Assembly: GCA_028713225.1 (NCBI GenBank)
Contig: JAQTOS010000001.1
Coordinates: 124,001-188,000, forward strand
Direction of reading: 5' to 3'
DNA length: 64,000 bases
Source of the DNA: Candidatus Altimarinota bacterium
Lineage (GTDB): Bacteria > Patescibacteriota > Gracilibacteria > BD1-5 > UBA6164
The notes under the pieces are model-generated. The model did not search any database. It saw only the letters and a program-made list of their open reading frames with translations, and was not told where the DNA came from. The position numbers were made by a program, and so were the translations under genes. Shown here one piece after another: positions 1 through 64,000 of the stretch; within the stretch, counting starts at the first letter, position 1; every line of letters starts with the position of its first letter.

Positions 1-33
1 AAAAAATTATTTACTCTTATTTTATTAAAAATT

Positions 34-59
34 TTGAAATTATCAAAAATAATTATAAT
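34..59 (+). promoter_or_regulatory. Possible promoter of the first glycosyltransferase gene
   Basis: TATAAT lies at 54-59 with TTGAAA at 34-39. The 14-base spacer is shorter than the 16-17 seen at other promoters in this window, so the -35 assignment is weak. The start codon follows 28 bases later without a Shine-Dalgarno sequence. Confidence 0.35.
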
Positions 60-87
60 AATAGAAAATATTTACTAATAGAAAAAT

Positions 88-1185
88 ATGAAAGTAGCAA
101 TTTTGCACGAAATGCTGATAAAAAAATGATGAGCTGAAAAGGTTGTTGAGAAGATGATGAGAATGTTTCCTGATGCTCCAATTTATACTCTTATCTATGA
201 TGAAAAAAAGATTTGAGATATATTTCCAAAAGAAAAAGTAAGAGTAGCTTCACTTACTCAAAAAATATATAATTTGAGAAAAAATCAAAGATATTGTTTG
301 CCTTTTATGGCAATGTGAGTTGAAAGCTTAGATTTCTCTGAATATGATGTTGTGCTTTGTAGTTCAAGTGGATTTGCTCATTGAGCGATTACAAAACCTG
401 AAACAAAATTTATAGTTTATTACCATTCTCCAGCAAGATACCTTTGGGATTGGACAAATGAATATAAAAAAGATATAGGTTTCGATAAATGAATAAAATG
501 ATATATTTTGAACAAATTATTTTTGAAATTGAGACAATGGGATTTTATTGCTAGTAAAAGAGTAGATATAAGCTTAGCTAATTCTACAAATGTACAAAAC
601 AGAATTAGAAAATATTATAAAAAAGATTCGTCACTTGTTTATCCTCCAGTTGAAACAACTAGATTTATGCCAGGCGAAAAATGAGATTACTATATAATTA
701 TCTCAGCATTAACAGAATTCAAAAAAATAGAAGTTGCAATAAAAGCTTTTAATGAAATGAGTGATAAAAAACTAAAAATAGTTTGAGGCTGAAACTACTC
801 TGAAACTTTGAAATCTATGGCAACAAGCGCAAATATAGAGTTCTTATGAGCAAAATATGGACAAGAATTAGTAAATTTACTACAAAATTCTAAATGACTT
901 ATTTTCCCAGGAGAAGAAGATTTCTGAATAGTTCCAATTGAAGCACAAGCTTCTGGAAAGTGAGTTTTTGCTTACAGATGAGGTTGATTACTTGAAACTG
1001 TAATAGAATGAGTAACTTGAGAATTCTTTGATGATAAAAACTGATCTGATTTTGTTCCAAAATTTGAACAATTTGATTTCAATATAGACAATGATGTCTA
1101 CAATGAAGAAGAAGTTAGAAATAATGCTCTTAGATTCTCAGAAGAAGAATTTGAAAAGAAAATAATGGAAGCTGTATATAACTAA
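88..1185 (+). CDS. GT4-family glycosyltransferase
   Basis: This 365-aa protein looks like a cytoplasmic or membrane-associated retaining glycosyltransferase of family GT4 that adds a sugar to a surface glycan. The C-terminal half carries the family signature EDFGIVPIEAQASGKGVFAY at about residues 290-310, with the conserved Glu residues that contact the nucleotide sugar. A putative hinge region VYPPVETTRF lies near residue 190. The N-terminus is MKVAILHEML, a typical start for the acceptor domain. Many glycines, including the one in EDFG, are UGA codons. The gene ends in TAA at a bidirectional hairpin and converges on the O-antigen ligase gene, which supports a role in polysaccharide or lipoglycan assembly. 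Donor and acceptor cannot be told. Confidence 0.85.
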
Positions 1186-1212
1186 AAAATCCCGCAAATG
1201 CGGGATTTTTTT
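1185..1212. terminator. Bidirectional terminator
   Basis: A 12-bp stem, AAAAAATCCCGC pairing with GCGGGATTTTTT around an AAAT loop, lies between two convergent genes. It has A/T tracts on both sides and can terminate both transcripts. Confidence 0.9.
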
Positions 1213-1223
1213 AAGTTTAATAT

Positions 1224-2480
1224 TTATACTTTTTCATGTGCTTCTTCCTTTTTAGAATAAAGAATTCAAATTAATATGAAAAATAGTGCTGAAACATAAG
1301 TTGCTTCAAATGTATGCAAGAAAAGATTCATCATCATTACAGCAAAGAACATAACTGCAAGTACTGCGTCTATCTTAAGTAAAAAGAAAAATAATATTGC
1401 CATTATAGACACAAATAATATAAATCCTATAAATCCTCATTCAACAAGTTGTTGTATAAACCAAGATTCAGGAATATAAAAATCTTCTTGTTTCTTTCAT
1501 TCTATAGAATATACATATCTAGAAGCTGGCCCACTTGATGCTAATCATTCTCCAAAAGGATGAGATAAGAATCTATTTACTCAAATTATCATTCTTTCAG
1601 CATGTCCAGTAGTAGAAGATTTTCTCACAACAATATCTGAAATTTTATCTTTTATAAGAAATCAAAATCAAGAGATGAAAACAAGAGCTATTATAAGAAA
1701 TTTCACAGTTTGTTTTTTATGATGTTTTATCAAAGTAGACATATTTATCAAAAATACAAAAACAGCTCAAAGGATTACTCACAAAAGTGCAGATCTAGAG
1801 AATGTATAGATAAATAAAGGAAAAAGGAAAACAGATAAAAATCCAAGTAGAAAATAATAATCTTTTTGTCATTTAAAATAATAAAACAAAAACCCGATAT
1901 AAGTCAGTAAGAAAAAAGCTGCCTGATTTGGTCAATCAAAAATTCATTGAAATCTATAAATTCAAGTTCCTTCAACTCATTGATAAATCGGAATTGTTCC
2001 ACCAGCTTGCCAATTATTTACATTTTCACCAAATCATAAAAAAGTCAAAATTCCTTCTCAAACAAATTTTGATAAAAATCCAATAGTCAAAGCGAAAGCC
2101 CCAGAAACAAGAAATAATCAAGCATAATATTTCAAATCTTTCTTAAGTAAAAAAGCCGAATGCTTAAACATAAGAAAAATAAGCAAAAATTCAAAATCAT
2201 ATCTAGAACCATAAAACAAAGATGCCAAAACTTTTGGAGCAAATAATGTAACAAAACTTAAATATACAAAATAAGCAATAACTAAATAATCTAGTAAATC
2301 TAATTTCGGAAATTTCTTTTGTTTAAAAAATTCATAAATCATAGAAATAAGCAGCACTATTACGAAAAGCTCCTTCAGCATAGATAAATAGGGAATTCCT
2401 AGTTTAAATTCGAAAAAAACCTTGAATAAAACGTAAAATGGAAGGAAAACTATAAAAATTCTTGTAAGTTTATCAAACAT
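1224..2480 (-). CDS. O-antigen ligase / polymerase-like membrane protein
   Basis: A 418-aa polytopic protein of the O-antigen ligase (Wzy_C/WaaL) type, which joins or polymerises lipid-linked oligosaccharides on the outer face of the membrane. The sequence is a series of about ten hydrophobic helices. Between them lies the family's typical segment FSRSALLGVILG (about residues 230-242), preceded by a loop with GIFDGPNQAA. A later loop holds SHPFGEGLASSG followed by ESWFIQQLVEWG, which matches the periplasmic region of this family. Reading through several UGA codons as Gly is required. It follows the NAGPA-type gene by 31 bases on the same strand and is probably cotranscribed with it. The substrate is unknown. 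Confidence 0.85.
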
Positions 2481-2511
2481 ATATTTATTAAATTATGTAT
2501 TAAAATTATTA

Positions 2512-3489
2512 TTATCTAAATGCTAGATTTTCTCATATTTCTTTCATTAAGTTATTTTTGACTAAAATTAAGAGTGTTTTTTTAACTCAATTAGTCTTAT
2601 CTGAAAGCAAATCTATTTTATCTACTAGTTTTTGTATGATATTTTGTCTTTGGGCTTTATCTTGAGTTAAAGCATTTATTTTGTTCATAAGTTCTAGTTT
2701 AGATTTTCGAGCCATATCAACTATTTTTTTATTTTTTTCGTCATTTGCTTTATCTGTAATTATTAGCGCGTCCATTATTTCTCTTCATGGTCAGACATAA
2801 TATTCTCAATTATTATAAAGCGCTGTACTTCTTCAAGCATCCAAATTCAAAGCATTATAACATCAAATATCTGATAAAATTGTAGGTAGGTCATCCATTC
2901 TTGCCGAGTAAACTATTCCCATATATACTTTTTTTGTATCTTTTACTGTACAAATAAAAGTTTTAGCTCAAGTACTTGGCATTTTTTTATCTATCAAACC
3001 AACATCATAATAATGTTCAAGCTTATTTTGTCATTCAAGTAATATAAGTGGATGATTTCATATTCACATATAAATATCATTTCTCATATCAACATTGTAA
3101 TTACTTGTATTAAAGAAAAATGACATATAATCTTTATCTATAGCAAAAACATATCTTTCTCAAGTATCTGTCCATCTAGAAAAATCTTCTCAATATGAGA
3201 TTCTATCAGCATTTGAAAAATTTTTTCCTTTGCATTCAGGATAATATTCTGGACAAAAATAAGTTCAATTAAGCCCAGCTTTTCCATTATATCTCTTTAC
3301 CAAAGATTCTAAGCTTTCTCATTTATCAGAAACTCAAACCACAAGTCTATCATCTCCCGCCAAATCCAGTTTAAAAAGCCTTATTTGATAATCTCAAAGA
3401 CTTGTTGTATAAGTTTTTCTAGAGTATTCATAAGCTGAAACTTGATTAATTATCAAAAAAAGAATAATTCAAAATAAAATTTTTCTCAT
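2512..3489 (-). CDS. Exported phosphodiester glycosidase (NAGPA/DUF2233 family)
   Basis: A 325-aa protein with a cleavable-looking signal peptide (MRKILFGIILFLIINQVSAY). The body matches the NAGPA domain (phosphodiester glycosidase): a GLNGTYFCPEYYPE segment near residue 75 and the hallmark NLDAGRSTALYNNG near residue 220. The last 85 residues are lysine-rich and helical and look like an added coiled coil (KIVDMARKSKLELMNKI). Family members hydrolyse sugar-phosphodiester bonds or process exopolysaccharide. The protein is probably secreted and acts on envelope glycan. It is the first gene of a two-gene unit with the ligase downstream. UGA encodes Gly in several places, including near the C-terminus. 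Confidence 0.8.
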
Positions 3490-3573
3490 ATTTATTATAA
3501 ATCTTAAAAATATTTTACACATATTATTAAAATTCCAGAAAAAGCAAATATACTAATTATTTTTGCAATTTAC

Positions 3574-3601
3574 TTTACTTTATAAATAAAATGCTTATAA
3601 A
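3574..3601 (+). promoter_or_regulatory. Promoter of the small two-gene unit
   Basis: TTTACT (3574-3579), 16 bases, then TATAAA (3596-3601), 35 bases before the ATG at 3637. The spacing agrees with the other promoters in this window. Confidence 0.5.
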
Positions 3602-3636
3602 CTATATTGTTTATTTAATAATCCGATGAAATTTAT

Positions 3637-3882
3637 ATGACTGTTTGCTGATATTCTGTAAGATTAGAAAAAGATGATATGGGTTCTAAATGAACTATTA
3701 AATGAATGGAAACTGATAAATGAGTAGAAACTAAAGAAGTAGTTTGAGAAGATTTTACTCATGTTATAAGCCAAATCAAAAACATTTTATGATGTGGTAA
3801 TAATTTTCAATGTAAGTGTAATGATTGTTCAATAGTGAGAGTTTATGAGGATTGAAGAAAAACAATTTTAGCATTAATTTAA
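3637..3882 (+). CDS. Small cysteine-containing protein of unknown function
   Basis: An 81-aa basic protein, visible only when UGA is read as Gly. The C-terminal half contains CGNNFQCKCNDCSIVRVYEDG, with four cysteines that could bind a metal. The fold order (a charged strand, a helix ending ILGCG, then IVRVYEDGRKTIL) is loosely like SUI1/eIF1-type translation factors, which carry a helix ending in LG-x-GG before the last strands. The similarity is too weak to name the protein. The ATG at 3637 is preferred because the other nearby ATG (3626) runs into TAA after eleven codons. The stop is five bases before the next start. Confidence 0.6.
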
Positions 3883-3887
3883 AAAAC

Positions 3888-4280
3888 ATGAAAAAAATAG
3901 CCTTTTTAATAATATTATCATTCTTATCAATTAATCTAGCAAAAGCAGATTATGAAAGTCTAGATAAATTTACTTTTTCAGAAGCTGAATATACTAAAAT
4001 ACTTAAAGAGAAAATTTTAACTAATTCAAAGTTAGAAAGAACTTTTCCTCAATATAAATGAGTATGAAAGAAAATAGATCAACTTGTTTATAATAAATTA
4101 GGAGTTTTATGAATGCAAGCCAGAAGAGATTATTTGAAAAAATCTTACAGTGATTTTTATATCAAATATCAAGCTATAGATTCTATGACAAGCTATTCTG
4201 CTAGAAAAAAAAGTTTAGCTAAATTAGTTTTGAAATATGTTTTACTAGAAAATTATACTATGTATTATCGGAATAAATAA
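3888..4280 (+). CDS. Small exported protein, unknown
   Basis: A 130-aa protein with a clear signal peptide: MKKIAFLIILSFLSINL followed by AKAD, an Ala-x-Ala cleavage site. The mature part is about 110 residues, rich in Lys, Tyr and Leu, predicted helical, with no cysteine and no motif I recognise. The ATG at 3888 is chosen over a TTG at 3852 because it places the signal peptide right at the N-terminus and does not overlap the preceding gene. It forms a two-gene unit with the 81-aa protein upstream and ends at a strong hairpin. It is likely periplasmic or secreted; the function is unknown. Confidence 0.7.
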
Positions 4281-4283
4281 TAA

Positions 4284-4317
4284 ACGAAAAGCCCTCCTAA
4301 CGGGGGCTTTTTTTGAT
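4284..4317. terminator. Bidirectional terminator between convergent genes
   Basis: AAAGCCC pairs with GGGCTTT around a loop that includes TCCTAACGG, with an A-run before and a T-run after. It sits between the stop at 4280 and the stop of the minus-strand gene at 4318. Confidence 0.8.
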
Positions 4318-4752
4318 TTACTCAAGATTTACCTCTTGAGATTTTTTGTATGCAAAGAATTCTTCAGGTGAAGATTCCTGACATTTTACATCATCTATCT
4401 TAACTGAATTATCAGCAATAAACAATGACGGATTTGAAGAAACCAATTTCCCCAAACTTTTAGCTGTAGCATTCATATTAAGCAAAAATTCACCAATGTC
4501 TGTTGACATAATGTATTTGCTATTTTTTCCTGCAACATTGACCATAAAATCCACCGTTTCATCCCCAGAGATAGCTGCACACCAAAATGTTTTTTCAACA
4601 TCAGGTTCTGCGCCCATGTCTCGGGAATTTTCTACTTCTTCAATAGAAGGGAAGTTTTTAGCAGTTTTGGATTTATTCATATCGTTTTCAGGAATAACTC
4701 CAAATACTGCAAGCAAGCTTGTTACGATTAGTATGAAAATCAAATTTTTCAT
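4318..4752 (-). CDS. UGA-free exported protein, probably acquired
   Basis: A 144-aa protein with a hydrophobic N-terminus (MKNLIFILIVTSLLAVFGV) that could be a signal peptide or anchor, then an acidic soluble domain with two cysteines (FWCAAISG and DVKCQES) that may form a disulfide. I do not recognise the family. The gene differs from its neighbours: all of its glycines are GGN, including GGG and GGC, with none as UGA. Its base composition is visibly richer in G and C. It has a GGGAG Shine-Dalgarno about ten bases before ATG, which neighbours lack, and a consensus TTGACA promoter. These traits suggest recent transfer from a standard-code organism (inference). Confidence 0.75.
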   Translation of the reverse strand: MKNLIFILIVTSLLAVFGVIPENDMNKSKTAKNFPSIEEVENSRDMGAEPDVEKTFWCAAISGDETVDFMVNVAGKNSKYIMSTDIGEFLLNMNATAKSLGKLVSSNPSLFIADNSVKIDDVKCQESSPEEFFAYKKSQEVNLE

Positions 4753-4788
4753 CTTTATACTCCCAATTGTGATTTTTAGGTATTTTTA

Positions 4789-4816
4789 CTTATACAAAAA
4801 ATAAATATTTTGTCAA
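4789..4816 (-). promoter_or_regulatory. Strong sigma70-type promoter of the UGA-free gene
   Basis: On the minus strand TTGACA (4811-4816), a 16-base spacer and TATAAG (4789-4794). This is the only perfect TTGACA box I noted here. A GGGAG ribosome binding site follows just before the ATG at 4752. Confidence 0.65.
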
Positions 4817-4817
4817 A

Positions 4818-5528
4818 TTATTTTATTCAAAGTTTAGTAAAAAGTGCATCTTTTTCTCTTTTTGAAAGTTCTTGATAGTCTCCTGGTTCCAAATCTCATA
4901 ATTGAATATTTTCTATTCTAATTCTTTTTAATTTCTTTACAGTTCCTCAAACATGCTCAACCATTCTTCTTATTTGTCTATTTTTTCACTCGCTTATTGT
5001 AATAGAGAATTTACCTGAAGATAATCTTTCTACCTTTGCTTCTTTTGTATAAGAACCAAGTATAAAAATACCATCTCTCATAATTTGTATATTTTTATCT
5101 TCAATAGGACCAAAAGTTTCTACAATATATTCTTTTTCATGATTATATCTAGGATGCATAAGATAATTTGCCAATCTACCATCATTTGTAAGAATAATTA
5201 AACCAGTAGTTTCCTTATCAAGTCTCCCAATAGGAAAAACTCTAGTTGGAATGTCAACAATATCCATTATACCAGTTTCGCCTTTAGAAACACAAGTTGT
5301 AACTATTCCTCTTGGTTTATTTAGCTTATAATAGACAAGTTTTTTTGCGTCTTCGACAACATCGTCTAACAATTCTACTTTATCTTTATCTGGATCTACA
5401 CTTTGACCAATAGTAGCTGTTTCTCAGTTTATCTTGATAAAACCTTTTTCTATATATTCTTCTGCTTTTCTTCTCGAACAAATTCCAGCTCGTGATAAAT
5501 ATTTCTGTAATCTCATTAATTCTGCCAT
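4818..5528 (-). CDS. 16S/23S rRNA pseudouridine synthase, RsuA/RluB family
   Basis: A 236-aa enzyme that converts a specific uridine of ribosomal RNA to pseudouridine. The first ~50 residues form an S4 RNA-binding domain (MRLQKYLSRAGICSRRKAEE, then GFIKING). The catalytic domain follows with KLNKPRGIVTT, the motif GRLDKETTGLIILTNDG with the catalytic Asp at about residue 108, and KNRQIRRMVEHVG. The length is normal for RsuA/RluB/RluE/RluF. Which rRNA position it modifies cannot be decided. It is a stand-alone minus-strand gene with 129 bases on its 5' side. Confidence 0.9.
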
Positions 5529-5657
5529 AAGTTGTTTTTATTATTAATCACTTTTACTAATTTTTTCAGCAAATTCAAAAACTAAACCAATCAAAGATTG
5601 GGATTTCAAACAGTTTTCATTTGCTTACAAAAATTGTAAAAGTTAAAGTGTTTTTTC

Positions 5658-6623
5658 CTAAAAATTCAAAGATTTAAATTCTTCTATATTTCCTCGCACA
5701 GTAAAACCTGATGCTTTTTTATGACCTCATCAACCGTGTTTTTTGGCCAAATCAGTCAAATCAATATCATCTCTAAGAGTTCTAAGAGATCATTTAACAT
5801 ATTCTCATTTTTGAGTAAGGATTACTGAGTATTTTATTCAATCTGCTGAATTTAGCAAGTCAGTAATTCCAGAAGCATCTGTAAAATCACAATTAAATGA
5901 ATCCACGTCATTTTTATTTATATAAGTATAAAGTATATTTTCTTTATCTATAAAGGATTTATCTATTATTTTTCACCAAAGTTTCAATTTATCAAATGAA
6001 TTATTTTTGAAAAAATTATCTACAATATAAGATAAATCAGCTCAAAGATTTATAAGTTCCGCTGTGTATTTATAAGCAAGTGCGTCTGTATTACTATGTT
6101 TTAATCAACCAGTATCAGTATAAATCCCAGTTAAAATATTTGTTGAGGCAATAGAATCTATATAATATCAAGTAAATGAAAAAATCTCATAAACAATCAT
6201 GGCCGTAGCAGCATATCATGTCAAAATCAGATTTTGTTTAGCATAAATCTCGTTTGTAATATGATGATCTATTCAAATCGTATTATATGTTTTTCCATCA
6301 AAAAGTTCTGGAAATTCTAAATCTAATAAAGTTTGGCTTTTGCTTCCAGAATCAAAAAATATTATCAAGTCATAATTATTTGGATTAAAATCTTGTTTAT
6401 AAAGTTCGCTATTATGAATAAATGAAAGATTTTTAGGAATAAGGTCTTTGCAAATTAAATCAATATTTTTTGAAACAAAATTTGAATTTATAATTTGATA
6501 AAATGCTGTCGCGGAACCCAAAGTATCACCATCAGGATTTCTATGGCTTATAAGAGCTATATTTGAAGCTCCTTTTATTTTATCAATGATTTTATTATAG
6601 ACTCTTAATTTTTTGTCTAGCAT
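5658..6623 (-). CDS. DHH-family phosphoesterase (NrnA-type nanoRNase / pAp phosphatase)
   Basis: A 321-aa cytoplasmic enzyme of the DHH/DHHA1 family, likely removing nucleotides from very short RNAs and/or dephosphorylating pAp. The DHH domain shows HRNPDGDTLGSA near residue 27, FFDSGSKSQ near 88 and IDHHITNE near 118. The DHHA1 domain ends with KKHGGGHKKASGFTVRG. These are the metal- and substrate-binding elements of NrnA-like proteins. The UGA just before IDHH encodes Gly. The gene is alone on the minus strand; 5' of it is an A/T-rich spacer and the terminator of the next operon. Confidence 0.88.
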
Positions 6624-6764
6624 TTCTCATTTTTAAATATAAATTTAAGGGAAAATCATACTCAAGAAAAGCTATCTTTCAAATACTTAGCTCTTGAAAA
6701 AGCCTAATTTTAAGCTAAAAATATAAATTTAAGATTAATTTAAGTTTTTAAACAAGAAAAAAGC

Positions 6765-6796
6765 CATAAATCAAGATTTGATTTATGGCTTTTTTA
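6765..6796. terminator. Terminator of the uvrA-murB operon
   Basis: AAAAAAGCCATAAATC pairs with GATTTATGGCTTTTTT around a short loop, forming a long stem with A/T tracts on both sides. It lies 3' of the minus-strand gene ending at 6839. The adjoining 6624-6838 spacer shows nothing else. Confidence 0.9.
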
Positions 6797-6838
6797 AAAG
6801 GAAAAATATGTTTTTTAAAATAATTTGACTTTTAATCA

Positions 6839-7396
6839 TTAGGCTAATCTTTTTTTTAGACGAACTGAACGACCTGTAGTTAGTTTTGTAATATCACCAT
6901 TGGCTTTAATAATCTTTATAAAATTATCAGTGAAAGATATAGCATAAGTGATATTTTCTGAACTTGTATTACTCCAATAAGTTCAAGTTCTTAATTTATC
7001 GTGTCATCTATATAATCACAAATCTTCTGCCATTTTTTTTCAGTTATTCTTGTAATATCTTGCAATTTCAGTCATTTCAGCTATTTCTTGACCTAAATGA
7101 TCGGCTTCTAGTATTGCTCAAAAAATATTATATAACCACTTACCGTCTTCCTCCCATGCATAATTGTCATCAATAATAATTTGGCGAGTAGGTTTTCATA
7201 AATCAAATTCTTCTAATCAGAATTTTTCTAGCATTTCTCTATCATCAGTAAATTCTCTACTTTCATTAACTTCTTTATTATACAAAATTTCTTCAGCTTT
7301 ATCCTTATAAACTGTGATACCTCCCTCTATTCATTGTTTATCTAAAACTTCTTCTAAAGATAATTCTTCAGAGCATTCTCTTTGCTTGTTTGACAT
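6839..7396 (-). CDS. Hypothetical cytosolic protein
   Basis: A 185-aa acidic protein rich in Glu and Lys without signal peptide or membrane segment. The middle reads IIIDDNYAWEEDGKWLYNIFG; the end is basic (GRSVRLKKRLA). I recognise no family. It is the last gene of the uvrA operon, 45 bases after murB, and is followed by a strong terminator. Several glycines are UGA. There is no clue to its role beyond position. Confidence 0.65.
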
Positions 7397-7441
7397 GCTG
7401 ATTTATATAAAAAATAAGAACTATTTATAATTAATTATTAT

Positions 7442-8314
7442 TTATTGTCAAATTATTTTTACCTCCTCTTCTAATTCTATTCAAAATTCTGCTTTTACTT
7501 TCTCTTTAGCTAGATCACGCAGATTTAGAATATCCATGTAATTTGCATTATCAAAATTTATGAAGAAATTTGCATGTTTTTCTGAAATTTTTGCTCAATT
7601 AAGAATTTTTCATTTTAATCAAACTGCTTCTATAAGTCTTCCAGCACTATCTCAAACAGGATTTTTGAAAAAACTTCAGCAAGTTGCAACTCACCGTGGT
7701 TGAGTTTCTTTTCTTTTTTTAATAGATTCTTCTATATCTGATAAATTATTTTGTCCACTTATGTCTAGTTTCATAGAAATTACAAAATACTTAGGATTAT
7801 TTTTTAGTCTAGAATTTCTATACTCAAAATTCATAAAATCCTTGTTTATTTCTATTATTTCTAAAGTATCTAAATCAAGTACAGAAGCCGAAATAAATAT
7901 ATCTTTGATTTCCAAACCAAAACATCAAGCATTTCCAACTAAGGCTCATCAAAAAGTTCCAGGAAGACCTAAAAATGGTGCAAATCTAGTAATTTCTTTG
8001 TCTAGTAATTGTCTAGTTTTAAGTATAACTATATCTCAAGAAAATACTTCTAAAATATTTCATTTCAGAATCAAATCTTGGCTTTTTAGAGAATTTTTTA
8101 TCATAATCCCATCAAATTCTTCAAAAGCAAAAAGTATATTTGTTCCTGCTCCAATAAATTCATATCTCAGATTATTTCATCTAGCAAAACTAATAATTTC
8201 TTTTAATTTGTCTATATCTTCCAAATTTTTGATTTCAAAAAAATACTTAGAAAAGCTTCTGGTTCTAAATGATGAGAAATTAGTCAAATCTTTATTTGTT
8301 TCTAAATATTGCAT
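7442..8314 (-). CDS. murB: UDP-N-acetylenolpyruvoylglucosamine reductase
   Basis: A 290-aa FAD enzyme that reduces UDP-GlcNAc-enolpyruvate to UDP-MurNAc in the second step of peptidoglycan precursor synthesis. Near residue 55 the FAD-binding segment FIGAGTNILFA is seen. Near 115 lies LGLPGTFGGALVGNAGCFG, then FEYRNSRLK with the conserved Tyr-Arg. Near residue 220 is LAGSFFKNP with the catalytic Ser, and a terminal Glu lies in KAEFGIELEEEV. The short form without the extra Y-loop domain fits type II MurB. It starts one base after the stop of the UDG-like gene, so the two are cotranscribed and probably coupled. Confidence 0.93.
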
Positions 8315-8315
8315 A

Positions 8316-8759
8316 TTAATTAAGTTTAAATTTTATTTTATCTACTAAATTAGATATATAATACTCTTGCGTATTTCTTTTATAAACTCGTATATATGAA
8401 GGATGATAAGCAAATATAAGTTTTTCCTTGTTTATTAAAGAATATTTACTTACAAAATCATAAACCTGTTTTCAGAATAAAACAATTAAATCAGGAGATA
8501 ATTTTAATATTTCTTTCTCTAAAATTTTTAATCAATTTTCTTTTTCATTATGATTTGGATATCTAATTTTATTATTTTCATCAAGTGGAACTATAGAAAC
8601 TAAATTTGTTTTATATGTATCATATCAGTCTAAATTAGATATTAATTTATCTACTATTTTTCAAGAGTTTGTTTCTAAGGAAAAGGCTTCTAAAAGTTCT
8701 CAAGTTCTTCAATATTTATTTGAAATTCAAACAAAAAAAATCAATTTTTCTTTTTTCAT
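8316..8759 (-). CDS. Uracil-DNA glycosylase superfamily protein
   Basis: A 147-aa protein, shorter than usual family 4/5 uracil-DNA glycosylases (about 190-220 aa). The C-terminal FAYHPSYIRVYKRN matches the conserved HPS motif that contacts DNA, and DLIVLFGKQVYDF matches the strand before it. The N-terminal motif normally GEAPG-x-x-E reads VGISNKYGRTGELLEAF, so the catalytic and Fe-S ligand residues of family 4 are not evident. It might be a diverged repair enzyme or an inactive relative. It lies between uvrA (6-base gap) and murB (1-base gap), so a DNA-repair link is plausible. Confidence 0.65.
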
Positions 8760-8765
8760 TATTTA

Positions 8766-11603
8766 TTAACTATTTAAATATTTTCTTACACTTTCTCCTG
8801 TAAAACTTTTTTTATCTTTTATAAGCTCTTCTATTTTTCCTGAAAATACCAAATTTCATCATTTATCTCATCATTCTAGTCAGATGTCTACAATGTAATC
8901 AGCATTCAAAATAACATCCATATTATGTTCAATAACTAAAACTGAATTTCATTTATCAACTAAACTATGAAGTATTTTTATAAGTTTTTCCGTATCAGCA
9001 AAGTGTAAACCCGTTGTAGGTTCATCAAGAATATAGAAAGTTTTAGAAGTAGATCTTTTTGATAATTCTGTTGCAAGTTTGATTCTTTGAGATTCTCAAC
9101 CAGACAAAGTAGTAGACGATTGTCCAAGTTTGATATAAGATAGTCATACATCATTAAGAGTTTGCAGAATTCTAACTATTGGAGCATGAGAAGAAAAATA
9201 ATCTAGGGCCTCTTCAACTGTCATATTCAAAACATCTGAAATGGTTTTTCATTTGTAGGCAACTTGAAGAGTTTCCCCATTAAATCTTTTACCTTCACAA
9301 ACTTCACAAGTCACATAAACTGCAGGCAAGAAATGCATCTCTATTTTCTTTACACCATCTCATTCACAAGCCTCACATCTACCTTTTTTTGTATTGAAAC
9401 TGAATCTTCCCGCATCATATCATCTTACTTTTGATTCTTCAGTCATCGCAAAAACTTCTCTTATATGAGTGAAAACTCAAGTATAAGTTGCAGGATTAGA
9501 TCTAGGAGTTCTTCCTATTGGTGATTGGTCTATGATAACAACCTTATCTAAATTTTCCATTCATTCTATAGATTTGAATTTTCAGTATTGTCTAGTATAA
9601 GCATTATTTAGTTTATTAGCTAGATAATCAGCCAAAATATCATTTACCAAACTTGATTTACCAGAACCTGAAACTCAAGTAACAACAACTAAATTTTGAA
9701 GAGGAATAGACACATCTATATTTTTTAGATTGTTTTCTTTTGCTCAATTTATTTTCAAAAATTTATCGATTTTTCTATTTTTATTATTTACTAGAGAATG
9801 TTTATGTCTAGCCAAAAATGGTCCAGTAACTGAAGTTTCTGAATTTATAATATCTTCTATAGTTCACTCAGCAACAATAGAACCACCATGTATTCAAGCA
9901 CCTGGTCAGATGTCTATAATATAATCAGCATTTCTCATGATATCCTCATCATGCTCAACAATTATAAGAGTATTTCATAAATCTCTAAGTTTCTTCAAAT
10001 TCTCAATAAGCATATCATTATCTCTTGGATGTAGACCAATTGATGGTTCATCAAGAACATAAATAATTCATTCTAATTTAGTTCAAATTTGTGTTGCTAA
10101 TCTGATTCTTTGTAATTCTCAACCAGACAAAGTTGCAACCTTTCTAGACACATCTATATAAGATAATCATACTCAAGATAAAAATTCTAATCTTTCAATT
10201 GCATTTTTAAGAACTTTTGAAGCAATTTTTTTATCTCCTTCATTCAAGGTTAAATTTTGCAAAAAAACTAACGATTTTTCTACATTCATACTAGACAATT
10301 CTCCCACATTTAAATCTCAAATATAAACAGATAAACTCTCTTGTTTTAATCTGTATCCATTACAAACTGGACAATCCATATAAGTAATATATTCTGCTAA
10401 TTTATTTGTAGTTTCGCCTTCTCAATCAAAAAACTTACGAGTTAAATTTGGTATAACTCATTCATATTTTGCATTATAAACTTTTGGTGTTCCATCATAA
10501 TTATGAGTAACTTTATAAGTATCTTCACCAGTTCAATGCATTATCAAATCTCTTTCTTTTTTAGAATATTCTCTATAAGGAATATTAAGTGAAAATTTGT
10601 GTTTTTTTGAAACCTCTTTAAGAACTTCTATATAATAAGCTGATGAAAACCAAGGTTTTATAGCTCATTCCGCAATAGTCAAATTTGGAGAAACTATATT
10701 TTCTTCTAAGAATACTACTTTTTCACCAAGCCCATGACAATCAGGACAAGCTCAATTATGAGAATTAAAAGAGAAACTTGATATATCCAATTTTTCTGGA
10801 ACATGTCCACAATGAGAACATACAAAAGTATTAGAAAAGCTAAGACTTTCTATCCCACCCTCTTTCAAAAAATCAATTTCTATAAAAGCATTTCATGTTT
10901 TAAAAGCCAAATCTAGGGAATCTTTCAATCTTTTTGTATCACTAGACTCACTTGATGAAAAATCTTTAACAACAAGTCTGTCTATAACTATAAATAAATC
11001 TTTATTTTCCAAAGTTTTAGTATCAAGTTCATCATTCACAGTAAAAATATCTGCTCAAACTGCAAATCTAATAAATCACATATCAAGAACTTTTTTCTTA
11101 ATTTCAGCAAAAGAAGAAGCTTTTTTATCTTTGAAAATTGAAGATTTTATAACAAATTTTGTATCAAGTGGAAATTCAGAAATCTCAGCTATAATAGAAG
11201 ACATTGAATCTTTTTTTACTGAGTTTCAACATTTCACACATTTTCTTTTTCAAACATGAAGAAAAAGAAGTTTATAATAATCATAAATTTCAGTTATTGT
11301 ACCAACTGTAGATCTAGGATTATTATTTGTAGTTTTTTGGTCAATAGAAATAGTAGGAGAAAGACCATTTATCTCATCAACTTGAGCTTCATCCATCATT
11401 CCACCTATAAACATCCTAGCATAAGTAGATAAACTTTCTAGGTATTTTTTTTGTCATTCAGAATAAATAGTATTAAAAGCAAGGCTTGATTTTCCAGAAC
11501 CTGAAAGTCCTGTAATAACAGTTATCTTGTTTTTCGGTATCTTTAAGCTAATATTTTTCAAATTATGAGTTTTAGCTCACACAACTTCAAGGAATTTTGA
11601 CAT
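8766..11603 (-). CDS. uvrA: Excinuclease ABC subunit A
   Basis: A 945-aa ABC-type ATPase that finds bulky DNA lesions with UvrB in nucleotide excision repair. It has two nucleotide-binding halves: first Walker [10 protein letters not shown] near residue 31, with signature [16 protein letters not shown]; second Walker [10 protein letters not shown] near residue 645, with signature [15 protein letters not shown]. Zinc modules are visible as CSHCGHVPE...CPDCHGLG and CEACEGDG...CEVCEGKRF. The length is normal. Some glycines are UGA while both P-loops use GGN. It is the first gene of the operon uvrA-UDG-murB-unknown. Confidence 0.97.
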
Positions 11604-11678
11604 CTATTTTTGGGGTTTATTTTGTAAATTAGACTAAACGTATATTGTATTGAAAAATGAAAAAAGTAAAGGAAGAAA

Positions 11679-11714
11679 TAAAAAAAGTTCTGCTCTTATT
11701 AAAAAGCAAAACTT
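11679..11714 (-). terminator. Terminator of the long minus-strand run
   Basis: On the minus strand AAGTTTTGC pairs with GCAGAACTT (one mismatch), followed by a T-tract (A-run at 11680-11686 on plus). It lies 22 bases after the stop of the 213-aa gene and upstream of uvrA. Confidence 0.7.
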
Positions 11715-11735
11715 ATATTTATATTATTAATTGTT

Positions 11736-12377
11736 TTATATCTCTTCCATTTCTATTTTAGACAAGACTTTATGAACTTCTCATAAGATAAAATCAGCAT
11801 AAGAACTAGATTTTGAAGTGCTTATATTCATATTGATTTCTTTGAAAAAGAAAGAAAATACTTTGCTCGTAAATTTCAAAACATCAGTATTTTGTATAAG
11901 TTCTAGAGTCCTTTTATCCACTATTCCAGATGGATCAAAACTCATTATTGAAACTATATCTTCTATCCAATGATTTATTCTATCTCTCAAAATTGGATCA
12001 ATATCAGCATCATCAAAATCTTTATTTTCATTAGAATGATAGAAAAATTTTAAATTTTCTTTTCCTGTTATTTCTCTTATTTTATCCGATATTGGAAGAT
12101 AAACTAGAGATAATATTGCAACTATAAATCTAGAAGAAATTCCTGAATCAAGAACCTTAAAAAGACTTTCTAAAATTTCATCATATTTTTTATCTCTTAT
12201 AAAAATCACCAAAAACTCAACCAAAATTAAATCAAATTTCTTGGCTTTTTGTTCATCTTTTTGTACTCTTTTTATTCCTGCTCGTGCCTTTTTAGCTGCT
12301 TCTTTAAACTTTTCAGAGACTTCTCGTGATTTTGGTCCAGAGGCATCCTCCGCAGGGCTGTAATCTTCTAATCACAT
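11736..12377 (-). CDS. Hypothetical helical protein
   Basis: A 213-aa protein with a basic, Lys/Ala-rich N-terminus (about residues 15-45, KSREVSEKFKEAAKKARAG) and a mostly helical body. One segment, FIVAILSLVYLPISDKI, is moderately hydrophobic, but there is no convincing transmembrane helix or signal peptide. I do not recognise the family. It lies 51 bases after prmC and closes the operon before the hairpin at 11679-11714. A UGA near the C-terminus must be read as Gly to reach TAA at 11736. Confidence 0.65.
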
Positions 12378-12428
12378 AGTTTATTTAATTATTTATTATT
12401 TATTGGTCTAATTATATCATATTTTGCT

Positions 12429-13100
12429 TTAAAAACAAATTTTAACTATTCTATCAATTCATCATAAATCTTTAAAATATTCAATTTCGAGTCATAAAGA
12501 TTCTAAATATTTTCGAGAATATTCTCTTTGGTCAAATCAAATTTCTATAAACAGAGTAATTTTTTCTAGAGAATAAATATTTTTTAATTCAAAAATTTGA
12601 GAAATCAGTTTTTCATAAAGTTCAAATCATGTGTCTTTTCATCCAAAAAGAGCTATATGGGGCTCATTTTCTAGAACTTCTTTGTCCATATTTTCAAAAT
12701 CTCAGTTTTTTATATATGGAAGATTTGCTGTAATTATCAAATTTTTAGTATTTATTTTTTGAGTCTGATTCAAAAAAAATTCAAGTAAATCAGATTTTTG
12801 TAAATTTAATTTTTCTTGTAAATCATGTTTTCGGGTGTTTATTTTTGCTACTTCTAAAGCATCCGGTGATATATCCAAAGCAAAAGCTTCAACTATTTCA
12901 AATTTAGTATTTTTAAGTATTGAAACTGGAATACAAGAGCTTCAAGTTCAAACATCAATAAGAGTAAAATTAGCAGAATTTATCTCCTTCAGTACTTGAT
13001 AAATCATAGTTTCAGTATCGTTCCTAGGCACTAAAACTCTAGAATCTACATAAAAAGGAAGAGCAAAAAACTCTTCATTATCTGGATAATTAATTTTCAA
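12429..13100 (-). CDS. prmC: Release factor glutamine methyltransferase, N-terminally short
   Basis: This protein probably methylates the glutamine of the GGQ motif in the peptide-chain release factor. The SAM-binding motif I is LIDVGTGSSCIPV, with both glycines encoded by UGA. The substrate motif, usually NPPY, is NLPYIKN here. LVPRNDTETM, equal to the family's IPRPETE, is near residue 20. The N-terminal helical domain of about 75 residues found in most PrmC proteins is absent. No ATG fits: the best start is TTG at 13098-13100, which overlaps the upstream permease stop by 11 bases. The start is therefore uncertain. In a UGA-recoded organism the target should be RF1 only (inference). Confidence 0.82.
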
Positions 13101-13851
13101 AGTTTTTTCTATTAAAGATTAATACAGTGAAAAACAAAATCAAAGCTAGATAAAATAGTGAGTAAAATGTATTTCAAACTAAGTATGAAAGTGAAAAATT
13201 AGAAAAACTTCAAATAGAATCTTTTAAATTTATAGCTTCAAATGGCGGGAATAAAACTTGTAAAGTTTTTACAAAATATAATAAAACTTCATTTTGAACT
13301 CTTACAACCAAATCTATAATTACAGAAAAACTATGAGCTATAAAATAGAAAATTACTGATACTAAAATAGTAAGTATATTAGACATGAAAGTAGACAAAA
13401 AGATAAGTATAGAAAGTAGTATTTCTAGCTTCAAAAAAGTAAAAAATAAAGCCCAAAATATTAAATTATCTAGTGGAATTCCTTTGAAAAATAAAACTCA
13501 AATATATAAAATAGATTGTAAAAATACAACTAAAAATATAACAAATGAAAAACCTAAGAATTTTCAAAGAATAAATTCATATCTGTTTATTGGTTTAGAT
13601 AAAATCAAAAATATAGTTTTCCCATCAACTTCTTTAAAAAGTAATTGACTACCTACAAATAAAACAGAAATAAAAGAAAATATTTCTATCATTGCAAGTC
13701 CAAAATCAACTATTACTTTATTATCATCTCAAATAGTAAGTTTACCTAAAGCAAGAGAAGAAATAATAAAAATTAGTGCAAAAAAGACTATCAAATATAA
13801 AAATTTATTCCTGATAATTTCTTTAAAAGTGTTTAGTGCTATATTTATCAT
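13090..13851 (-). CDS. ABC-2 type transporter permease
   Basis: A 253-aa integral membrane protein with about six hydrophobic helices. The N-terminus MINIALNTFKEIIRNKFLY is typical of ABC-2 permeases, as is the loop KEVDGKTIFLILSKPINRYEFILGK between the second and third helices. The partner ATPase is not adjacent, so it must be encoded elsewhere if one is used. The substrate is unknown. It starts three bases after the fmt stop and overlaps the prmC start, so the three are translationally linked. Confidence 0.72.
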
Positions 13852-13854
13852 ATA

Positions 13855-14823
13855 TTAATTAAAATTATAATCTAAAAAATCTTTATACCCGTTTACGAAG
13901 CTAAATATATCCATTTCTTTTTTTCATTCAAGTTTAATTTTGTTTAAAAGCAAAATTCAAGACTTGCAAATAATTCAAACTGATTTTTCTCAGTGATCTT
14001 CTAATTCAATAACATCTCATAGTTTAAAATCTTCATCTAAAAACACCTCATGTTCATCAAAAAAACAATCTGTAATATCTAGTTTTTTTCATTTAAAATA
14101 TGTATAAATTCCAGGCCACGTGCTATAAGACCTCCACATATCATAAATTTCTTTAGCCGTAGATTTTGCGAAATCAATTTTCCCATCTTCTTTAGAGATT
14201 TTAGAACAATAAGTAGCCTCTGAATCATCTTGTTTTACTCCAATAATTTCTCAAGCTATATATTTTTTCAAAGTTGTAGATAATAATTCTACTCAAATTT
14301 CTGAAAATTTATTAAAAATATCTTGAGTTTTATCCATTACATCTATATCAATTTCTTTTATACTTAAAATATCTCATTCATCCATTCACTGCGACATTTT
14401 CATAATAGTTAATCATGTTTTTATATCTCAATTTTTAACTGATTCTTGAATAGGAGAAGCTCATCTATAAAGTGGTAAAATTGAACCATGTATATTTACT
14501 ACAAAATTTCTAGGAATTGCCAAAATTTCATTTGGGATAATTTTTCCATAAGCTACAACTATTATGAAATCTAAATCAAGAGATTTTAATTTATCAAAAA
14601 CTTCAGTGTTTTCTCTTAATTTTTCTGGCTGTAATATTTCTAATTCTTTTTCTAAAGCTAGTTTATGAACTGGTGTTGCTGTCAAAACCTGTTCTCTTCA
14701 TACTTTTTTATCTGCTTGAGAAACAACAAGTTTCACATCAAAAAAATCATCTTTCAAAATATCTTCAAGTATTTTAGCTGAAAATTCTCCAGTACCAAAA
14801 TATGCTATTTTAATTTTATTCAT
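13855..14823 (-). CDS. fmt: Methionyl-tRNA formyltransferase
   Basis: A 322-aa enzyme that formylates initiator Met-tRNA using 10-formyl-THF. The N-terminal domain begins IKIAYFGTGEFSAKIL and carries the key NIHGSILPLYRGASPIQ near residue 105, with the catalytic Asn and His. DEGDILSIKEIDI follows, and a C-terminal RNA-binding domain contains GKIDFAKSTAKEIYDMWRS. The length is normal for the family. It sits 12 bases after the pilin-like gene and three bases before the permease. Together with glyA in the same run it links C1 metabolism to initiation, but the clustering may be chance. Confidence 0.93.
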
Positions 14824-14835
14824 CTTGTATATTAT

Positions 14836-15600
14836 TTATTTAATTTCTAAACTAATTTCTTTTCCCACTCTTTCAAAAAATAAAAATTCTTTGTCTACTA
14901 TTTGTCCACTTTGGTCTTTTATAAATTTCTTATTATTTATATTATCTATTGTAATTAGATTTGAATAAGTTCCAGTTTTATCTTTTTTGGTATTTATTCA
15001 AGTCAATATCAATTTAGTAGATATATTTGTTAAAATAGAAGAATTTTCCTGACTATAATAATTAAAATATATATCATTTACAGTTGACCCAGAAATGCTT
15101 GAATTAATTGACAACATTTTTAAATTTGATAAATCGAGTGTAGTTTTCCCATTTATATCCATTGTATTATCAACATAATTCTTTTGATCTGCAAATCATA
15201 CATATGCGAAGTCCGTTCAGGTACTCATAAAAAATCAAGTAGCTGATAAAATTCAATTTAAACTAGTATTATTAAAATCTAAGATTCGTTTATAATCTTG
15301 ATTTATATAATTAGTATAAGTTATGTAAGCTAAACTTCCTGTCTGAAAGATTATTCTATAATCATATATTTTCATATCTCTGACTTTAGAATCAAGATCT
15401 TTTATGCTTTGATTTATATTAGACAAATCTTCATTTATTGCTTGTCTTGATGAAAAATCACTAAAATATCCAAATGAAAAAACTGAAACTATAGCTATTA
15501 TTGCCATAACCATTATAAGTTCTACTAGTGTGAAAGCTGATTTTATTTGTTTTTTAGATACATTGCAATATATCTCTACACTTTTGTTTATTATTCTCAT
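14836..15600 (-). CDS. Pilin-like protein with type III prepilin signal
   Basis: A 254-aa protein with the class III signal: leader ending KKQIKSA, then FTLVELIMVMAIIAIVSVFSFGYF, with the conserved Phe+1 and Glu+5 and a hydrophobic helix. The residue before the cleavage point is Ala rather than the usual Gly. The soluble domain (about 200 residues) has no cysteine and is rich in Asn, Ile and Ser, with short beta-like strands. It is probably a minor pilin or pseudopilin of a type IV pilus-like machine, exported after cleavage by a prepilin peptidase not in this window. Its start overlaps the end of the preceding transferase gene by ten bases. Confidence 0.82.
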
Positions 15601-16682
15601 AATTTATCCGTTTTTTTAATTTTCTTAACTTTTTCTTTTATACTAAGAATATCATTCATAAAAATAACAATAACAACAAGTATAAAGAAAATAATTATTT
15701 TTCCTAGCTTATCCATAAATAAAGCCCCTATACCAAAAAGAAAAGAAAGAGAGTAGATTATAAAAAGTATATGTTTTTTAGGAAGTCCCGCATCAAGAAG
15801 TCTATGGTGAAAATGAGTAAAATCTTTATTTAATGGACTTTTACCTGCCAAAACTCTTTTTATAATTACATAAAATGCATCTATAAAATATATACCGAAA
15901 ACCACTAAAACAGTTGCTACTTTTCCTCAAGATATTATAGACAAAGTCGCCAACATAAATGCCAAAAACATAGTTCATGAATCTCACATTAAAATCTTCT
16001 CTCTAAAGTCAAATAGCCAAAAAACAAATGTCGAAGTAAAAAGGATTATAGACATTTCAGCTACAAACATAGCATTTTTTACCCCTTTAACATAATCATC
16101 TCAAAAAAACAAAGTAATAGCTAAAACAAAAAGTATAAAAAATGATATTGATGATAATCCTGATGTTATACCTGGAATACCATCACTCCAATTTAATGAA
16201 TTAAATATTAAAACGTACCAAAAAATAGTAAAAATAAGAGGAATAGTATAAATCATTTGTCAAAATAATTCAAAATGATGAGTTTCTAGGTTTATTACTC
16301 ATCCAAAAATATTACTTATATAACCAATTTTTATAGAAGTAATTCATATTAATGCCCCTATCATTATTTGTATAAACAGTCTTAATTTAGCACTTATATC
16401 AAATAAATCATCAAAAAAACTTATAATAGTTATTACAAATCACAAAGCTAGTATTACATAATATTTCATATTATGTTCCACAAAAAATAAACTTAAAATA
16501 AGAAAATTTAAGAAAAAAATCACCCCCATACTATAAGGAACTGGGGCTCTTTTATATCAATATTTGTGTGGTTTATCTAAAATTCAATATTTTCTAAAAA
16601 CAAAAGAAAATACTTTTATCAAAGTATAAGAAAGCACTATTGAAGTAAAAAACAATACTAGTAATTCTGGAATATTTGTCAT
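15591..16682 (-). CDS. Undecaprenyl-phosphate sugar-1-phosphate transferase (WecA/MraY family)
   Basis: A 363-aa polytopic enzyme that starts a surface glycan by moving a sugar-1-phosphate from a UDP-sugar to undecaprenyl phosphate. About ten helices are seen. Cytoplasmic motifs are present: ISFFDDLFDIS (the DDxxD metal site) near residue 92, NSLNWSDGIPGI near residue 165, FDFREKILMGDSGTMFLAF near 225, and HFHHRLLDAG near 290, which is the HxHH signature of the WecA branch. A true MraY would instead carry a pentapeptide-binding loop, so the WecA branch is favoured. The stop TAA at 15591 is reached after a UGA read as Gly and overlaps the pilin-like start. Confidence 0.88.
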
Positions 16683-16733
16683 ATCAATTTTTTATTAAAT
16701 TATTTTGGCTAAATATACAAAAAAAAGCTTTTT

Positions 16734-17966
16734 TTACAAGTGAAATTTAGAGATTATTTTTTTATTATCAAACATATAAACAAATAAAAATGCTCCTAAT
16801 TGTCATAATGCTATTATAGTTAAAATTATATGAATTAAAGATTCTTTTGATAGATTATAAAAATGCATAATTAAAATTATAAAAAGAACCGGCAATATTC
16901 TTCAAGCAATCAAAAATACTTCTCTTAGAATCATAGCCGGAAAAAAATCACTTGTCCCATGTTTTATAAAATCCATACTTCTTAAGTCATAAACATGTTC
17001 TGAAACCCTATAAATTGGTCAAATCAGAAGTCCAATAAGAGAAAACACAATAAATCAAATCAAAGAAAGATTAAAGAAGAAAAGCAGTATATTTAATACT
17101 GAAAATAAACTAGCATAAAAATATATAGTTAATCTTTTATCTACTTTCCTTTTCTTAATAAGAAATAGAACTATCAAAGTAGACAATATTGACATAATCC
17201 CTTGGAAAAGTCATATATCTATCTCATTTTTAAAAAATAAGATTGTTATAATTCAACCAGTATTTACCCCCTGATAGAATCAAACCGAGAAAAAATAAGA
17301 ATGTATATAGAAATATTTCTTAGAAAAAAAATTTTTTATATCATTTTTACTAATTTTTGATTTAGGAATATATGATTTTATATCATTTACAAAAGAAAAA
17401 CTAAATATATATAAAACAGGCATTATCAAAAATAATATAATATATCAATTAAATTTAAAATATAAACTAATAGCAAATAATGCAGAAATAAATAATGGAA
17501 CTCGAAATTTAATCAAATTATCTCCAGATGATATAATAGATGAGTATTTATCTCTTCAAGCATCCTCTATATGAGCCAATTCCTGAGTATGAACTGCGCA
17601 CCGAAAAGCTCCATTTCAAAGTCCATAAAATAGGTAATAGAAAAAGATAAAATAAATAGAAAAATTTGATAAGAAAATGCTTATAAAAGACAAAAAGAAT
17701 AATAAATAAGAAAGATAATATAAATTTTTTATATCTTTTTTATAAATTGCAAAAATAGCTCAAATTCAGCTAAATCATATAAAAACGATTATAAAATAAA
17801 AAATCAGAAAATAAAGCAATATTTCTATACTATTTCAAAAAAGTTTATAAACATAAAAAGTAGTGAAAACACCTGATATTATAGATCAAATGGTATAAAT
17901 CCAGTTTAGAAAAATCAAAGATTTATGATTTTGGTCAATATTTTTAAATTTTTGTAATAAGTTCAT
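16734..17966 (-). CDS. MFS-type transporter
   Basis: A 410-aa protein with about twelve transmembrane helices, rich in Phe, Ile and Leu. Between the first helices of the N-half, YGLGNGAFRCAVHTQELAHI is followed by DAGRDKYSSIISSGDNLIKF, a cytoplasmic loop resembling major facilitator proteins. Between the two halves lies a basic loop, SYIPKSKISKNDIKNFFSKK. The substrate is unknown. It starts just after the stop of a decayed transporter fragment (17971), with no recognisable promoter between, so it likely depends on the upstream transcript. Confidence 0.65.
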
Positions 17967-17970
17967 AAGT

Positions 17971-18144
17971 TTATAAATTTATTAAAATAAGTCCTATAAA
18001 TCATGTAAATATAAGAAGCCATTGCACTTTTTCTAAATGTTCTTTAAAAAGAAAATAGGCACTTATGGAAACTAAAATAGGAATAATAGACAGAAATAAA
18101 ATTGAAAGAGATATTTTTCAGATGATTGTAGAATAAAAAAATGC
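17971..18144 (-). pseudogene. C-terminal remnant of an EamA/DMT transporter
   Basis: Read on the minus strand, these 57 sense codons encode IIPILVSISAYFLFKEHLEKVQ followed by WLLIFTGFIGLILINL and TAA. This matches the last two helices and the E-rich loop of an EamA-family drug/metabolite transporter. There is no start codon: the codon just before is the TAA that ends the acetyltransferase gene, in the same frame. The other eight or so helices are missing. It is best explained as debris of a deleted transporter gene. Confidence 0.7.
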
Positions 18145-18564
18145 TTAAAAAAATTTTTCATATTCAGTATTATTTTTTCAAACAGAAAATCAGTTTTTAG
18201 AATAAAAATGTTTTAATTCTTCACTTTCTGTTCTTCATACTAAATAAGTCCATTCATATCAATCATCTTGTATATTTTTCTCAAAAGTTTTAAGTAATTT
18301 ACTTCAAATTCCTTTTCATCTATATTCTTTTTGTATTCACATACTCCAAACTATACTTCATTTTGCTTTTAATTTTTCTCAAAGTAAATATCAAATAACT
18401 ATATTTTCTAATTCTACAACTAAAAAACATCATTCATTATTTTCTAAATATCTTTCTAAAAAATCCTTTGTGTAATATTCTCAAGATGCCCAAATTAGCT
18501 CAGGCATTTGACTAAGCTCTTCACATTTTTCTAAATCATTTATATTTGCTTCTCTTATATTCAT
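18145..18564 (-). CDS. GNAT-family N-acetyltransferase
   Basis: A 139-aa acetyl-CoA-dependent transferase. Motif A of the GNAT fold is IQKEYRGKGIGSKLLKTFEK near residue 75, with the Arg/Gln-x-x-Gly-x-Gly pyrophosphate loop. Motif B follows with FYSKNGFSVGKNN near the C-terminus. The N-terminus MNIREANINDLEKCEEL is typical. The substrate cannot be told: a small molecule, a tRNA or a protein N-terminus. Its stop directly abuts the dead transporter fragment in the same frame. It follows the HAD gene by 89 bases. Confidence 0.85.
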
Positions 18565-18579
18565 AATTTTTTATTAATA

Positions 18580-18653
18580 TTATTTTTCTAATTTCATAGG
18601 AATAGAATCATCTTCAGGAAATCTCTTTCTTTCATCTAGTAATTTATTTATTA
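18580..18653 (-). other. Short spacer with coding-like sequence
   Basis: Between the HAD and GNAT genes the minus strand reads NKLLDERKRFPEDDSIPMKLEK before TAA. It has protein-like composition but no start codon of its own. It may be a tail of a lost gene or chance. I could not match it to a family. Confidence 0.25.
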
Positions 18654-19244
18654 TTAAAAATTAACTTCATCCCAACTTTTTACTTTTATCAGATTTTCAT
18701 GAGTTTCTGGTCTAAGCTTATTCCAAGGTTTTTCAAGCAAATAAGTAAGTATTCCGTTTTCAGCCAAATCTAGTGCATAATCTGGATTATCCTCAATCAT
18801 ATGAAAAATTCAGTGTTCTTTGCATAATTCTGATTTTGGCTTATCTTCTTTTGCAAGACTATGATTAGCAAAAACAATCTCTTCAAATATATTTGGATAA
18901 TGCTTATCTATCCATTTTTGTGTATATTCTCAAAATAAATCACTAACTCTAGCTGTAACTATTTTTAGAATATAACCCTTATCTTTAAGTTTTTTTAATC
19001 ATTCTATCGCTCAAGTAACTGGCAAAACTTCAAGTTTATCCTTATCCTCTAACATAGCAGTTCTAAACCGCTCCATTGCTTGTTTAGCATCTAAATCATA
19101 CTCGACCATTTTATGGATATAGTAATTTACAATATCCTCTCTTTTTACTGTTTTTCAATAAATTTTATAATCATGATGAACTAGGGCATAATCAACAAAT
19201 TCAGCCAGAACCTCATCCAAATCAACTCAAATAATTTTTTGCAT
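18654..19244 (-). CDS. HAD-family 5'(3')-deoxyribonucleotidase-like hydrolase
   Basis: A 196-aa haloacid dehalogenase hydrolase. Motif I is IGVDLDEVLAEF, the DxDxV form with nucleophile Asp9, typical of the cytosolic 5'-nucleotidase type C group. Motif II is IVTARVS, and motif IV is MIEDNPDYALDLAENG. The cap region includes YKIYGKTVKREDI, seen in related proteins. It probably dephosphorylates pyrimidine (deoxy)nucleoside monophosphates. It lies in a run of nucleotide hydrolases (UMPH-1-like, HD, MazG-like) on the same strand, which supports this role. Confidence 0.78.
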
Positions 19245-19249
19245 AATTT

Positions 19250-19945
19250 TTAATTTATAAATTTTTTAAAATTTTTGATATAAAATACAAATACCGTAAG
19301 TGGAAGTAAGAAATAAGATATATCTATTCATTTAATATCTGAAATTAAAAATGATTCATAAACTGATAAGAATGAACCGAAAGTTATAAGAAATATTCAA
19401 ACTAAACTGAAAATATATTTTTGTTTTTCACTAAGCAAGACAAGTCAGATAGAGAAAAAGAAAAATCAGAAAATCTGGATTATATTGTGAATAGAATTAA
19501 ATAATCATAAATAATAATTAACTCCTATAATAAATAAATTTAATCAAAATGATAATTTCCAATTTATAAAATTAATATTTTTTGATTTAAATTCTAGAAA
19601 ATATCATTTTAAAGAAGGCAAAATAAAAACTAATTGTGGTAGTAAATAATGCCATTTTCAGCCTGTTAATCATGCATATATTCAAAGACTTGTGAAAATA
19701 AAAAACTGATAAATTTGGAATCAAACTCAATACTTATTATTCTTCATAGAAAAATAATATAACATCATCATAACGGCTAAATCTCAAGAAAAATGAAGTA
19801 CAAAAATACTTGATATTTCAAAAATATTTCCAGTATTTGTTTTATAAATTATAGCTAAACATAAAACAAAAATAACAAAAATCCACCAATTAGATTTGGC
19901 GAATATTTTTATTTCTTTCAGTAAAATTTTAAATATTTCTGGCAT
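19250..19945 (-). CDS. Integral membrane protein, unknown
   Basis: A 231-aa protein with about six or seven hydrophobic helices and short aromatic-rich loops (SMKNNKYWVGFQIYQFF). The start ATG at 19943-19945 follows the UMPH-1-like stop by two bases. A longer reading from TTG at 19975 would overlap that gene and is not preferred. No motif is recognised. Its position between two nucleotidases with gaps of 2 and 5 bases suggests cotranscription, but says little on function. Confidence 0.6.
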
Positions 19946-19947
19946 TT

Positions 19948-20784
19948 TTATAATATTTTCGGGATAAAATCTCAATCATTATCTCAAGTTAAAATCACAT
20001 CATATGCTTTTTTGTATTCATTCAAATGTTCTTCTTCTTTTTCATTTAAAAATCAAATTTTAAGCAAATTTTCATATTTAAATCACTCTATCATTCCTGT
20101 ATCTCAAAGAGAATCTCATAGCAAAATAACATTTTTTCTATCTTTTATTTTATTATAAATATCAGGAAATTCCTTCAAAACTGTTTCATCTTTATTAAAA
20201 ACATGAATTACTCTTTTATCATATCAAACAGCATTTCAGGCTTCATTCCAATAAAATTCATTTGAAATTATTTTTATATTATCACTCATAACTCACTCTT
20301 TTTCAAGGTACATTTTGATTGAATCAGTTCAAAGTCAATTTGCTGAGATTATAATAATTGGAATATTATATTCTTTTAAAACTCATAAAAATTCCCTTAT
20401 TCAAGGTCTTAAATCAATAACTCAGCTACTTATAACATTTTCTATATCTCTTTTATGAATTCCTGAATCTACAAGCAAACTTAGATGTTTATTCCACCAA
20501 ATTGTCATTTGCTCTTTTTTCTCTTCCAGAGGAATAGAATGATTTATTTCTATAGGATTATAATAATCGAAAAGTTCATAAGCTTTGCGAGAATATTCTT
20601 CTGATAAATATCATTCGCTCCTCAAAACAGAAATCAAACTAGGCCTAAGTTTTCCTGCTGAAAAAGCCTTTGTCATAGTTCTATCAAAATCTGCTAATAT
20701 ATGAAGTTTATTAACTCAGTCAGCTTTAATTTTTTCTATAGTATTTTCTGTGTATTTTTCGTTTGAGAATATGGTATTTTGTAT
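19948..20784 (-). CDS. Pyrimidine 5'-nucleotidase, UMPH-1/NT5C3-like
   Basis: A HAD phosphatase of about 278 aa that resembles eukaryotic-type cytosolic 5'-nucleotidase III, which hydrolyses UMP and CMP. Motif I is LADFDRTMTKAF, with nucleophile and acid/base Asp and the family's T-x-T. A helical cap follows, then motif II IIISANGLGTDSIKMYL, IIISNEF, and motif III/IV VILLGDSLGDTGMIEG followed by IGFLNEKEEEHL and YDVIL. All match NT5C3. There is no ATG, GTG or TTG in frame after the last in-frame TAA. The earliest possible start is ATA at 20782-20784, so the true start is unresolved. Confidence 0.75.
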
Positions 20785-20790
20785 AGTTTA

Positions 20791-21483
20791 TTACTTATTT
20801 AATAAATTTACTGTTCCTTCTATTTCTGAAATATAATAGTCTGATTTATCTTCCTTTAAACATGGTAATAGTCATTCTCTAAAAGCATTTAAAAATGATT
20901 GTATATTTTTTTCAAATAAATTTTCTCAATTATAATTCAGCTTTACATTATCGAAATCTGCAAATATATATTCTAAATCACTTTCTCAGTTATGATTTTC
21001 TTTAAAAGAGAAAAAATATGTATCTTCTGTTATTCGAATTTTACTAATTGATAATAATTTTATATCATTAAATATTTTACTAGAAAAGGAATCAAAATTA
21101 GGAATATTTCATATTTTATTTTCTTCTTTTGCAAAATATTTAGTAAAAACTCAGTTATTATCATTATAAAAAGTTCCTACTAATCTGCCATTTTCATTTC
21201 AATTTTCCATTAAAAATTTATTTTTATCTTCTGAGATAAGAAAAATTTTCCAAGTTTCTAATCATAAAGATTTTATAGCTTTATAATTTTCAAATACTCT
21301 TTTTGTATCTGGACACAACCATAATGGATAAGCTCGATAATCCTTAAGAGCTAAATTTTCTAATTTATTTTTAAAATCAAATATTGTTTTATATACTACC
21401 GCAGCCTTTCCTCTTCAAAGAAATTCTCTCTCTTTTATTTCATCTATTTCAAAACTATTACCATCTAAATCAAAATATTTCAT
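20791..21483 (-). CDS. Hypothetical cytosolic protein
   Basis: A 230-aa soluble protein, acidic and rich in Asn, Lys and Phe. The N-terminus is MKYFDLDGNSFEIDEIKER. A short WLCPDTKR segment lies near residue 55, and LEYIFADFDNVKLNYNG near residue 180. No membrane helix, signal or known motif is visible. It sits between the HD hydrolase (19 bases) and the UMPH-1-like gene (6 bases), so it is probably expressed with them. Function unknown. Confidence 0.6.
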
Positions 21484-21502
21484 AGTTTGTATTTATTTAA
21501 GT

Positions 21503-22093
21503 TTATTTTTCTTCATTATAAAACATATTTCCTTTTTCAGCTTTTTCAAAATAAATATCAAGTATTTTCATAAGCCCGAATTTATCATCAATTTGTTTAT
21601 ATTTTTTTTCTATCAATTTGTTTTTATCTATTTTATATTGATGCCAAGAATCTCATCACTGCATAACTACTTGCATAATTGGTTGAAATTTGTCTATTTG
21701 ATGAACAAATTCAGATTCAAGCGATGACCTATTCATATATTCTTCTATTATTTCTCTCATAGGAGTAAAAGATTCTTTTCATAAAACTTCTTCAAGTTGT
21801 ATTATTGCTTTTTGTTCTCTTTCATCTTTTGTTGCTTCCATTTTAGCATCAAAAATCACAGTATCACCTGCAAATATTTCAACTATATCATGAAGTAAAG
21901 CCATTTTTAAAGTTTTAAGAGAATCTAATTCTGGGAAATCTTCGAGTAAAATCAAAACCATAATAGCTAGATGAAAACTATGCTCAGCATTTGTTTCCTC
22001 TCTTCAATTCCTAAGCATCATGGCTCTATTTATATTTTTCATTTCATCAACAAGTTCGATGAATTTTAGTTTATTTTCTACGTTTGTTATCAT
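21503..22093 (-). CDS. HD-domain hydrolase (HDDC2/YfbR-like 5'-deoxynucleotidase)
   Basis: A 196-aa metal-dependent phosphohydrolase. Near residue 25 is MMLRNWREETNAEHSFHLAI, matching the RRN...AEHS signature of YfbR/HDDC2. The HD pair is in MALLHDIVEIFAGDTVIFD near residue 65, and a later Asp lies further on. Such enzymes remove phosphate from dAMP, dGMP and other dNMPs. An aromatic-rich tail (QVVMQ followed by Trp pairs) follows. It starts six bases after the MazG-like gene, consistent with a joint nucleotide-sanitation role. Confidence 0.82.
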
Positions 22094-22099
22094 AAAGTT

Positions 22100-22408
22100 T
22101 TAATATTTAGTCAGAATAATCTTTTTTTCAAATCCTCATTTTTTCTCTCTTTTTGCCTTTTGAATTTCTAAAATTTCATCTTTAGAAAAATTTTTATATT
22201 TGATAAAAGCATCCAAAACTTCATATAAATCAGCTATTTCTTCCTTAAATTCTATATCAGTTTTAGATTCTGAAACTTCAATAGATTCTTCCAAAATTTT
22301 ATCTAAAAGTGATTTAAAATATTCTTCTTCCGAAGCTACAAAATATTCGCATTCTCTTCATTCTGAAACAATAATTTCAGGAATTTTATCTCTAACTAGT
22401 TTTTTCAT
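22100..22408 (-). CDS. MazG-like nucleotide pyrophosphohydrolase
   Basis: A 102-aa all-alpha NTP pyrophosphatase. The start MKKLVRDKIPEII is the hallmark of one MazG-like group (VRDKIPEII). The acidic metal site follows as LLDKILEESIEVSE and IEFKEEIADLYEVLDAF, the ExxE...ExxD pattern. These enzymes hydrolyse (often noncanonical) NTPs to NMP and pyrophosphate, protecting the nucleotide pool. It lies 11 bases after glyA and leads the set of nucleotide hydrolases. Confidence 0.85.
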
Positions 22409-22419
22409 AATTTAAATAA

Positions 22420-23652
22420 CTATTTATAAATAGGAAATCTTCCACACATTTCTAGTACTTCTTGTTTCAAACTTGCTAATTTAACTTCATCATCTTTGTT
22501 TCTTACGGCATCAGAAAAAATTCTTGCGATAACTTTCATCTCTGCTTCTTTCATTCATCTTGTTGTTGCTCGAGGTGTTCAGATTCTAATTCCTGATGGA
22601 TCTAGAGCTTTTCTAGTATCGTATGGAATCATATTTTTATTTGTTGATAATCATACCATTTCTAGAGCTTTTTCCGCTTCTTTTCAAGTTACTCAGAAAC
22701 TTCCAAAAACATCAACTAACATTAGGTGATTATCCGTTCAATTTGAAGAAATTTTAAATCAATGATTCATTAATTCTGAAGCCAATACTCTTGCGTTGTC
22801 TACTACTTGTCTAGCATAAATTTTGAATTCTGGTTGCAGAGCTTCTTTGAAAGCTACAGCTTTTGCTGCAATTAGGTTTTCGTGTGGTCATCCTTGAACT
22901 CATGGAAAAACAGCTCTGGCAATATCTTTTTCATACTCTGCTTTTGACATAATAATAGCTCCTCTAGGTCATCTTAAAGTCTTATGAGTTGTTGTTGTTA
23001 CAACATCACAATATGGAACTGGATTTTCCAAAACTCCTCCAGCAATTAAACCAGCAATATGACTTATATCTGCCATCAAAATAGCTCAAACTTTGTCTGC
23101 TATTTGTCTAAATCTTTTCCAATCTAAATCTCTTGAATAAGCAGAAAAACCTGCAATTATCATTTTGGGTTTATTTTCAGTTGCAAGTCTGTCCACTTCG
23201 TCCATATCAATTAAACTTGTTTCTGGATCAAGAGTATAAGGAATTATTTCATATAAAAGTCCTGAAAAATTTAGTGGATGTCCATGACTAAGATGTCCAC
23301 CTTGGTCAAGAGAAAGACCCAAAACTTTATCTCCTGGTTTTAAAAATGCAAGGTAAACTGCCAAGTTTGCAGGACTTCCTGAAAGTGGTTGTACATTTAC
23401 ATATTCAGCTCCAAAAATTTCTTTTGCTCTATCAATAGCAAGTTGTTCAATTTGGTCTATAAATTCTTGTCCAGCATAATATCTTTTTCCAGGATATCAT
23501 TCTGAATATTTATTTGATAATATGCTTCAAGCAGCCTCAAGTACATCAAGCGAAGCATAATTTTCACTTGCGATAAGTTCTATTTCTGTTTCTTGTCTAT
23601 GTTCCTCTTTTCCTATTAAATCAAAAAGTATTGGATCGGCTGTTTTAAGCAT
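22420..23652 (-). CDS. glyA: Serine hydroxymethyltransferase
   Basis: A 410-aa PLP enzyme that interconverts serine and glycine with tetrahydrofolate and so supplies one-carbon units. The N-terminus has [12 protein letters not shown] and [15 protein letters not shown]. The cofactor lysine lies in [20 protein letters not shown] near residue 225. The length is normal. Most glycines are GGN with few UGA (for example VGAILMAD), in line with high expression. It is the first gene of the long minus-strand run and ends in TAG. Since every UGA in this organism consumes glycine, it may be more than usually important (inference). Confidence 0.96.
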
Positions 23653-23684
23653 AATTTTATAAGTTAATAAATAATTATATTTTG

Positions 23685-23711
23685 ATTATAGCAACAAATA
23701 AAAAAAACCAA
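23685..23711 (-). promoter_or_regulatory. Probable glyA promoter
   Basis: On the minus strand TATAAT (23685-23690) lies 15 bases after TTGGTT (23706-23711), which overlaps the hairpin that ends the upstream gene. Transcription would start about 27 bases before the glyA ATG. Confidence 0.4.
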
Positions 23712-23729
23712 AAATATTTTTGGTTTTTT
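23699..23729. terminator. Terminator upstream of glyA
   Basis: AAAAAACCAAAAAT pairs with ATTTTTGGTTTTTT. The hairpin lies between the stop of the 117-aa gene (23736) and the glyA start and has A/T tracts on both sides. Confidence 0.75.
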
Positions 23730-23735
23730 TTATTT

Positions 23736-24089
23736 TTAATTTTTAGATTCTACATATACTCTATCTGCTTTCCATCATGTAGCACTTATTGTTCAAATAG
23801 AAACAAGATTTTCCATATAGTCATAAATTCTCATTCATGGCATATACATATATCAAAATTTATCATGTAATTCTTTTAAACTTATTGAATCTCAATTTTT
23901 TTTAATTTTATAAATTATATCAACTAATTCCTTATATTCTTCTTCACTTAAATTTAATTTTATTCTATTTTCTCAAATAATTTCTACTTTTCATTTTACT
24001 CAATTCTGTGTTTCTTCAATTTTTTTTGGTGAAAAACCGTATCCTACTTCCATTGAAGCTATTTCTTGTGATTCAAAAAAATCTAACAT
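23736..24089 (-). CDS. Small protein with possible winged-helix end
   Basis: A 117-aa cytosolic protein. The last 55 residues (SISLKELHDKFGYMYMP, then MRIYDYMENLVSIGTI) have the order helix, turn, helix ending in a Gly-Thr turn, which resembles small winged-helix DNA-binding domains. The match is by eye only and not firm. The N-terminal half is charged and holds FSPKKIEETQNGVKGKVEIIG. It is a single-gene unit flanked by hairpins on both sides. Confidence 0.55.
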
Positions 24090-24149
24090 ATTAATTTATT
24101 AAATTATTAAAAATAAGTGATATTTATATTTATTTCTTATTAAAAAGCA

Positions 24150-24183
24150 ATAAAAAAATATGTGGAAATCCACATATTTTTTG
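24150..24183. terminator. Terminator
   Basis: AAAAAATATGTGG pairs with CCACATATTTTTT around an AAAT loop. It ends the 170-aa minus-strand gene, whose stop is at 24184. Confidence 0.9.
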
Positions 24184-24696
24184 TTAAGCTGTTTTACCTT
24201 CATTAAAGTCAATTTCTTCATTTGGATTAAAACAAGATTGGTTATGAATATTATTAACTACTTCTTTAGTTAGTCTTACTACTCATAAAATAGCTTCTTT
24301 TTCTTCTTCTGTACTTGGATAATAAATTATTTCATCTCATTCTTCTCTTCTCTTAATATGTCCATATTTAACTTTTCCATCAAGATATGTTTGTGCTTCT
24401 TTTTTATTTGCAAATTCTCAATTGCTTTTATCAAAAATTTCTGTTAAAGAATATTCGTTTCATTTTTGGATAAAATATATTGCATTAAATTTTGGATAAT
24501 AAATTATTTCACCTCATTCTTCTCTTCTCTTAATATGTCATGATTTAACTTTATAATCAAAAAATTTTTGTACCTCAACTATGTCTGAATATTTTCAATC
24601 CAATAATTTAACTAATTCAGATAAATAATATTCTTCTCATTTAACTATAGAATCTAATACATCTGATATTTCCGTTTGTCTATTTAAACTTTCCAT
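24184..24696 (-). CDS. Protein with an internal tandem duplication
   Basis: A 170-aa charged protein built around two near-identical units of about 59 residues: KVKSGHIKRREEGGEIIYYP in the first and KVKYGHIKRREEGDEIIYYP in the second. Each is preceded by a helix-rich stretch (YLSELVKLLDWKYSDIVEVQ; YSLTEIFDKSNGEFANKKEA). The pattern, helices followed by a basic beta-hairpin, looks like a repeated small nucleic-acid-binding module, but no family is recognised. At DNA level the repeats are 46 bases with one difference (24317-24362 and 24494-24539). Confidence 0.65.
24317..24539. repeat. Pair of 46-base direct repeats inside a gene
   Basis: Bases 24317-24362 and 24494-24539 differ at one position and lie 177 bases (59 codons) apart, in the same reading frame. 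They encode the duplicated IKRREEG-x-EIIYYP hairpin. Confidence 0.85.
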
Positions 24697-24745
24697 ATAA
24701 TTATAAATTAATTGATAATATACTTCATATTAACATGTTCTTAAA

Positions 24746-26107
24746 TTATTGTCAAATATTTCAAGTTCCTGATAAAGATCAAGAATCGCTTAAATTATTT
24801 TCCTTTTTATACTGATTAACAGTAGCTGCAATATTTCAAATACTAATAAATTTTTCAAGTATTTTTTTAGATTCTTCTAATTGTCTATCATATTTATTAG
24901 CAATATCTTCTTTTTTAAAATCTATTTCTACATCTGGCTTAATTCCTTGTTTATCTATGTTATAATCTTTTGGAGTATACCATTTTGCAATAGTTAATTT
25001 AAGCATACTTCCATCTCACAAATCAAATGGTTCTTGAACAGATCATTTACCATAAGATTTTTTACCTGTAATTATAGCTAAATTATAATCTCTAAGAGCT
25101 CCTGCTGTAATTTCTGAAGCTGAAGCTGTATTTTCATTTACTAAAACTACAAGAGGAATTTTATATGGATCTCCCATATTATCAGAATAATAGTAATTAT
25201 TCATCACTGAATTTTTATATTTCGTTGTTACAAGTAATTTTCATTTTGCTGTAAAATTACTTAAAATATCAACAGCTGATTGCAAAAATCAACCTCAATT
25301 ATCTCTTAAATCTATTATTATTCCTGAAACTTTTTTTGATTTTAAATCTTCAAGTGCTATATTAAATTCGCTTGCAGTATTTTCTCAGAAAATATTTATT
25401 GCAATATATCATAAATTTGTTTTTTCAATTACTTTTGAATCAACTGAAGGAATTGTTATTTTTTCTCTTATAACTTCTTTTTTAAGTAACTCTTTTTCTC
25501 AAGCTCTAAAAATAACTAAATTAACTTTTGTTCCTGCTCGTCATTTTATTTTTGCAACAGCATCATAAAGAGAAAGTTTAGATAAATCTATATCATTAGC
25601 TTTCATTATAATATCTCATTTTCTTATATCATTTTTAAGTGCAGGAGATCATTTTATAAGTCTATCAACAATAACTCCAATTTCATTTTTATCTACAACA
25701 GCTCAAATTCATTCAAAATCTCAACTCAAAGCTTGTGAAAATTGTTTATTTTCTTCTGGTGGCATAAATTCACTAAATTTATCTCAAAGAGATTCAACTA
25801 ATCATTTAGTTGCTCAATAAGCCAAATCTTGTTGTTTTATAGTATCTGATGAATAATAATTTTTACTTATAATATTATAAGCTTTCCAAAAATTATCTAA
25901 ATTCAAATCTTTTTTTGCAAAAATAGATGATATTGAAGGATCGTTATTTATATTAGAAGTTTTTGTTATATTTTTAACAAAGTTTATATTGTCAAAATAA
26001 GAGTTTGCTGAATTATTAGCCATAATTGATACATTATATCAAACTATGAAACTTGTTAAAAAGATTATAAAAAAACTTAAAATTGTTATTATTTTTTTAT
26101 TATTCAT
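24746..26107 (-). CDS. S41-family C-terminal processing peptidase
   Basis: A 453-aa membrane-anchored serine protease of the CtpA/Prc type that trims or degrades envelope proteins. The start at 26105-26107 gives MNNKKIITILSFFIIFLTSF, a single N-terminal anchor. A PDZ domain follows (VDKNEIGVIVDRLIKGSPAL, near residue 160). The catalytic region shows GIIIDLRDNGGGF, then LVNENTASASEITAGALRDY with the nucleophile Ser, and GKKSYGKGSVQ with the Lys base. UGA as Gly is needed both in the anchor region and at the C-terminus, where the true stop is TAA at 24746. It has its own promoter and is divergent from the next operon. Confidence 0.92.
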
Positions 26108-26153
26108 GTATATTCTATTTTATATTATTAATAAATTTTTCACATTTGAAATA

Positions 26154-26182
26154 TATAAATTTAAGTGTAAAAAACAAGTCAA
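26154..26182 (-). promoter_or_regulatory. Promoter of the S41 protease gene
   Basis: On the minus strand TTGACT (26177-26182), 17 bases, TTTATA (26154-26159), giving a leader of about 40 bases. Confidence 0.5.
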
Positions 26183-26396
26183 TCTTTTTTATTTTTTACT
26201 TGTTAAAATAATGTTAATTTTAAAAAGCTTTTTAAATAAAGCTTAAATTCTAGTTTTACTATAAAAAATAAACTTTTTAACAAAAAATCTACGCATTTAA
26301 AGCAAAATTGTTTTTAACATTATTTTCTATTACTATTACTATATATATAAATATATTAAATAAAAGAACATATAATAAAAAAGAATGTTAAAATAT
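26183..26396. other. Divergent intergenic region, no gene seen
   Basis: Extremely A/T-rich spacer between the S41 protease and the next operon. Apart from the promoters at its edges and a small inverted repeat (AAAGCTTTTTAAATAAAGCTT region near 26224-26244), I see no gene, RNA or site. Confidence 0.6.
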
Positions 26397-26425
26397 TTGA
26401 AAATAAATAAATAATATGATAAAGT
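26397..26425 (+). promoter_or_regulatory. Promoter of the 26462-28354 operon
   Basis: TTGAAA (26397-26402), a 17-base spacer and TAAAGT (26420-26425), 36 bases before the first ATG. Confidence 0.5.
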
Positions 26426-26461
26426 ATAAAAAGAAATATATAATTTGTAATTTTTAAAAAT

Positions 26462-26773
26462 ATGCTTATAAATTTTTTAAGGAAACAATCTGATCTCAGT
26501 AAAAAGAAAAAAGTACTTTTAACAATGATTAAAAATATTAAGATTTCTGAAGATCAAAAAGAGCTTTACATAAAAACTTTAGATATACTTGATGAAAAAT
26601 GACTAGATAATTTATATAAATCAGTTTCGGCTTTTGTTGAAGAAGTTGAAATGATGGATATAAAAAATATAGCTAAAAATAATTTTTCTTCTATTTCTTG
26701 AATTAGAAAGAAAGAGGCAATTGAAAAACAAAAAGATATAAATTCTTTTTCATTTTTACTTAGTAATATATAA
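26462..26773 (+). CDS. Small helical protein, unknown
   Basis: A 103-aa protein, lysine- and serine-rich and probably all helical (LRKQSDLSKKKKVLLTMIKN; KTLDILDEKGLDNLYKSVSA). No signal peptide or membrane helix. It begins a three-gene unit and ends five bases before the next ATG. Two UGA codons encode Gly. The family is not recognised. Confidence 0.6.
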
Positions 26774-26778
26774 AAAAT

Positions 26779-26967
26779 ATGAATACTTTCGAAAATAAAG
26801 AAATAATAAATCCTTTTGAACTTAAATTACAAAGTTTATCAGATAATATTACTGGAAATTTCAGAACTATAGAATTTTCTCAAAATTTAAATTCAGAAAA
26901 AACAAAAGAATTAAATAATATTTTTGCTCAATTTTTGAGCCCTCAAAATCAATTAGAAACAGTATAA
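26779..26967 (+). CDS. Very small protein, unknown
   Basis: A 62-aa polar protein (starts MNTFENKEIINPFELKLQSL, ends SPQNQLETV). It has no hydrophobic segment and no cysteine. Placement, five bases after the previous stop and four before the next start, argues that it is real even though it is short and has no UGA codon. Function unknown. Confidence 0.55.
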   Translation: MNTFENKEIINPFELKLQSLSDNITGNFRTIEFSQNLNSEKTKELNNIFAQFLSPQNQLETV

Positions 26968-26971
26968 ACTT

Positions 26972-28354
26972 ATGAAAAATTTTAAAGTAGAATTATCAAA
27001 GGATTCAAAAAAATATACCTTTGTACTCAAAGCTAATTATGAAATTGAATTAAAAGAAAAATTTCATAAAGAATGATATAATATATTATCTATTTCAGAA
27101 ATAGATAATATTGAGGTGTCTGGACAAGCTTTCTATTTTGAAATTTTTGTAAATTCAGAATTAAAAAAATGAACAATAAATTCGTCAGACATATTTAAAG
27201 CCTATTTAAAGCTTAGAAAAGAATTAGGATATAGAGTTAGATATATTTATGATAAATTAGATGCTACAGAAGAAGAAAAGATAGAATTAGTAAACAAATT
27301 AGAAAAACAATTTGATTTATTTAATATAAATAATGTTTCTTTAAAAAAAGAAGAAATTATTACAAAAAAAGAAGAAAATAAAAATGATGATAATAAACAA
27401 GAAAATTTTTATTTAAAAAAAGAATTAGATGAATCATATAATGTTATAGGCTTTGTTTTAATAAAATTAAAAAATATTATAGATTGAAAAATAGATGAAA
27501 ATATAAGTATAGAACAAAAACAAAAATTAACAGATGTTTATAATAATTTAATAAAAGTAAAAACTTCAACTAATATTTCTAAATTAAAAGAAGTGTGAGA
27601 AGTTGCTTTAAAAAGAATATGAGAAATAGAATTAAGAGCTTTAGAATCTAAAAAAACTAAAGAATTTGAACAAGTTTTACAAGAAACAAATAAATTACTT
27701 AAAAAAGTTGGATCTAAAACTCAATTTATAGAAAAAGAAAAAGATTTATGATATATTTTGGAGAATTTATGAAATAATATAAAAGAATTTTTTATAAATA
27801 ATTTTAAATCAGAAAAAGTACAAAAACAAGAATTAGATAAAGAATCTTATTATTATCTAAAAAATGAGACTTTATTAAAAAGATATTTGAAATTAAAACA
27901 AGAATTAGATAAAGAAAAGCTTCAAAATATAGGAAAATTTATTTTTGCTTTTAGTCCTGAAAATAAAGATTTTGTTATTAAATATAATATAAAACAAGCC
28001 TTAATTAATCAAAATATAGATTTACTTAAAGCTAAATTAAATAATAAATCATTTTCTTACACAAAAATAGTTAATACTTATGAAAAATGATTATGAAAAA
28101 TATTAAATATTTTTAATATATTAAAAAACTCAATATTTTATTTTATATTTTTATATTCAATATTTTTTATATTTTTTATAAGCTTTACTTATTATTTAAA
28201 TCTAGATTATAGTTTAAATTTAGCTACATTAAAATATATAATTTTACTTCTATTATTTTACTTTTATTTTACTTTTTCAAAGAATTTTACTCTTATTTTA
28301 TTAAATTCAATATTTTTCTGATTTTCAATTGTTATTTATTTAATTAATTTTTAA
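26972..28354 (+). CDS. Large helical protein with C-terminal membrane anchor
   Basis: A 460-aa protein. Residues 1-110 (SKDSKKYTFVLKANYEIELK; FHKEGYNILSISEID) recall the small N-terminal module of PilC/GspF-type pilus platform proteins, where a short beta segment is followed by a helix ending in xGxxxxSI. This is a visual similarity only. Residues 120-370 are Lys/Glu-rich with strong coiled-coil character. The C-terminus holds three or four hydrophobic helices (FYFIFLYSIFFIFFISFTYY; ATLKYIILLLLFYFYFTF). It may be an inner-membrane assembly or sensor protein. It ends at a strong hairpin. Confidence 0.65.
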
Positions 28355-28393
28355 AAAATCCTTCTAATTTTCATAAATTAGAAGGATTTTTTT
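28354..28393. terminator. Terminator of the 26462-28354 operon
   Basis: A 17-bp stem, AAAAAATCCTTCTAATTT with AAATTAGAAGGATTTTTT, around a TCAT loop, followed by T residues. Confidence 0.93.
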
Positions 28394-28418
28394 GATTTAT
28401 ATTTTTATTTACTATAAT
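28392..28418 (+). promoter_or_regulatory. Probable promoter of the 28461-32282 operon
   Basis: TTGATT (28392-28397), 15 bases, TATAAT (28413-28418). The -35 box overlaps the tail of the preceding terminator, a layout also seen at 38191 and 33546. Confidence 0.45.
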
Positions 28419-28460
28419 AAACTTTAATAATATTTAGTATTTTAAAATATACAAAAAAAT

Positions 28461-29738
28461 ATGTCATATATTTTTCTTTTCATATGAGCTATATACGCAG
28501 GGGTTTTCTTGCTTTTCTATAAAAGTTGAATTAGTTATTTTTCATCATTTCCATTTAGTTTATTACTTGAAATAATTTTATATTTATTCTCATGATTTAT
28601 ATTATTTTTTACTTTTTTAAATATAAATACAAAGAAAAAAATATCTAATAATTCTCATAATAAAGAAATAATAAAGCCAAATTTTGTTTTAGATAAGAAA
28701 CAAATTATCCAAATTATACAAAAATTTTCATATTATATATGATTTTTATTGTTTTATGTATCACTTTTTATCTTTGCTAAATTTAATACAGTTCAAGAAA
28801 TAAATTTTTCATATTTTATAATTATTATAAATACTTTAATAATATGATTTTTCTTTTTATCAAATAAAAACAATTTATCTTTTGATTTTTTGAAAATAAA
28901 TTCTCATATTTTTTCATTTTTTTATATAATTTTATTTTTTCATATATTTATAACTGGCTATAATTATCTTTGAATAATTGATTTTATAAATAATTCTTTT
29001 TTAATAAGTTCCTTTATTTTAAGTATTTATTTTAGTAAAAATAAAACAATTTATAATAATTTAAATTTGTCTTATTTTTCTATGTATTTGTTTCTTATAA
29101 TCATTTTTTATACTAATTTTTACTTACTTCCATATTTTTGAATACAAAATTTATTATTTTCTATTTGAATATTTTCTAGTATATTTTCATACATTTTATT
29201 TGATTATTTACCAAAAATTAGAATTTTTAAAAAAGATATAATTCTTTTTAGATTACTTTGAATTATTTTTTTATATATTTGAATATTGTTTTCAATAAGC
29301 TATTTATTATTTAATTCAATGAATTTTTTAGTTATAATTGTTTTATTTTTATCTATATTTTTTAATTATTATATACATAAAAAACTAGAAAATTATCTGT
29401 CTTTTATTATTGGAATTTTCACTTTTTTATTTATTTTTTATTATATTGTATTCAATTCATTTTGATTCTCTTTTTACAAAGAAATTTCATTTTTTATAAT
29501 AAGTTTTATTCTATCATTTTCATTTATAGGACTTGTTTATAAGTTTAAATTTAAATATATTTATGATTATTATATAATTATTTTTGCATCATATTTTATA
29601 AATATATTATCAAGTCTTATATATATTATAAATAATTTTGATGTTTTATCTTTTGCGACTATACTTTTCTTAGATTCTATTTACTTTTTTGCTTCTTATT
29701 ATAAAATGAAAGAAGTTAAAACTTATTTTAATAAATAA
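28461..29738 (+). CDS. Polytopic membrane protein, unknown
   Basis: A 425-aa protein that is almost entirely hydrophobic, with about eleven or twelve helices very rich in Phe, Ile, Tyr and Leu. Only short loops are charged (INTKKKISNNSHNKEIIKP; LPKIRIFKKDI). No family motif is visible. It could be a transporter or a glycan-handling membrane enzyme, but nothing decides. It is the first gene of the unit with leucyl aminopeptidase, DUF523 and comF (11-base gap to the next ATG). Confidence 0.6.
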
Positions 29739-29749
29739 AATATAAAAAT

Positions 29750-31153
29750 ATGCTTAATATAATTAATAACTTAGATGATATTAAAAACACAAATTTAGTT
29801 TTTTTAATTGAAGAAGAAATAGATTTAGAAATGATAAAAATATATGATTTTCCAGAAACTATTATTTCAAAATTAGAAACAATTTTAACAAAAAAGGAAA
29901 ACTTAGTTTTTGATTTTTATCTTTGAAATGAAAATATAGAAAAAGTTTATTTTATAAATTTTTTAGATAAATCTAAAAAAACTTTTATAGAATATATATC
30001 TTCAGAAATTATAAAACTTCCTGAAAACTTAACAATAATCTCAAACAGATCAGAAAATTTAGAAGATTTACTAGATATTTGCATGCTATCAAGATATAAA
30101 TTTGATGTTTATAAATCTGATAAAAAAGAAGATAATATAAGTATTTTAATAAAAAATGAGGAAGAAAAATTATCTTTAGAAAATAGACTAGCAACAATAA
30201 AAAATATAATTGATTGTAGAAACTTAGTATCAGAACCAACTCATAATAAAACTCCAGAAAAAATAGTAGAAATAATAAAAGATACTGATTTTAGGAATAC
30301 AAAAATAAGAATTTTAGACTCAGTTGATATCAGAAAAAAATGATTAAATTTAGTTGATGCTGTTTGAAAATGATCAGAGAATAAGCCTTATGTAGTTATT
30401 ATGGAAAGAATTATAAACCCAGAATATCCAACTTATTGATTTGTTTGAAAATGAGTTGTTTTTGATACAGGATGACTTGATTTAAAGCCGGAAAATCATA
30501 TGTATAATATGAAAGATGATATGGCTTGAGCTGCAAGTGTTTTTTATACTATGAAAGAACTTGACCAAAAAGAATTAAAAATAAATATAATTGCTGCTTT
30601 TCCACTTGTAGAAAACAGTGTTTCTGGAAATTCTTACAGACCAAGCGATATTATAAAAGCATATAATTGAAAAACAGTTGATGTTATAAATACAGATGCA
30701 GAATGAAGACTTGTTTTGGCAGATACTATGAGTTATATTTCAGATAATTATAAGCTTGATTATATAATGACAGTGGCTACTTTAACAGGAGCTTGTATGT
30801 ACGCACTAGGTTATAATTATGCTTGAATTATGTGAAATGATAAATATGTTATTTCTAAACTTCTTGAACAATCAAAAGATAATTCAGAAAAATATTTTGA
30901 ACTTCCATTTTGAAATTTTTATATTGAAAAAACAAAATGAGAAATATCAGACCTAAAAAATCTAACAGAATGAGTTTATGCTTGAGCTTCAATGTGAGCA
31001 GCATTTCTATCAAATTTCTGTGATAAATGAGAAAAATTTACTCATATAGATATAGCTTGAATTGCTAATTATCCTGAATCTTATGCTCTTTATACTAAAT
31101 GAGCTACTTGATTTGGTGTAGATAGTTTATCTAAATTATTTATGGAATTGTAA
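29750..31153 (+). CDS. Leucyl aminopeptidase, M17 family
   Basis: A 467-aa two-metal exopeptidase that removes N-terminal residues from peptides in the cytosol. The catalytic C-terminal half shows VFDTGGLDLKPENHMYNMKD with the metal-binding Lys and Asp, MAGAASVFYTM, and the M17 signature NTDAEGRLVLADTMSYI with the catalytic Arg. The Gly of AEGR is a UGA at 30704-30706. TLTGACMYALGYNYAGI follows. The N-terminal domain (about residues 1-150) is poorly conserved. The length is normal for PepA-like enzymes. Such an enzyme would suit an organism feeding on host-derived peptides (inference). Confidence 0.93.
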
Positions 31154-31170
31154 TTATTAAATATATTTTT

Positions 31171-31578
31171 ATGTATATAGCAAGCTCTTGCTTATGTTGA
31201 ATAGAATGCAGATATGATTGAAAATCAAATATTAATGATGATATTATTAAGTTATATAAAGAATGAAAAATAATATCTGTGTGTCCTGAGGAATTAGCAT
31301 GATTATGAGCACCTAGAACACCAATTGAAATAGTTTGAGATAAAATTCTAGATAAAAATGGAAATGATTACACTGAACAAATAAATAATTGAATAGAAAT
31401 TGCTATGGATTTAGTTAAAAACGCGGTCGTAGAAAAAGCTTTTTTAAAATCAAAATCACCAACTTGTTGATATGGGCTTATTTATGATGGAACTTTTTCT
31501 TGAAATTTAGTCAAATGAAATTGAATATTTGCACAAAAACTTCTAGATAATTCTATAGATATACAATCTTGTAATTAA
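31171..31578 (+). CDS. DUF523 family protein
   Basis: A 135-aa protein with the DUF523 layout: MYIASSCLCGIECRYDGKS at the start, then VCPEELAGLGAPRTPIEIVG, and SKSPTCGYGLIYDGTFSGN. The three conserved cysteine positions probably bind an Fe-S cluster; some relatives are described as thiouracil desulfurases. The start ATG at 31171 is 17 bases after the aminopeptidase stop. No signal or membrane helix. Confidence 0.88.
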
Positions 31579-31589
31579 AATTTTATATT

Positions 31590-32282
31590 ATGTTTAATTT
31601 TATCAAAAATCTTATTGCCCCTAAAAAGTGTTATAGTTGTGGTGAACTATGACATTTTTTGTGTCCAGAATGCTTAAAAAAATTAGATAATCACAAAGCT
31701 TATTGTTATCTTTGTAAAAAACCATCTTTTGAATATCAGATTCATAAAGAATGTAAAACAAACGATTTTTATTTAGATAAAATTATAGTACTAACACATT
31801 ATAAAAACAAAATAATAGAAATACTTATTAAGCATTCTAAATATTACTGAAAAAAAGATATTTTAGAAGATTTTGCGGATTATTTATCAGAATTATTCTT
31901 AAAAAATTGCGATGAAAAAATAAGCGATTATATAATAGTTTCTCGACCAATGTATAGATTTAAGAAGCTTTTTAGATGATATAATCAAGCAGACATACTG
32001 GCAACTTTTATTTCAAAAAACACAGGAATTGTCCATTATAATAACTTAGTAATAAAGACTAAATACACAAAAAGTCAATCTAGACTAAGTAGACAAGATA
32101 GATTAAAAAATGAGATAAATTCTTTTTCTATAAATAAAAAATATATAAGCATTATAAAGTGAAAAAAAGTGATAATAGTTGATGATGTTGTATCAAGTGC
32201 TAGCACATTAAATGAAATAGCAAAATTACTAAAAAATTATAAAACAAGTGAAAATATTGCTCTTGTAATTGCTTCAGATTAA
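31590..32282 (+). CDS. ComF family protein (phosphoribosyltransferase fold)
   Basis: A 230-aa protein of the ComF/GntX group, linked to DNA uptake in competent bacteria, biochemical role unclear. The N-terminus has a zinc-binding pattern: PKKCYSCGELGHFLCPECLKKL, then AYCYLCKKPS. The C-terminus holds the PRPP-loop-like VIIVDDVVSSASTLNEIAKL. Between them is the typical SRPMYRFKKLFRGYNQADIL and a KSQSRLSRQDRL segment. Last gene of its operon. With pilin-like genes elsewhere in the window it would fit a DNA-uptake capability, which is inference. Confidence 0.9.
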
Positions 32283-32287
32283 AATAT

Positions 32288-32316
32288 TTGTCATAATATT
32301 AAATTTATGTTATAAT
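32288..32316 (+). promoter_or_regulatory. Promoter of the zinc-ribbon gene
   Basis: TTGTCA (32288-32293), 17 bases, TATAAT (32311-32316). A near-consensus promoter with a leader of about 20 bases before the ATG at 32342. Confidence 0.7.
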
Positions 32317-32341
32317 TAAAGAAATTAATAAATTTTATATT

Positions 32342-33001
32342 ATGTCTGAACAATTAAGATTAAAATTATTTGATGAAGCTAAAAAGGCGGACTTATTATC
32401 TGTTCCTGTTTTTTATGTTGTTGATGAAACTAGAAATTTAGCTAAACATCTTGTAGATAATGATAATTATGAAAATCCAGAACAAATAGTAAAATGTCCT
32501 AATTGTGATGAATTGTCTTATAATAATGAAAAAAATATTTGTTATAAGTGTGATTTTTGAAATGATATAGAATATAATTATGAAGATACTAATATTTTAA
32601 ATAAATTCACATTAAAACAAAAAGATCTGGAAAAATGAGAAATTCTTTTTTCTAAATGAGATTTTGAAATTTATAAGATTTCTTGAGAATTAGAAAAGAT
32701 AAAAGAAGTGTCATTTAATTTTAAATGAAGGAAAAATAAATTTATTGTTTCAATAGATTATAAAGTTGAACATAAAAAAATACAAGATAAATTTTATCAT
32801 GAAACTGAAATAGAAAATAGGAGTGTAGAAAATTTGATTACTAAAATAGAAGTAAAAATAAATTATATACGAAAAAAAGTAAGAGTTTGATATTCAGAAA
32901 AAAAATATAGTGCTAATTATTATTGATATATGGACTTGAATACTAATGATTTAATTAAATTTTTAGAAGCATTTTTAAATAGCTTTTTAGAATCTAAATA
33001 A
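32342..33001 (+). CDS. Zinc-ribbon protein, unknown
   Basis: A 219-aa soluble protein. Near residue 50 a compact zinc ribbon, VKCPNCDELSYNNEKNICYK then CDF, supplies four cysteines. The rest is charged, with beta-like segments (FIVSIDYKVEHKKIQDKFYH; IEVKINYIRKKVRVGYSEKK) and a C-terminal helix. No enzyme motif is seen. It has its own strong promoter. An imperfect hairpin (AATAGCTTTTT with AAAAAGCTATT, 32979-33011) overlaps the stop and may end transcription. It may bind nucleic acid, but that is a guess from the ribbon. Confidence 0.65.
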
Positions 33002-33026
33002 AAAGCTATTTAAATATAATAAAAAC

Positions 33027-33054
33027 TTGTAATATCTTTTTTATTAGTTATAAT
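33027..33054 (+). promoter_or_regulatory. Promoter and long leader of the RRM gene
   Basis: TTGTAA (33027-33032), 16 bases, TATAAT (33049-33054), then a leader of about 125 bases before the ATG at 33187. Leaders in this window are usually 20-50 bases, so control at RNA level is possible. Confidence 0.65.
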
Positions 33055-33141
33055 TGGTCTCGAGCTTTTTAAGGGAATTAATTATACAACTTCATTTCAT
33101 TTCATTTTTATAGTGTCTTGGTTCTAGTGTACTTTTATTCT

Positions 33142-33161
33142 TTACAAGACTAAGCTTGTAA
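33142..33161 (+). promoter_or_regulatory. Hairpin in the RRM gene leader
   Basis: TTACAAG and CTTGTAA pair around a six-base loop (ACTAAG) and are followed by TTTTATTTTATT. It could act as an attenuator or as a target of the RRM protein itself (autoregulation); this is inference. Confidence 0.5.
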
Positions 33162-33186
33162 TTTTATTTTATTATTATTTTTACAC

Positions 33187-33492
33187 ATGGAAAATAATGC
33201 AGGAACTCCAAATAAGAAATTATTTGTTGGTGGTTTACCTTGGGAATTAAGAGGTAAAGATTTACTAGATATTTTTGGTGAATTTGGTGAAATCGAAGAT
33301 TCTAATGTTATATTAGATAGAGAAACTAAAAGATCTAAAGGTTTTGGTTTCGTTACATTTAAAGATTTAGAAGCAGCTGTAAAAGCTCAAGAATCTGCAA
33401 ATGGTGGTGAAATCAATGGTAGAGCTATTTTCGTATCTTTTGCTAGAGAAGAAGAAAGAAAACCAAGAACTGACAGACCAGCTAGATACTAA
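33187..33492 (+). CDS. RRM-domain RNA-binding protein
   Basis: A 101-aa protein consisting of one RNA recognition motif. RNP2 is KLFVGGLPWEL near residue 11 and RNP1 is RSKGFGFVTF near residue 49, with the aromatic RNA-stacking residues intact. A short basic tail (EEERKPRTDRPARY) follows. Proteins of this kind act as RNA chaperones or in cold response in cyanobacteria and others. All eleven glycines are GGN, ten of them GGT, and none is UGA, unlike most genes here, which suggests strong expression. It has its own promoter, leader hairpin and terminator. Confidence 0.93.
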   Translation: MENNAGTPNKKLFVGGLPWELRGKDLLDIFGEFGEIEDSNVILDRETKRSKGFGFVTFKDLEAAVKAQESANGGEINGRAIFVSFAREEERKPRTDRPARY

Positions 33493-33507
33493 TCTTAGTA
33501 ATTTAGT

Positions 33508-33545
33508 AAAAGACTTATGGAATTTATTCTATAGGTCTTTTTTTA
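33508..33545 (+). terminator. Terminator of the RRM gene
   Basis: AAAAGACTTAT pairs with ATAGGTCTTTT (one T-G pair) with a 12-base loop, followed by TTTT. Confidence 0.85.
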
Positions 33546-33573
33546 TTGTTTTTATTTTAGTTTTTTATATAAT
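33546..33573 (+). promoter_or_regulatory. queA promoter
   Basis: TTGTTT (33546-33551), 16 bases, TATAAT (33568-33573), followed at once by GCCGC. The -35 box lies in the tail of the RRM terminator. Confidence 0.6.
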
Positions 33574-33604
33574 GCCGCAAAATTAATAGTAAAAAAATAT
33601 TTTC

Positions 33605-34726
33605 ATGAAATTAACAGATTTTGATTATGAGTTACCACAAGAGTTAATAGCCCAAACTCCAATTGAACCAAGAAGTGATTCTAGGCTTTTGGTGTTAGAT
33701 AAAAACTTTTGAGCAATAGAAGAAAAACAATTTTTCAACATAGAGGATTATTTAGGTGAAAATGATGTACTTGTTTTAAATAAAACTCGTGTTATAAATG
33801 CTAGACTTAATTGAACTATAAGAGAAAAAGACACTATTTGCGAAATTTTTCTTCATAAACAAATAGCTACTGATACTTGGGATTGTCTTGTTTATCCAGG
33901 AAAAAAATTAAAAATTTGAGCAAAAATTGATTTTTATGATACTGATTTAAATTTTTGATTTAGTGAATGAAAACTGTCTGAATCCCAATCGAAGATTGGT
34001 TGAGTTTTTGAGCGAACTAAATTAAATAATTTAAATCCTATATTAATAGCCGAAATAGTTGATGTATCAGATTCAGGAAGAATAGTAAAATTCAATAAAT
34101 CATGATTAGAGTTTCTAGACATTGTAGACAAAGTTGGACAAATTCCGCTTCCGCCTTATATAAAGGAAAAATTAGAGAATTCTTCTAGATATCAGACAGT
34201 ATTTTCTGAGATAAATTGAAGTGTTGCGGCTCCTACAGCAGGTCTTCATTTCACAGAAGAATTACTTGAAAAACTTGAAAAAAAATGAGTAAAAATAGAA
34301 AAAGTTTTATTACATGTTTGACTTGGAACTTTTAAATGAGTTGAAACAGAAAATATTCTAGATCATAAAATGCATTCTGAATTTGCTGAAATTGAAGAAG
34401 ACACAGCAAAAAGACTTAATGAATATAAGAAACAAGGAAAAAGAATAATTGCAGTTTGAACAACTTCAGTTAGAACACTAGAGAGTTTTGGAAATCCAGA
34501 TAATACTTTGTCTTTTGGATCAAAAGAAACTGATATTTTTATATATCCAGGTTATACTTGGAAATTCGTAGATTCTATTATTACAAATTTTCACTTACCT
34601 AAATCAACCTTACTTATGCTTATATCAAGTTTTGCCTGAAAAGAAAAAGTAGATGAAGCTTATAAGTATGCTGTAGAAAATAAATTTAGATTTTTCTCAT
34701 TTGGTGATGCTATGTGGATAAAATAA
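33605..34726 (+). CDS. queA: S-adenosylmethionine:tRNA ribosyltransferase-isomerase
   Basis: A 373-aa enzyme that transfers the ribosyl moiety of SAM to preQ1 at the wobble base of GUN-anticodon tRNAs, forming epoxyqueuosine. Typical elements are [20 protein letters not shown] at the N-terminus, [16 protein letters not shown] near residue 60, [15 protein letters not shown] near 215, HVGLGTFKGVE, and [19 protein letters not shown] near the end. The length is normal. It is transcribed alone and its stop overlaps the GC-rich palindrome at 34725. Confidence 0.96.
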
Positions 34727-34766
34727 AAAATGTAGTGAACGCGGGCCCGCGTTCACTACATTTTTT
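34725..34766. repeat. GC-rich perfect palindrome, repeat copy 1 (terminator-like)
   Basis: A 42-base perfect palindrome with no loop, centred on GCGGGCCCGC. Its arms include TGTAGTGAACGCGGG and are flanked by six A and six T. It separates the convergent queA and PH-domain genes. A second copy with the same core is at 57444-57483. It stands out from the A/T-rich surroundings. Confidence 0.9.
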
Positions 34767-34774
34767 ATTAGAAA

Positions 34775-35275
34775 TTATACATTTCTATATTTATCAACAA
34801 TATTTAATATTTTTCTTGAAGTATTTATAACATCGGGGGCATATTCTACTTCGAAATTTGAAGCATTTCAGGCAGTTTGAATAAGCAGAGTTCAATAATT
34901 TAATAGGTTTGATAGAAGTCATTTAGTTTTGGCATTTACTTCTTGTACTTGAGCTATTGGACATTCTGAAATTGTTCTATTTAAGAAAGATAATTGTTCA
35001 ACTCAAATAATTCTACTTGGAGTAATTATAAATAAATCAAGCTCATGATTAAGCCATTCTATATATAAAAAAATCAAAAACATCATCCAAAATAAAACAA
35101 GAGTGATATTTATAAAAAATGAATCAAATCAGAAAAATCAAAACAAAGTACTAGTTACGCTAATTCATAAAAGAGCATAAATTCCAAGTTGAATATATAC
35201 AATCCAATGTCTTCTAACTACCATTTCTATTTGTTCTCATTCTTTTAAGTGTCCTATACTTGTTGTTGTATCCAT
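34775..35275 (-). CDS. Membrane PH-domain protein (bPH2-like)
   Basis: A 166-aa protein with two transmembrane helices near the N-terminus (WIVYIQLGIYALLGIS; INITLVLFWMMFLIFLYIEW), then a bacterial PH-like domain: HELDLFIITPSRIIGVEQLS, CPIAQVQEVNAKTKGLLSNL and YGTLLIQTAGNA. This order is typical of bPH2/YdbS-like membrane proteins of unknown role. It begins nine bases after tsaB and is followed by the GC-rich palindrome. Confidence 0.78.
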
Positions 35276-35284
35276 AACATTATT

Positions 35285-35866
35285 TTAGGAAATATTTGGC
35301 TTTTTCATATAAAAAGCTTCTAATTTAGTTTTGTTATCTAATTTTATTTTATTTAAAACTTTTACATAATCAATATTTGTTATTTTTTTTGTATTATCTA
35401 AGTTTATATTAGTATCTCAATAAATTTTACTTATCTTATTTTCTTTTAAATATGCAATTAAATCTTCATTTGGAATAATTTCTATTTTTGAAAGATTATC
35501 TTTTTTTATAAATAAATCTCTTCTTGAAGAATCTTTTATTATTGGATAATTATCTGGAAAAGCTATTTCATACATAGAAAAATAATCAATTCCAGTCATA
35601 TTTTTCTTAATTATAAAATTTATAGTGTTAGCAACAAGTACAGCAGTTCTTATTCCTGTGAAACTTCCAGGTCAATTAATCAAAACTATATTTTCTATAT
35701 CAAAATAAGAAATATTATTTTTTTTAAGCAATTCGTCTATATTTGGATTTAGTGTCATTGATTCATTCCCAGTAATATCATAAATTTTAGAATCAATTAG
35801 ATTTTTATTGTCATCAAAAAGTCAGATAAAACAAGGTTTTGAAATAGTATCTATAAATAGAATCAT
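35285..35866 (-). CDS. tsaB: tRNA threonylcarbamoyladenosine biosynthesis protein TsaB
   Basis: A 193-aa partner of TsaD, needed for the t6A37 modification of ANN-decoding tRNAs. The start MILFIDTISKPCFIGLFDD is the ASKHA phosphate-1 region. INGPGSFTGIRTAVLVANTI near residue 65 is the most conserved TsaB segment. The C-terminal half is diverged and short, as usual in this family. It is divergent from fusA with almost abutting -35 boxes, and leads the tsaB-PH-domain unit. TsaD and TsaE are not in this window. Confidence 0.9.
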
Positions 35867-35900
35867 TATTTGGGTGTATTTTTAGGTAAATATTTTCTTC

Positions 35901-35928
35901 ATTTTAGTTAAATAACTATATAAATCAA
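35901..35928 (-). promoter_or_regulatory. tsaB promoter
   Basis: On the minus strand TTGATT (35923-35928), 16 bases, TAAAAT (35901-35906). Its -35 box is two bases from that of fusA. Confidence 0.6.
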
Positions 35929-35930
35929 AT

Positions 35931-35958
35931 TTGACTTTAGAGACTATTTGTATAAAAT
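35931..35958 (+). promoter_or_regulatory. fusA promoter with GC-rich start region
   Basis: TTGACT (35931-35936), 16 bases, TAAAAT (35953-35958), then CTTCGCGGTCCC. The CGCGG block after the -10 box is shared with the rpmF promoter and is rare in this A/T-rich sequence. A small hairpin CCCTT-TTC-AAGGG follows in the leader. Confidence 0.65.
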
Positions 35959-36009
35959 CTTCGCGGTCCCTTTTCAAGGGTGTTTATTTTAATTTATATA
36001 AATTTTTTT

Positions 36010-38145
36010 ATGGCAGATAAAACTCCGTTAAATAAAATAAGAAATATAGGTATTATTGCCCATATTGATGCTGGTAAAACAACAACTACTGAAAGAGTTT
36101 TGTTTTATACGGGTAAAATTCATAAAATCTGAGAAACTCACGATGGTGAAGGTACTATGGATTGGATGGAACAAGAAAAAGAAAGAGGTATTACTATTAC
36201 TTCAGCTGCAACTACTGCATTTTGGGGTGATCATAGAATAAATATCATCGATACTCCAGGTCACGTAGATTTTACTATTGAAGTAGAAAGATCTCTTAGA
36301 GTACTAGATGGTTGAGTTGCTGTATTTGATGCAAGTCAATGAGTAGAACCACAATCTGAAACTGTTTGGAAACAAGCAGATAAATATGGTGTTCCAAGAA
36401 TCGCATTTGTAAATAAAATGGATAAAACTGGTTGAGATTTTTTCATGACTATGGATTCTATCAAAAAAAGATTAGCTTGAAACAAAGTTGTAGCTATTCA
36501 ATTACCTATTGGTGCTGAATCTACTTTTGTTGGTATAGTAGATCTTATCACTCAAAAAGCATATCATTTTGAGGGTAATTCAGGTGAAAAAGTAACTGAA
36601 TGTCCTATTCCAGAAGATATGAAAGACGATGTTGAAGCATATAGAATGGAATTAATGGAAAAAGTAGCTGAACAAGATGAAGCTTTAATGGAAAAATATT
36701 TTGCAAATGGTGAATTATCAATAGAAGATATCAAAGCTGGTCTTAGAGCTGGTGTTTGTTCTACAAACTTATATGCAGTTATTTGTGGATCTGCTCTACA
36801 AAATATCTGAGTACAAATGATGATTGATGCTGCTGTAGATTATCTACCTTCTCCTATGGATGTTAATGGTGGTAAAGTTATAGTTATGGATGTTGATGAT
36901 AAAGAAAAAACTGAAGAAATTTCAATTTGAGATAATACTCCTCTTGCTGCTTTAGCATTTAAAGTTATGACTGATCCATTCGTAGGTAGACTAACTTTTA
37001 CTAGAGTTTATACTGGTACATTAAGAGCAGGTTCTTATGTTTACAATTCTGTTTCTGGTGAAAAAGAAAGAGTTGGTAGACTACTTGCTATGCATGCTAA
37101 TACTAGAGAAGAAATACAAGAAATCACTGCTGGTAATATATGAGCTGTAGTTTGATTAAAAGAAACTAAAACAGGTGATACACTTTGCGATATGAATAAA
37201 CATTTATTACTAGAAGCTATGGAATTTCCAGAACCAGTAATACATATTTCTGTAGAACCAAAAACAAAAGCTGATCAAGAAAAAATGGGTATGGCTCTTT
37301 CTAAACTAGCTGAAGAAGATCCATCATTCAGAGTTAGAACTGATGAAGAAACTGGACAAACTATTATCGCGGGTATGGGTGAATTACACTTAGATATCAT
37401 CGTTGATAGAATGAAAAGAGAATTTAAAGTTGAATGTAATGTTGGTGCTCCACAAGTTGCTTATAGAGAAACTATCAAAAATCCAGTTAAAGATGTTGAA
37501 GTTAAATACTCTAAACAAACTTGAGGTAGAGGTCAATTTGGACATGTTGTTATGACATTCGAAACTTATAAAGAAGCTGATGCAGATGATAATGGAGTTA
37601 AAAAAGTTAATAAATTTATCAATAAAATTATTGGTTGAATAGTTCCAAAAGAATATATACCATGAGTTGAAAAAGGGCTTGAAGCTGCTTATAAAAGAGG
37701 TTATATCGCAGGTTATCCTATGGTAGACGTAAAAGCTACGTTAACTTTCTGATCATATCATGATGTAGATTCATCTGAATTATCATTTAGAATCGCTGCT
37801 TCAAAAGCATTTAAAGAAGCTTGTAAAAAAGCTAGTCCTATTCTACTTGAACCAATAATGAAAGTAGAAGTAAATACTCCAGAAGAATATATGGGTGATG
37901 TACTTGGACAATTAAATTCAAAAAGAGGTAGAATTGAAGAAATGGGACAAAGAGGGCAAGCTAAAATTATTACTGCTCAAGTTCCACTTTCAGAAATGTT
38001 TGGTTACTCAACTGAATTAAGATCTGCTTCTCAAGGTAGAGCTACATATGCTATGGAATTTGATCATTATGACGAAGTTCCAACTCATATTGCAACAAAA
38101 GTTAGAGAAGATAGAGGTTTCAAATTAGAAGATGACGAAGATTAA
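36010..38145 (+). CDS. fusA: Translation elongation factor G
   Basis: A 711-aa GTPase that drives ribosomal translocation and recycling. The G domain shows [19 protein letters not shown] (G1), [15 protein letters not shown] (G3) and NKMDKTG (G4). Domains II-V follow with [14 protein letters not shown] and a C-terminal [14 protein letters not shown]. The length is normal. About 13 glycines are UGA, while most are GGT, a lower UGA share than in ordinary genes. It is transcribed alone, between a divergent promoter pair and a terminator; rpsL, rpsG and tuf are not beside it. Confidence 0.98.
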
Positions 38146-38157
38146 GAAAAAATTTAA

Positions 38158-38192
38158 AAAATCACTCCCGAGAAATTGGGGGTGATTTTTTT
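38158..38192 (+). terminator. fusA terminator
   Basis: AATCACTCCC pairs with GGGGGTGATT (one T-G pair) around GAGAAATT, followed by a run of T. Confidence 0.9.
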
Positions 38193-38219
38193 GCGTAAAA
38201 ATTAAAAATATGTTAAAAT
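38191..38219 (+). promoter_or_regulatory. Promoter of the 211-aa gene
   Basis: TTGCGT (38191-38196), 17 bases, TAAAAT (38214-38219), directly after the fusA terminator. Confidence 0.5.
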
Positions 38220-38254
38220 TGCTCTGTCTTTAAAAAATAAAAACAAAAATAATT

Positions 38255-38890
38255 ATGAAATTTTGAAATTATGTACATACAACTTGAACTAAAAGTTTAA
38301 AAAAACAATTGCATCCAACTAAGCTTACTCAAATGATAAATTGACATAAACATTCTTGAGATGTTTCATCTTCTTTGAAATCAACAAAGGGTAAGAGATT
38401 GTGTTATTGGGATAGAGGACTTTGAGTTGAAGCTAAACTAAGAGTTCAAAATATACTTATGAAAAGAGATGAGTTAGAATATCTTAGATGAGATTATGTT
38501 GATACAGTTAACAATATTCTTGATTTTGATGTAAATAATATATTGGAAACAGAAACTTTTTGAATAATTGATTTTTCTAAAATTAAAGATGATTATTTGA
38601 AAAAAAGAAATATGGAATTTTTTATGATTTTAGATGATGCAAAAGAAATTAGTTTAAAAAAATTTAATAATAAAATTGGAGGAGAAACTCTTATTGTTAT
38701 TGAATATGTAGTTGATTGAAAATTAAAAGATTATAGAACAATACCATTGGCCATTTTATCAAATCTCTTACAGATAGAAGATAGGTCATATGAGCTTATT
38801 TTAAGACAATTTATGGCAAAATTCTGATATAAAATTAAGGAAGAATTAGAATGAAAAAAACATTACAGATGATTACAAAATGCTGCTTAG
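38255..38890 (+). CDS. Hypothetical basic protein
   Basis: A 211-aa soluble protein with a basic N-terminus (TKSLKKQLHPTKLTQMI; SLKSTKGKRLCYWDRG) and an acidic centre. The C-terminus is again basic (KKHYRGLQNAA). LIVIEYVVDGKLKDYRTI suggests a beta-hairpin core. It has no signal peptide, membrane helix or recognised motif. It has its own promoter and terminator and lies just upstream of the giant surface-protein gene. The stop is TAG. Confidence 0.6.
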
Positions 38891-38910
38891 AAATAAGCAG
38901 CATTTTTTTG
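38880..38910 (+). terminator. Terminator
   Basis: ATGCTGCTTA pairs with TAAGCAGCAT around GAAA, followed by seven T. The left arm overlaps the stop codon of the 211-aa gene. Confidence 0.93.
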
Positions 38911-38921
38911 CATAAAAAAGC

Positions 38922-38949
38922 TTGTAAAAAAGAAAAAATGTAGTAAAAT
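38922..38949 (+). promoter_or_regulatory. Promoter of the giant surface-protein gene
   Basis: TTGTAA (38922-38927), 16 bases, TAAAAT (38944-38949), leaving a leader of about 110 bases with a long A-rich stretch before ATG at 39069. Confidence 0.6.
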
Positions 38950-39068
38950 CTTGTACAAAATATATGTACAACAAATGTTAAAAAATAAAAACAAATACAC
39001 ATCAAATACAAAAACTAAAAACAAAGAGCAAACAAATAAATTATAAAATAAAAAACAAGCAATAAAAT

Positions 39069-42000
39069 ATGTGATATTCAAGAATACAAAAGTTTATTTC
39101 AGGAATTCTTATTTTTTCTCTACTTTTTTCTCTTACTTTTAGAGTTTCTTTTGAAGGCCTTTTAAATCAAGTTTTTGCTTGAGATACTAATGCTTACAAT
39201 ATAGTTTCAATAATTGTTCAAGACGATTTATATAATGCTTGAGTTTTTTCATCTGATGTAAAATCAGAAATTGATAGATATGCGGAAGATATACAAAAAA
39301 CTCTTCCAATGACAAAGGTTATTATTATCCCTACTAAAACAAGCGAAAATCCATATAATATAGCTTCTTTAAATGAGAAACTTTATTTTGAATGATATAA
39401 ATGAATAAAAGATTTAACAGGAGAATCAAAATTAATTTGATCTATTTTTGTTTGAAATATTCCACTTCCTGTTGTTTATGATGGACAAAATTCACAAAAA
39501 TCAGTTTTTCCTTATGTAGATTTTCAAGATAAGGCTTATATTTATAATACTTCTTCAAAAAAATACGAAAAAAATCAAAATAAAAAAGATAAATTACAGG
39601 CTGAAATTTGGCATTCATTTATTTCGCCAAATACTTGAGATAAATCTAAAGATGTTCAAGAATTAAAAGATTTCTTTGATAAAGATCATAATTATTATAC
39701 AAAAAGCTGAAATTTTTCTACTTCTACATTAGCTACAACTAAACCATACGTTTTTTATTTTGATGGGAAAAGAGAACAGGCTGCTATAAGTTATCAAAAT
39801 TATTTAGCTTATGTTAATTATTTACTTAATATAGAAGATATTTCTTATAATAGATTTTCTAAATATTTAGCAGATAAATTAGCTAAAAGTTATTTATGAA
39901 CTGCAAATTCTGAAATTGCATCAACTTTGGGAAGTTTAGGTCTTAATTTGGATTTATCATCTTATTCTAGTACTCCAGATTTTTCTACAGCTCCAGATAT
40001 TTCAACTCTTTCTGCTATTACTAAAACTATAAAAAGATTTGTAGAAATTTTTAATGAATCAGGACTTTCTGATATGAAAGCTTTTGTTCATAATGCTTGA
40101 AGATATAATTGAACAGGTTCTAATGTTTCAGTTGATATGGCTCCATATTTGATAACTCAATTGGATGAAATTTCAAGAGTAATGGTAAAAAATGCTAATA
40201 ATGATTTGGAAACAGAAATTGATAATTTAGTAAAAAATTGATTATCTAGAAATATTGCCATTCCAACACAAGCTACAACTCGAGTTTCAAATATTTTAAC
40301 TTGTGGTAATACTTATACAAATATACTTTTTGGTGAGCAAGCCAAAGATATCACTACAGCAGCTGATTGTAGTATTTATAGAGGGTCAAACGCTAATTCT
40401 TGAACTTTAGTTGAAGCAAATAGATGATTAAATGTAACTTGAAATGCTCAGGCTGATGCTTCTAGATGTAATAATCAAACTTCAGGATGGTGGGGAGGAA
40501 ATTCTCCTCTTAATTTAGATATGGCATCTATGAATACAGGACTTATGAAATTATGAACTCATGATTTGAATAAAGCAATTACACCATTATTTGATATATC
40601 TTGAGCAAGTAAAGAACTTGATAATTCTAAAACATTGTCTCCACTAAATTGTTTTGATAATAATTTTCTATTAAGTCAAAGAAAATCTATGGTTTGACAT
40701 TCAGGTTGTCAAACGACTTATCAAATTCCTATTAATTGAGAATCTCGAGTGAATTGGAATTGTTCAACGACAAATCAAACATTAGCTTATACAAAAAATT
40801 TCAACGATTTATATAAAGAATCTGTAACTACATCATCTGGATTTGTTTTTTGATGAAAAGTTTATTGATCTGGAAATGTTATAAATAAATGTACTTGACT
40901 TTCATGTGAGGATGGTGGACTTAAGATAGATTTCAAAAAAATCCCATCATATATAGAACATAAATCTCCAGATGCTCTAGAATTAAAGGACCAAACAAAA
41001 ACTATGACTTCTCCTAATTTACCTATCGATAAAGATAGATATATAGATTTTATAGGAGCAAAATGACAATATGACAAAATAAATTATCCTTATTTATATA
41101 GATTAACAGATGTTTCATCTGATTTAAGTTTACAATGAGTAAAAGATGTTTTAAAAAAATATTTAGATGCTAAATCTGTTGAGCTAAATTCTAAAATATC
41201 TTCAAATAATCCATGAAGTTTATCTGGAAACGATTTAAGTTTATATAATTTATTAAAAACTTGAAACTATCCAAGTCAAAGTGTGGATTTATACAAAGTT
41301 CTGGAAACAAAACCGGTGCAAACTATTGATATTTCTTGAGAGAAAAAAGATCTTTCTTATTTAGATACTTTAGTGTTTTCTCTTTATTGGTCTAAATTAA
41401 ATTCAGTTTCGGCTAAATATAAATTTGTTTTTGAAAATTATTTATCTGATCAATTTGGTGATAATAATTTGAAATTTCCTCTTCCATCAAATAAAAAAAT
41501 GTATGAAATGGCATATATTTGATCTGAGTGAGATGCTAAAAATATGTATATAAATATAGATCCAAGTGGAAAAGCGGAAAATCCATATGGAGATATTATT
41601 GCGAATAATTTGAGTTTAAATAATAATTTATTATCAACAAATCTAAATTGAAAAATAAATGAAGCTGATAATAATAAATGTGCTCCGCCAGATTGAGTTC
41701 CTCTTCGGCAATGGCTTCCTGCTGTTATGTGTCGGTTAAAGACACTTCTTCCACCAAAAATTAAAATTAGTGCAGGTTCTTGCTGATGAAATTCTGAAAT
41801 GTCATCAGACGATCAAATTAATTTAGAGGCTTGTAATAAAGATGATAATAAAAATTGAATAAATGATTGTCAGGAGAAAATAGCTTCAGTTAAACTTGCT
41901 GCACCAGGAGATAGAATTTGATATAATTCTGTTTGAAATCTTGAAGCTAGCTTACTTGATGAATATTCTAGAATTGTATGATTTGATAATCTTACAAATG

Positions 42001-45000
42001 TTAATTTTGATTTAACTAGAGTCGATATTCCTAGAGATCCAAGTAAAGAATTATCTGATATAAATTATAATACTTTTTATGATAAGCGAGCTCCTTTTTG
42101 AAGTGAATTGAATAATTCGCTAGTTTTAGAGGACTTAAAGAAATATATTAGCTTCACTCCTTGAAATATAAAAGCAAATAATTGAAAAGCTATAGCAAAT
42201 TTTGTGTCGAAAGATAAAGAAGTAAAACTTTATTTTAGAGCTTCTATTTCTATAAAAGATGCTAATTGAAATAATGCAATTGATATAAAATCAAATGATT
42301 TAAATATATCAGTTTCTTCAAATGTATTTTGAGTTTCTTCTTATAATTTAGCCGGATGAGTTATTTCTGGATGAGCTTCATGAGTAAAAGCTTCAGATAG
42401 GGCAAATTTCTTTATAATTGATTGAGGAAAAACAAGTGTAGCAGATTTGAAATCAGCTTTATGACAAGCATCAACAGCAAGAGAAAAATATATTTTCGAC
42501 TTAAAAAATACAGATAAAACATGAAAAGCTGTTCCTCTTTCTTATCCATTAAAAGTGGCTATTTCAAAATGAGAAAAACCTTATATAAATACTTTTAATG
42601 TTCCACCAATTGGTTCTTATTATTCTTCTATTGCATCAATAAAAGATGCTGGAACTTATACTTTTGAAATTACAGATAATTCTGGATTTAGAATAACAAA
42701 AGAAGTTGAAGTTATGCCAGATGTTCCAGCGGAATTGAGAGTAAATATGTCTACAAATATTGCTGAAATTTGAGGTTCAAAAACAAATCATTTACTTAGT
42801 CTTTATGATAGATTCTGAAATCTAAATTCAGGAGAGTTGTATAATATTAATGCTTCAATTAATTGAGATTTTACTTTTGGTGATGGGAAAAAAGACGCTA
42901 CTATAAATACTTTTGAATGATATAAAACATTTACTTTGAAATCACCAGATTCTACTTGAAATTCAGAAATTAAATTCACTTTTAATGATAGTATAAATAA
43001 TATAAAACTTGAAAAAACAGCAAATATAAAAGCAATTTCATGAGTAAATGCTGTTTTAAATATAGAAAATCCAGATAATATCAAAGTATGAAATAATACT
43101 TATAAATATACAATTAAAATTACAGATTTAGACGGGAATTTATTAAATAATTTCAATTCTAAAGCTTATTTAAATATTCCTAAAATTTATGGAAAAAGTT
43201 TAGATAGTTTTGTTTCTATACAAAATTGAGTTTGAAATTGAAGTTTTACTACAGCAACTGCAGCTTCAAAAGTAGTAAATCTTACTTTTAATGTTGAATG
43301 ATTAAAAAATTCTATTGTAAAACCAATAACAATTCATCCAGACACCGCTTTGAAAATAGATTTATCTTTATCTAATTCTAAACTTGAAGCAAGAGCAGAT
43401 TCAACTAGCATTTTGACAGCAGAGCTAAAAGATAGATATGGAAATCTTGTTTTTGATGATAATTCTACATCTCTAGCCCTAGAAATTCCAGCTGATTATA
43501 AACATATTATAAAAGTTTGAGATTTTCTAAAAACTGCTAGTTCAGGTAAAGTTAATTTTGTATTAAATGCGACTGATATTCCATGAATAGCATTTATGAA
43601 AGTAAGTTCAAATCCAAATCTTTCGCTAAATAGTTTTTCAGTTCCTGGACAAGCTGGGTTTTTGAAGACGGAATTAAATTCTTCTATTTTTAAAACTTCT
43701 GCTTGATTAAGCCCTACTTGAGATAAATTTTTCTATGAACTTGATAATATTCATTATAGATCTAAATATAATTCTCTTGATGTAATGAAAGCAAGTAATG
43801 ATTATAAAGTTCTTGGAGAAGCAAGTAAAATATTTATCACAAAATTATGGAATGCAACGAATAATATACTTACTCATTGAGTTTGAGAAAATGCTATAAG
43901 AATTGATACTTATTATTTCTGGAATAAACAAAAAATTGAAGGGAAAAAATATAATTCACTTTATACTACACTTCTTTGAGGAGAATATGGTGATATTAAT
44001 ACTCCAGATTATTTGGCTTCTGGAATGCTTTTTAATAAAAATAATAGATCGCTAGCAGTTACGACTCTGCTTTCATCAAATAAAAATTCAGAACAAAAAT
44101 TAGTACAAGTTAGTCCAACTTGAAAAATTGGACTCATGTCTACAACAGATTTATCTCAAGATGTGAGCTTGAATTATAATAATTCTTCTAGAAGACTTTC
44201 TTTTGATTTATATAATGATGCTCTTAGTTCAGTAGTTTGAAAAATTTATTTAAAATGAAACGATACAGTTGTTGAATCTGTTTGTGATAAAGCTGATGTT
44301 TCTTCTTGTATTTCAGACAATGAAATATCACAACTGACAGCAAAAACTATAAAAACTAACTATGCTTTTATTTTAGACGGGGATAAAATAGTTTTGAAAG
44401 ATGAGCTTTGAAATACAGTTTTTTCTATATCAAAAGATTTTACTATAGCAAATAATGGAGGATTTAATATTTCTGTTGATAATACAAATACTTCTGATTA
44501 TTTGAAACTTAATTTAGAAGATTCTTTTGGTGAAACTGTTTGAAATATTGGAATTAAATTGTCATGATTTTCTACAGATTTAAGTCGTGATGAATCACTT
44601 TTCCAAACAAAAATAGACACATTAAATAATACAGTTTTTGTATATTTACAATCAAATAATTATGGATGAAAATTTTCATATACTTGAAATTCTACTTATG
44701 GAAATAAATGATTGTATATTTATTATAATGATCCTTTTGCTGATAATCAAACGGCTAGTAAAACAATGTGAGAAAGAGAAGATACTTCTATTGCAAATTA
44801 TGAGCAAAGAGCTTGAATAGGATGGGAATGAGAAAATAAATCATTGCTTTTATTTGCTGCGGGTGAAAATGTATGAGATGCAACAAAATATAATCAAACT
44901 CTTTCAGTTATAAATTTGTGAGACCCTGTTATTGCATTAGCAAAAGTAGATCCAAAATTACCAGGAACAAGTGAAAACCGTAATTTTGATTCAAGTATAG

Positions 45001-48000
45001 GAAAGCTTCTTTGAAAATGAGTAAAATCTTATGATGTTTTTGATTATAATAATGATCAAGTAGATGATATTATTTATTTGACTGCAGATAATTTCATAAG
45101 ACTTTTAGAGTGAACAAACACTTCTGAAAAATACAAAGATATGTGAAATTTGTTTTATATAAAAGATTTAGATAATAAATTTCCGATAATAACTTGAGAT
45201 TTTACAAACGATGGATTTGATGATATTTTCTTTGTAAATACAGATGGAAAACCTGTTTTATTAAACAACTATAAAAAACATTTTACTAGACTAGAATTGG
45301 AATGACAATTTGCACTAAACGGGAGAATATCTCAAGTTTCAGGATTTGATATGAATCATGATGGAAAAATGGATATTACTACACTTGATGAAAATGGGGA
45401 TATAAATGTATTTTATGGATGATGAACTGATAATAATCCAAGTTTTGAAAAGAAACATATAGATTCTGGATATTGATTGAAACTAGATTCTACACCGAGA
45501 AATGATAATTCGGCTATTTATTATAATGGTCTTTATCAATTGCCATCAGATTCTAATGCTGACTTTTTGAAATCATCAGAAGCATTAAATGCAAATGTTA
45601 AATCTTTTAATGATTCTGTATGAAATTGATCTTCTGAATCTTTAACAAGTCCATCAAAATGAGAATTTAATGAATCTCTTTTGAATAATATGCTTTTCTT
45701 TAAAGTTAATTATGATCCAGAATTTTCTGATGCTACTTTGACTCAAGACCAAAATAAACAATCTATTTTTAATGCCTTGCCTCAGTCTGCTATTTGAGAT
45801 TCTTCTAGTGTTTCTACAGATATTTCTTCAGCAAATAATTCTTTCAAGGATTTTACTTCTTATCTAGATCAAACAAATTCAGGAAAAACAAATTATGATT
45901 ATTCTACAAATACTTCTAAATTAACAACATTTTTGAGAAGTGAATATTCAGATACTCAAGGGATAAATATCAAAAAAACTTATACAGACAAAAACTGAGG
46001 ATTTTTAAAAGCTTGAGATCAAGTTTCAGTAAAAGTAGAAATTACAAATACTTCTAGTTCTATAACTAAAAATATTGCATATCTTGATAAAGTTCCAGCT
46101 CCACTATCACTTTGAGCGGAAACAAATTATAAATTTAGTGTTTGATGAGATTATAAAAGCATTAGTCCAAAAAATCCACCAGATTGAGCACCATTTTCTT
46201 TTATGATAGATCATTTTGACTTGCTTGCAGGACAAACGGCTGTTTTTGAATATAATTTGGAAACTATGCCTTTTGATTTTGGCTCTCTTCAAACTGGATT
46301 ATTTGAAAAATGAGAACTTTGAGATGATATATATTGAGACATATTACTTAAAAAATCAAATCAAAACTGTGCTGAAACTAATGCTATATATAGATCTACA
46401 GATGCTAAAACTTATGAAAAAGGAGAACAAACTCCAATTTGTAATGAAAATAAAGCAAAATTACCAACAGAAGCTGAAAAAAATGCAACAGATAAAGATG
46501 GAAATTGAACACCAGATTATATAGATGCTTTGAAATTAAACAATGGACAAAATACAGATTTTACAAAATATGCTAAAGATGCTTTAAATCAAGTAAATTT
46601 TGATAAAGACTGAGATGGTATTCCGGATACTTATGACTTAAGTCCAAATTATAATGAAGATTCAGGAAATATTTTAGATTGATTAAATAATTTTACTGCC
46701 AATTCTATGGCTACTCTTGATGGAGTAGAAAATTTTATTAATTGACTAGGTTGTTGATTTGGATGAGCTTGATGTATAGCTAGTCCACTTAATCGGGCTC
46801 CACTTGCACCAGGGAATGACCCAACTATTTTTGGTTGTCCTGCTTGAGATGGTTTAAATGTATGAGAATGAATACCGGTTTTTTCTATGTTGACTATGCA
46901 ATGGTATTGACCTATTTGTTGACCTTCTGTTTGGCCACCAAGTCCTTTGGGATTAGGTTGTTCTTCTTTGTGAGCTGGTTGACGGCTTGGAACATCAAAT
47001 CCTATAAATCAATTTAGATTTTTTATTACTCCTACTATAACTGGAGGTATTTGAATTGCTGCTTGTTTTGGTGGACCTGCAATAGTTGCTTGAAATTCTG
47101 TACCTAAATGAGTTTCTCCAGTTACTCCAGGTTGAAACTGTATAGTTGCAGCCAAAAAATCAAATATGTGTAAAGATGACTGATCTGATTGAGATGTTTG
47201 ATCTATAGGTTATAGTCAAGTATCAGGTTCTTCTTATTCAGTTATAAATGGTAATTGTAAGGATTCTACTTGAAATACGGGTAAAACTCCAATTCTAGAT
47301 AACAAAACAGTTGCTGATTACCTAAATTATAAAAGAACAGGACAAAAATCTCCTAGCTTGTGAGCGAATGTAAATAATTTCTTTGGCTCTCTTTCAAATA
47401 ATAATAAATGGCATGTTTCAAATGGTCCACTTATTAGTTTAGGAGGAACTACTGCAACAGATAATGATATGGATTTATCTCTTAGTTTAGATGCTAATGC
47501 TGTTAAAAACGGAGGTTCTTATGCTGATATCGTAAAAATAGATTTAAAAAGAATTTTCCCATTTCCAGATTTTATAATGGAATGGTGGACTAGACAAATA
47601 GAAGAAATTGTTACTAAGTTGACTGATTGGCCAACAATTTTTGTAATACTTCCAGATTTTTCTTGAATTATTGATAGTTGATGGTCTGATTTTTTTGCAA
47701 ATGTACAAAAAAATTATGATAAATGATTAGCTATAGATACAGCAAAAGATGCAAAAATAGATAATGAAACTAAGACTTTACAAAAAGATTATGATTCTAA
47801 GTGTAGTGATGATAAATCTAAATACACAACAGAATGTATAGCAAAACTTCAGAAAATAAAAAATAAAGAAAATTCTAAATATACTTCAGGACCAGCACAA
47901 GCTTCTGGAATAAGACAAGTTTATGAATTTTTAGGAAATCTTCCTATGATTTCAATACTTCCAGAAAAAATATATATTTCTATTCCATGGATTGATGGTG

Positions 48001-51000
48001 TTACTATTGATAAAGCAATAAGAGATTTTAAATTAACTCAAGCTCAATGGACTGCTGAAGTAGAACAAAAACAAAAAATGTGGTCAGGTGGATTAGAATG
48101 ATGTGATTCAAAAGCAACAGATAGCGCAAAAGCTCAATGTAAGAGAGATTATGCATATGCAAATTCTCTTTCTATAAATGCATGAGCTTTGACAAATTCT
48201 TTAAATCAAAATATTCAAGCTTTGGAAGAATATAAAAAACTTCCAGAAAAAGTAAATAAAATGATTTCTATAAAAGAAACTCGGCTTGGACAAATACTTT
48301 GTAATGTAGAAACTATTTCATATATTCTTGGATGACGGCTTTGAGAGAATGGTAAAAGATTTAAAGCTTGGGTTGAACTATATATTTTAGTTAAATCTAT
48401 ACTTAAATCTTGGCAATTAGTACTTGATGTTTTCTATGATTATGATGCTAGTTGTCATGATTGTAAAAACGAAAGATCTGATTTGCTTTACTGTGTATTT
48501 AAAATAATTTCTATGATTATTCCAAAAATACCAATAATTCAATTTCCAAAATGGCCAGATATAATAGTAGATTTGCATAATGTAAGAGCTAATTTAGCAA
48601 TTTCTTTACCAGATTTTGAATTCAAATTAAGACCAATTATTCTACCAACTTTACCTAGATTGTATTTACCAGACTTGCCAAGAGTAAATATAAACTTGCC
48701 AAGTATTCCAGTATTACCAATTATAGAATTACCAACTCTACCAGACTTACCAAGTTTGCCTACTGTTACTCTTCCAGATTTGCCACCACCACCAAAATTA
48801 CCTAAACTTTTTGCTTGAATAGAATGAGTTTTAAATATTTTGAAACTTATAACAAAAGTTATGTGTATTTTGAAGAAAAATCCTTTCGTTCCTGAATGGA
48901 GAGCGGGAGACCAAATAGCATTTTTAACTGAAAGATGAGGTTATTTACCTATAGATTTCTTGAGCGTTTCACTTCCTCAATTTTCTTATCCTTTCGTTGA
49001 TGCTATAAAAGTAACTTCATATGTAAATCTAGAATTTGAAGCTGATTTTATAACAGAATTTTCTAGAAATATGGTAATGCCATTAAATACTTTTACAAAT
49101 AATATAGTTCACACTTTTGATTCTAAAATTCCTGATTTAGATTTTAGATGAGCTATACCACAAAACATTGATGTAAATGCTTGATGACAAAATTCTTGAT
49201 TAAGACTTGATGGGCAAAAATTGAATTATAATGAGAAAAAATGAGTAAATTTATATGATTTTTCTCGTGTTATTGCTGCTAATATTTCTGCTTGAATTTC
49301 TTATATTATAGACCACAAAGATGCGACAGTTTCAAATAAAGAATTTTTAATTTTAATTAATAAAGATTTAGCTAAAAAATCTATAACAAGTGATCCAAGA
49401 ACAGATAAAATAAGAGATACTTGGGCAAGTGTAAATAATTATGATTATGCTAAAGAAGATTCTTTGATTAATGATTTAATAAAAAATAATACTGCTAAAT
49501 TTGATACTCTTAAATCTATACTACAAAATGAGATAAATGAGACAAGAAAGTTAAAAGAACAAATTAAATCAAATAAATTAACTATTGATTGAACAAATAA
49601 ATTGGCTTCAGCATCAATTTCTAGATTTGATTCGTATAATTCTAGTCTGTCTTCATTTAATGATAAAACTAAGAAATCTTTAGTTGATTTAGTAACTTAT
49701 GATAATGCTGAAAAAACAAGTTTACAAAGCGATGGAAAAGATTTGATAAATAGAGTTTCGTCAGATACTGCTGGTTTGAATACAAAATTATTAGATTCTG
49801 ACACTAGATATAAAGATATGATTTCTAAGGCAAAATCAAATTTACTTGCCTCTACTGCAACTTGAACAACATCTACTGGAGCGCTTGATTCTTCAGCTAA
49901 ATCTTGTAAAACATGAGTTACAAATACATATACTTATAAATGATTATATATTATAGAAAAAGATATAAGTTATAGATTATTTGACTACTTGTGAGAACTT
50001 ACTGGAAATGAAGTAACAAAAACTACTTGAATGGATGCAAATAATAAAGATTTAGTATATCAAGTTTGAGATGAACTTTATTTAAAAGATAATTTCAAAG
50101 CAACAAGTCCAACGAATTTCTATACTGGAAATCCAATAGTAATGAATGCTGATGATATAAAATCTTATAATAATACAGATACTCATTATGCAGCTGTAAA
50201 TGAATTTTCTGAAAACTTAGTAGATACAAATAATATAAATGTTAATTTCTTGCAATCATCAGATGATATAGCTAATTATAGATTAGAATTTTATAATATA
50301 GTTGATAAATTTGCGAATGATGATAATTCTAGATATTGGAATGGTTTATTTACAAAAAGGCAGATAGTTGATGCATTTAGGGATATTGATGACATTACAA
50401 TAGATTCTACAAATGAAACTTATACAACTAGAAAAAATTTAGCATATATAGATTATTATTCTCCAGGATTAAATGTAACACTTTCTACAAAAGAACTTAT
50501 TAGTATAAAAGATAAAATAGCGTCTAATACTCTTCTAAATATTAGTCAGGGGACAAAAATTTATTCTGGAAGAGATGATGTAAAAATATTTTATCATACA
50601 GATTTGGATGCTGCAGAACAATCTATAGTATTAAAAAAACATTCTAATATAAGTTTTGCTTGAAATATAATTGTCAGTTGACTTGAATGAGAAGCTTATT
50701 TGGAAGCTAAAAATTCTAAAATATATTCTGGAAATAAAATTGCATCTGTTATCGGATTACCAATTTTTCCTGGAGATACTATAAAATGAGATTCTATAAG
50801 TGAAGCTTCTCGCGTATCAATTAATTATTATGATGGATCTAATATAGATGTTTTATTTAACTCAATTTCTTCATATACTTTGTATGATTTGTGAGCATAT
50901 AATGAGAAATATTTGATTAGAGCTAAAGTAGATAATGATTTCTACTATTCTAAAATTACTTGATTCAAAGCTGGAAATTTCACAACTAGTTCTGCACAAG

Positions 51001-52088
51001 AAATAATGTCTCCTCAAGTTCAAGCTGATACAAAAGCTCCAGAACTTGATATGAATTCAGTTATAAAAGTTCCAGTTTATATATGAAAAACTATAGATCT
51101 TACAGATTCTTTATATGAAAATTCTGGAATTTCAGGATTAAAAGAAGTTTATATAGATTCTAATCTAAAAGTAGATTCTGATAACGATGGAAATCCTGCA
51201 AATGACAAAGATTCTATTTCTAAAGCGAATATTGAAGTTCAGCTAAGTTCTACTAGTTTGAAATTGAAAATACTTCCATTTGATAGTATTTTTACAAAAA
51301 ATATTAGACTTTACATGGTGGATAAGAATAACAATATTTGATATAAAGATTTAGTTTTAACTGTCTATTCTCCTATTCCAGAAGTAAAATGAAATAATAA
51401 TTCTACAATTTTTGGTGATTTAAATGAAGAAATCATATCAGAAAGAGTAGATTTGTATAGATATAGATGAGGAGTTCTAAAAAGACTTACAAAAGACTAT
51501 GTAAATACAAGTGCAACTTGAGCATTTCAATATAATTATAATAATTCTCAAGGTCTTGTATTAAAAGATACTTCAAATACTTGAGCAATTAAAGATATTG
51601 CAAATATAAATGAAACTACTTGAAAAATAGATTTGAAAGACAATAAATATTCTATCAGAATTATTCCAGCAAATTCTTCTGATAATGCTTACACAAATAT
51701 AGTTGTTTCTAATTGAAGTTTGGATTTGTACTATGAATATATAGTAGTTCCAAATGTTTGAGAGGTAAAATCTGTTGATGCCTTTGATAATATAAAAGAT
51801 AATTGAACTTACTTTAGGCTTACAGATAAGCGAAATTATTCAAGTTTTACTATTCCAACAACAGCTTCTTATAATCCTTGAGATTTAGCTGTCTATGATG
51901 TAGCCGATTCAAATAAAACTCCAATATTTGTAGTAACAAAAGATTGAAGAGTTTCAGTTAATAGAACTTGATTCAAAATTGTTTATGAAACATTTCAGGA
52001 TAGAATTGTTTATAAACTCGTAGATAATTCTTGAAAAGAAATAGCAAGAGTCTTACCAATATCTGAGGGAAATTTTATAATGAAATAA
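39069..52088 (+). CDS. Giant exported surface protein (4,339 aa)
   Basis: One uninterrupted frame of 4,340 codons when UGA is Gly, by far the largest gene here. Residues 12-30 (ISGILIFSLLFSLTF) are a signal peptide or anchor. Beta-rich, Ig/filamin-like segments cover about 1170-1430 (GTYTFEITDNSGFRITKE; LKDRYGNLVFDDNST). VCBS/FG-GAP-like repeats lie at about 1990-2120: DYNNDQVDD, DFTNDGFDD, DMNHDGKMD. Calcium-loop motifs DKDGNGTPDYID and DKDGDGIPD lie near 2475 and 2512. A Gly/Cys/Pro-rich stretch follows at about 2560-2700. Residues 3180-3250 are a run of LPxLP units. A Ser/Lys/Asp-rich helical part lies at about 3440-3600. No enzyme motif or C-terminal anchor is seen. It is likely a very long adhesin on the cell surface (inference). 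It has its own promoter and terminator. UGA makes up about half of the glycine codons counted at 40023-40920. Confidence 0.88.
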
Positions 52089-52099
52089 TTTATATATTC

Positions 52100-52133
52100 C
52101 AAAAAAGACTACTTAGAAATAAGTAGTCTTTTA
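52100..52133 (+). terminator. Terminator of the giant gene
   Basis: AAAAGACTACTTA pairs with TAAGTAGTCTTTT around GAAA, followed by TAT. It starts 12 bases after the TAA stop. Confidence 0.92.
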
Positions 52134-52173
52134 TATTAGAAGGCTTTTTCAACTTAAGTAAAGCGCTAAAGTA

Positions 52174-52200
52174 TTGAATATAATTATATATTCATATAAT
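52174..52200 (+). promoter_or_regulatory. Possible promoter of the pilin-fused adhesin
   Basis: TTGAAT (52174-52179), 15 bases, TATAAT (52195-52200). The spacer is one base short of the usual here. ATG is 27 bases downstream. Confidence 0.4.
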
Positions 52201-52226
52201 AACTTTTTACATAGTAAATTTATTGT

Positions 52227-55200
52227 ATGAATAAAAACAAAATAAAGGCTTTCACATTAGTGGAATTAATAATAGTGATAACTATTCTGGCAATATTAGC
52301 TACTATAGGTTTTTTATCATATCAATGATATACTTCTGATGCTAGGGATTCATCAAGAATAACAAGCTTAAAAATAATACATGATTGATTAAGTATTTCA
52401 TATATACAAAAACAAATTTATCCTAGCCCAGACGAATATATAGATATATTATGAGTAGCAAAGCAATGATATATATGAGAAACAGTTTCAAAAACAATCA
52501 AATGAGCAGGATTTAAAGATCCTAAAGATTCTACTAATTATTTATATAACCTAGATTATACTTGAAAAAAAATTCAATTATGACGATTTTTAGAAAATAA
52601 TAATCAGCTACTACTTTCTAAAAATAATGATTTATTTATAAGTCAAGCATTTGCTTGAAATATAGATTATACAAATAGATATGTATATAGCGTATGAACT
52701 AAAGTAGGAATATTTTTAGATTCAACAACAAAAGCCCCATTAAATGAAAGAATATCTACTTGAAGTGTAGATTTAATAACAAATACAGGAACCTATATAG
52801 TGGTTTTTTCAAATAATAACTCAAACTCAGGGATAATATTAGGTTCAGGACAAAATTTACTTACAAATATATCAATAGTACAAAATTCTTGTGTACTTGG
52901 GAATACAGTAATAACAAGTGGGCAACAATTAAGTGCATATAATACAACTAGTGTAGCATATAATGCTACTTGTACCCCAATAACAAGAAGCTGTAGTAAT
53001 TGAATGCTATCTGGAGATATAAATTATAAGTATGATACTTGTTCTCTATCATCAGCTTTAAATTGTACAGTGACAACATATAGTTGATATACGGTTCCTG
53101 CTATAAACCATAATATTACACAAAATATAACTAAAAATATAACTTGATGAGTATCAGATATTTCAGTTTCTTGTGATAATGGAGCATTAACATATGGAAC
53201 AGAAAATACGAATTGTGATACAAACTATGTATTACAATGATGAATTTGTGCACAAGACTTATGTACATGAAGTGCTCCAGATTTCAGTATATCAAATTGA
53301 ACTCAGAAATTAAATGTATCTTGGATACATAATATAGTTCCATCACAATGTACATTTGTGTGCCAAGCTTGATATTATTGGAATACTACATCTTGTGCTC
53401 GAGCAAGTGCTTGATATATGGTAGCAACTCAGTGACAAATAACACAAACATCTTGTAATGTAAATAATCAATATCAAGATATAACGTGACAAACATCTTG
53501 TAAAACAGTAGATTCTGGGTACTACTCTACACCAGAATGAAATGTAGCACATACATGACAAACTCAATGTGAAGCAAATAATTATTGTTCTAACTGATTA
53601 AAAACATCTTGTCCTGTTTGAACAACAAGTCTAGCTGGCTCTACTAGTTCACGAGCTTGTATGATAAATCGATATACAGTAAGTTGAAGCTTCTGAACAA
53701 GTGCAAATTGAGCAACTATAAATGCATGTTGAAAAACAGCTACATTAGATACAAATTGAGCTTTTTCAATAACAGCAAATTACTGAACGACATGTAATAA
53801 TGCAGTAGCAACAAAAGCAAATTATACTTGTGTTACTACAAATAACTGACCAGCAAGCTTAATATCGAATATGACAAATATAGCTTGAAATTGTACAATA
53901 AATACACAAACTATATCTATTCCTAACTGATCTTGTACTCAAACACGGGATGATACTAATCAAGTTTGGGGGGCATGTACAAGTGGGATTTGTACAAATT
54001 GAGTAACTTGGAATTCTACAAATTGATGTACTCCTAAATATACTGTAACTTTTAATTCAAATTGATGAACAAGTATTTCTAGTCAGTTAATTTTAGAATG
54101 AGCAACTGCTACTACACCTACAAATCCAACAATAACAAACTATGGATTTGTATGATGGTATAGTGATTCTTGATTAACAAGTCTATATAATTTTTCTCAA
54201 GCTGTTACATCAAATATAACACTTTATGCAAAATGGAATTGTTCATTCAATGAATGTTTGGCTTATAATTATTATGTTATTAATTCAGATAACGCAGCTT
54301 TTCCAAATTGATGTAATAATTTATCTAATGCTACAACTAAATGTATATTAAAAATTGTTAGTTCAAACATATATGTAGCACCAGCTAGTACAGTAGATAA
54401 TGGTCAATTCTTAGATACATCATCAAAATATCTTTCTACTAATACAGAAGCTTGAATGATAGCTAATTCACCTACCACAACTTCAAATTTTATGAAAGAT
54501 GTATATTTATCTAGTCAATATAATTCCCAACAAGTGTCTAATCCTGGTTCTTCTATGACTCTTAATGATGATTTTGCTCCTAGGTATTGTAATAGTTTAT
54601 CAAAATTAGTACCAGTTCCTGGGTGAAAAAAACAATGGTATTTACCACCTAGAGATACTAATGGATTACTTGATATATCAAATAATAAAACAAAAACTGC
54701 TTTAACATCATCTCAATTATGATATACTTATTGGTCAAGTTATTTATATTCATATAGTACAACTCCTAATTTTTCTGCAACAAAATTATCTACATTTTCA
54801 AGTACGGTAAATTATCGTGCAAATTCCAGTGAATATGTTTTATGTATTGCATGACAAGATAGTCCAGATTATGTTGAAGATACAAATTCTCCATTCTTGT
54901 ACTGAAATATTAATAGGGTTGATAAATGTATTCGTTATTGATGAGGTACTATTACAATATGAACAAATACTTTTTGCAATAAATATATTCCGGATAGTAA
55001 TATAAAATATGTTTCAGATAAATCTCAAACTCTTTCATGTAGTACTTATAATTACACTAGTGTAGTTTGAACTATTAAAGCATTTTGAACAAGTGTTAAC
55101 GCAACATTAAATACTTGAGATCCTATAGCCACAACCAGTTGTAGTTCATATACTGGAGCGACAACACCTTATACATATGCAGTATGATTAGATTGATATT

Positions 55201-55466
55201 CTCATTATTTATATTCTTGAGTTTGAGGTTTACGATGAACATGTTTTAAACCTACATGATTTACTACTTATTGAGAATCATTTACTTTTTGGCTAGCTTG
55301 ATCTACTTTTAATTTTGCTAATTATTATTATGATAATTCTTATTTATATAGTGATTCAGCATGTACTGTGAAAGTTGACTGAGTTGCTTTATGATTAAAG
55401 ACTACTTGAACAAAACCAATTTGAATAACAAATACTGTTACAAAAGTATGACCATATAGTTATTAA
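52227..55466 (+). CDS. Pilin-like N-terminus fused to a large cysteine-rich adhesin-like region
   Basis: A 1,079-aa protein that begins MNKNKIKAFTLVELIIVITI, a type III prepilin signal with Phe+1 and Glu+5, but Ala instead of Gly before the cut. Residues 35-330 are Ser/Thr/Asn-rich. Residues 335-478 are cysteine-rich with spacing like GCC2/GCC3 growth-factor-receptor repeats (FVCQAGYYWNTTSC; KTSCPVGTTSLAG). Residues about 604-669 form one InlB-type B repeat (TVTFNSNGGTSISSQLI through YGFVGWYSDSG to NITLYAKW). Residues about 780-875 (RYCNSLSK; KKQWYLPPRDTNGLLDI; YTYWSSYLYS) resemble DUF1566/FISUMP domains. Tyr/Gly-rich end. Ordinary pilins are 120-250 aa, so this would make a pilus-anchored or tip adhesin (inference). 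Confidence 0.87.
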
Positions 55467-55521
55467 TTTTGTAAAATAATTTATATAAAAACATCAAAAA
55501 AATAACTTAAACAAAAAAGAT

Positions 55522-55549
55522 TTGATTTTTTAACAAAAAAAAATATAAT
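55522..55549 (+). promoter_or_regulatory. rpmF operon promoter with GC-rich start region
   Basis: TTGATT (55522-55527), 16 bases, TATAAT (55544-55549), then CTCGCGGT. The CGCGGT block is nearly the same as at the fusA promoter. Confidence 0.7.
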
Positions 55550-55591
55550 CTCGCGGTATAAAAAATTAACTTAATTTATAATTTAGAAAAT

Positions 55592-55816
55592 ATGAGTTTT
55601 TCACCTACTAAAAAGATGTCAAAATCTAGATCTAGAACTAGAACTAGTAACTGGATTAAATTAACTGCACTTAAATTAAAAAATAGAGTACAATTACAAT
55701 ATGAAAATGGTATTGCTATTGGTTTATCTCACTTCGCTTCACCTATTACTGGAATGTATAAAGGAAGAAAAGTAATAGATATTAAATCTAAGAAAAAATC
55801 AGTAACTAGAGTGTAA
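55592..55816 (+). CDS. rpmF: Ribosomal protein bL32, zinc-free form
   Basis: A 74-aa basic protein of the large ribosomal subunit. It begins SFSPTKKMSKSRSRTRTSNW, matching the PKxKTSKSR...RRxxW start of bL32, and ends GMYKGRKVID like the family's GYYKGRKVI. The four zinc-binding cysteines of the classic form are absent (SHFASPITGMY where HxxCPxCGxY is expected), so it belongs to the C-minus type. All four glycines are GGN, none UGA. It leads the unit with nusB, rnc and yggT. Confidence 0.9.
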   Translation: MSFSPTKKMSKSRSRTRTSNWIKLTALKLKNRVQLQYENGIAIGLSHFASPITGMYKGRKVIDIKSKKKSVTRV

Positions 55817-55843
55817 TTTTTCGAGAGGGGATTTAAGAAAATT

Positions 55844-55886
55844 AAAAAATTAACAATATTGGATTTTCCTTTATTGTTAATTTTTG
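55844..55886 (+). terminator. Terminator-like hairpin between rpmF and nusB
   Basis: AAAAATTAACAATA pairs with TATTGTTAATTTTT around a 13-base loop. As no clear promoter follows, it may partially end transcription so that rpmF RNA exceeds nusB RNA. Confidence 0.65.
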
Positions 55887-55913
55887 TTTATTAGTAAATT
55901 AAACTTTTTATAA

Positions 55914-56384
55914 ATGTCAAAATCAAGAACAAGAACTAGAAAATTCTTATTTCAAATGCTTTTTGCTAGAACTTTTTGAGAAGTAAATAAATTAGATTTG
56001 GTAGAATCTTTTTTTGAGTGAGTTTTTTCTTCTGAATTAGATATGGAATATGCAGATAAATTATTTGATATAATTGTTGAAAGAGAACAATTTTTGCTTA
56101 CAATAATAAAAAGATTTGCATCAAAATTCGATATAAGTACTATGCCAAAAGATGTAGTTTTTCCTATTTTTATAGCAAGCTCTGAAATGATTTTTTTGGA
56201 TGAAGAAATTCCATCTTCAGTTTCTATAAATGAAGCTATTGAATTAGCTAAAATTTATGGTGATAAATCATCAAAAAAATTGGTAAATGCAGTTTTAGAT
56301 AATATCTTAGCTCATATAGAGGAAATAAAAAAAGAGGAATTTACTAACCAAGATGCAGGATTTTCTTTTTTTAAAGAAATTTAA
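55914..56384 (+). CDS. nusB: Transcription antitermination factor NusB
   Basis: A 156-aa all-helical RNA-binding protein that works with S10 (NusE) on boxA in rRNA leader transcription. The N-terminus SRTRTRKFLFQMLFARTF matches the family's R..R..alQ.LY. The C-terminal part shows IFIASSEMIFLDEEIPSSVS, then INEAIELAKIYGDKSSKKLVN, which is the diagnostic NEAVELAK.yg....FVNGVL segment. ATG at 55914 is chosen because it begins this basic stretch. It is followed by rnc after 17 bases. Confidence 0.93.
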
Positions 56385-56401
56385 TAATTAATTATCGTCT
56401 T

Positions 56402-57136
56402 ATGGTAATATCAGAAAAATTAATCAAAAATGATTTCTATATAGATAGATATTCAAAACTTCTTTATGAACTTGGAATAGATTTCAAAAATATTGAATTT
56501 TATATTCAGGCTTTTATTCATCGTTCTATAATAAATGAAAAACCAGATATTTGAGAGCATAATGAAAGATTAGAATTTCTTTGAGATGCAGTTTTAGAAC
56601 TAGTTATCACTGAAAAATTATTTGTTGATTTCCCTTCAAAACCTGAATGAGAATTAACAGATATTAGAAGTGCTTTAGTTAGATGAAGAAATTTAGCTGT
56701 CGTTTCAAGAAAACTTGGATTTCAAGATTATCTTTTCCTATGAAAATGAGAAAATTTAGGATGATGAAGAGAAAATGATTATTTGCTTGCTAATGTGTGT
56801 GAATCATTAATTTGAGCTATATACTTAGATTTGTGATTAGAAGCTTCAAGAGACTTCATTTTGACTCAAGTATACACTACTTTGGAAACTATTTTAGAAA
56901 ATAGATTATTCAAAGATTATAAATCAATGATTCAAGAGTATGCTCAAGCAAAATACGGAAAAACTCCAGCTTATGAAGTTTTATCTGATATTTGACCAGA
57001 TCATGATAAAGTATTTACTTGCGGAGTTTATGTAGGAGAAAATCTTGTTTGAACTTGAGAATGATCTAGCAAGAAAAAAGCTCAAGAACAAGCGGCTGAA
57101 AATGCTTACTTGAACCAAGAATCTTGGAATATATAA
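56402..57136 (+). CDS. rnc: Ribonuclease III
   Basis: A 244-aa endonuclease that cleaves double-stranded RNA, including rRNA precursors. The signature is HNERLEFLGDAVLELVI near residue 60, with the Gly encoded by UGA, and the second acidic cluster is NVCESLIGAIYLDLG near 140. A dsRNA-binding domain ends the protein (KSMIQEYAQAKYGKTPAYEV; SSKKKAQEQAAENAY). The length is normal. The order rpmF-nusB-rnc links it to ribosome synthesis. Confidence 0.96.
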
Positions 57137-57157
57137 ATAACTAATCCTTATTAAAAT

Positions 57158-57445
57158 ATGCTAAATCTAATTTTTGCTTTAATTATTTTCTTAGAAATAA
57201 TATCATATTTGATTATTGCAGATGTAATTTTATCTTGGCTAAGTTTGGCTTGAGTAAAATTCAGGCCAGCAATAATTTCGGCTATTTTGGATCCAATGTA
57301 TCTAAATATAAAAAAAGTTTTTCCAACTACAATTTGACCACTTGATTTAACTCCAATAATTGTGCTTATTGCTATAAGTATAATAGAAACTATTATTTTC
57401 AATATATTTCCACAAGTTTGATGACTTATGAGTTTGATGAAATAA
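57158..57445 (+). CDS. YggT-family membrane protein
   Basis: A 95-aa protein with two membrane segments (LIFALIIFLEIISYLIIADV; IIVLIAISIIETIIFNIF) separated by a loop with RPAIISAILDPMYLNIKKVF and a PLDLTPIIVL segment. The LDPxxxxxRxxxPxxxxxDLSPI layout is that of YggT proteins, whose role is not settled. The stop TAA overlaps the first bases of the GC-rich palindrome. Confidence 0.85.
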
Positions 57446-57483
57446 AAAAGTAGTGAACGCGGGCCCGCATTCACTACTTTTTT
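57444..57483. repeat. GC-rich palindrome, repeat copy 2 (terminator-like)
   Basis: A 40-base palindrome with one mismatch. It shares GTAGTGAACGCGGGCCCGC and, after one changed base, TTCACTAC with the copy at 34725-34766. It overlaps the stop codons of both convergent genes, yggT and lysS, and has A and T tracts at its ends. Confidence 0.9.
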
Positions 57484-59068
57484 ACTCAGCTATATTTTCT
57501 TTCTTACTTTTCATAAGTGGAAATAAAACAGTATCTCTTAGATTTTGTTGTCCTGTTAGTAGAGCAATAATTCTGTCTACTCACATTCCCCAACCTGATT
57601 GTGGAGGCATTCCGTATTCCATAGCAAGTACGAAATCGTTGTCTGGAGCTGTTGCTTCTTCATCTCAGTCGGCTAAATATTTAGCTTGAGCATCAAAGTT
57701 TGCTTGTTGTTCAATTGGATCTACAAGTTCACTATATGCTTTTACTACTTCCCAACCATTTATTACAAGTTGAAATTGTTCTACTATATTTGAATTTGTA
57801 TCACTTGCTCTTGCAAGAGGTTGCATAGTTTTTGGATAATTATAGACAAAAGCTGGTCAAGTTATACTTGGTCTTAAGGCTTTTTTGTATAAATAATCTA
57901 TCATCGTTGTAAGTCACATTTTTTCAATTCAGTCTATTTTTACTCAAGTTTTAGCAATATCATCTTTTAATTTTGCTTCATCTCAAGGATTATAAGTAGA
58001 AACATCTATTCAAGTAACTTTTTTTACTCATTCTATATAGTCTATTTTTTCCCATTCTGTTGAAAAATCTACTTCTTTTTCAACTCCATTTTTATCCATT
58101 ACATTTATTTTTGGATTTAGTTTTAATTCGTTGAAAATATGGTCAAACATTTCTTTTGTGAATCTCATATTATCTTCAAAATTCCAATAAACGCAGTAAT
58201 GTTCTATAGATGTAAATTCTTGCATATGACTTGGATCTGATCCTTCATTTCTGAATTGTTTTCCGATTTCAAAAACTCTTTCAAATCTACCAACTGTAGC
58301 TTTTTTTAAGTTTACTTCTGGGGCAATTCTTAAGTAAAAATCTTCTTCAAAATCATTGTGATGAGTTGTAAATGGTTTTGCAGCTGCTCATGAAGCAGAA
58401 TTTCCAAGCACTGGAGTTTCTATTTCTATAAAATCATTTTTGTCATAAAAATCTCTTATAGATTTCACAAATTTACTTCTAAGTAAAAATCTGTCGTAAG
58501 CTTCGTCATCGCTTATTAATTGCAAATATCTTTGTCTATAAATTGTTTCTTCATCTGATAATCCATGAAATTTTTCAGGAAGTGGTCTAATCGCTTTTGA
58601 TAAAACTTGAAATTCTTTTACAAAAAGTGTTAATTCTCAATGTTTAGTTAAAAATAAATCTCAAATTACTCAGACATAATCTCAAACTTGGCAAAATTTT
58701 TCAGCTATTTTGAATGCTGATTTTTCTTCTCAAGCTATTATTATATTTTCAACTATTTCTTTTCCAGTATTGAATATTACTTTATCTCTCATAAAAGAAA
58801 TTTGAATATCTCAAGAAAAATCTCTTATTTTTCCAAAAACTAGTTTTCACATTCATCTACTTGATATAATTCTACCAGCAGTTTTAAATTCTCAAACAGC
58901 TCAATTTTCCATTAAGAAATCAACATCTTTGTAGTTTTCAGATTTAGTTTCTATTATTTTAGAAATATCTTGTTTTCATCTATAATTATTCGCATAGCAA
59001 ATAATTCAAGCTTCCATCATTTCTTGTATTTTTTTTTGTCTATCTAGGGATTCTCTAGGATATTCCAT
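57482..59068 (-). CDS. lysS: Lysyl-tRNA synthetase, class II
   Basis: A 528-aa aminoacyl-tRNA synthetase. The N-terminal OB-fold anticodon-binding domain covers about residues 45-150 (KLVFGKIRDFSGDIQISFMR). The class II catalytic core has motif 2 FEIGKQFRNEGSDPSHMQEF near residue 270 and motif 3 SGWGMGVDRIIALLTGQQNL near the C-terminus. IETPVLGNSAS is motif 1. The length is normal for LysS. It is a single-gene unit, divergent from the sensor kinase and convergent with yggT. Confidence 0.96.
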
Positions 59069-59106
59069 TTGTTTAAGTATTTTTATAATTTAAAATTTTG
59101 AAATTC

Positions 59107-59134
59107 ATTTTAATCATTTTTAGCTTAAAAACAA
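59107..59134 (-). promoter_or_regulatory. lysS promoter
   Basis: On the minus strand TTGTTT (59129-59134), 16 bases, TAAAAT (59107-59112), giving a leader of about 32 bases. Confidence 0.6.
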
Positions 59135-59212
59135 GGAAAAATTTGTAATTATTTCTAAATTTGATATTATCTAGGAAATGCCATTTATTAAAAAATAAAA
59201 TATAATTATTTT

Positions 59213-60763
59213 ATGCCAAATTCACTATTTAAATTTTCCTCACATTTTTCGTCTGATTTTTATAAAGCCATAGATGATTCTATGATTTTGTCGCTTACAG
59301 ACTTGGATTGAACTATAAAATATGTGAGTTCAGACTTTTGTAGAATTTCTTGATATTCTAAGGAAGAGCTTATAGGTCAAAATCATAGAATAGTTAAACA
59401 TCCTGATATGAGATGAAAAATTTTTGATCATATGCGGAATACTATAACATCAGGAAATACTCGGAGATGAATAATTAAAAATAGAAAAAAAGATTGAAAT
59501 TATTACTGGGTGAAAACAGTTGTAATTCCTTTGAAAAATGAAAATTGAGAAATAATTGAATATATTTCAATAAGAAATGATGTTACTAAACTAATAAATG
59601 CAATATTAGAAATAAATGATTATAAAAAAGCTATAGATTTTTCAGGTTATTTTATAAAACTTGATAATAATTGATTTATAAAGTTTATGAATAAAAAATT
59701 TATAAAAGCTATCTGATATAAAGAGTCAGAACTTTTATGAAAACCACTTTTGGAAGAAATTCTTTACGAAAGTATGTCTAGTATAGTTAGATGAAATCTA
59801 GATAAATTATATCATGATGTTTTATGAGTAGTACATTCAGATGAGAAGAATTATGAAGTAAAAGGAGTATTAAGTACACATAAACCATGGAAAGGGATAA
59901 TAAAAAATAAAACAAATTATTGAAATTTTATTCGGATTGATACTACTATTTTTCCAATATTTGATCAAGATAATAAAATAAAAGAGTATATAATAATAGC
60001 AACCGATGTAAGTGATTTAGAAAAATCTAAACAAAAATTGAAAATTTCTTATCATAAATTAAAGGAATTAGATGATAAGAAATCAGAGTTTTTAAATATT
60101 GCAAGTCACGAATTAAGAACTCCAATGACGGCTATTAGATGATATATATCTATGATGCTTGATTGAGATTTTTGAGAAATAAATGATACAATTAAACAAT
60201 ATTTAGGAAAGATTTTAAATAATTCACGAAAATTACTAGATCTTATAAATGATATGTTAGATTTAGCTAAATTAGAATCTTCAAGATTAAATCTTTTAGT
60301 TGATAATTTTGATATGCTAAAACTTATATGAGAAATAAGTGCTGAGTTAAAACCTCTAATTTTAGATAAAAAACACAGATTAGAACTTACTTCTTTATCT
60401 CCAGAGATTTTTGTAGAAACAGATAGGGATAAAATGAAACATGCTATAGTAAATCTTTTATCAAATGCTATAAAATTTACTCCTGATGTTTGAATTATAA
60501 AAATAGATTGTAGACAGGATGATTCTAGTGTTTATATAGAAATTTCTGATAATTGAATATGAATAAGTGAGAATAATCAAAAAATTATTTTTGAAAGATT
60601 TGGGCAAGTAAAAAATTCTTTAACTAGAGATATAAATTGAACGGGCTTAGGTCTACCAATAGTACAAAGCACAATTAATAGACTAGGTTGAGAACTTACT
60701 TTGATAAGTAGTGAGTGAAAATGATCTAAATTTACTATAAAAATACCATCTAAATTTATTTAA
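59213..60763 (+). CDS. PAS-domain sensor histidine kinase, apparently soluble
   Basis: A 516-aa kinase without a membrane helix. Two PAS domains are seen: about residues 15-135 (YVSSDFCRISGYSKEELIGQ; NYYWVKTVVIPLKNENGEI) and 140-270 (FMNKKFIKAIGYKESELLGK). A coiled linker leads to the HisKA domain with NIASHELRTPMTAIRGYIS and phosphoacceptor His near residue 298. The ATPase part shows HAIVNLLSNAIKFTPD (N box), SDNGIGIS with both Gly encoded by UGA, FERFGQV, and NGTGLGLPIV. The first PAS resembles Aer-type domains (NHRIVKHPDM), which bind flavin and sense redox state, a hint only. The response regulator follows 16 bases later. Confidence 0.92.
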
Positions 60764-60779
60764 TAATTTAAAAAGAATT

Positions 60780-61232
60780 ATGATTGCAAAAAAAATTCTT
60801 ATTGTTGAAGATGAACTGGATATAATTGACATCTATAAACTAAAGTTAGAAAAGGAGGGCTTTATTGTAGAAGTTGCAATGGACTGATTTGTCGCCTTAA
60901 CAAAGGCTTTAGAATTTCTCCCTGATTTGATTCTTCTTGATATAATGATGCCAAATATGAATGGATTTGATTCTCTTACTACTATAAGAAATCTAGCTCC
61001 AAGTTTAAAAGAAACTAAAATAATAATGTTTTCAAACTTAGGCTCTCAAAATGATATAGATAAAGCTATGTCTAGTTGAGCAGATTGATATTTAGTAAAA
61101 GCTAATAATACTCCAGCGGAATTAGTTTTAAAAATAAAAGACTTTTTAAATATGAATAGTTCCTCACATTTAGTTACTTGTCCACATTGTTGACATGAAA
61201 TTGATTATAATGATATCAAAATACAAAAATAG
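60780..61232 (+). CDS. Response regulator with C-terminal zinc knuckle
   Basis: A 150-aa protein: a CheY-like receiver (ILIVEDELDIIDIYK; phosphoacceptor Asp54 in LILLDIMMPN; MFSNLG; conserved Lys in YLVKANN) and a short tail with TCPHCGHEIDYNDIK. There is no DNA-binding output domain. The CPHCGH tail, two Cys and one His, may bind zinc or a partner. It is likely phosphorylated by the kinase upstream and acts through protein contact, perhaps on motility or pilus functions (inference). The stop is TAG. Confidence 0.9.
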
Positions 61233-61252
61233 GTCTTGTCAAAGCCTTTAGT

Positions 61253-61281
61253 TTGTTATTTTAATGAAAATATATTAAAAT
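61253..61281 (+). promoter_or_regulatory. Promoter of the coupling-ATPase gene
   Basis: TTGTTA (61253-61258), 17 bases, TAAAAT (61276-61281), 30 bases before ATG at 61311. Confidence 0.55.
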
Positions 61282-61310
61282 ATTACAAAATATTTATAAA
61301 AACCATATTT

Positions 61311-64000
61311 ATGCTGAAAAATAAATACTTGTACTTAATAATCTGATTTTTTTCTAGTACATCAGGAGTTTTAGCTTCATTAATAGGCGATACTCAACCT
61401 TATACTCCAATGAGAGCTACTACAAATACTGCGGCTTCAACGACAACTTCTAGTTCATGAGGTTTCTTTGACTTAGTTACAGGTCTTTTTTATGATCTTT
61501 TGGGGATAATTGTAGTTTTATTTATATTATTTTTGATACTTAAAGCTGTAAGACTTTTTTTTGAGGTTTCAACTGCAAAAGACTTAGTTTATGTTAAAAT
61601 TACGCTTCCTAAAGCCGATTCTAAATTAGATAAAGAAAAAGAAACAAAAAAAGATTTCAAGGAAAAAACATCTATGATGACGATGTTTTATAAAGCAATT
61701 CATAAGATTTCTGATGCAGGACTTAGGGATACAGTGTTAGATAAAATATTTGACCATTCAAAAATTTCTTTTGAACTTATTTATGAAAATGGAGAAGTAG
61801 GATTTTATATAGTTACATATAAAAATTATATAGAAATTATTACTCAACATATAACTTCAATATATACAGATGCAGAAGTAAAAATAGTAGATAGAGAAAC
61901 TGAATATGTAGATTTAAAACCATATTGATATACGGCTCGTGCGGCTTCTCTTGGTAAATCAAATGATGATGTTTTCCCAATTAGGACTTATAAATATTTA
62001 GAAGATGACGCATTAAACAATTTTACAAATGTTTTTGGTTCTCTTGGAAAAGAAGATAAAGCTATAATGCAGGTAGTTGTAAAACCAGTTTCTTCAAATT
62101 GGAATACAAAAGCTAAACATGCAGCAGGTCTTGTTGCAAAATGACAATATACAAAAAAAGCAAGATTGCCAGTTCTGGATATTTTTTGGAATCCTATTGT
62201 TACTATGATAGAAGGTCCAGATAAGGCAATAAAAGACTCTAATGCGCCAGGAGCTAGTTCAGGAGATTCATATAAAATCTTTAATCAAGCTGAAACAGAG
62301 GCTCAAAAAATAATGTGAGAAACTGCGGCTCAACCAAGTTTTAAAGGATCTATTAGAATATTTGTTTCTAGCCCTTCAGCAAAATCAGCTGATACTGGAG
62401 TACATTCTATTATTGCAGCTTCAAGTATTTTTACTGATGAATATAACAATTCTCTAGACAATCCACAATTGATAGAAGATTTATTCCCATTTATATTTAC
62501 TCCAATTAGATATTTTGCATTTAGATATAAACTTGTTTGAATGTTTCAAAATGTTTCAGTTTATTCAGCTGACGAATTGTCTACGCTGTACCATTTACCT
62601 GATATAAATTATAATAAATCTCCACTTATACAATGGCTTGATTATAAGAAATTAGCACCACCACATAATCTAAAAACTCCTCATGAACCAATTATGCTTG
62701 AGGAAAAATTCAAAATTTGAGAAAAAGAAGTTATAGATACTGAAACTGGAGAGAAAAAAATGGAAGACATTTTTGAAACAAAAATGGTTCATAGACAACT
62801 TTGAGGTTTTCCTACATTCAAAGATTGAGCACTTATGTGACGGAATGAATATAGAAATAAAAGACTTCCAATCTATTTTATGAGAAAAGATAGATGAAGA
62901 CACCATTATATTATTTGAAAATCTTGAGGTTGAAAATCGGTTTTCATATCATATATGGCTAGACAAGATCTCCGGGCTGGAGATGGACTTTGTATCATAG
63001 ATCCACATGGAGATTTGGTTGAGGATACTCTTGTTTATACACCAAAAGAAAGAGCAAAAGATGTAATAGTTTTTGATCCATCAGATGATGAAAGACCAAT
63101 GGGGTTAAATATGCTTGAAATTATAGCAATAGATCCTATTGGAAGAGCTAGAGAAATGGATAGAGCAGCTATTGATGCTACTGAAATTTTTATCAAAATA
63201 TTTGGTGATGAAGTTTTTGGTCCTAGAATACAACATTACTTTAGAAATGGTTGTTTGACTCTTATGGAAGATGAAGAAGATGGAGGAACTCTTATAGATG
63301 TACCTAGACTTTTTGTAGATGATGCTTTTATGAAATATAAAACTTCAAAAGTAAAAAATCCAGTTGTGAAATCTTTCTGGGAACATGAATATGCTTCAAC
63401 TTGAGATAGAGAAAAACAAGAAATGATACCTTATTTCTCTTCTAAATTTGGTCCATTTATTACTAATACTACTATAAGAAATATTATTGGACAACCAAAA
63501 TCTGCTTTCAATTTGAGAGAAATTATGGATAACCAAAAAGTACTTTTAGTTAATCTTTCAAAAGGTAAAATTGGAGCTTTAAATGCACAGCTTTTGTGAT
63601 TGATATTTGTATCAAAAATTAATATGGCTGCGATGAGCAGAGCTGATATGCCAGAAGACCAAAGAAAAGATTTTTTCCTATATGTTGATGAGTTTCAAAA
63701 CTTTGCAACTGAAACTTTTGGAGAAATATTATCTGAAGCCAGAAAATATCACTTAGCGCTTATTATGGCTCACCAATTTATTGCACAAATTTGATGAAGT
63801 GGTGCTAAATCTAAATGAGATAAACCAAGTATTAAAGATGCAGTTTTCGGTAATGCCGGAACAATTATGTCTTTCAAAGTTGGTGCCGATGATGCTGAAT
63901 ATTTAGAAAAAGAATATGCTCCACTTTTATCTCAACAAGATATTATAGGAATTGCAAACTTTACAACTTATGTAAAATTGAATATAGATAATGCTACAAC
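61311..64000 (+). CDS. VirD4/TraG-like membrane ATPase, cut by window end
   Basis: At least 896 residues are visible and the frame stays open at base 64000. Residues 1-22 (KYLYLIIGFFSSTSGVLA) look like a signal or first helix, and a second helix is LLGIIVVLFILFLILKAVRL near residue 65. A large N-terminal region leads to the P-loop IIGKSGGGKSV at about residue 535 (62916-62939), where three of the four glycines of GKSGGGKS are UGA. A DPHGDLVED motif follows, then Walker B FFLYVDEFQNFA near 785 and MAHQFIAQI. This is the layout of type IV secretion coupling proteins and conjugative AAA+ ATPases common in candidate phyla. It may drive DNA or protein transfer, or pilus-linked uptake (inference). 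Confidence 0.88.

What the first reader, a model, noticed from the sequence alone, without database searches (positions are those of the whole stretch)
39069..52088. A single 4,339-codon surface-protein gene
One uninterrupted 13-kb frame, about a fifth of the window, in what is probably a small genome. It has a signal/anchor, Ig-like segments, VCBS-like repeats, calcium loops and a Leu-Pro repeat. A cell with few genes would keep such a protein only if surface contact is central to its life. It has its own promoter and terminator and is next to a second adhesin-like gene.
Basis: partly seen in the sequence, partly recalled or inferred. Interest (0 to 1): 0.78.

Follow-up and report, generated by a model that had tools for sequence, protein, structure and literature searches.

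The report
Class-wide giant surface protein of Gracilibacteria
A 4,339-residue secreted protein, readable only when TGA is taken as glycine, turns out to be one copy of a giant gene that most members of an entire class of tiny, probably host-dependent bacteria carry exactly once, so it is probably a core part of their cell surface and not a private adhesin.

Summary
The frame is real. 39069-52088 (+) encodes 4,339 aa, but only under genetic code 25 (171 in-frame TGA). At those TGA positions relatives that use the standard code carry Gly 37% of the time, against 34% at GGN-Gly and 5% elsewhere. It is not an assembly join. Colinear orthologues, mostly 3.8-5 kaa, occur in 93 of 99 relatives and 181 of 242 genomes of the class (Gracilibacteria, Peregrinibacteria and a further code-25 family), and in none of about 340 sampled genomes from other classes. 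The window's genome has one copy. The gene tree recovers the families tested. Strong hairpins bracket the gene.

The protein starts with a signal peptide. Next comes a head resembling family C25/caspase folds (the four C25 entries rank first of 999 chains aligned), then Ig-like and FG-GAP/VCBS modules. A Cys/Gly/Pro segment and a Leu-Pro core follow; this core is the most conserved part and matches nothing known. Several Peregrinibacteria-like orthologues carry C-terminal SLH repeats, which are cell-wall anchors. The window's lineage lacks them.

My reading: a single-copy giant exoprotein of the cell envelope, ancestrally SLH-anchored, more likely structural than a strain-specific adhesin. Function is inferred, not shown.

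The parts
39069..52088 (+). Giant secreted protein gene, 4,339 codons, code 25 (171 TGA=Gly), single copy in the genome
39069..39179 (+). Signal peptide / N-terminal hydrophobic segment (aa 1-37); a strong hydrophobic stretch is also present in most orthologues
39180..41558 (+). N-terminal head (aa 38-830): caspase/gingipain (C25)-like alpha/beta fold with a large insertion; conserved His182, Cys434, Cys528, His631
   Evidence: AF2 mean pLDDT 78; VIA top four of 999 chains all C25, Z 8.8-7.8; Pfam C25 in an orthologue
42756..42998 (+). Ig-like (Invasin_D3/Big_1-type) segment, aa 1230-1310
45198..45377 (+). FG-GAP/VCBS-type repeat (aa 2044-2103, best of two stretches)
46491..46628 (+). TSP3/dockerin-like calcium-loop motifs (aa 2475-2520)
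46746..47273 (+). Cys/Gly/Pro-rich conserved segment (aa 2560-2735), including a hydrophobic stretch
48321..48998 (+). Most conserved core (aa 3085-3310): hydrophobic helices, invariant Cys pair, Leu-Pro repeat (aa 3152-3245); no known relative
51174..51206 (+). DSDNDGNPAND calcium-loop-like motif in the C-terminal beta region (aa 4036-4046)
38877..38906 (+). Terminator hairpin of the upstream gene, isolating the giant gene from it
52103..52132 (+). Terminator hairpin just after the giant gene
52227..55466 (+). Neighbour: prepilin-type N-terminus plus Listeria-Bacteroides repeat, 1,079 aa; one of about 13 related places in the genome

Best explanation
The gene encodes a giant, Sec-exported, single-copy exoprotein of the cell envelope, ancient in the class Gracilibacteria (sensu GTDB, with Peregrinibacteria). 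It is exported by its signal peptide. Disulfides and Ca2+ loops probably stiffen it into an extended multi-domain chain. Ancestrally it was held on the cell wall by C-terminal SLH repeats, which the window's lineage no longer has and must have replaced by another anchor. I think it is most likely a structural or contact-layer protein of the envelope (S-layer-like sheet or fibre coat) that most cells of the class need, through which episymbiotic or predatory cells meet their hosts. The C25-like head would serve as a binding or structural module rather than as an active protease. Shown: the frame, code, orthology, single copy, vertical inheritance, domain content and SLH repeats in orthologues. 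Inferred: export, anchoring in this species, structural role, host contact.
For: Colinear orthologues in 93/99 relatives and 181/242 genomes of the class, in no sampled genome outside the class, one per genome here, in a tree that recovers families f1, f2, f8 and f9 with support 1.00. An N-terminal hydrophobic signal is present in most copies. FG-GAP_3 occurs in 10/10 orthologues, with Invasin_D3, DUF11, TSP_3 and SLH in some. SLH repeats lie in the C-terminal region of 8 of the 22 full-length orthologues and in further loci. All 99 relatives encode SLH proteins, so the wall-binding system is present. There are no tandem DNA repeat arrays in the gene beyond a 34-bp one, unlike hypervariable repeat adhesins. 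Literature: giant surface proteins are thought to form the fibrous coat of Vampirococcus (PMC8080830), and a VCBS-repeat protein was detected in a groundwater Gracilibacteria proteome (PMC11452946).
Against: No localisation, abundance or lattice data exist here. The window's own protein has no SLH, sortase or lipobox anchor that I could recognise, so it could be released. At about 34-45% identity within the family, where LysRS has about 58-70%, it evolves faster than a housekeeping enzyme, as host-facing proteins do. Two whole families (f7, f10) of nearly complete genomes lack it, so it is not indispensable in the class.
Confidence: 0.5

Rival explanations
1. Dedicated host adhesin: the protein projects from the surface and its Ig-like, FG-GAP and calcium modules bind a host receptor during attachment or predation.
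For: FG-GAP, Invasin_D3, DUF11 and TSP3 modules are typical of adhesion proteins. Cultured relatives are epibionts or predators with giant surface proteins (PMC8080830). The next gene is a large pilin-like protein.
Against: One colinear copy is kept across most of a class whose hosts must differ. The best conserved part is the Leu-Pro/Cys core and not the modular repeats. There are no long tandem repeats or local copies.
Confidence: 0.3
2. Surface protease or transpeptidase: the C25-like head is an active cysteine peptidase that processes surface or host proteins, the rest being a scaffold.
For: All four top structural matches are C25 peptidases, including the transpeptidase PorU. Pfam C25 reaches 23.5 bits in one orthologue. 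His182, His631, Cys434 and Cys528 are nearly invariant.
Against: Only the first half of the C25 profile aligns (53-157 of 374); the catalytic residues of C25 lie in the second half (own knowledge). No near-invariant Cys lies in aa 600-830, where the second half of the fold would place it. No PDB sequence match. Z 8.8 is modest.
Confidence: 0.1
3. Several genes or an assembly artefact read as one frame.
For: The standard code shows 171 stops; some MAG contigs are fragmented.
Against: Intact frames of about 4 kaa in standard-code orthologues on independent contigs, colinear conservation end to end, Gly conservation at TGA sites, flanking terminators with none inside.
Confidence: 0.02

Closest known systems
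SLH-domain S-layer and surface proteins (Pfam PF00395)
   Same: Signal peptide, long multidomain exoprotein; several orthologues carry C-terminal SLH repeats
   Different: The window's protein lacks SLH; it is far larger than ordinary S-layer proteins; the Leu-Pro core and C25-like head are not part of that kind; no lattice shown
Giant membrane/surface proteins of Vampirococcus lugosii and other Absconditicoccaceae (PMC8080830, PMC13059738)
   Same: Size (up to 4,163 aa), integrin/DUF11-type domains, code-25 sister lineage; one of them may be the orthologue
   Different: Those papers treat them as a set of separate giants of one organism; an orthologous class-wide family was not described in the text I could read; identity with the 4,163-aa protein not tested
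Peptidase family C25 (gingipains, PorU), clan CD
   Same: Predicted fold of the N-terminal head; weak Pfam C25 match in an orthologue
   Different: No match in the window's protein at all; catalytic dyad not identifiable; about 450-residue insertion; no known type IX secretion link
FG-GAP/VCBS-repeat and RTX-type adhesins
   Same: FG-GAP_3 repeats, calcium loops
   Different: No tandem repeat array and no local copies; a conserved unique core dominates
Giant extracellular proteins of Apilactobacillus kunkeei and Omnitrophota (PMC12863079, PMC10066038)
   Same: Very large exported proteins in small genomes of symbionts
   Different: No relation tested or claimed; here a single gene is conserved over a class

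Membership tests
SLH-anchored S-layer/surface protein | N-terminal signal sequence | tested here: met
   Hydrophobic aa 9-24 after basic residues, V-F-A site; hydrophobic N-terminal stretch in most orthologues
SLH-anchored S-layer/surface protein | SLH repeats in the protein itself | tested here: not met
   None in the window protein; present in 8 of 22 full-length orthologues and further loci
SLH-anchored S-layer/surface protein | Ordered surface lattice / dominant surface protein | not testable with these tools
   Needs microscopy and proteomics
Peptidase family C25 (clan CD) | Caspase/gingipain-like fold | tested here: inconclusive
   Four C25 entries rank first of 999 chains, Z 8.8-7.8, 132-148 residues aligned; Foldseek alone not significant
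Peptidase family C25 (clan CD) | Match to the Pfam C25 model over cut-off | tested here: not met
   No match in the window protein; one orthologue at 23.5 bits in the genome search (cut-off 23) but 18.4 bits in the Pfam scan
Peptidase family C25 (clan CD) | Catalytic His-Cys dyad | tested here: inconclusive
   Near-invariant His182, His631, Cys434, Cys528, but no near-invariant Cys in aa 600-830; no residue-level structural alignment available
FG-GAP/VCBS-containing surface protein | FG-GAP repeats over cut-off | tested here: met
   FG-GAP_3 30.8 bits, cut-off 26.9; 10/10 orthologues
RTX/Lap-type giant repeat adhesin | Long array of near-identical tandem repeats | tested here: not met
   Tandem Repeats Finder finds only a 34-bp array at the signal peptide
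RTX/Lap-type giant repeat adhesin | Type I secretion signal and retention module | not tested
   No specific model run; a Sec-type signal is present instead
Vampirococcus 4,163-aa giant protein | Sequence orthology | not tested
   Sequence not held by name; orthologues do occur in another code-25 family (f13) of the class

The most novel reading that the evidence does not exclude
A previously unnamed giant protein family is a defining, near-universal envelope component of a whole bacterial class of episymbionts and predators: one copy, vertically inherited, with a unique Cys/Leu-Pro core. It built their host-contact surface before the TGA recoding, switched from SLH anchoring to another anchor in Gracilibacteria, and was lost in two families.
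Probability: 0.4. Interest if true: 0.78.

Novelty: new variant of a known kind. Interest (0 to 1): 0.6.

Why it matters
How these uncultured, host-dependent bacteria build the surface that meets their hosts is an open question, and their giant proteins are usually mentioned as a miscellaneous set. A single orthologous giant gene across the class gives one target (antibody, surface proteomics, cryo-ET) that is comparable between predatory Absconditabacteria, Gracilibacteria and Peregrinibacteria, with natural absences (families f7, f10) as controls. The core and head have no entry in Pfam, NCBIfam or PHROGs that I could match. Standard-code gene callers will shatter the gene in code-25 genomes, which may be why it was not noticed.

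Tried and rejected
Gene neighbourhood as a clue to function: no universal partner gene; LysRS lies near the giant in several genera but looks incidental. PDB sequence searches with profiles of the head, the core and aa 2480-3480 gave nothing credible (best E 0.4, antibodies). The structure model of aa 2480-3480 was poor (pLDDT 62.5, pTM 0.39) and gave no useful fold match, so I draw nothing from it. Foldseek alone on the head: no hit at E <= 0.001. A C25 reference set from other Patescibacteria for a profile-profile test was not available: no C25 match in 240 genomes. Glycine-codon choice as an expression proxy: TGA share 0.55 in the giant, 0.21 in EF-G, 0.25-0.81 elsewhere: no sign of very high expression, not decisive. 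Chorismate mutase, anti-sigma, TrbJ, dynein and similar weak family hits rejected as chance. Missed distant homologues as the explanation for f7/f10: a second profile (A5) also found none there, though it did find the gene in G099 and G147. The promoter scan was at chance level. The tool's terminator scan missed both hairpins, which folding and a script then showed.

Full report
Observation. With the standard code the stretch 39069-52088 is full of TGA stops. With code 25 (TGA=Gly), which fits the whole window (86 ORFs of at least 80 aa against 24), it is a single frame of 4,339 codons with 171 TGA. Whether TGA really is glycine in this frame can be tested on relatives. In standard-code orthologues Gly occupies 36.6% of the aligned cells facing the window's TGA codons, 33.5% facing its GGN codons and 4.6% elsewhere; in code-25 orthologues the figures are 53.7%, 53.3% and 4.0%. 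The frame is therefore read with TGA as glycine. It is not created by an assembly join, because intact homologous frames lie on independent contigs of many other genomes, including standard-code genomes with no TGA at all and G+C from 24 to 55%.

Transcription unit. A stable hairpin with a T-run closes the upstream gene (38877-38906, -15.5 kcal/mol, z -4.5) and another follows the giant gene (52103-52132, -15.4 kcal/mol, z -7.0); there are only seven such hairpins in the window, none inside the gene, and none in shuffles. The gene is probably transcribed alone. The promoter claim is unsupported: one consensus match, chance expectation 1.5.

Distribution. Searches with the protein found matches in 93 of 99 relatives with aa 1-2999 and 92 of 99 with aa 2801-4339. 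A profile of the head found 181 of 242 genomes of the class. In a draw of 380 genomes from the phylum, all 20 matches belonged to the same class and none to the roughly 340 others. The window's genome has one copy. Named records are Candidatus Gracilibacteria, Candidatus Altimarinus and Candidatus Peregrinibacteria. Families f7 and f10 (nearly complete genomes) lack it with two different profiles. The text of the Vampirococcus paper reports giant membrane proteins up to 4,163 aa, some with integrin and DUF11 domains (PMC8080830); whether one of these is the orthologue was not tested.

Colinearity and inheritance. Twenty-two full-length copies align end to end; most are 3.8-4.7 kaa, the extremes 3,279 and 7,861 aa. 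Conservation peaks at aa 3101-3300 (about 70% identity in the family, 64% in the order, 30-36% in the class). A maximum-likelihood tree on 2,568 columns recovers families f1, f2, f8 and f9, each with support 1.00, as expected for vertical inheritance. Codon position 2 differs least (0.35-0.37), position 3 most or equal (0.47-0.57), consistent with selection on the protein. LysRS, a control gene from the same window, has about 58-70% identity in the same family where the giant has 34-45%, so the giant changes faster than a housekeeping enzyme.

Anatomy. (i) aa 1-37: Sec-type signal; a hydrophobic N-terminal stretch is found in most orthologues. (ii) aa 38-830: an alpha/beta head, AF2 mean pLDDT 78 for aa 36-960 with much of the core above 85. 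Among the 999 PDB chains aligned by VIA, the first four are family C25 entries: RgpB 1cvr Z 8.8 (138 residues, 2.5 A), 4ief 8.4, Kgp 6i9a 8.3, PorU 6za2 7.8; caspases of the same clan follow at about 5.9. Foldseek alone was not significant. Independently, the Pfam C25 model rings over its cut-off in the head of one orthologue in the genome search (23.5 bits), and that stretch lies in a frame matching the giant's head profile at 2e-65; in the Pfam scan the same stretch scores 18.4 bits, below cut-off, but is the only family matched. Only profile positions 53-157 of 374 align, which is the first half. There is no near-invariant Cys in aa 600-830, where the second half of the fold would place a catalytic Cys, so I lean to a non-catalytic module; this is inference. 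(iii) aa 1230-1310 Invasin_D3/Ig-like, aa 2044-2103 FG-GAP_3, calcium-loop motifs at 925, 2094, 2475, 2512, 4036. (iv) aa 2560-2735: Cys/Gly/Pro-rich segment, many invariant positions. (v) aa 3085-3310: hydrophobic helices, the C3129-C3132 pair, and the Leu-Pro repeat with 18 Pro in 60 residues (shuffle maximum 11); no relative in Pfam, NCBIfam, PHROGs or the PDB. (vi) a C-terminal beta region.

SLH repeats in relatives. Pfam SLH rings inside the giant frame of G077, G081, G085, G090 and G093; a local model adds G087, G091, G098, L116, L118, L120 and L123. They lie in the C-terminal region, often two clear repeats with a third visible by eye, beyond the point where the window's protein ends in the alignment. 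Every one of 99 relatives has SLH proteins somewhere, the window's genome 14 matches, so the wall ligand system is present. On the tree, SLH is absent from the f1+f2+f5 clade and from f9: two losses or more, or repeated gain. This is the strongest anchor for the claim that the family belongs to the cell envelope.

Neighbours. There is no universal partner. The next gene, 52227-55466, has a prepilin-type N-terminus and a Listeria-Bacteroides repeat; about 13 related places exist in this genome and many in relatives. Large pseudopilins in multiple copies were already noted in a Gracilibacterium (PMC6851277). This multi-copy family, not the giant, looks like the variable contact repertoire.

How it most likely works. 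Exported by Sec, the chain folds outside the cell into a string of modules stiffened by calcium and disulfides; in SLH-bearing lineages it is held at the wall by its C-terminus. Single copy, colinearity over a class and conservation concentrated in a unique core argue for a structural job (layer or fibre coat), through which contact with hosts happens; the modular parts may bind partners. I give 0.5 to this, 0.3 to a dedicated adhesin, 0.1 to an active protease; the rest is open. A VCBS-repeat protein was detected in a Gracilibacteria metaproteome (PMC11452946), which may or may not be this family.

Novelty. Giant surface proteins in these bacteria are known as a kind. A single orthologous family spanning the class, with a C25-like head, an unclassified core and SLH repeats in part of the tree, was not described in the papers I could search; subscription papers were not searched.

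Noticed in passing
window 52227-55466: Neighbouring gene is a 1,079-aa pilin-like protein; about 12 further places in the same genome match it, several of them 57-64% identical over the first 220-400 aa, so a large pilin-like family has expanded here.
   Followed up: partly
window 26000-27000: Cumulative GC skew has its minimum here and genes switch from mostly minus to mostly plus strand, next to a 13-20% G+C stretch (26-31 kb): possible replication origin region.
   Followed up: no
window 35980-38145: EF-G uses TGA for only 21% of its glycines (GGT preferred), most other genes 40-80%: highly expressed genes may avoid TGA.
   Followed up: no
window 34722-34769: Perfect 22-bp inverted repeat between the convergent queuosine-synthesis gene and a bPH_2 gene, probably a two-way terminator.
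   Followed up: no
G078:C6 (L049, L050): Orthologue with 7,861 codons, nearly twice the usual size.
   Followed up: no
G080:C21: A 7,295-aa open frame with SLH domains in a family (f7) that lacks the giant protein; possible replacement, not tested.
   Followed up: no
G032:C37; L092 and L093: One contig carries two identical inverted copies of the gene: probably a palindromic assembly artefact.
   Followed up: no
window 57482-59068: LysRS gene lies within about 2-9 kb of the giant gene in several genera of the family (e.g. G002, G008, G010, G014, G026, G028, G034).
   Followed up: partly
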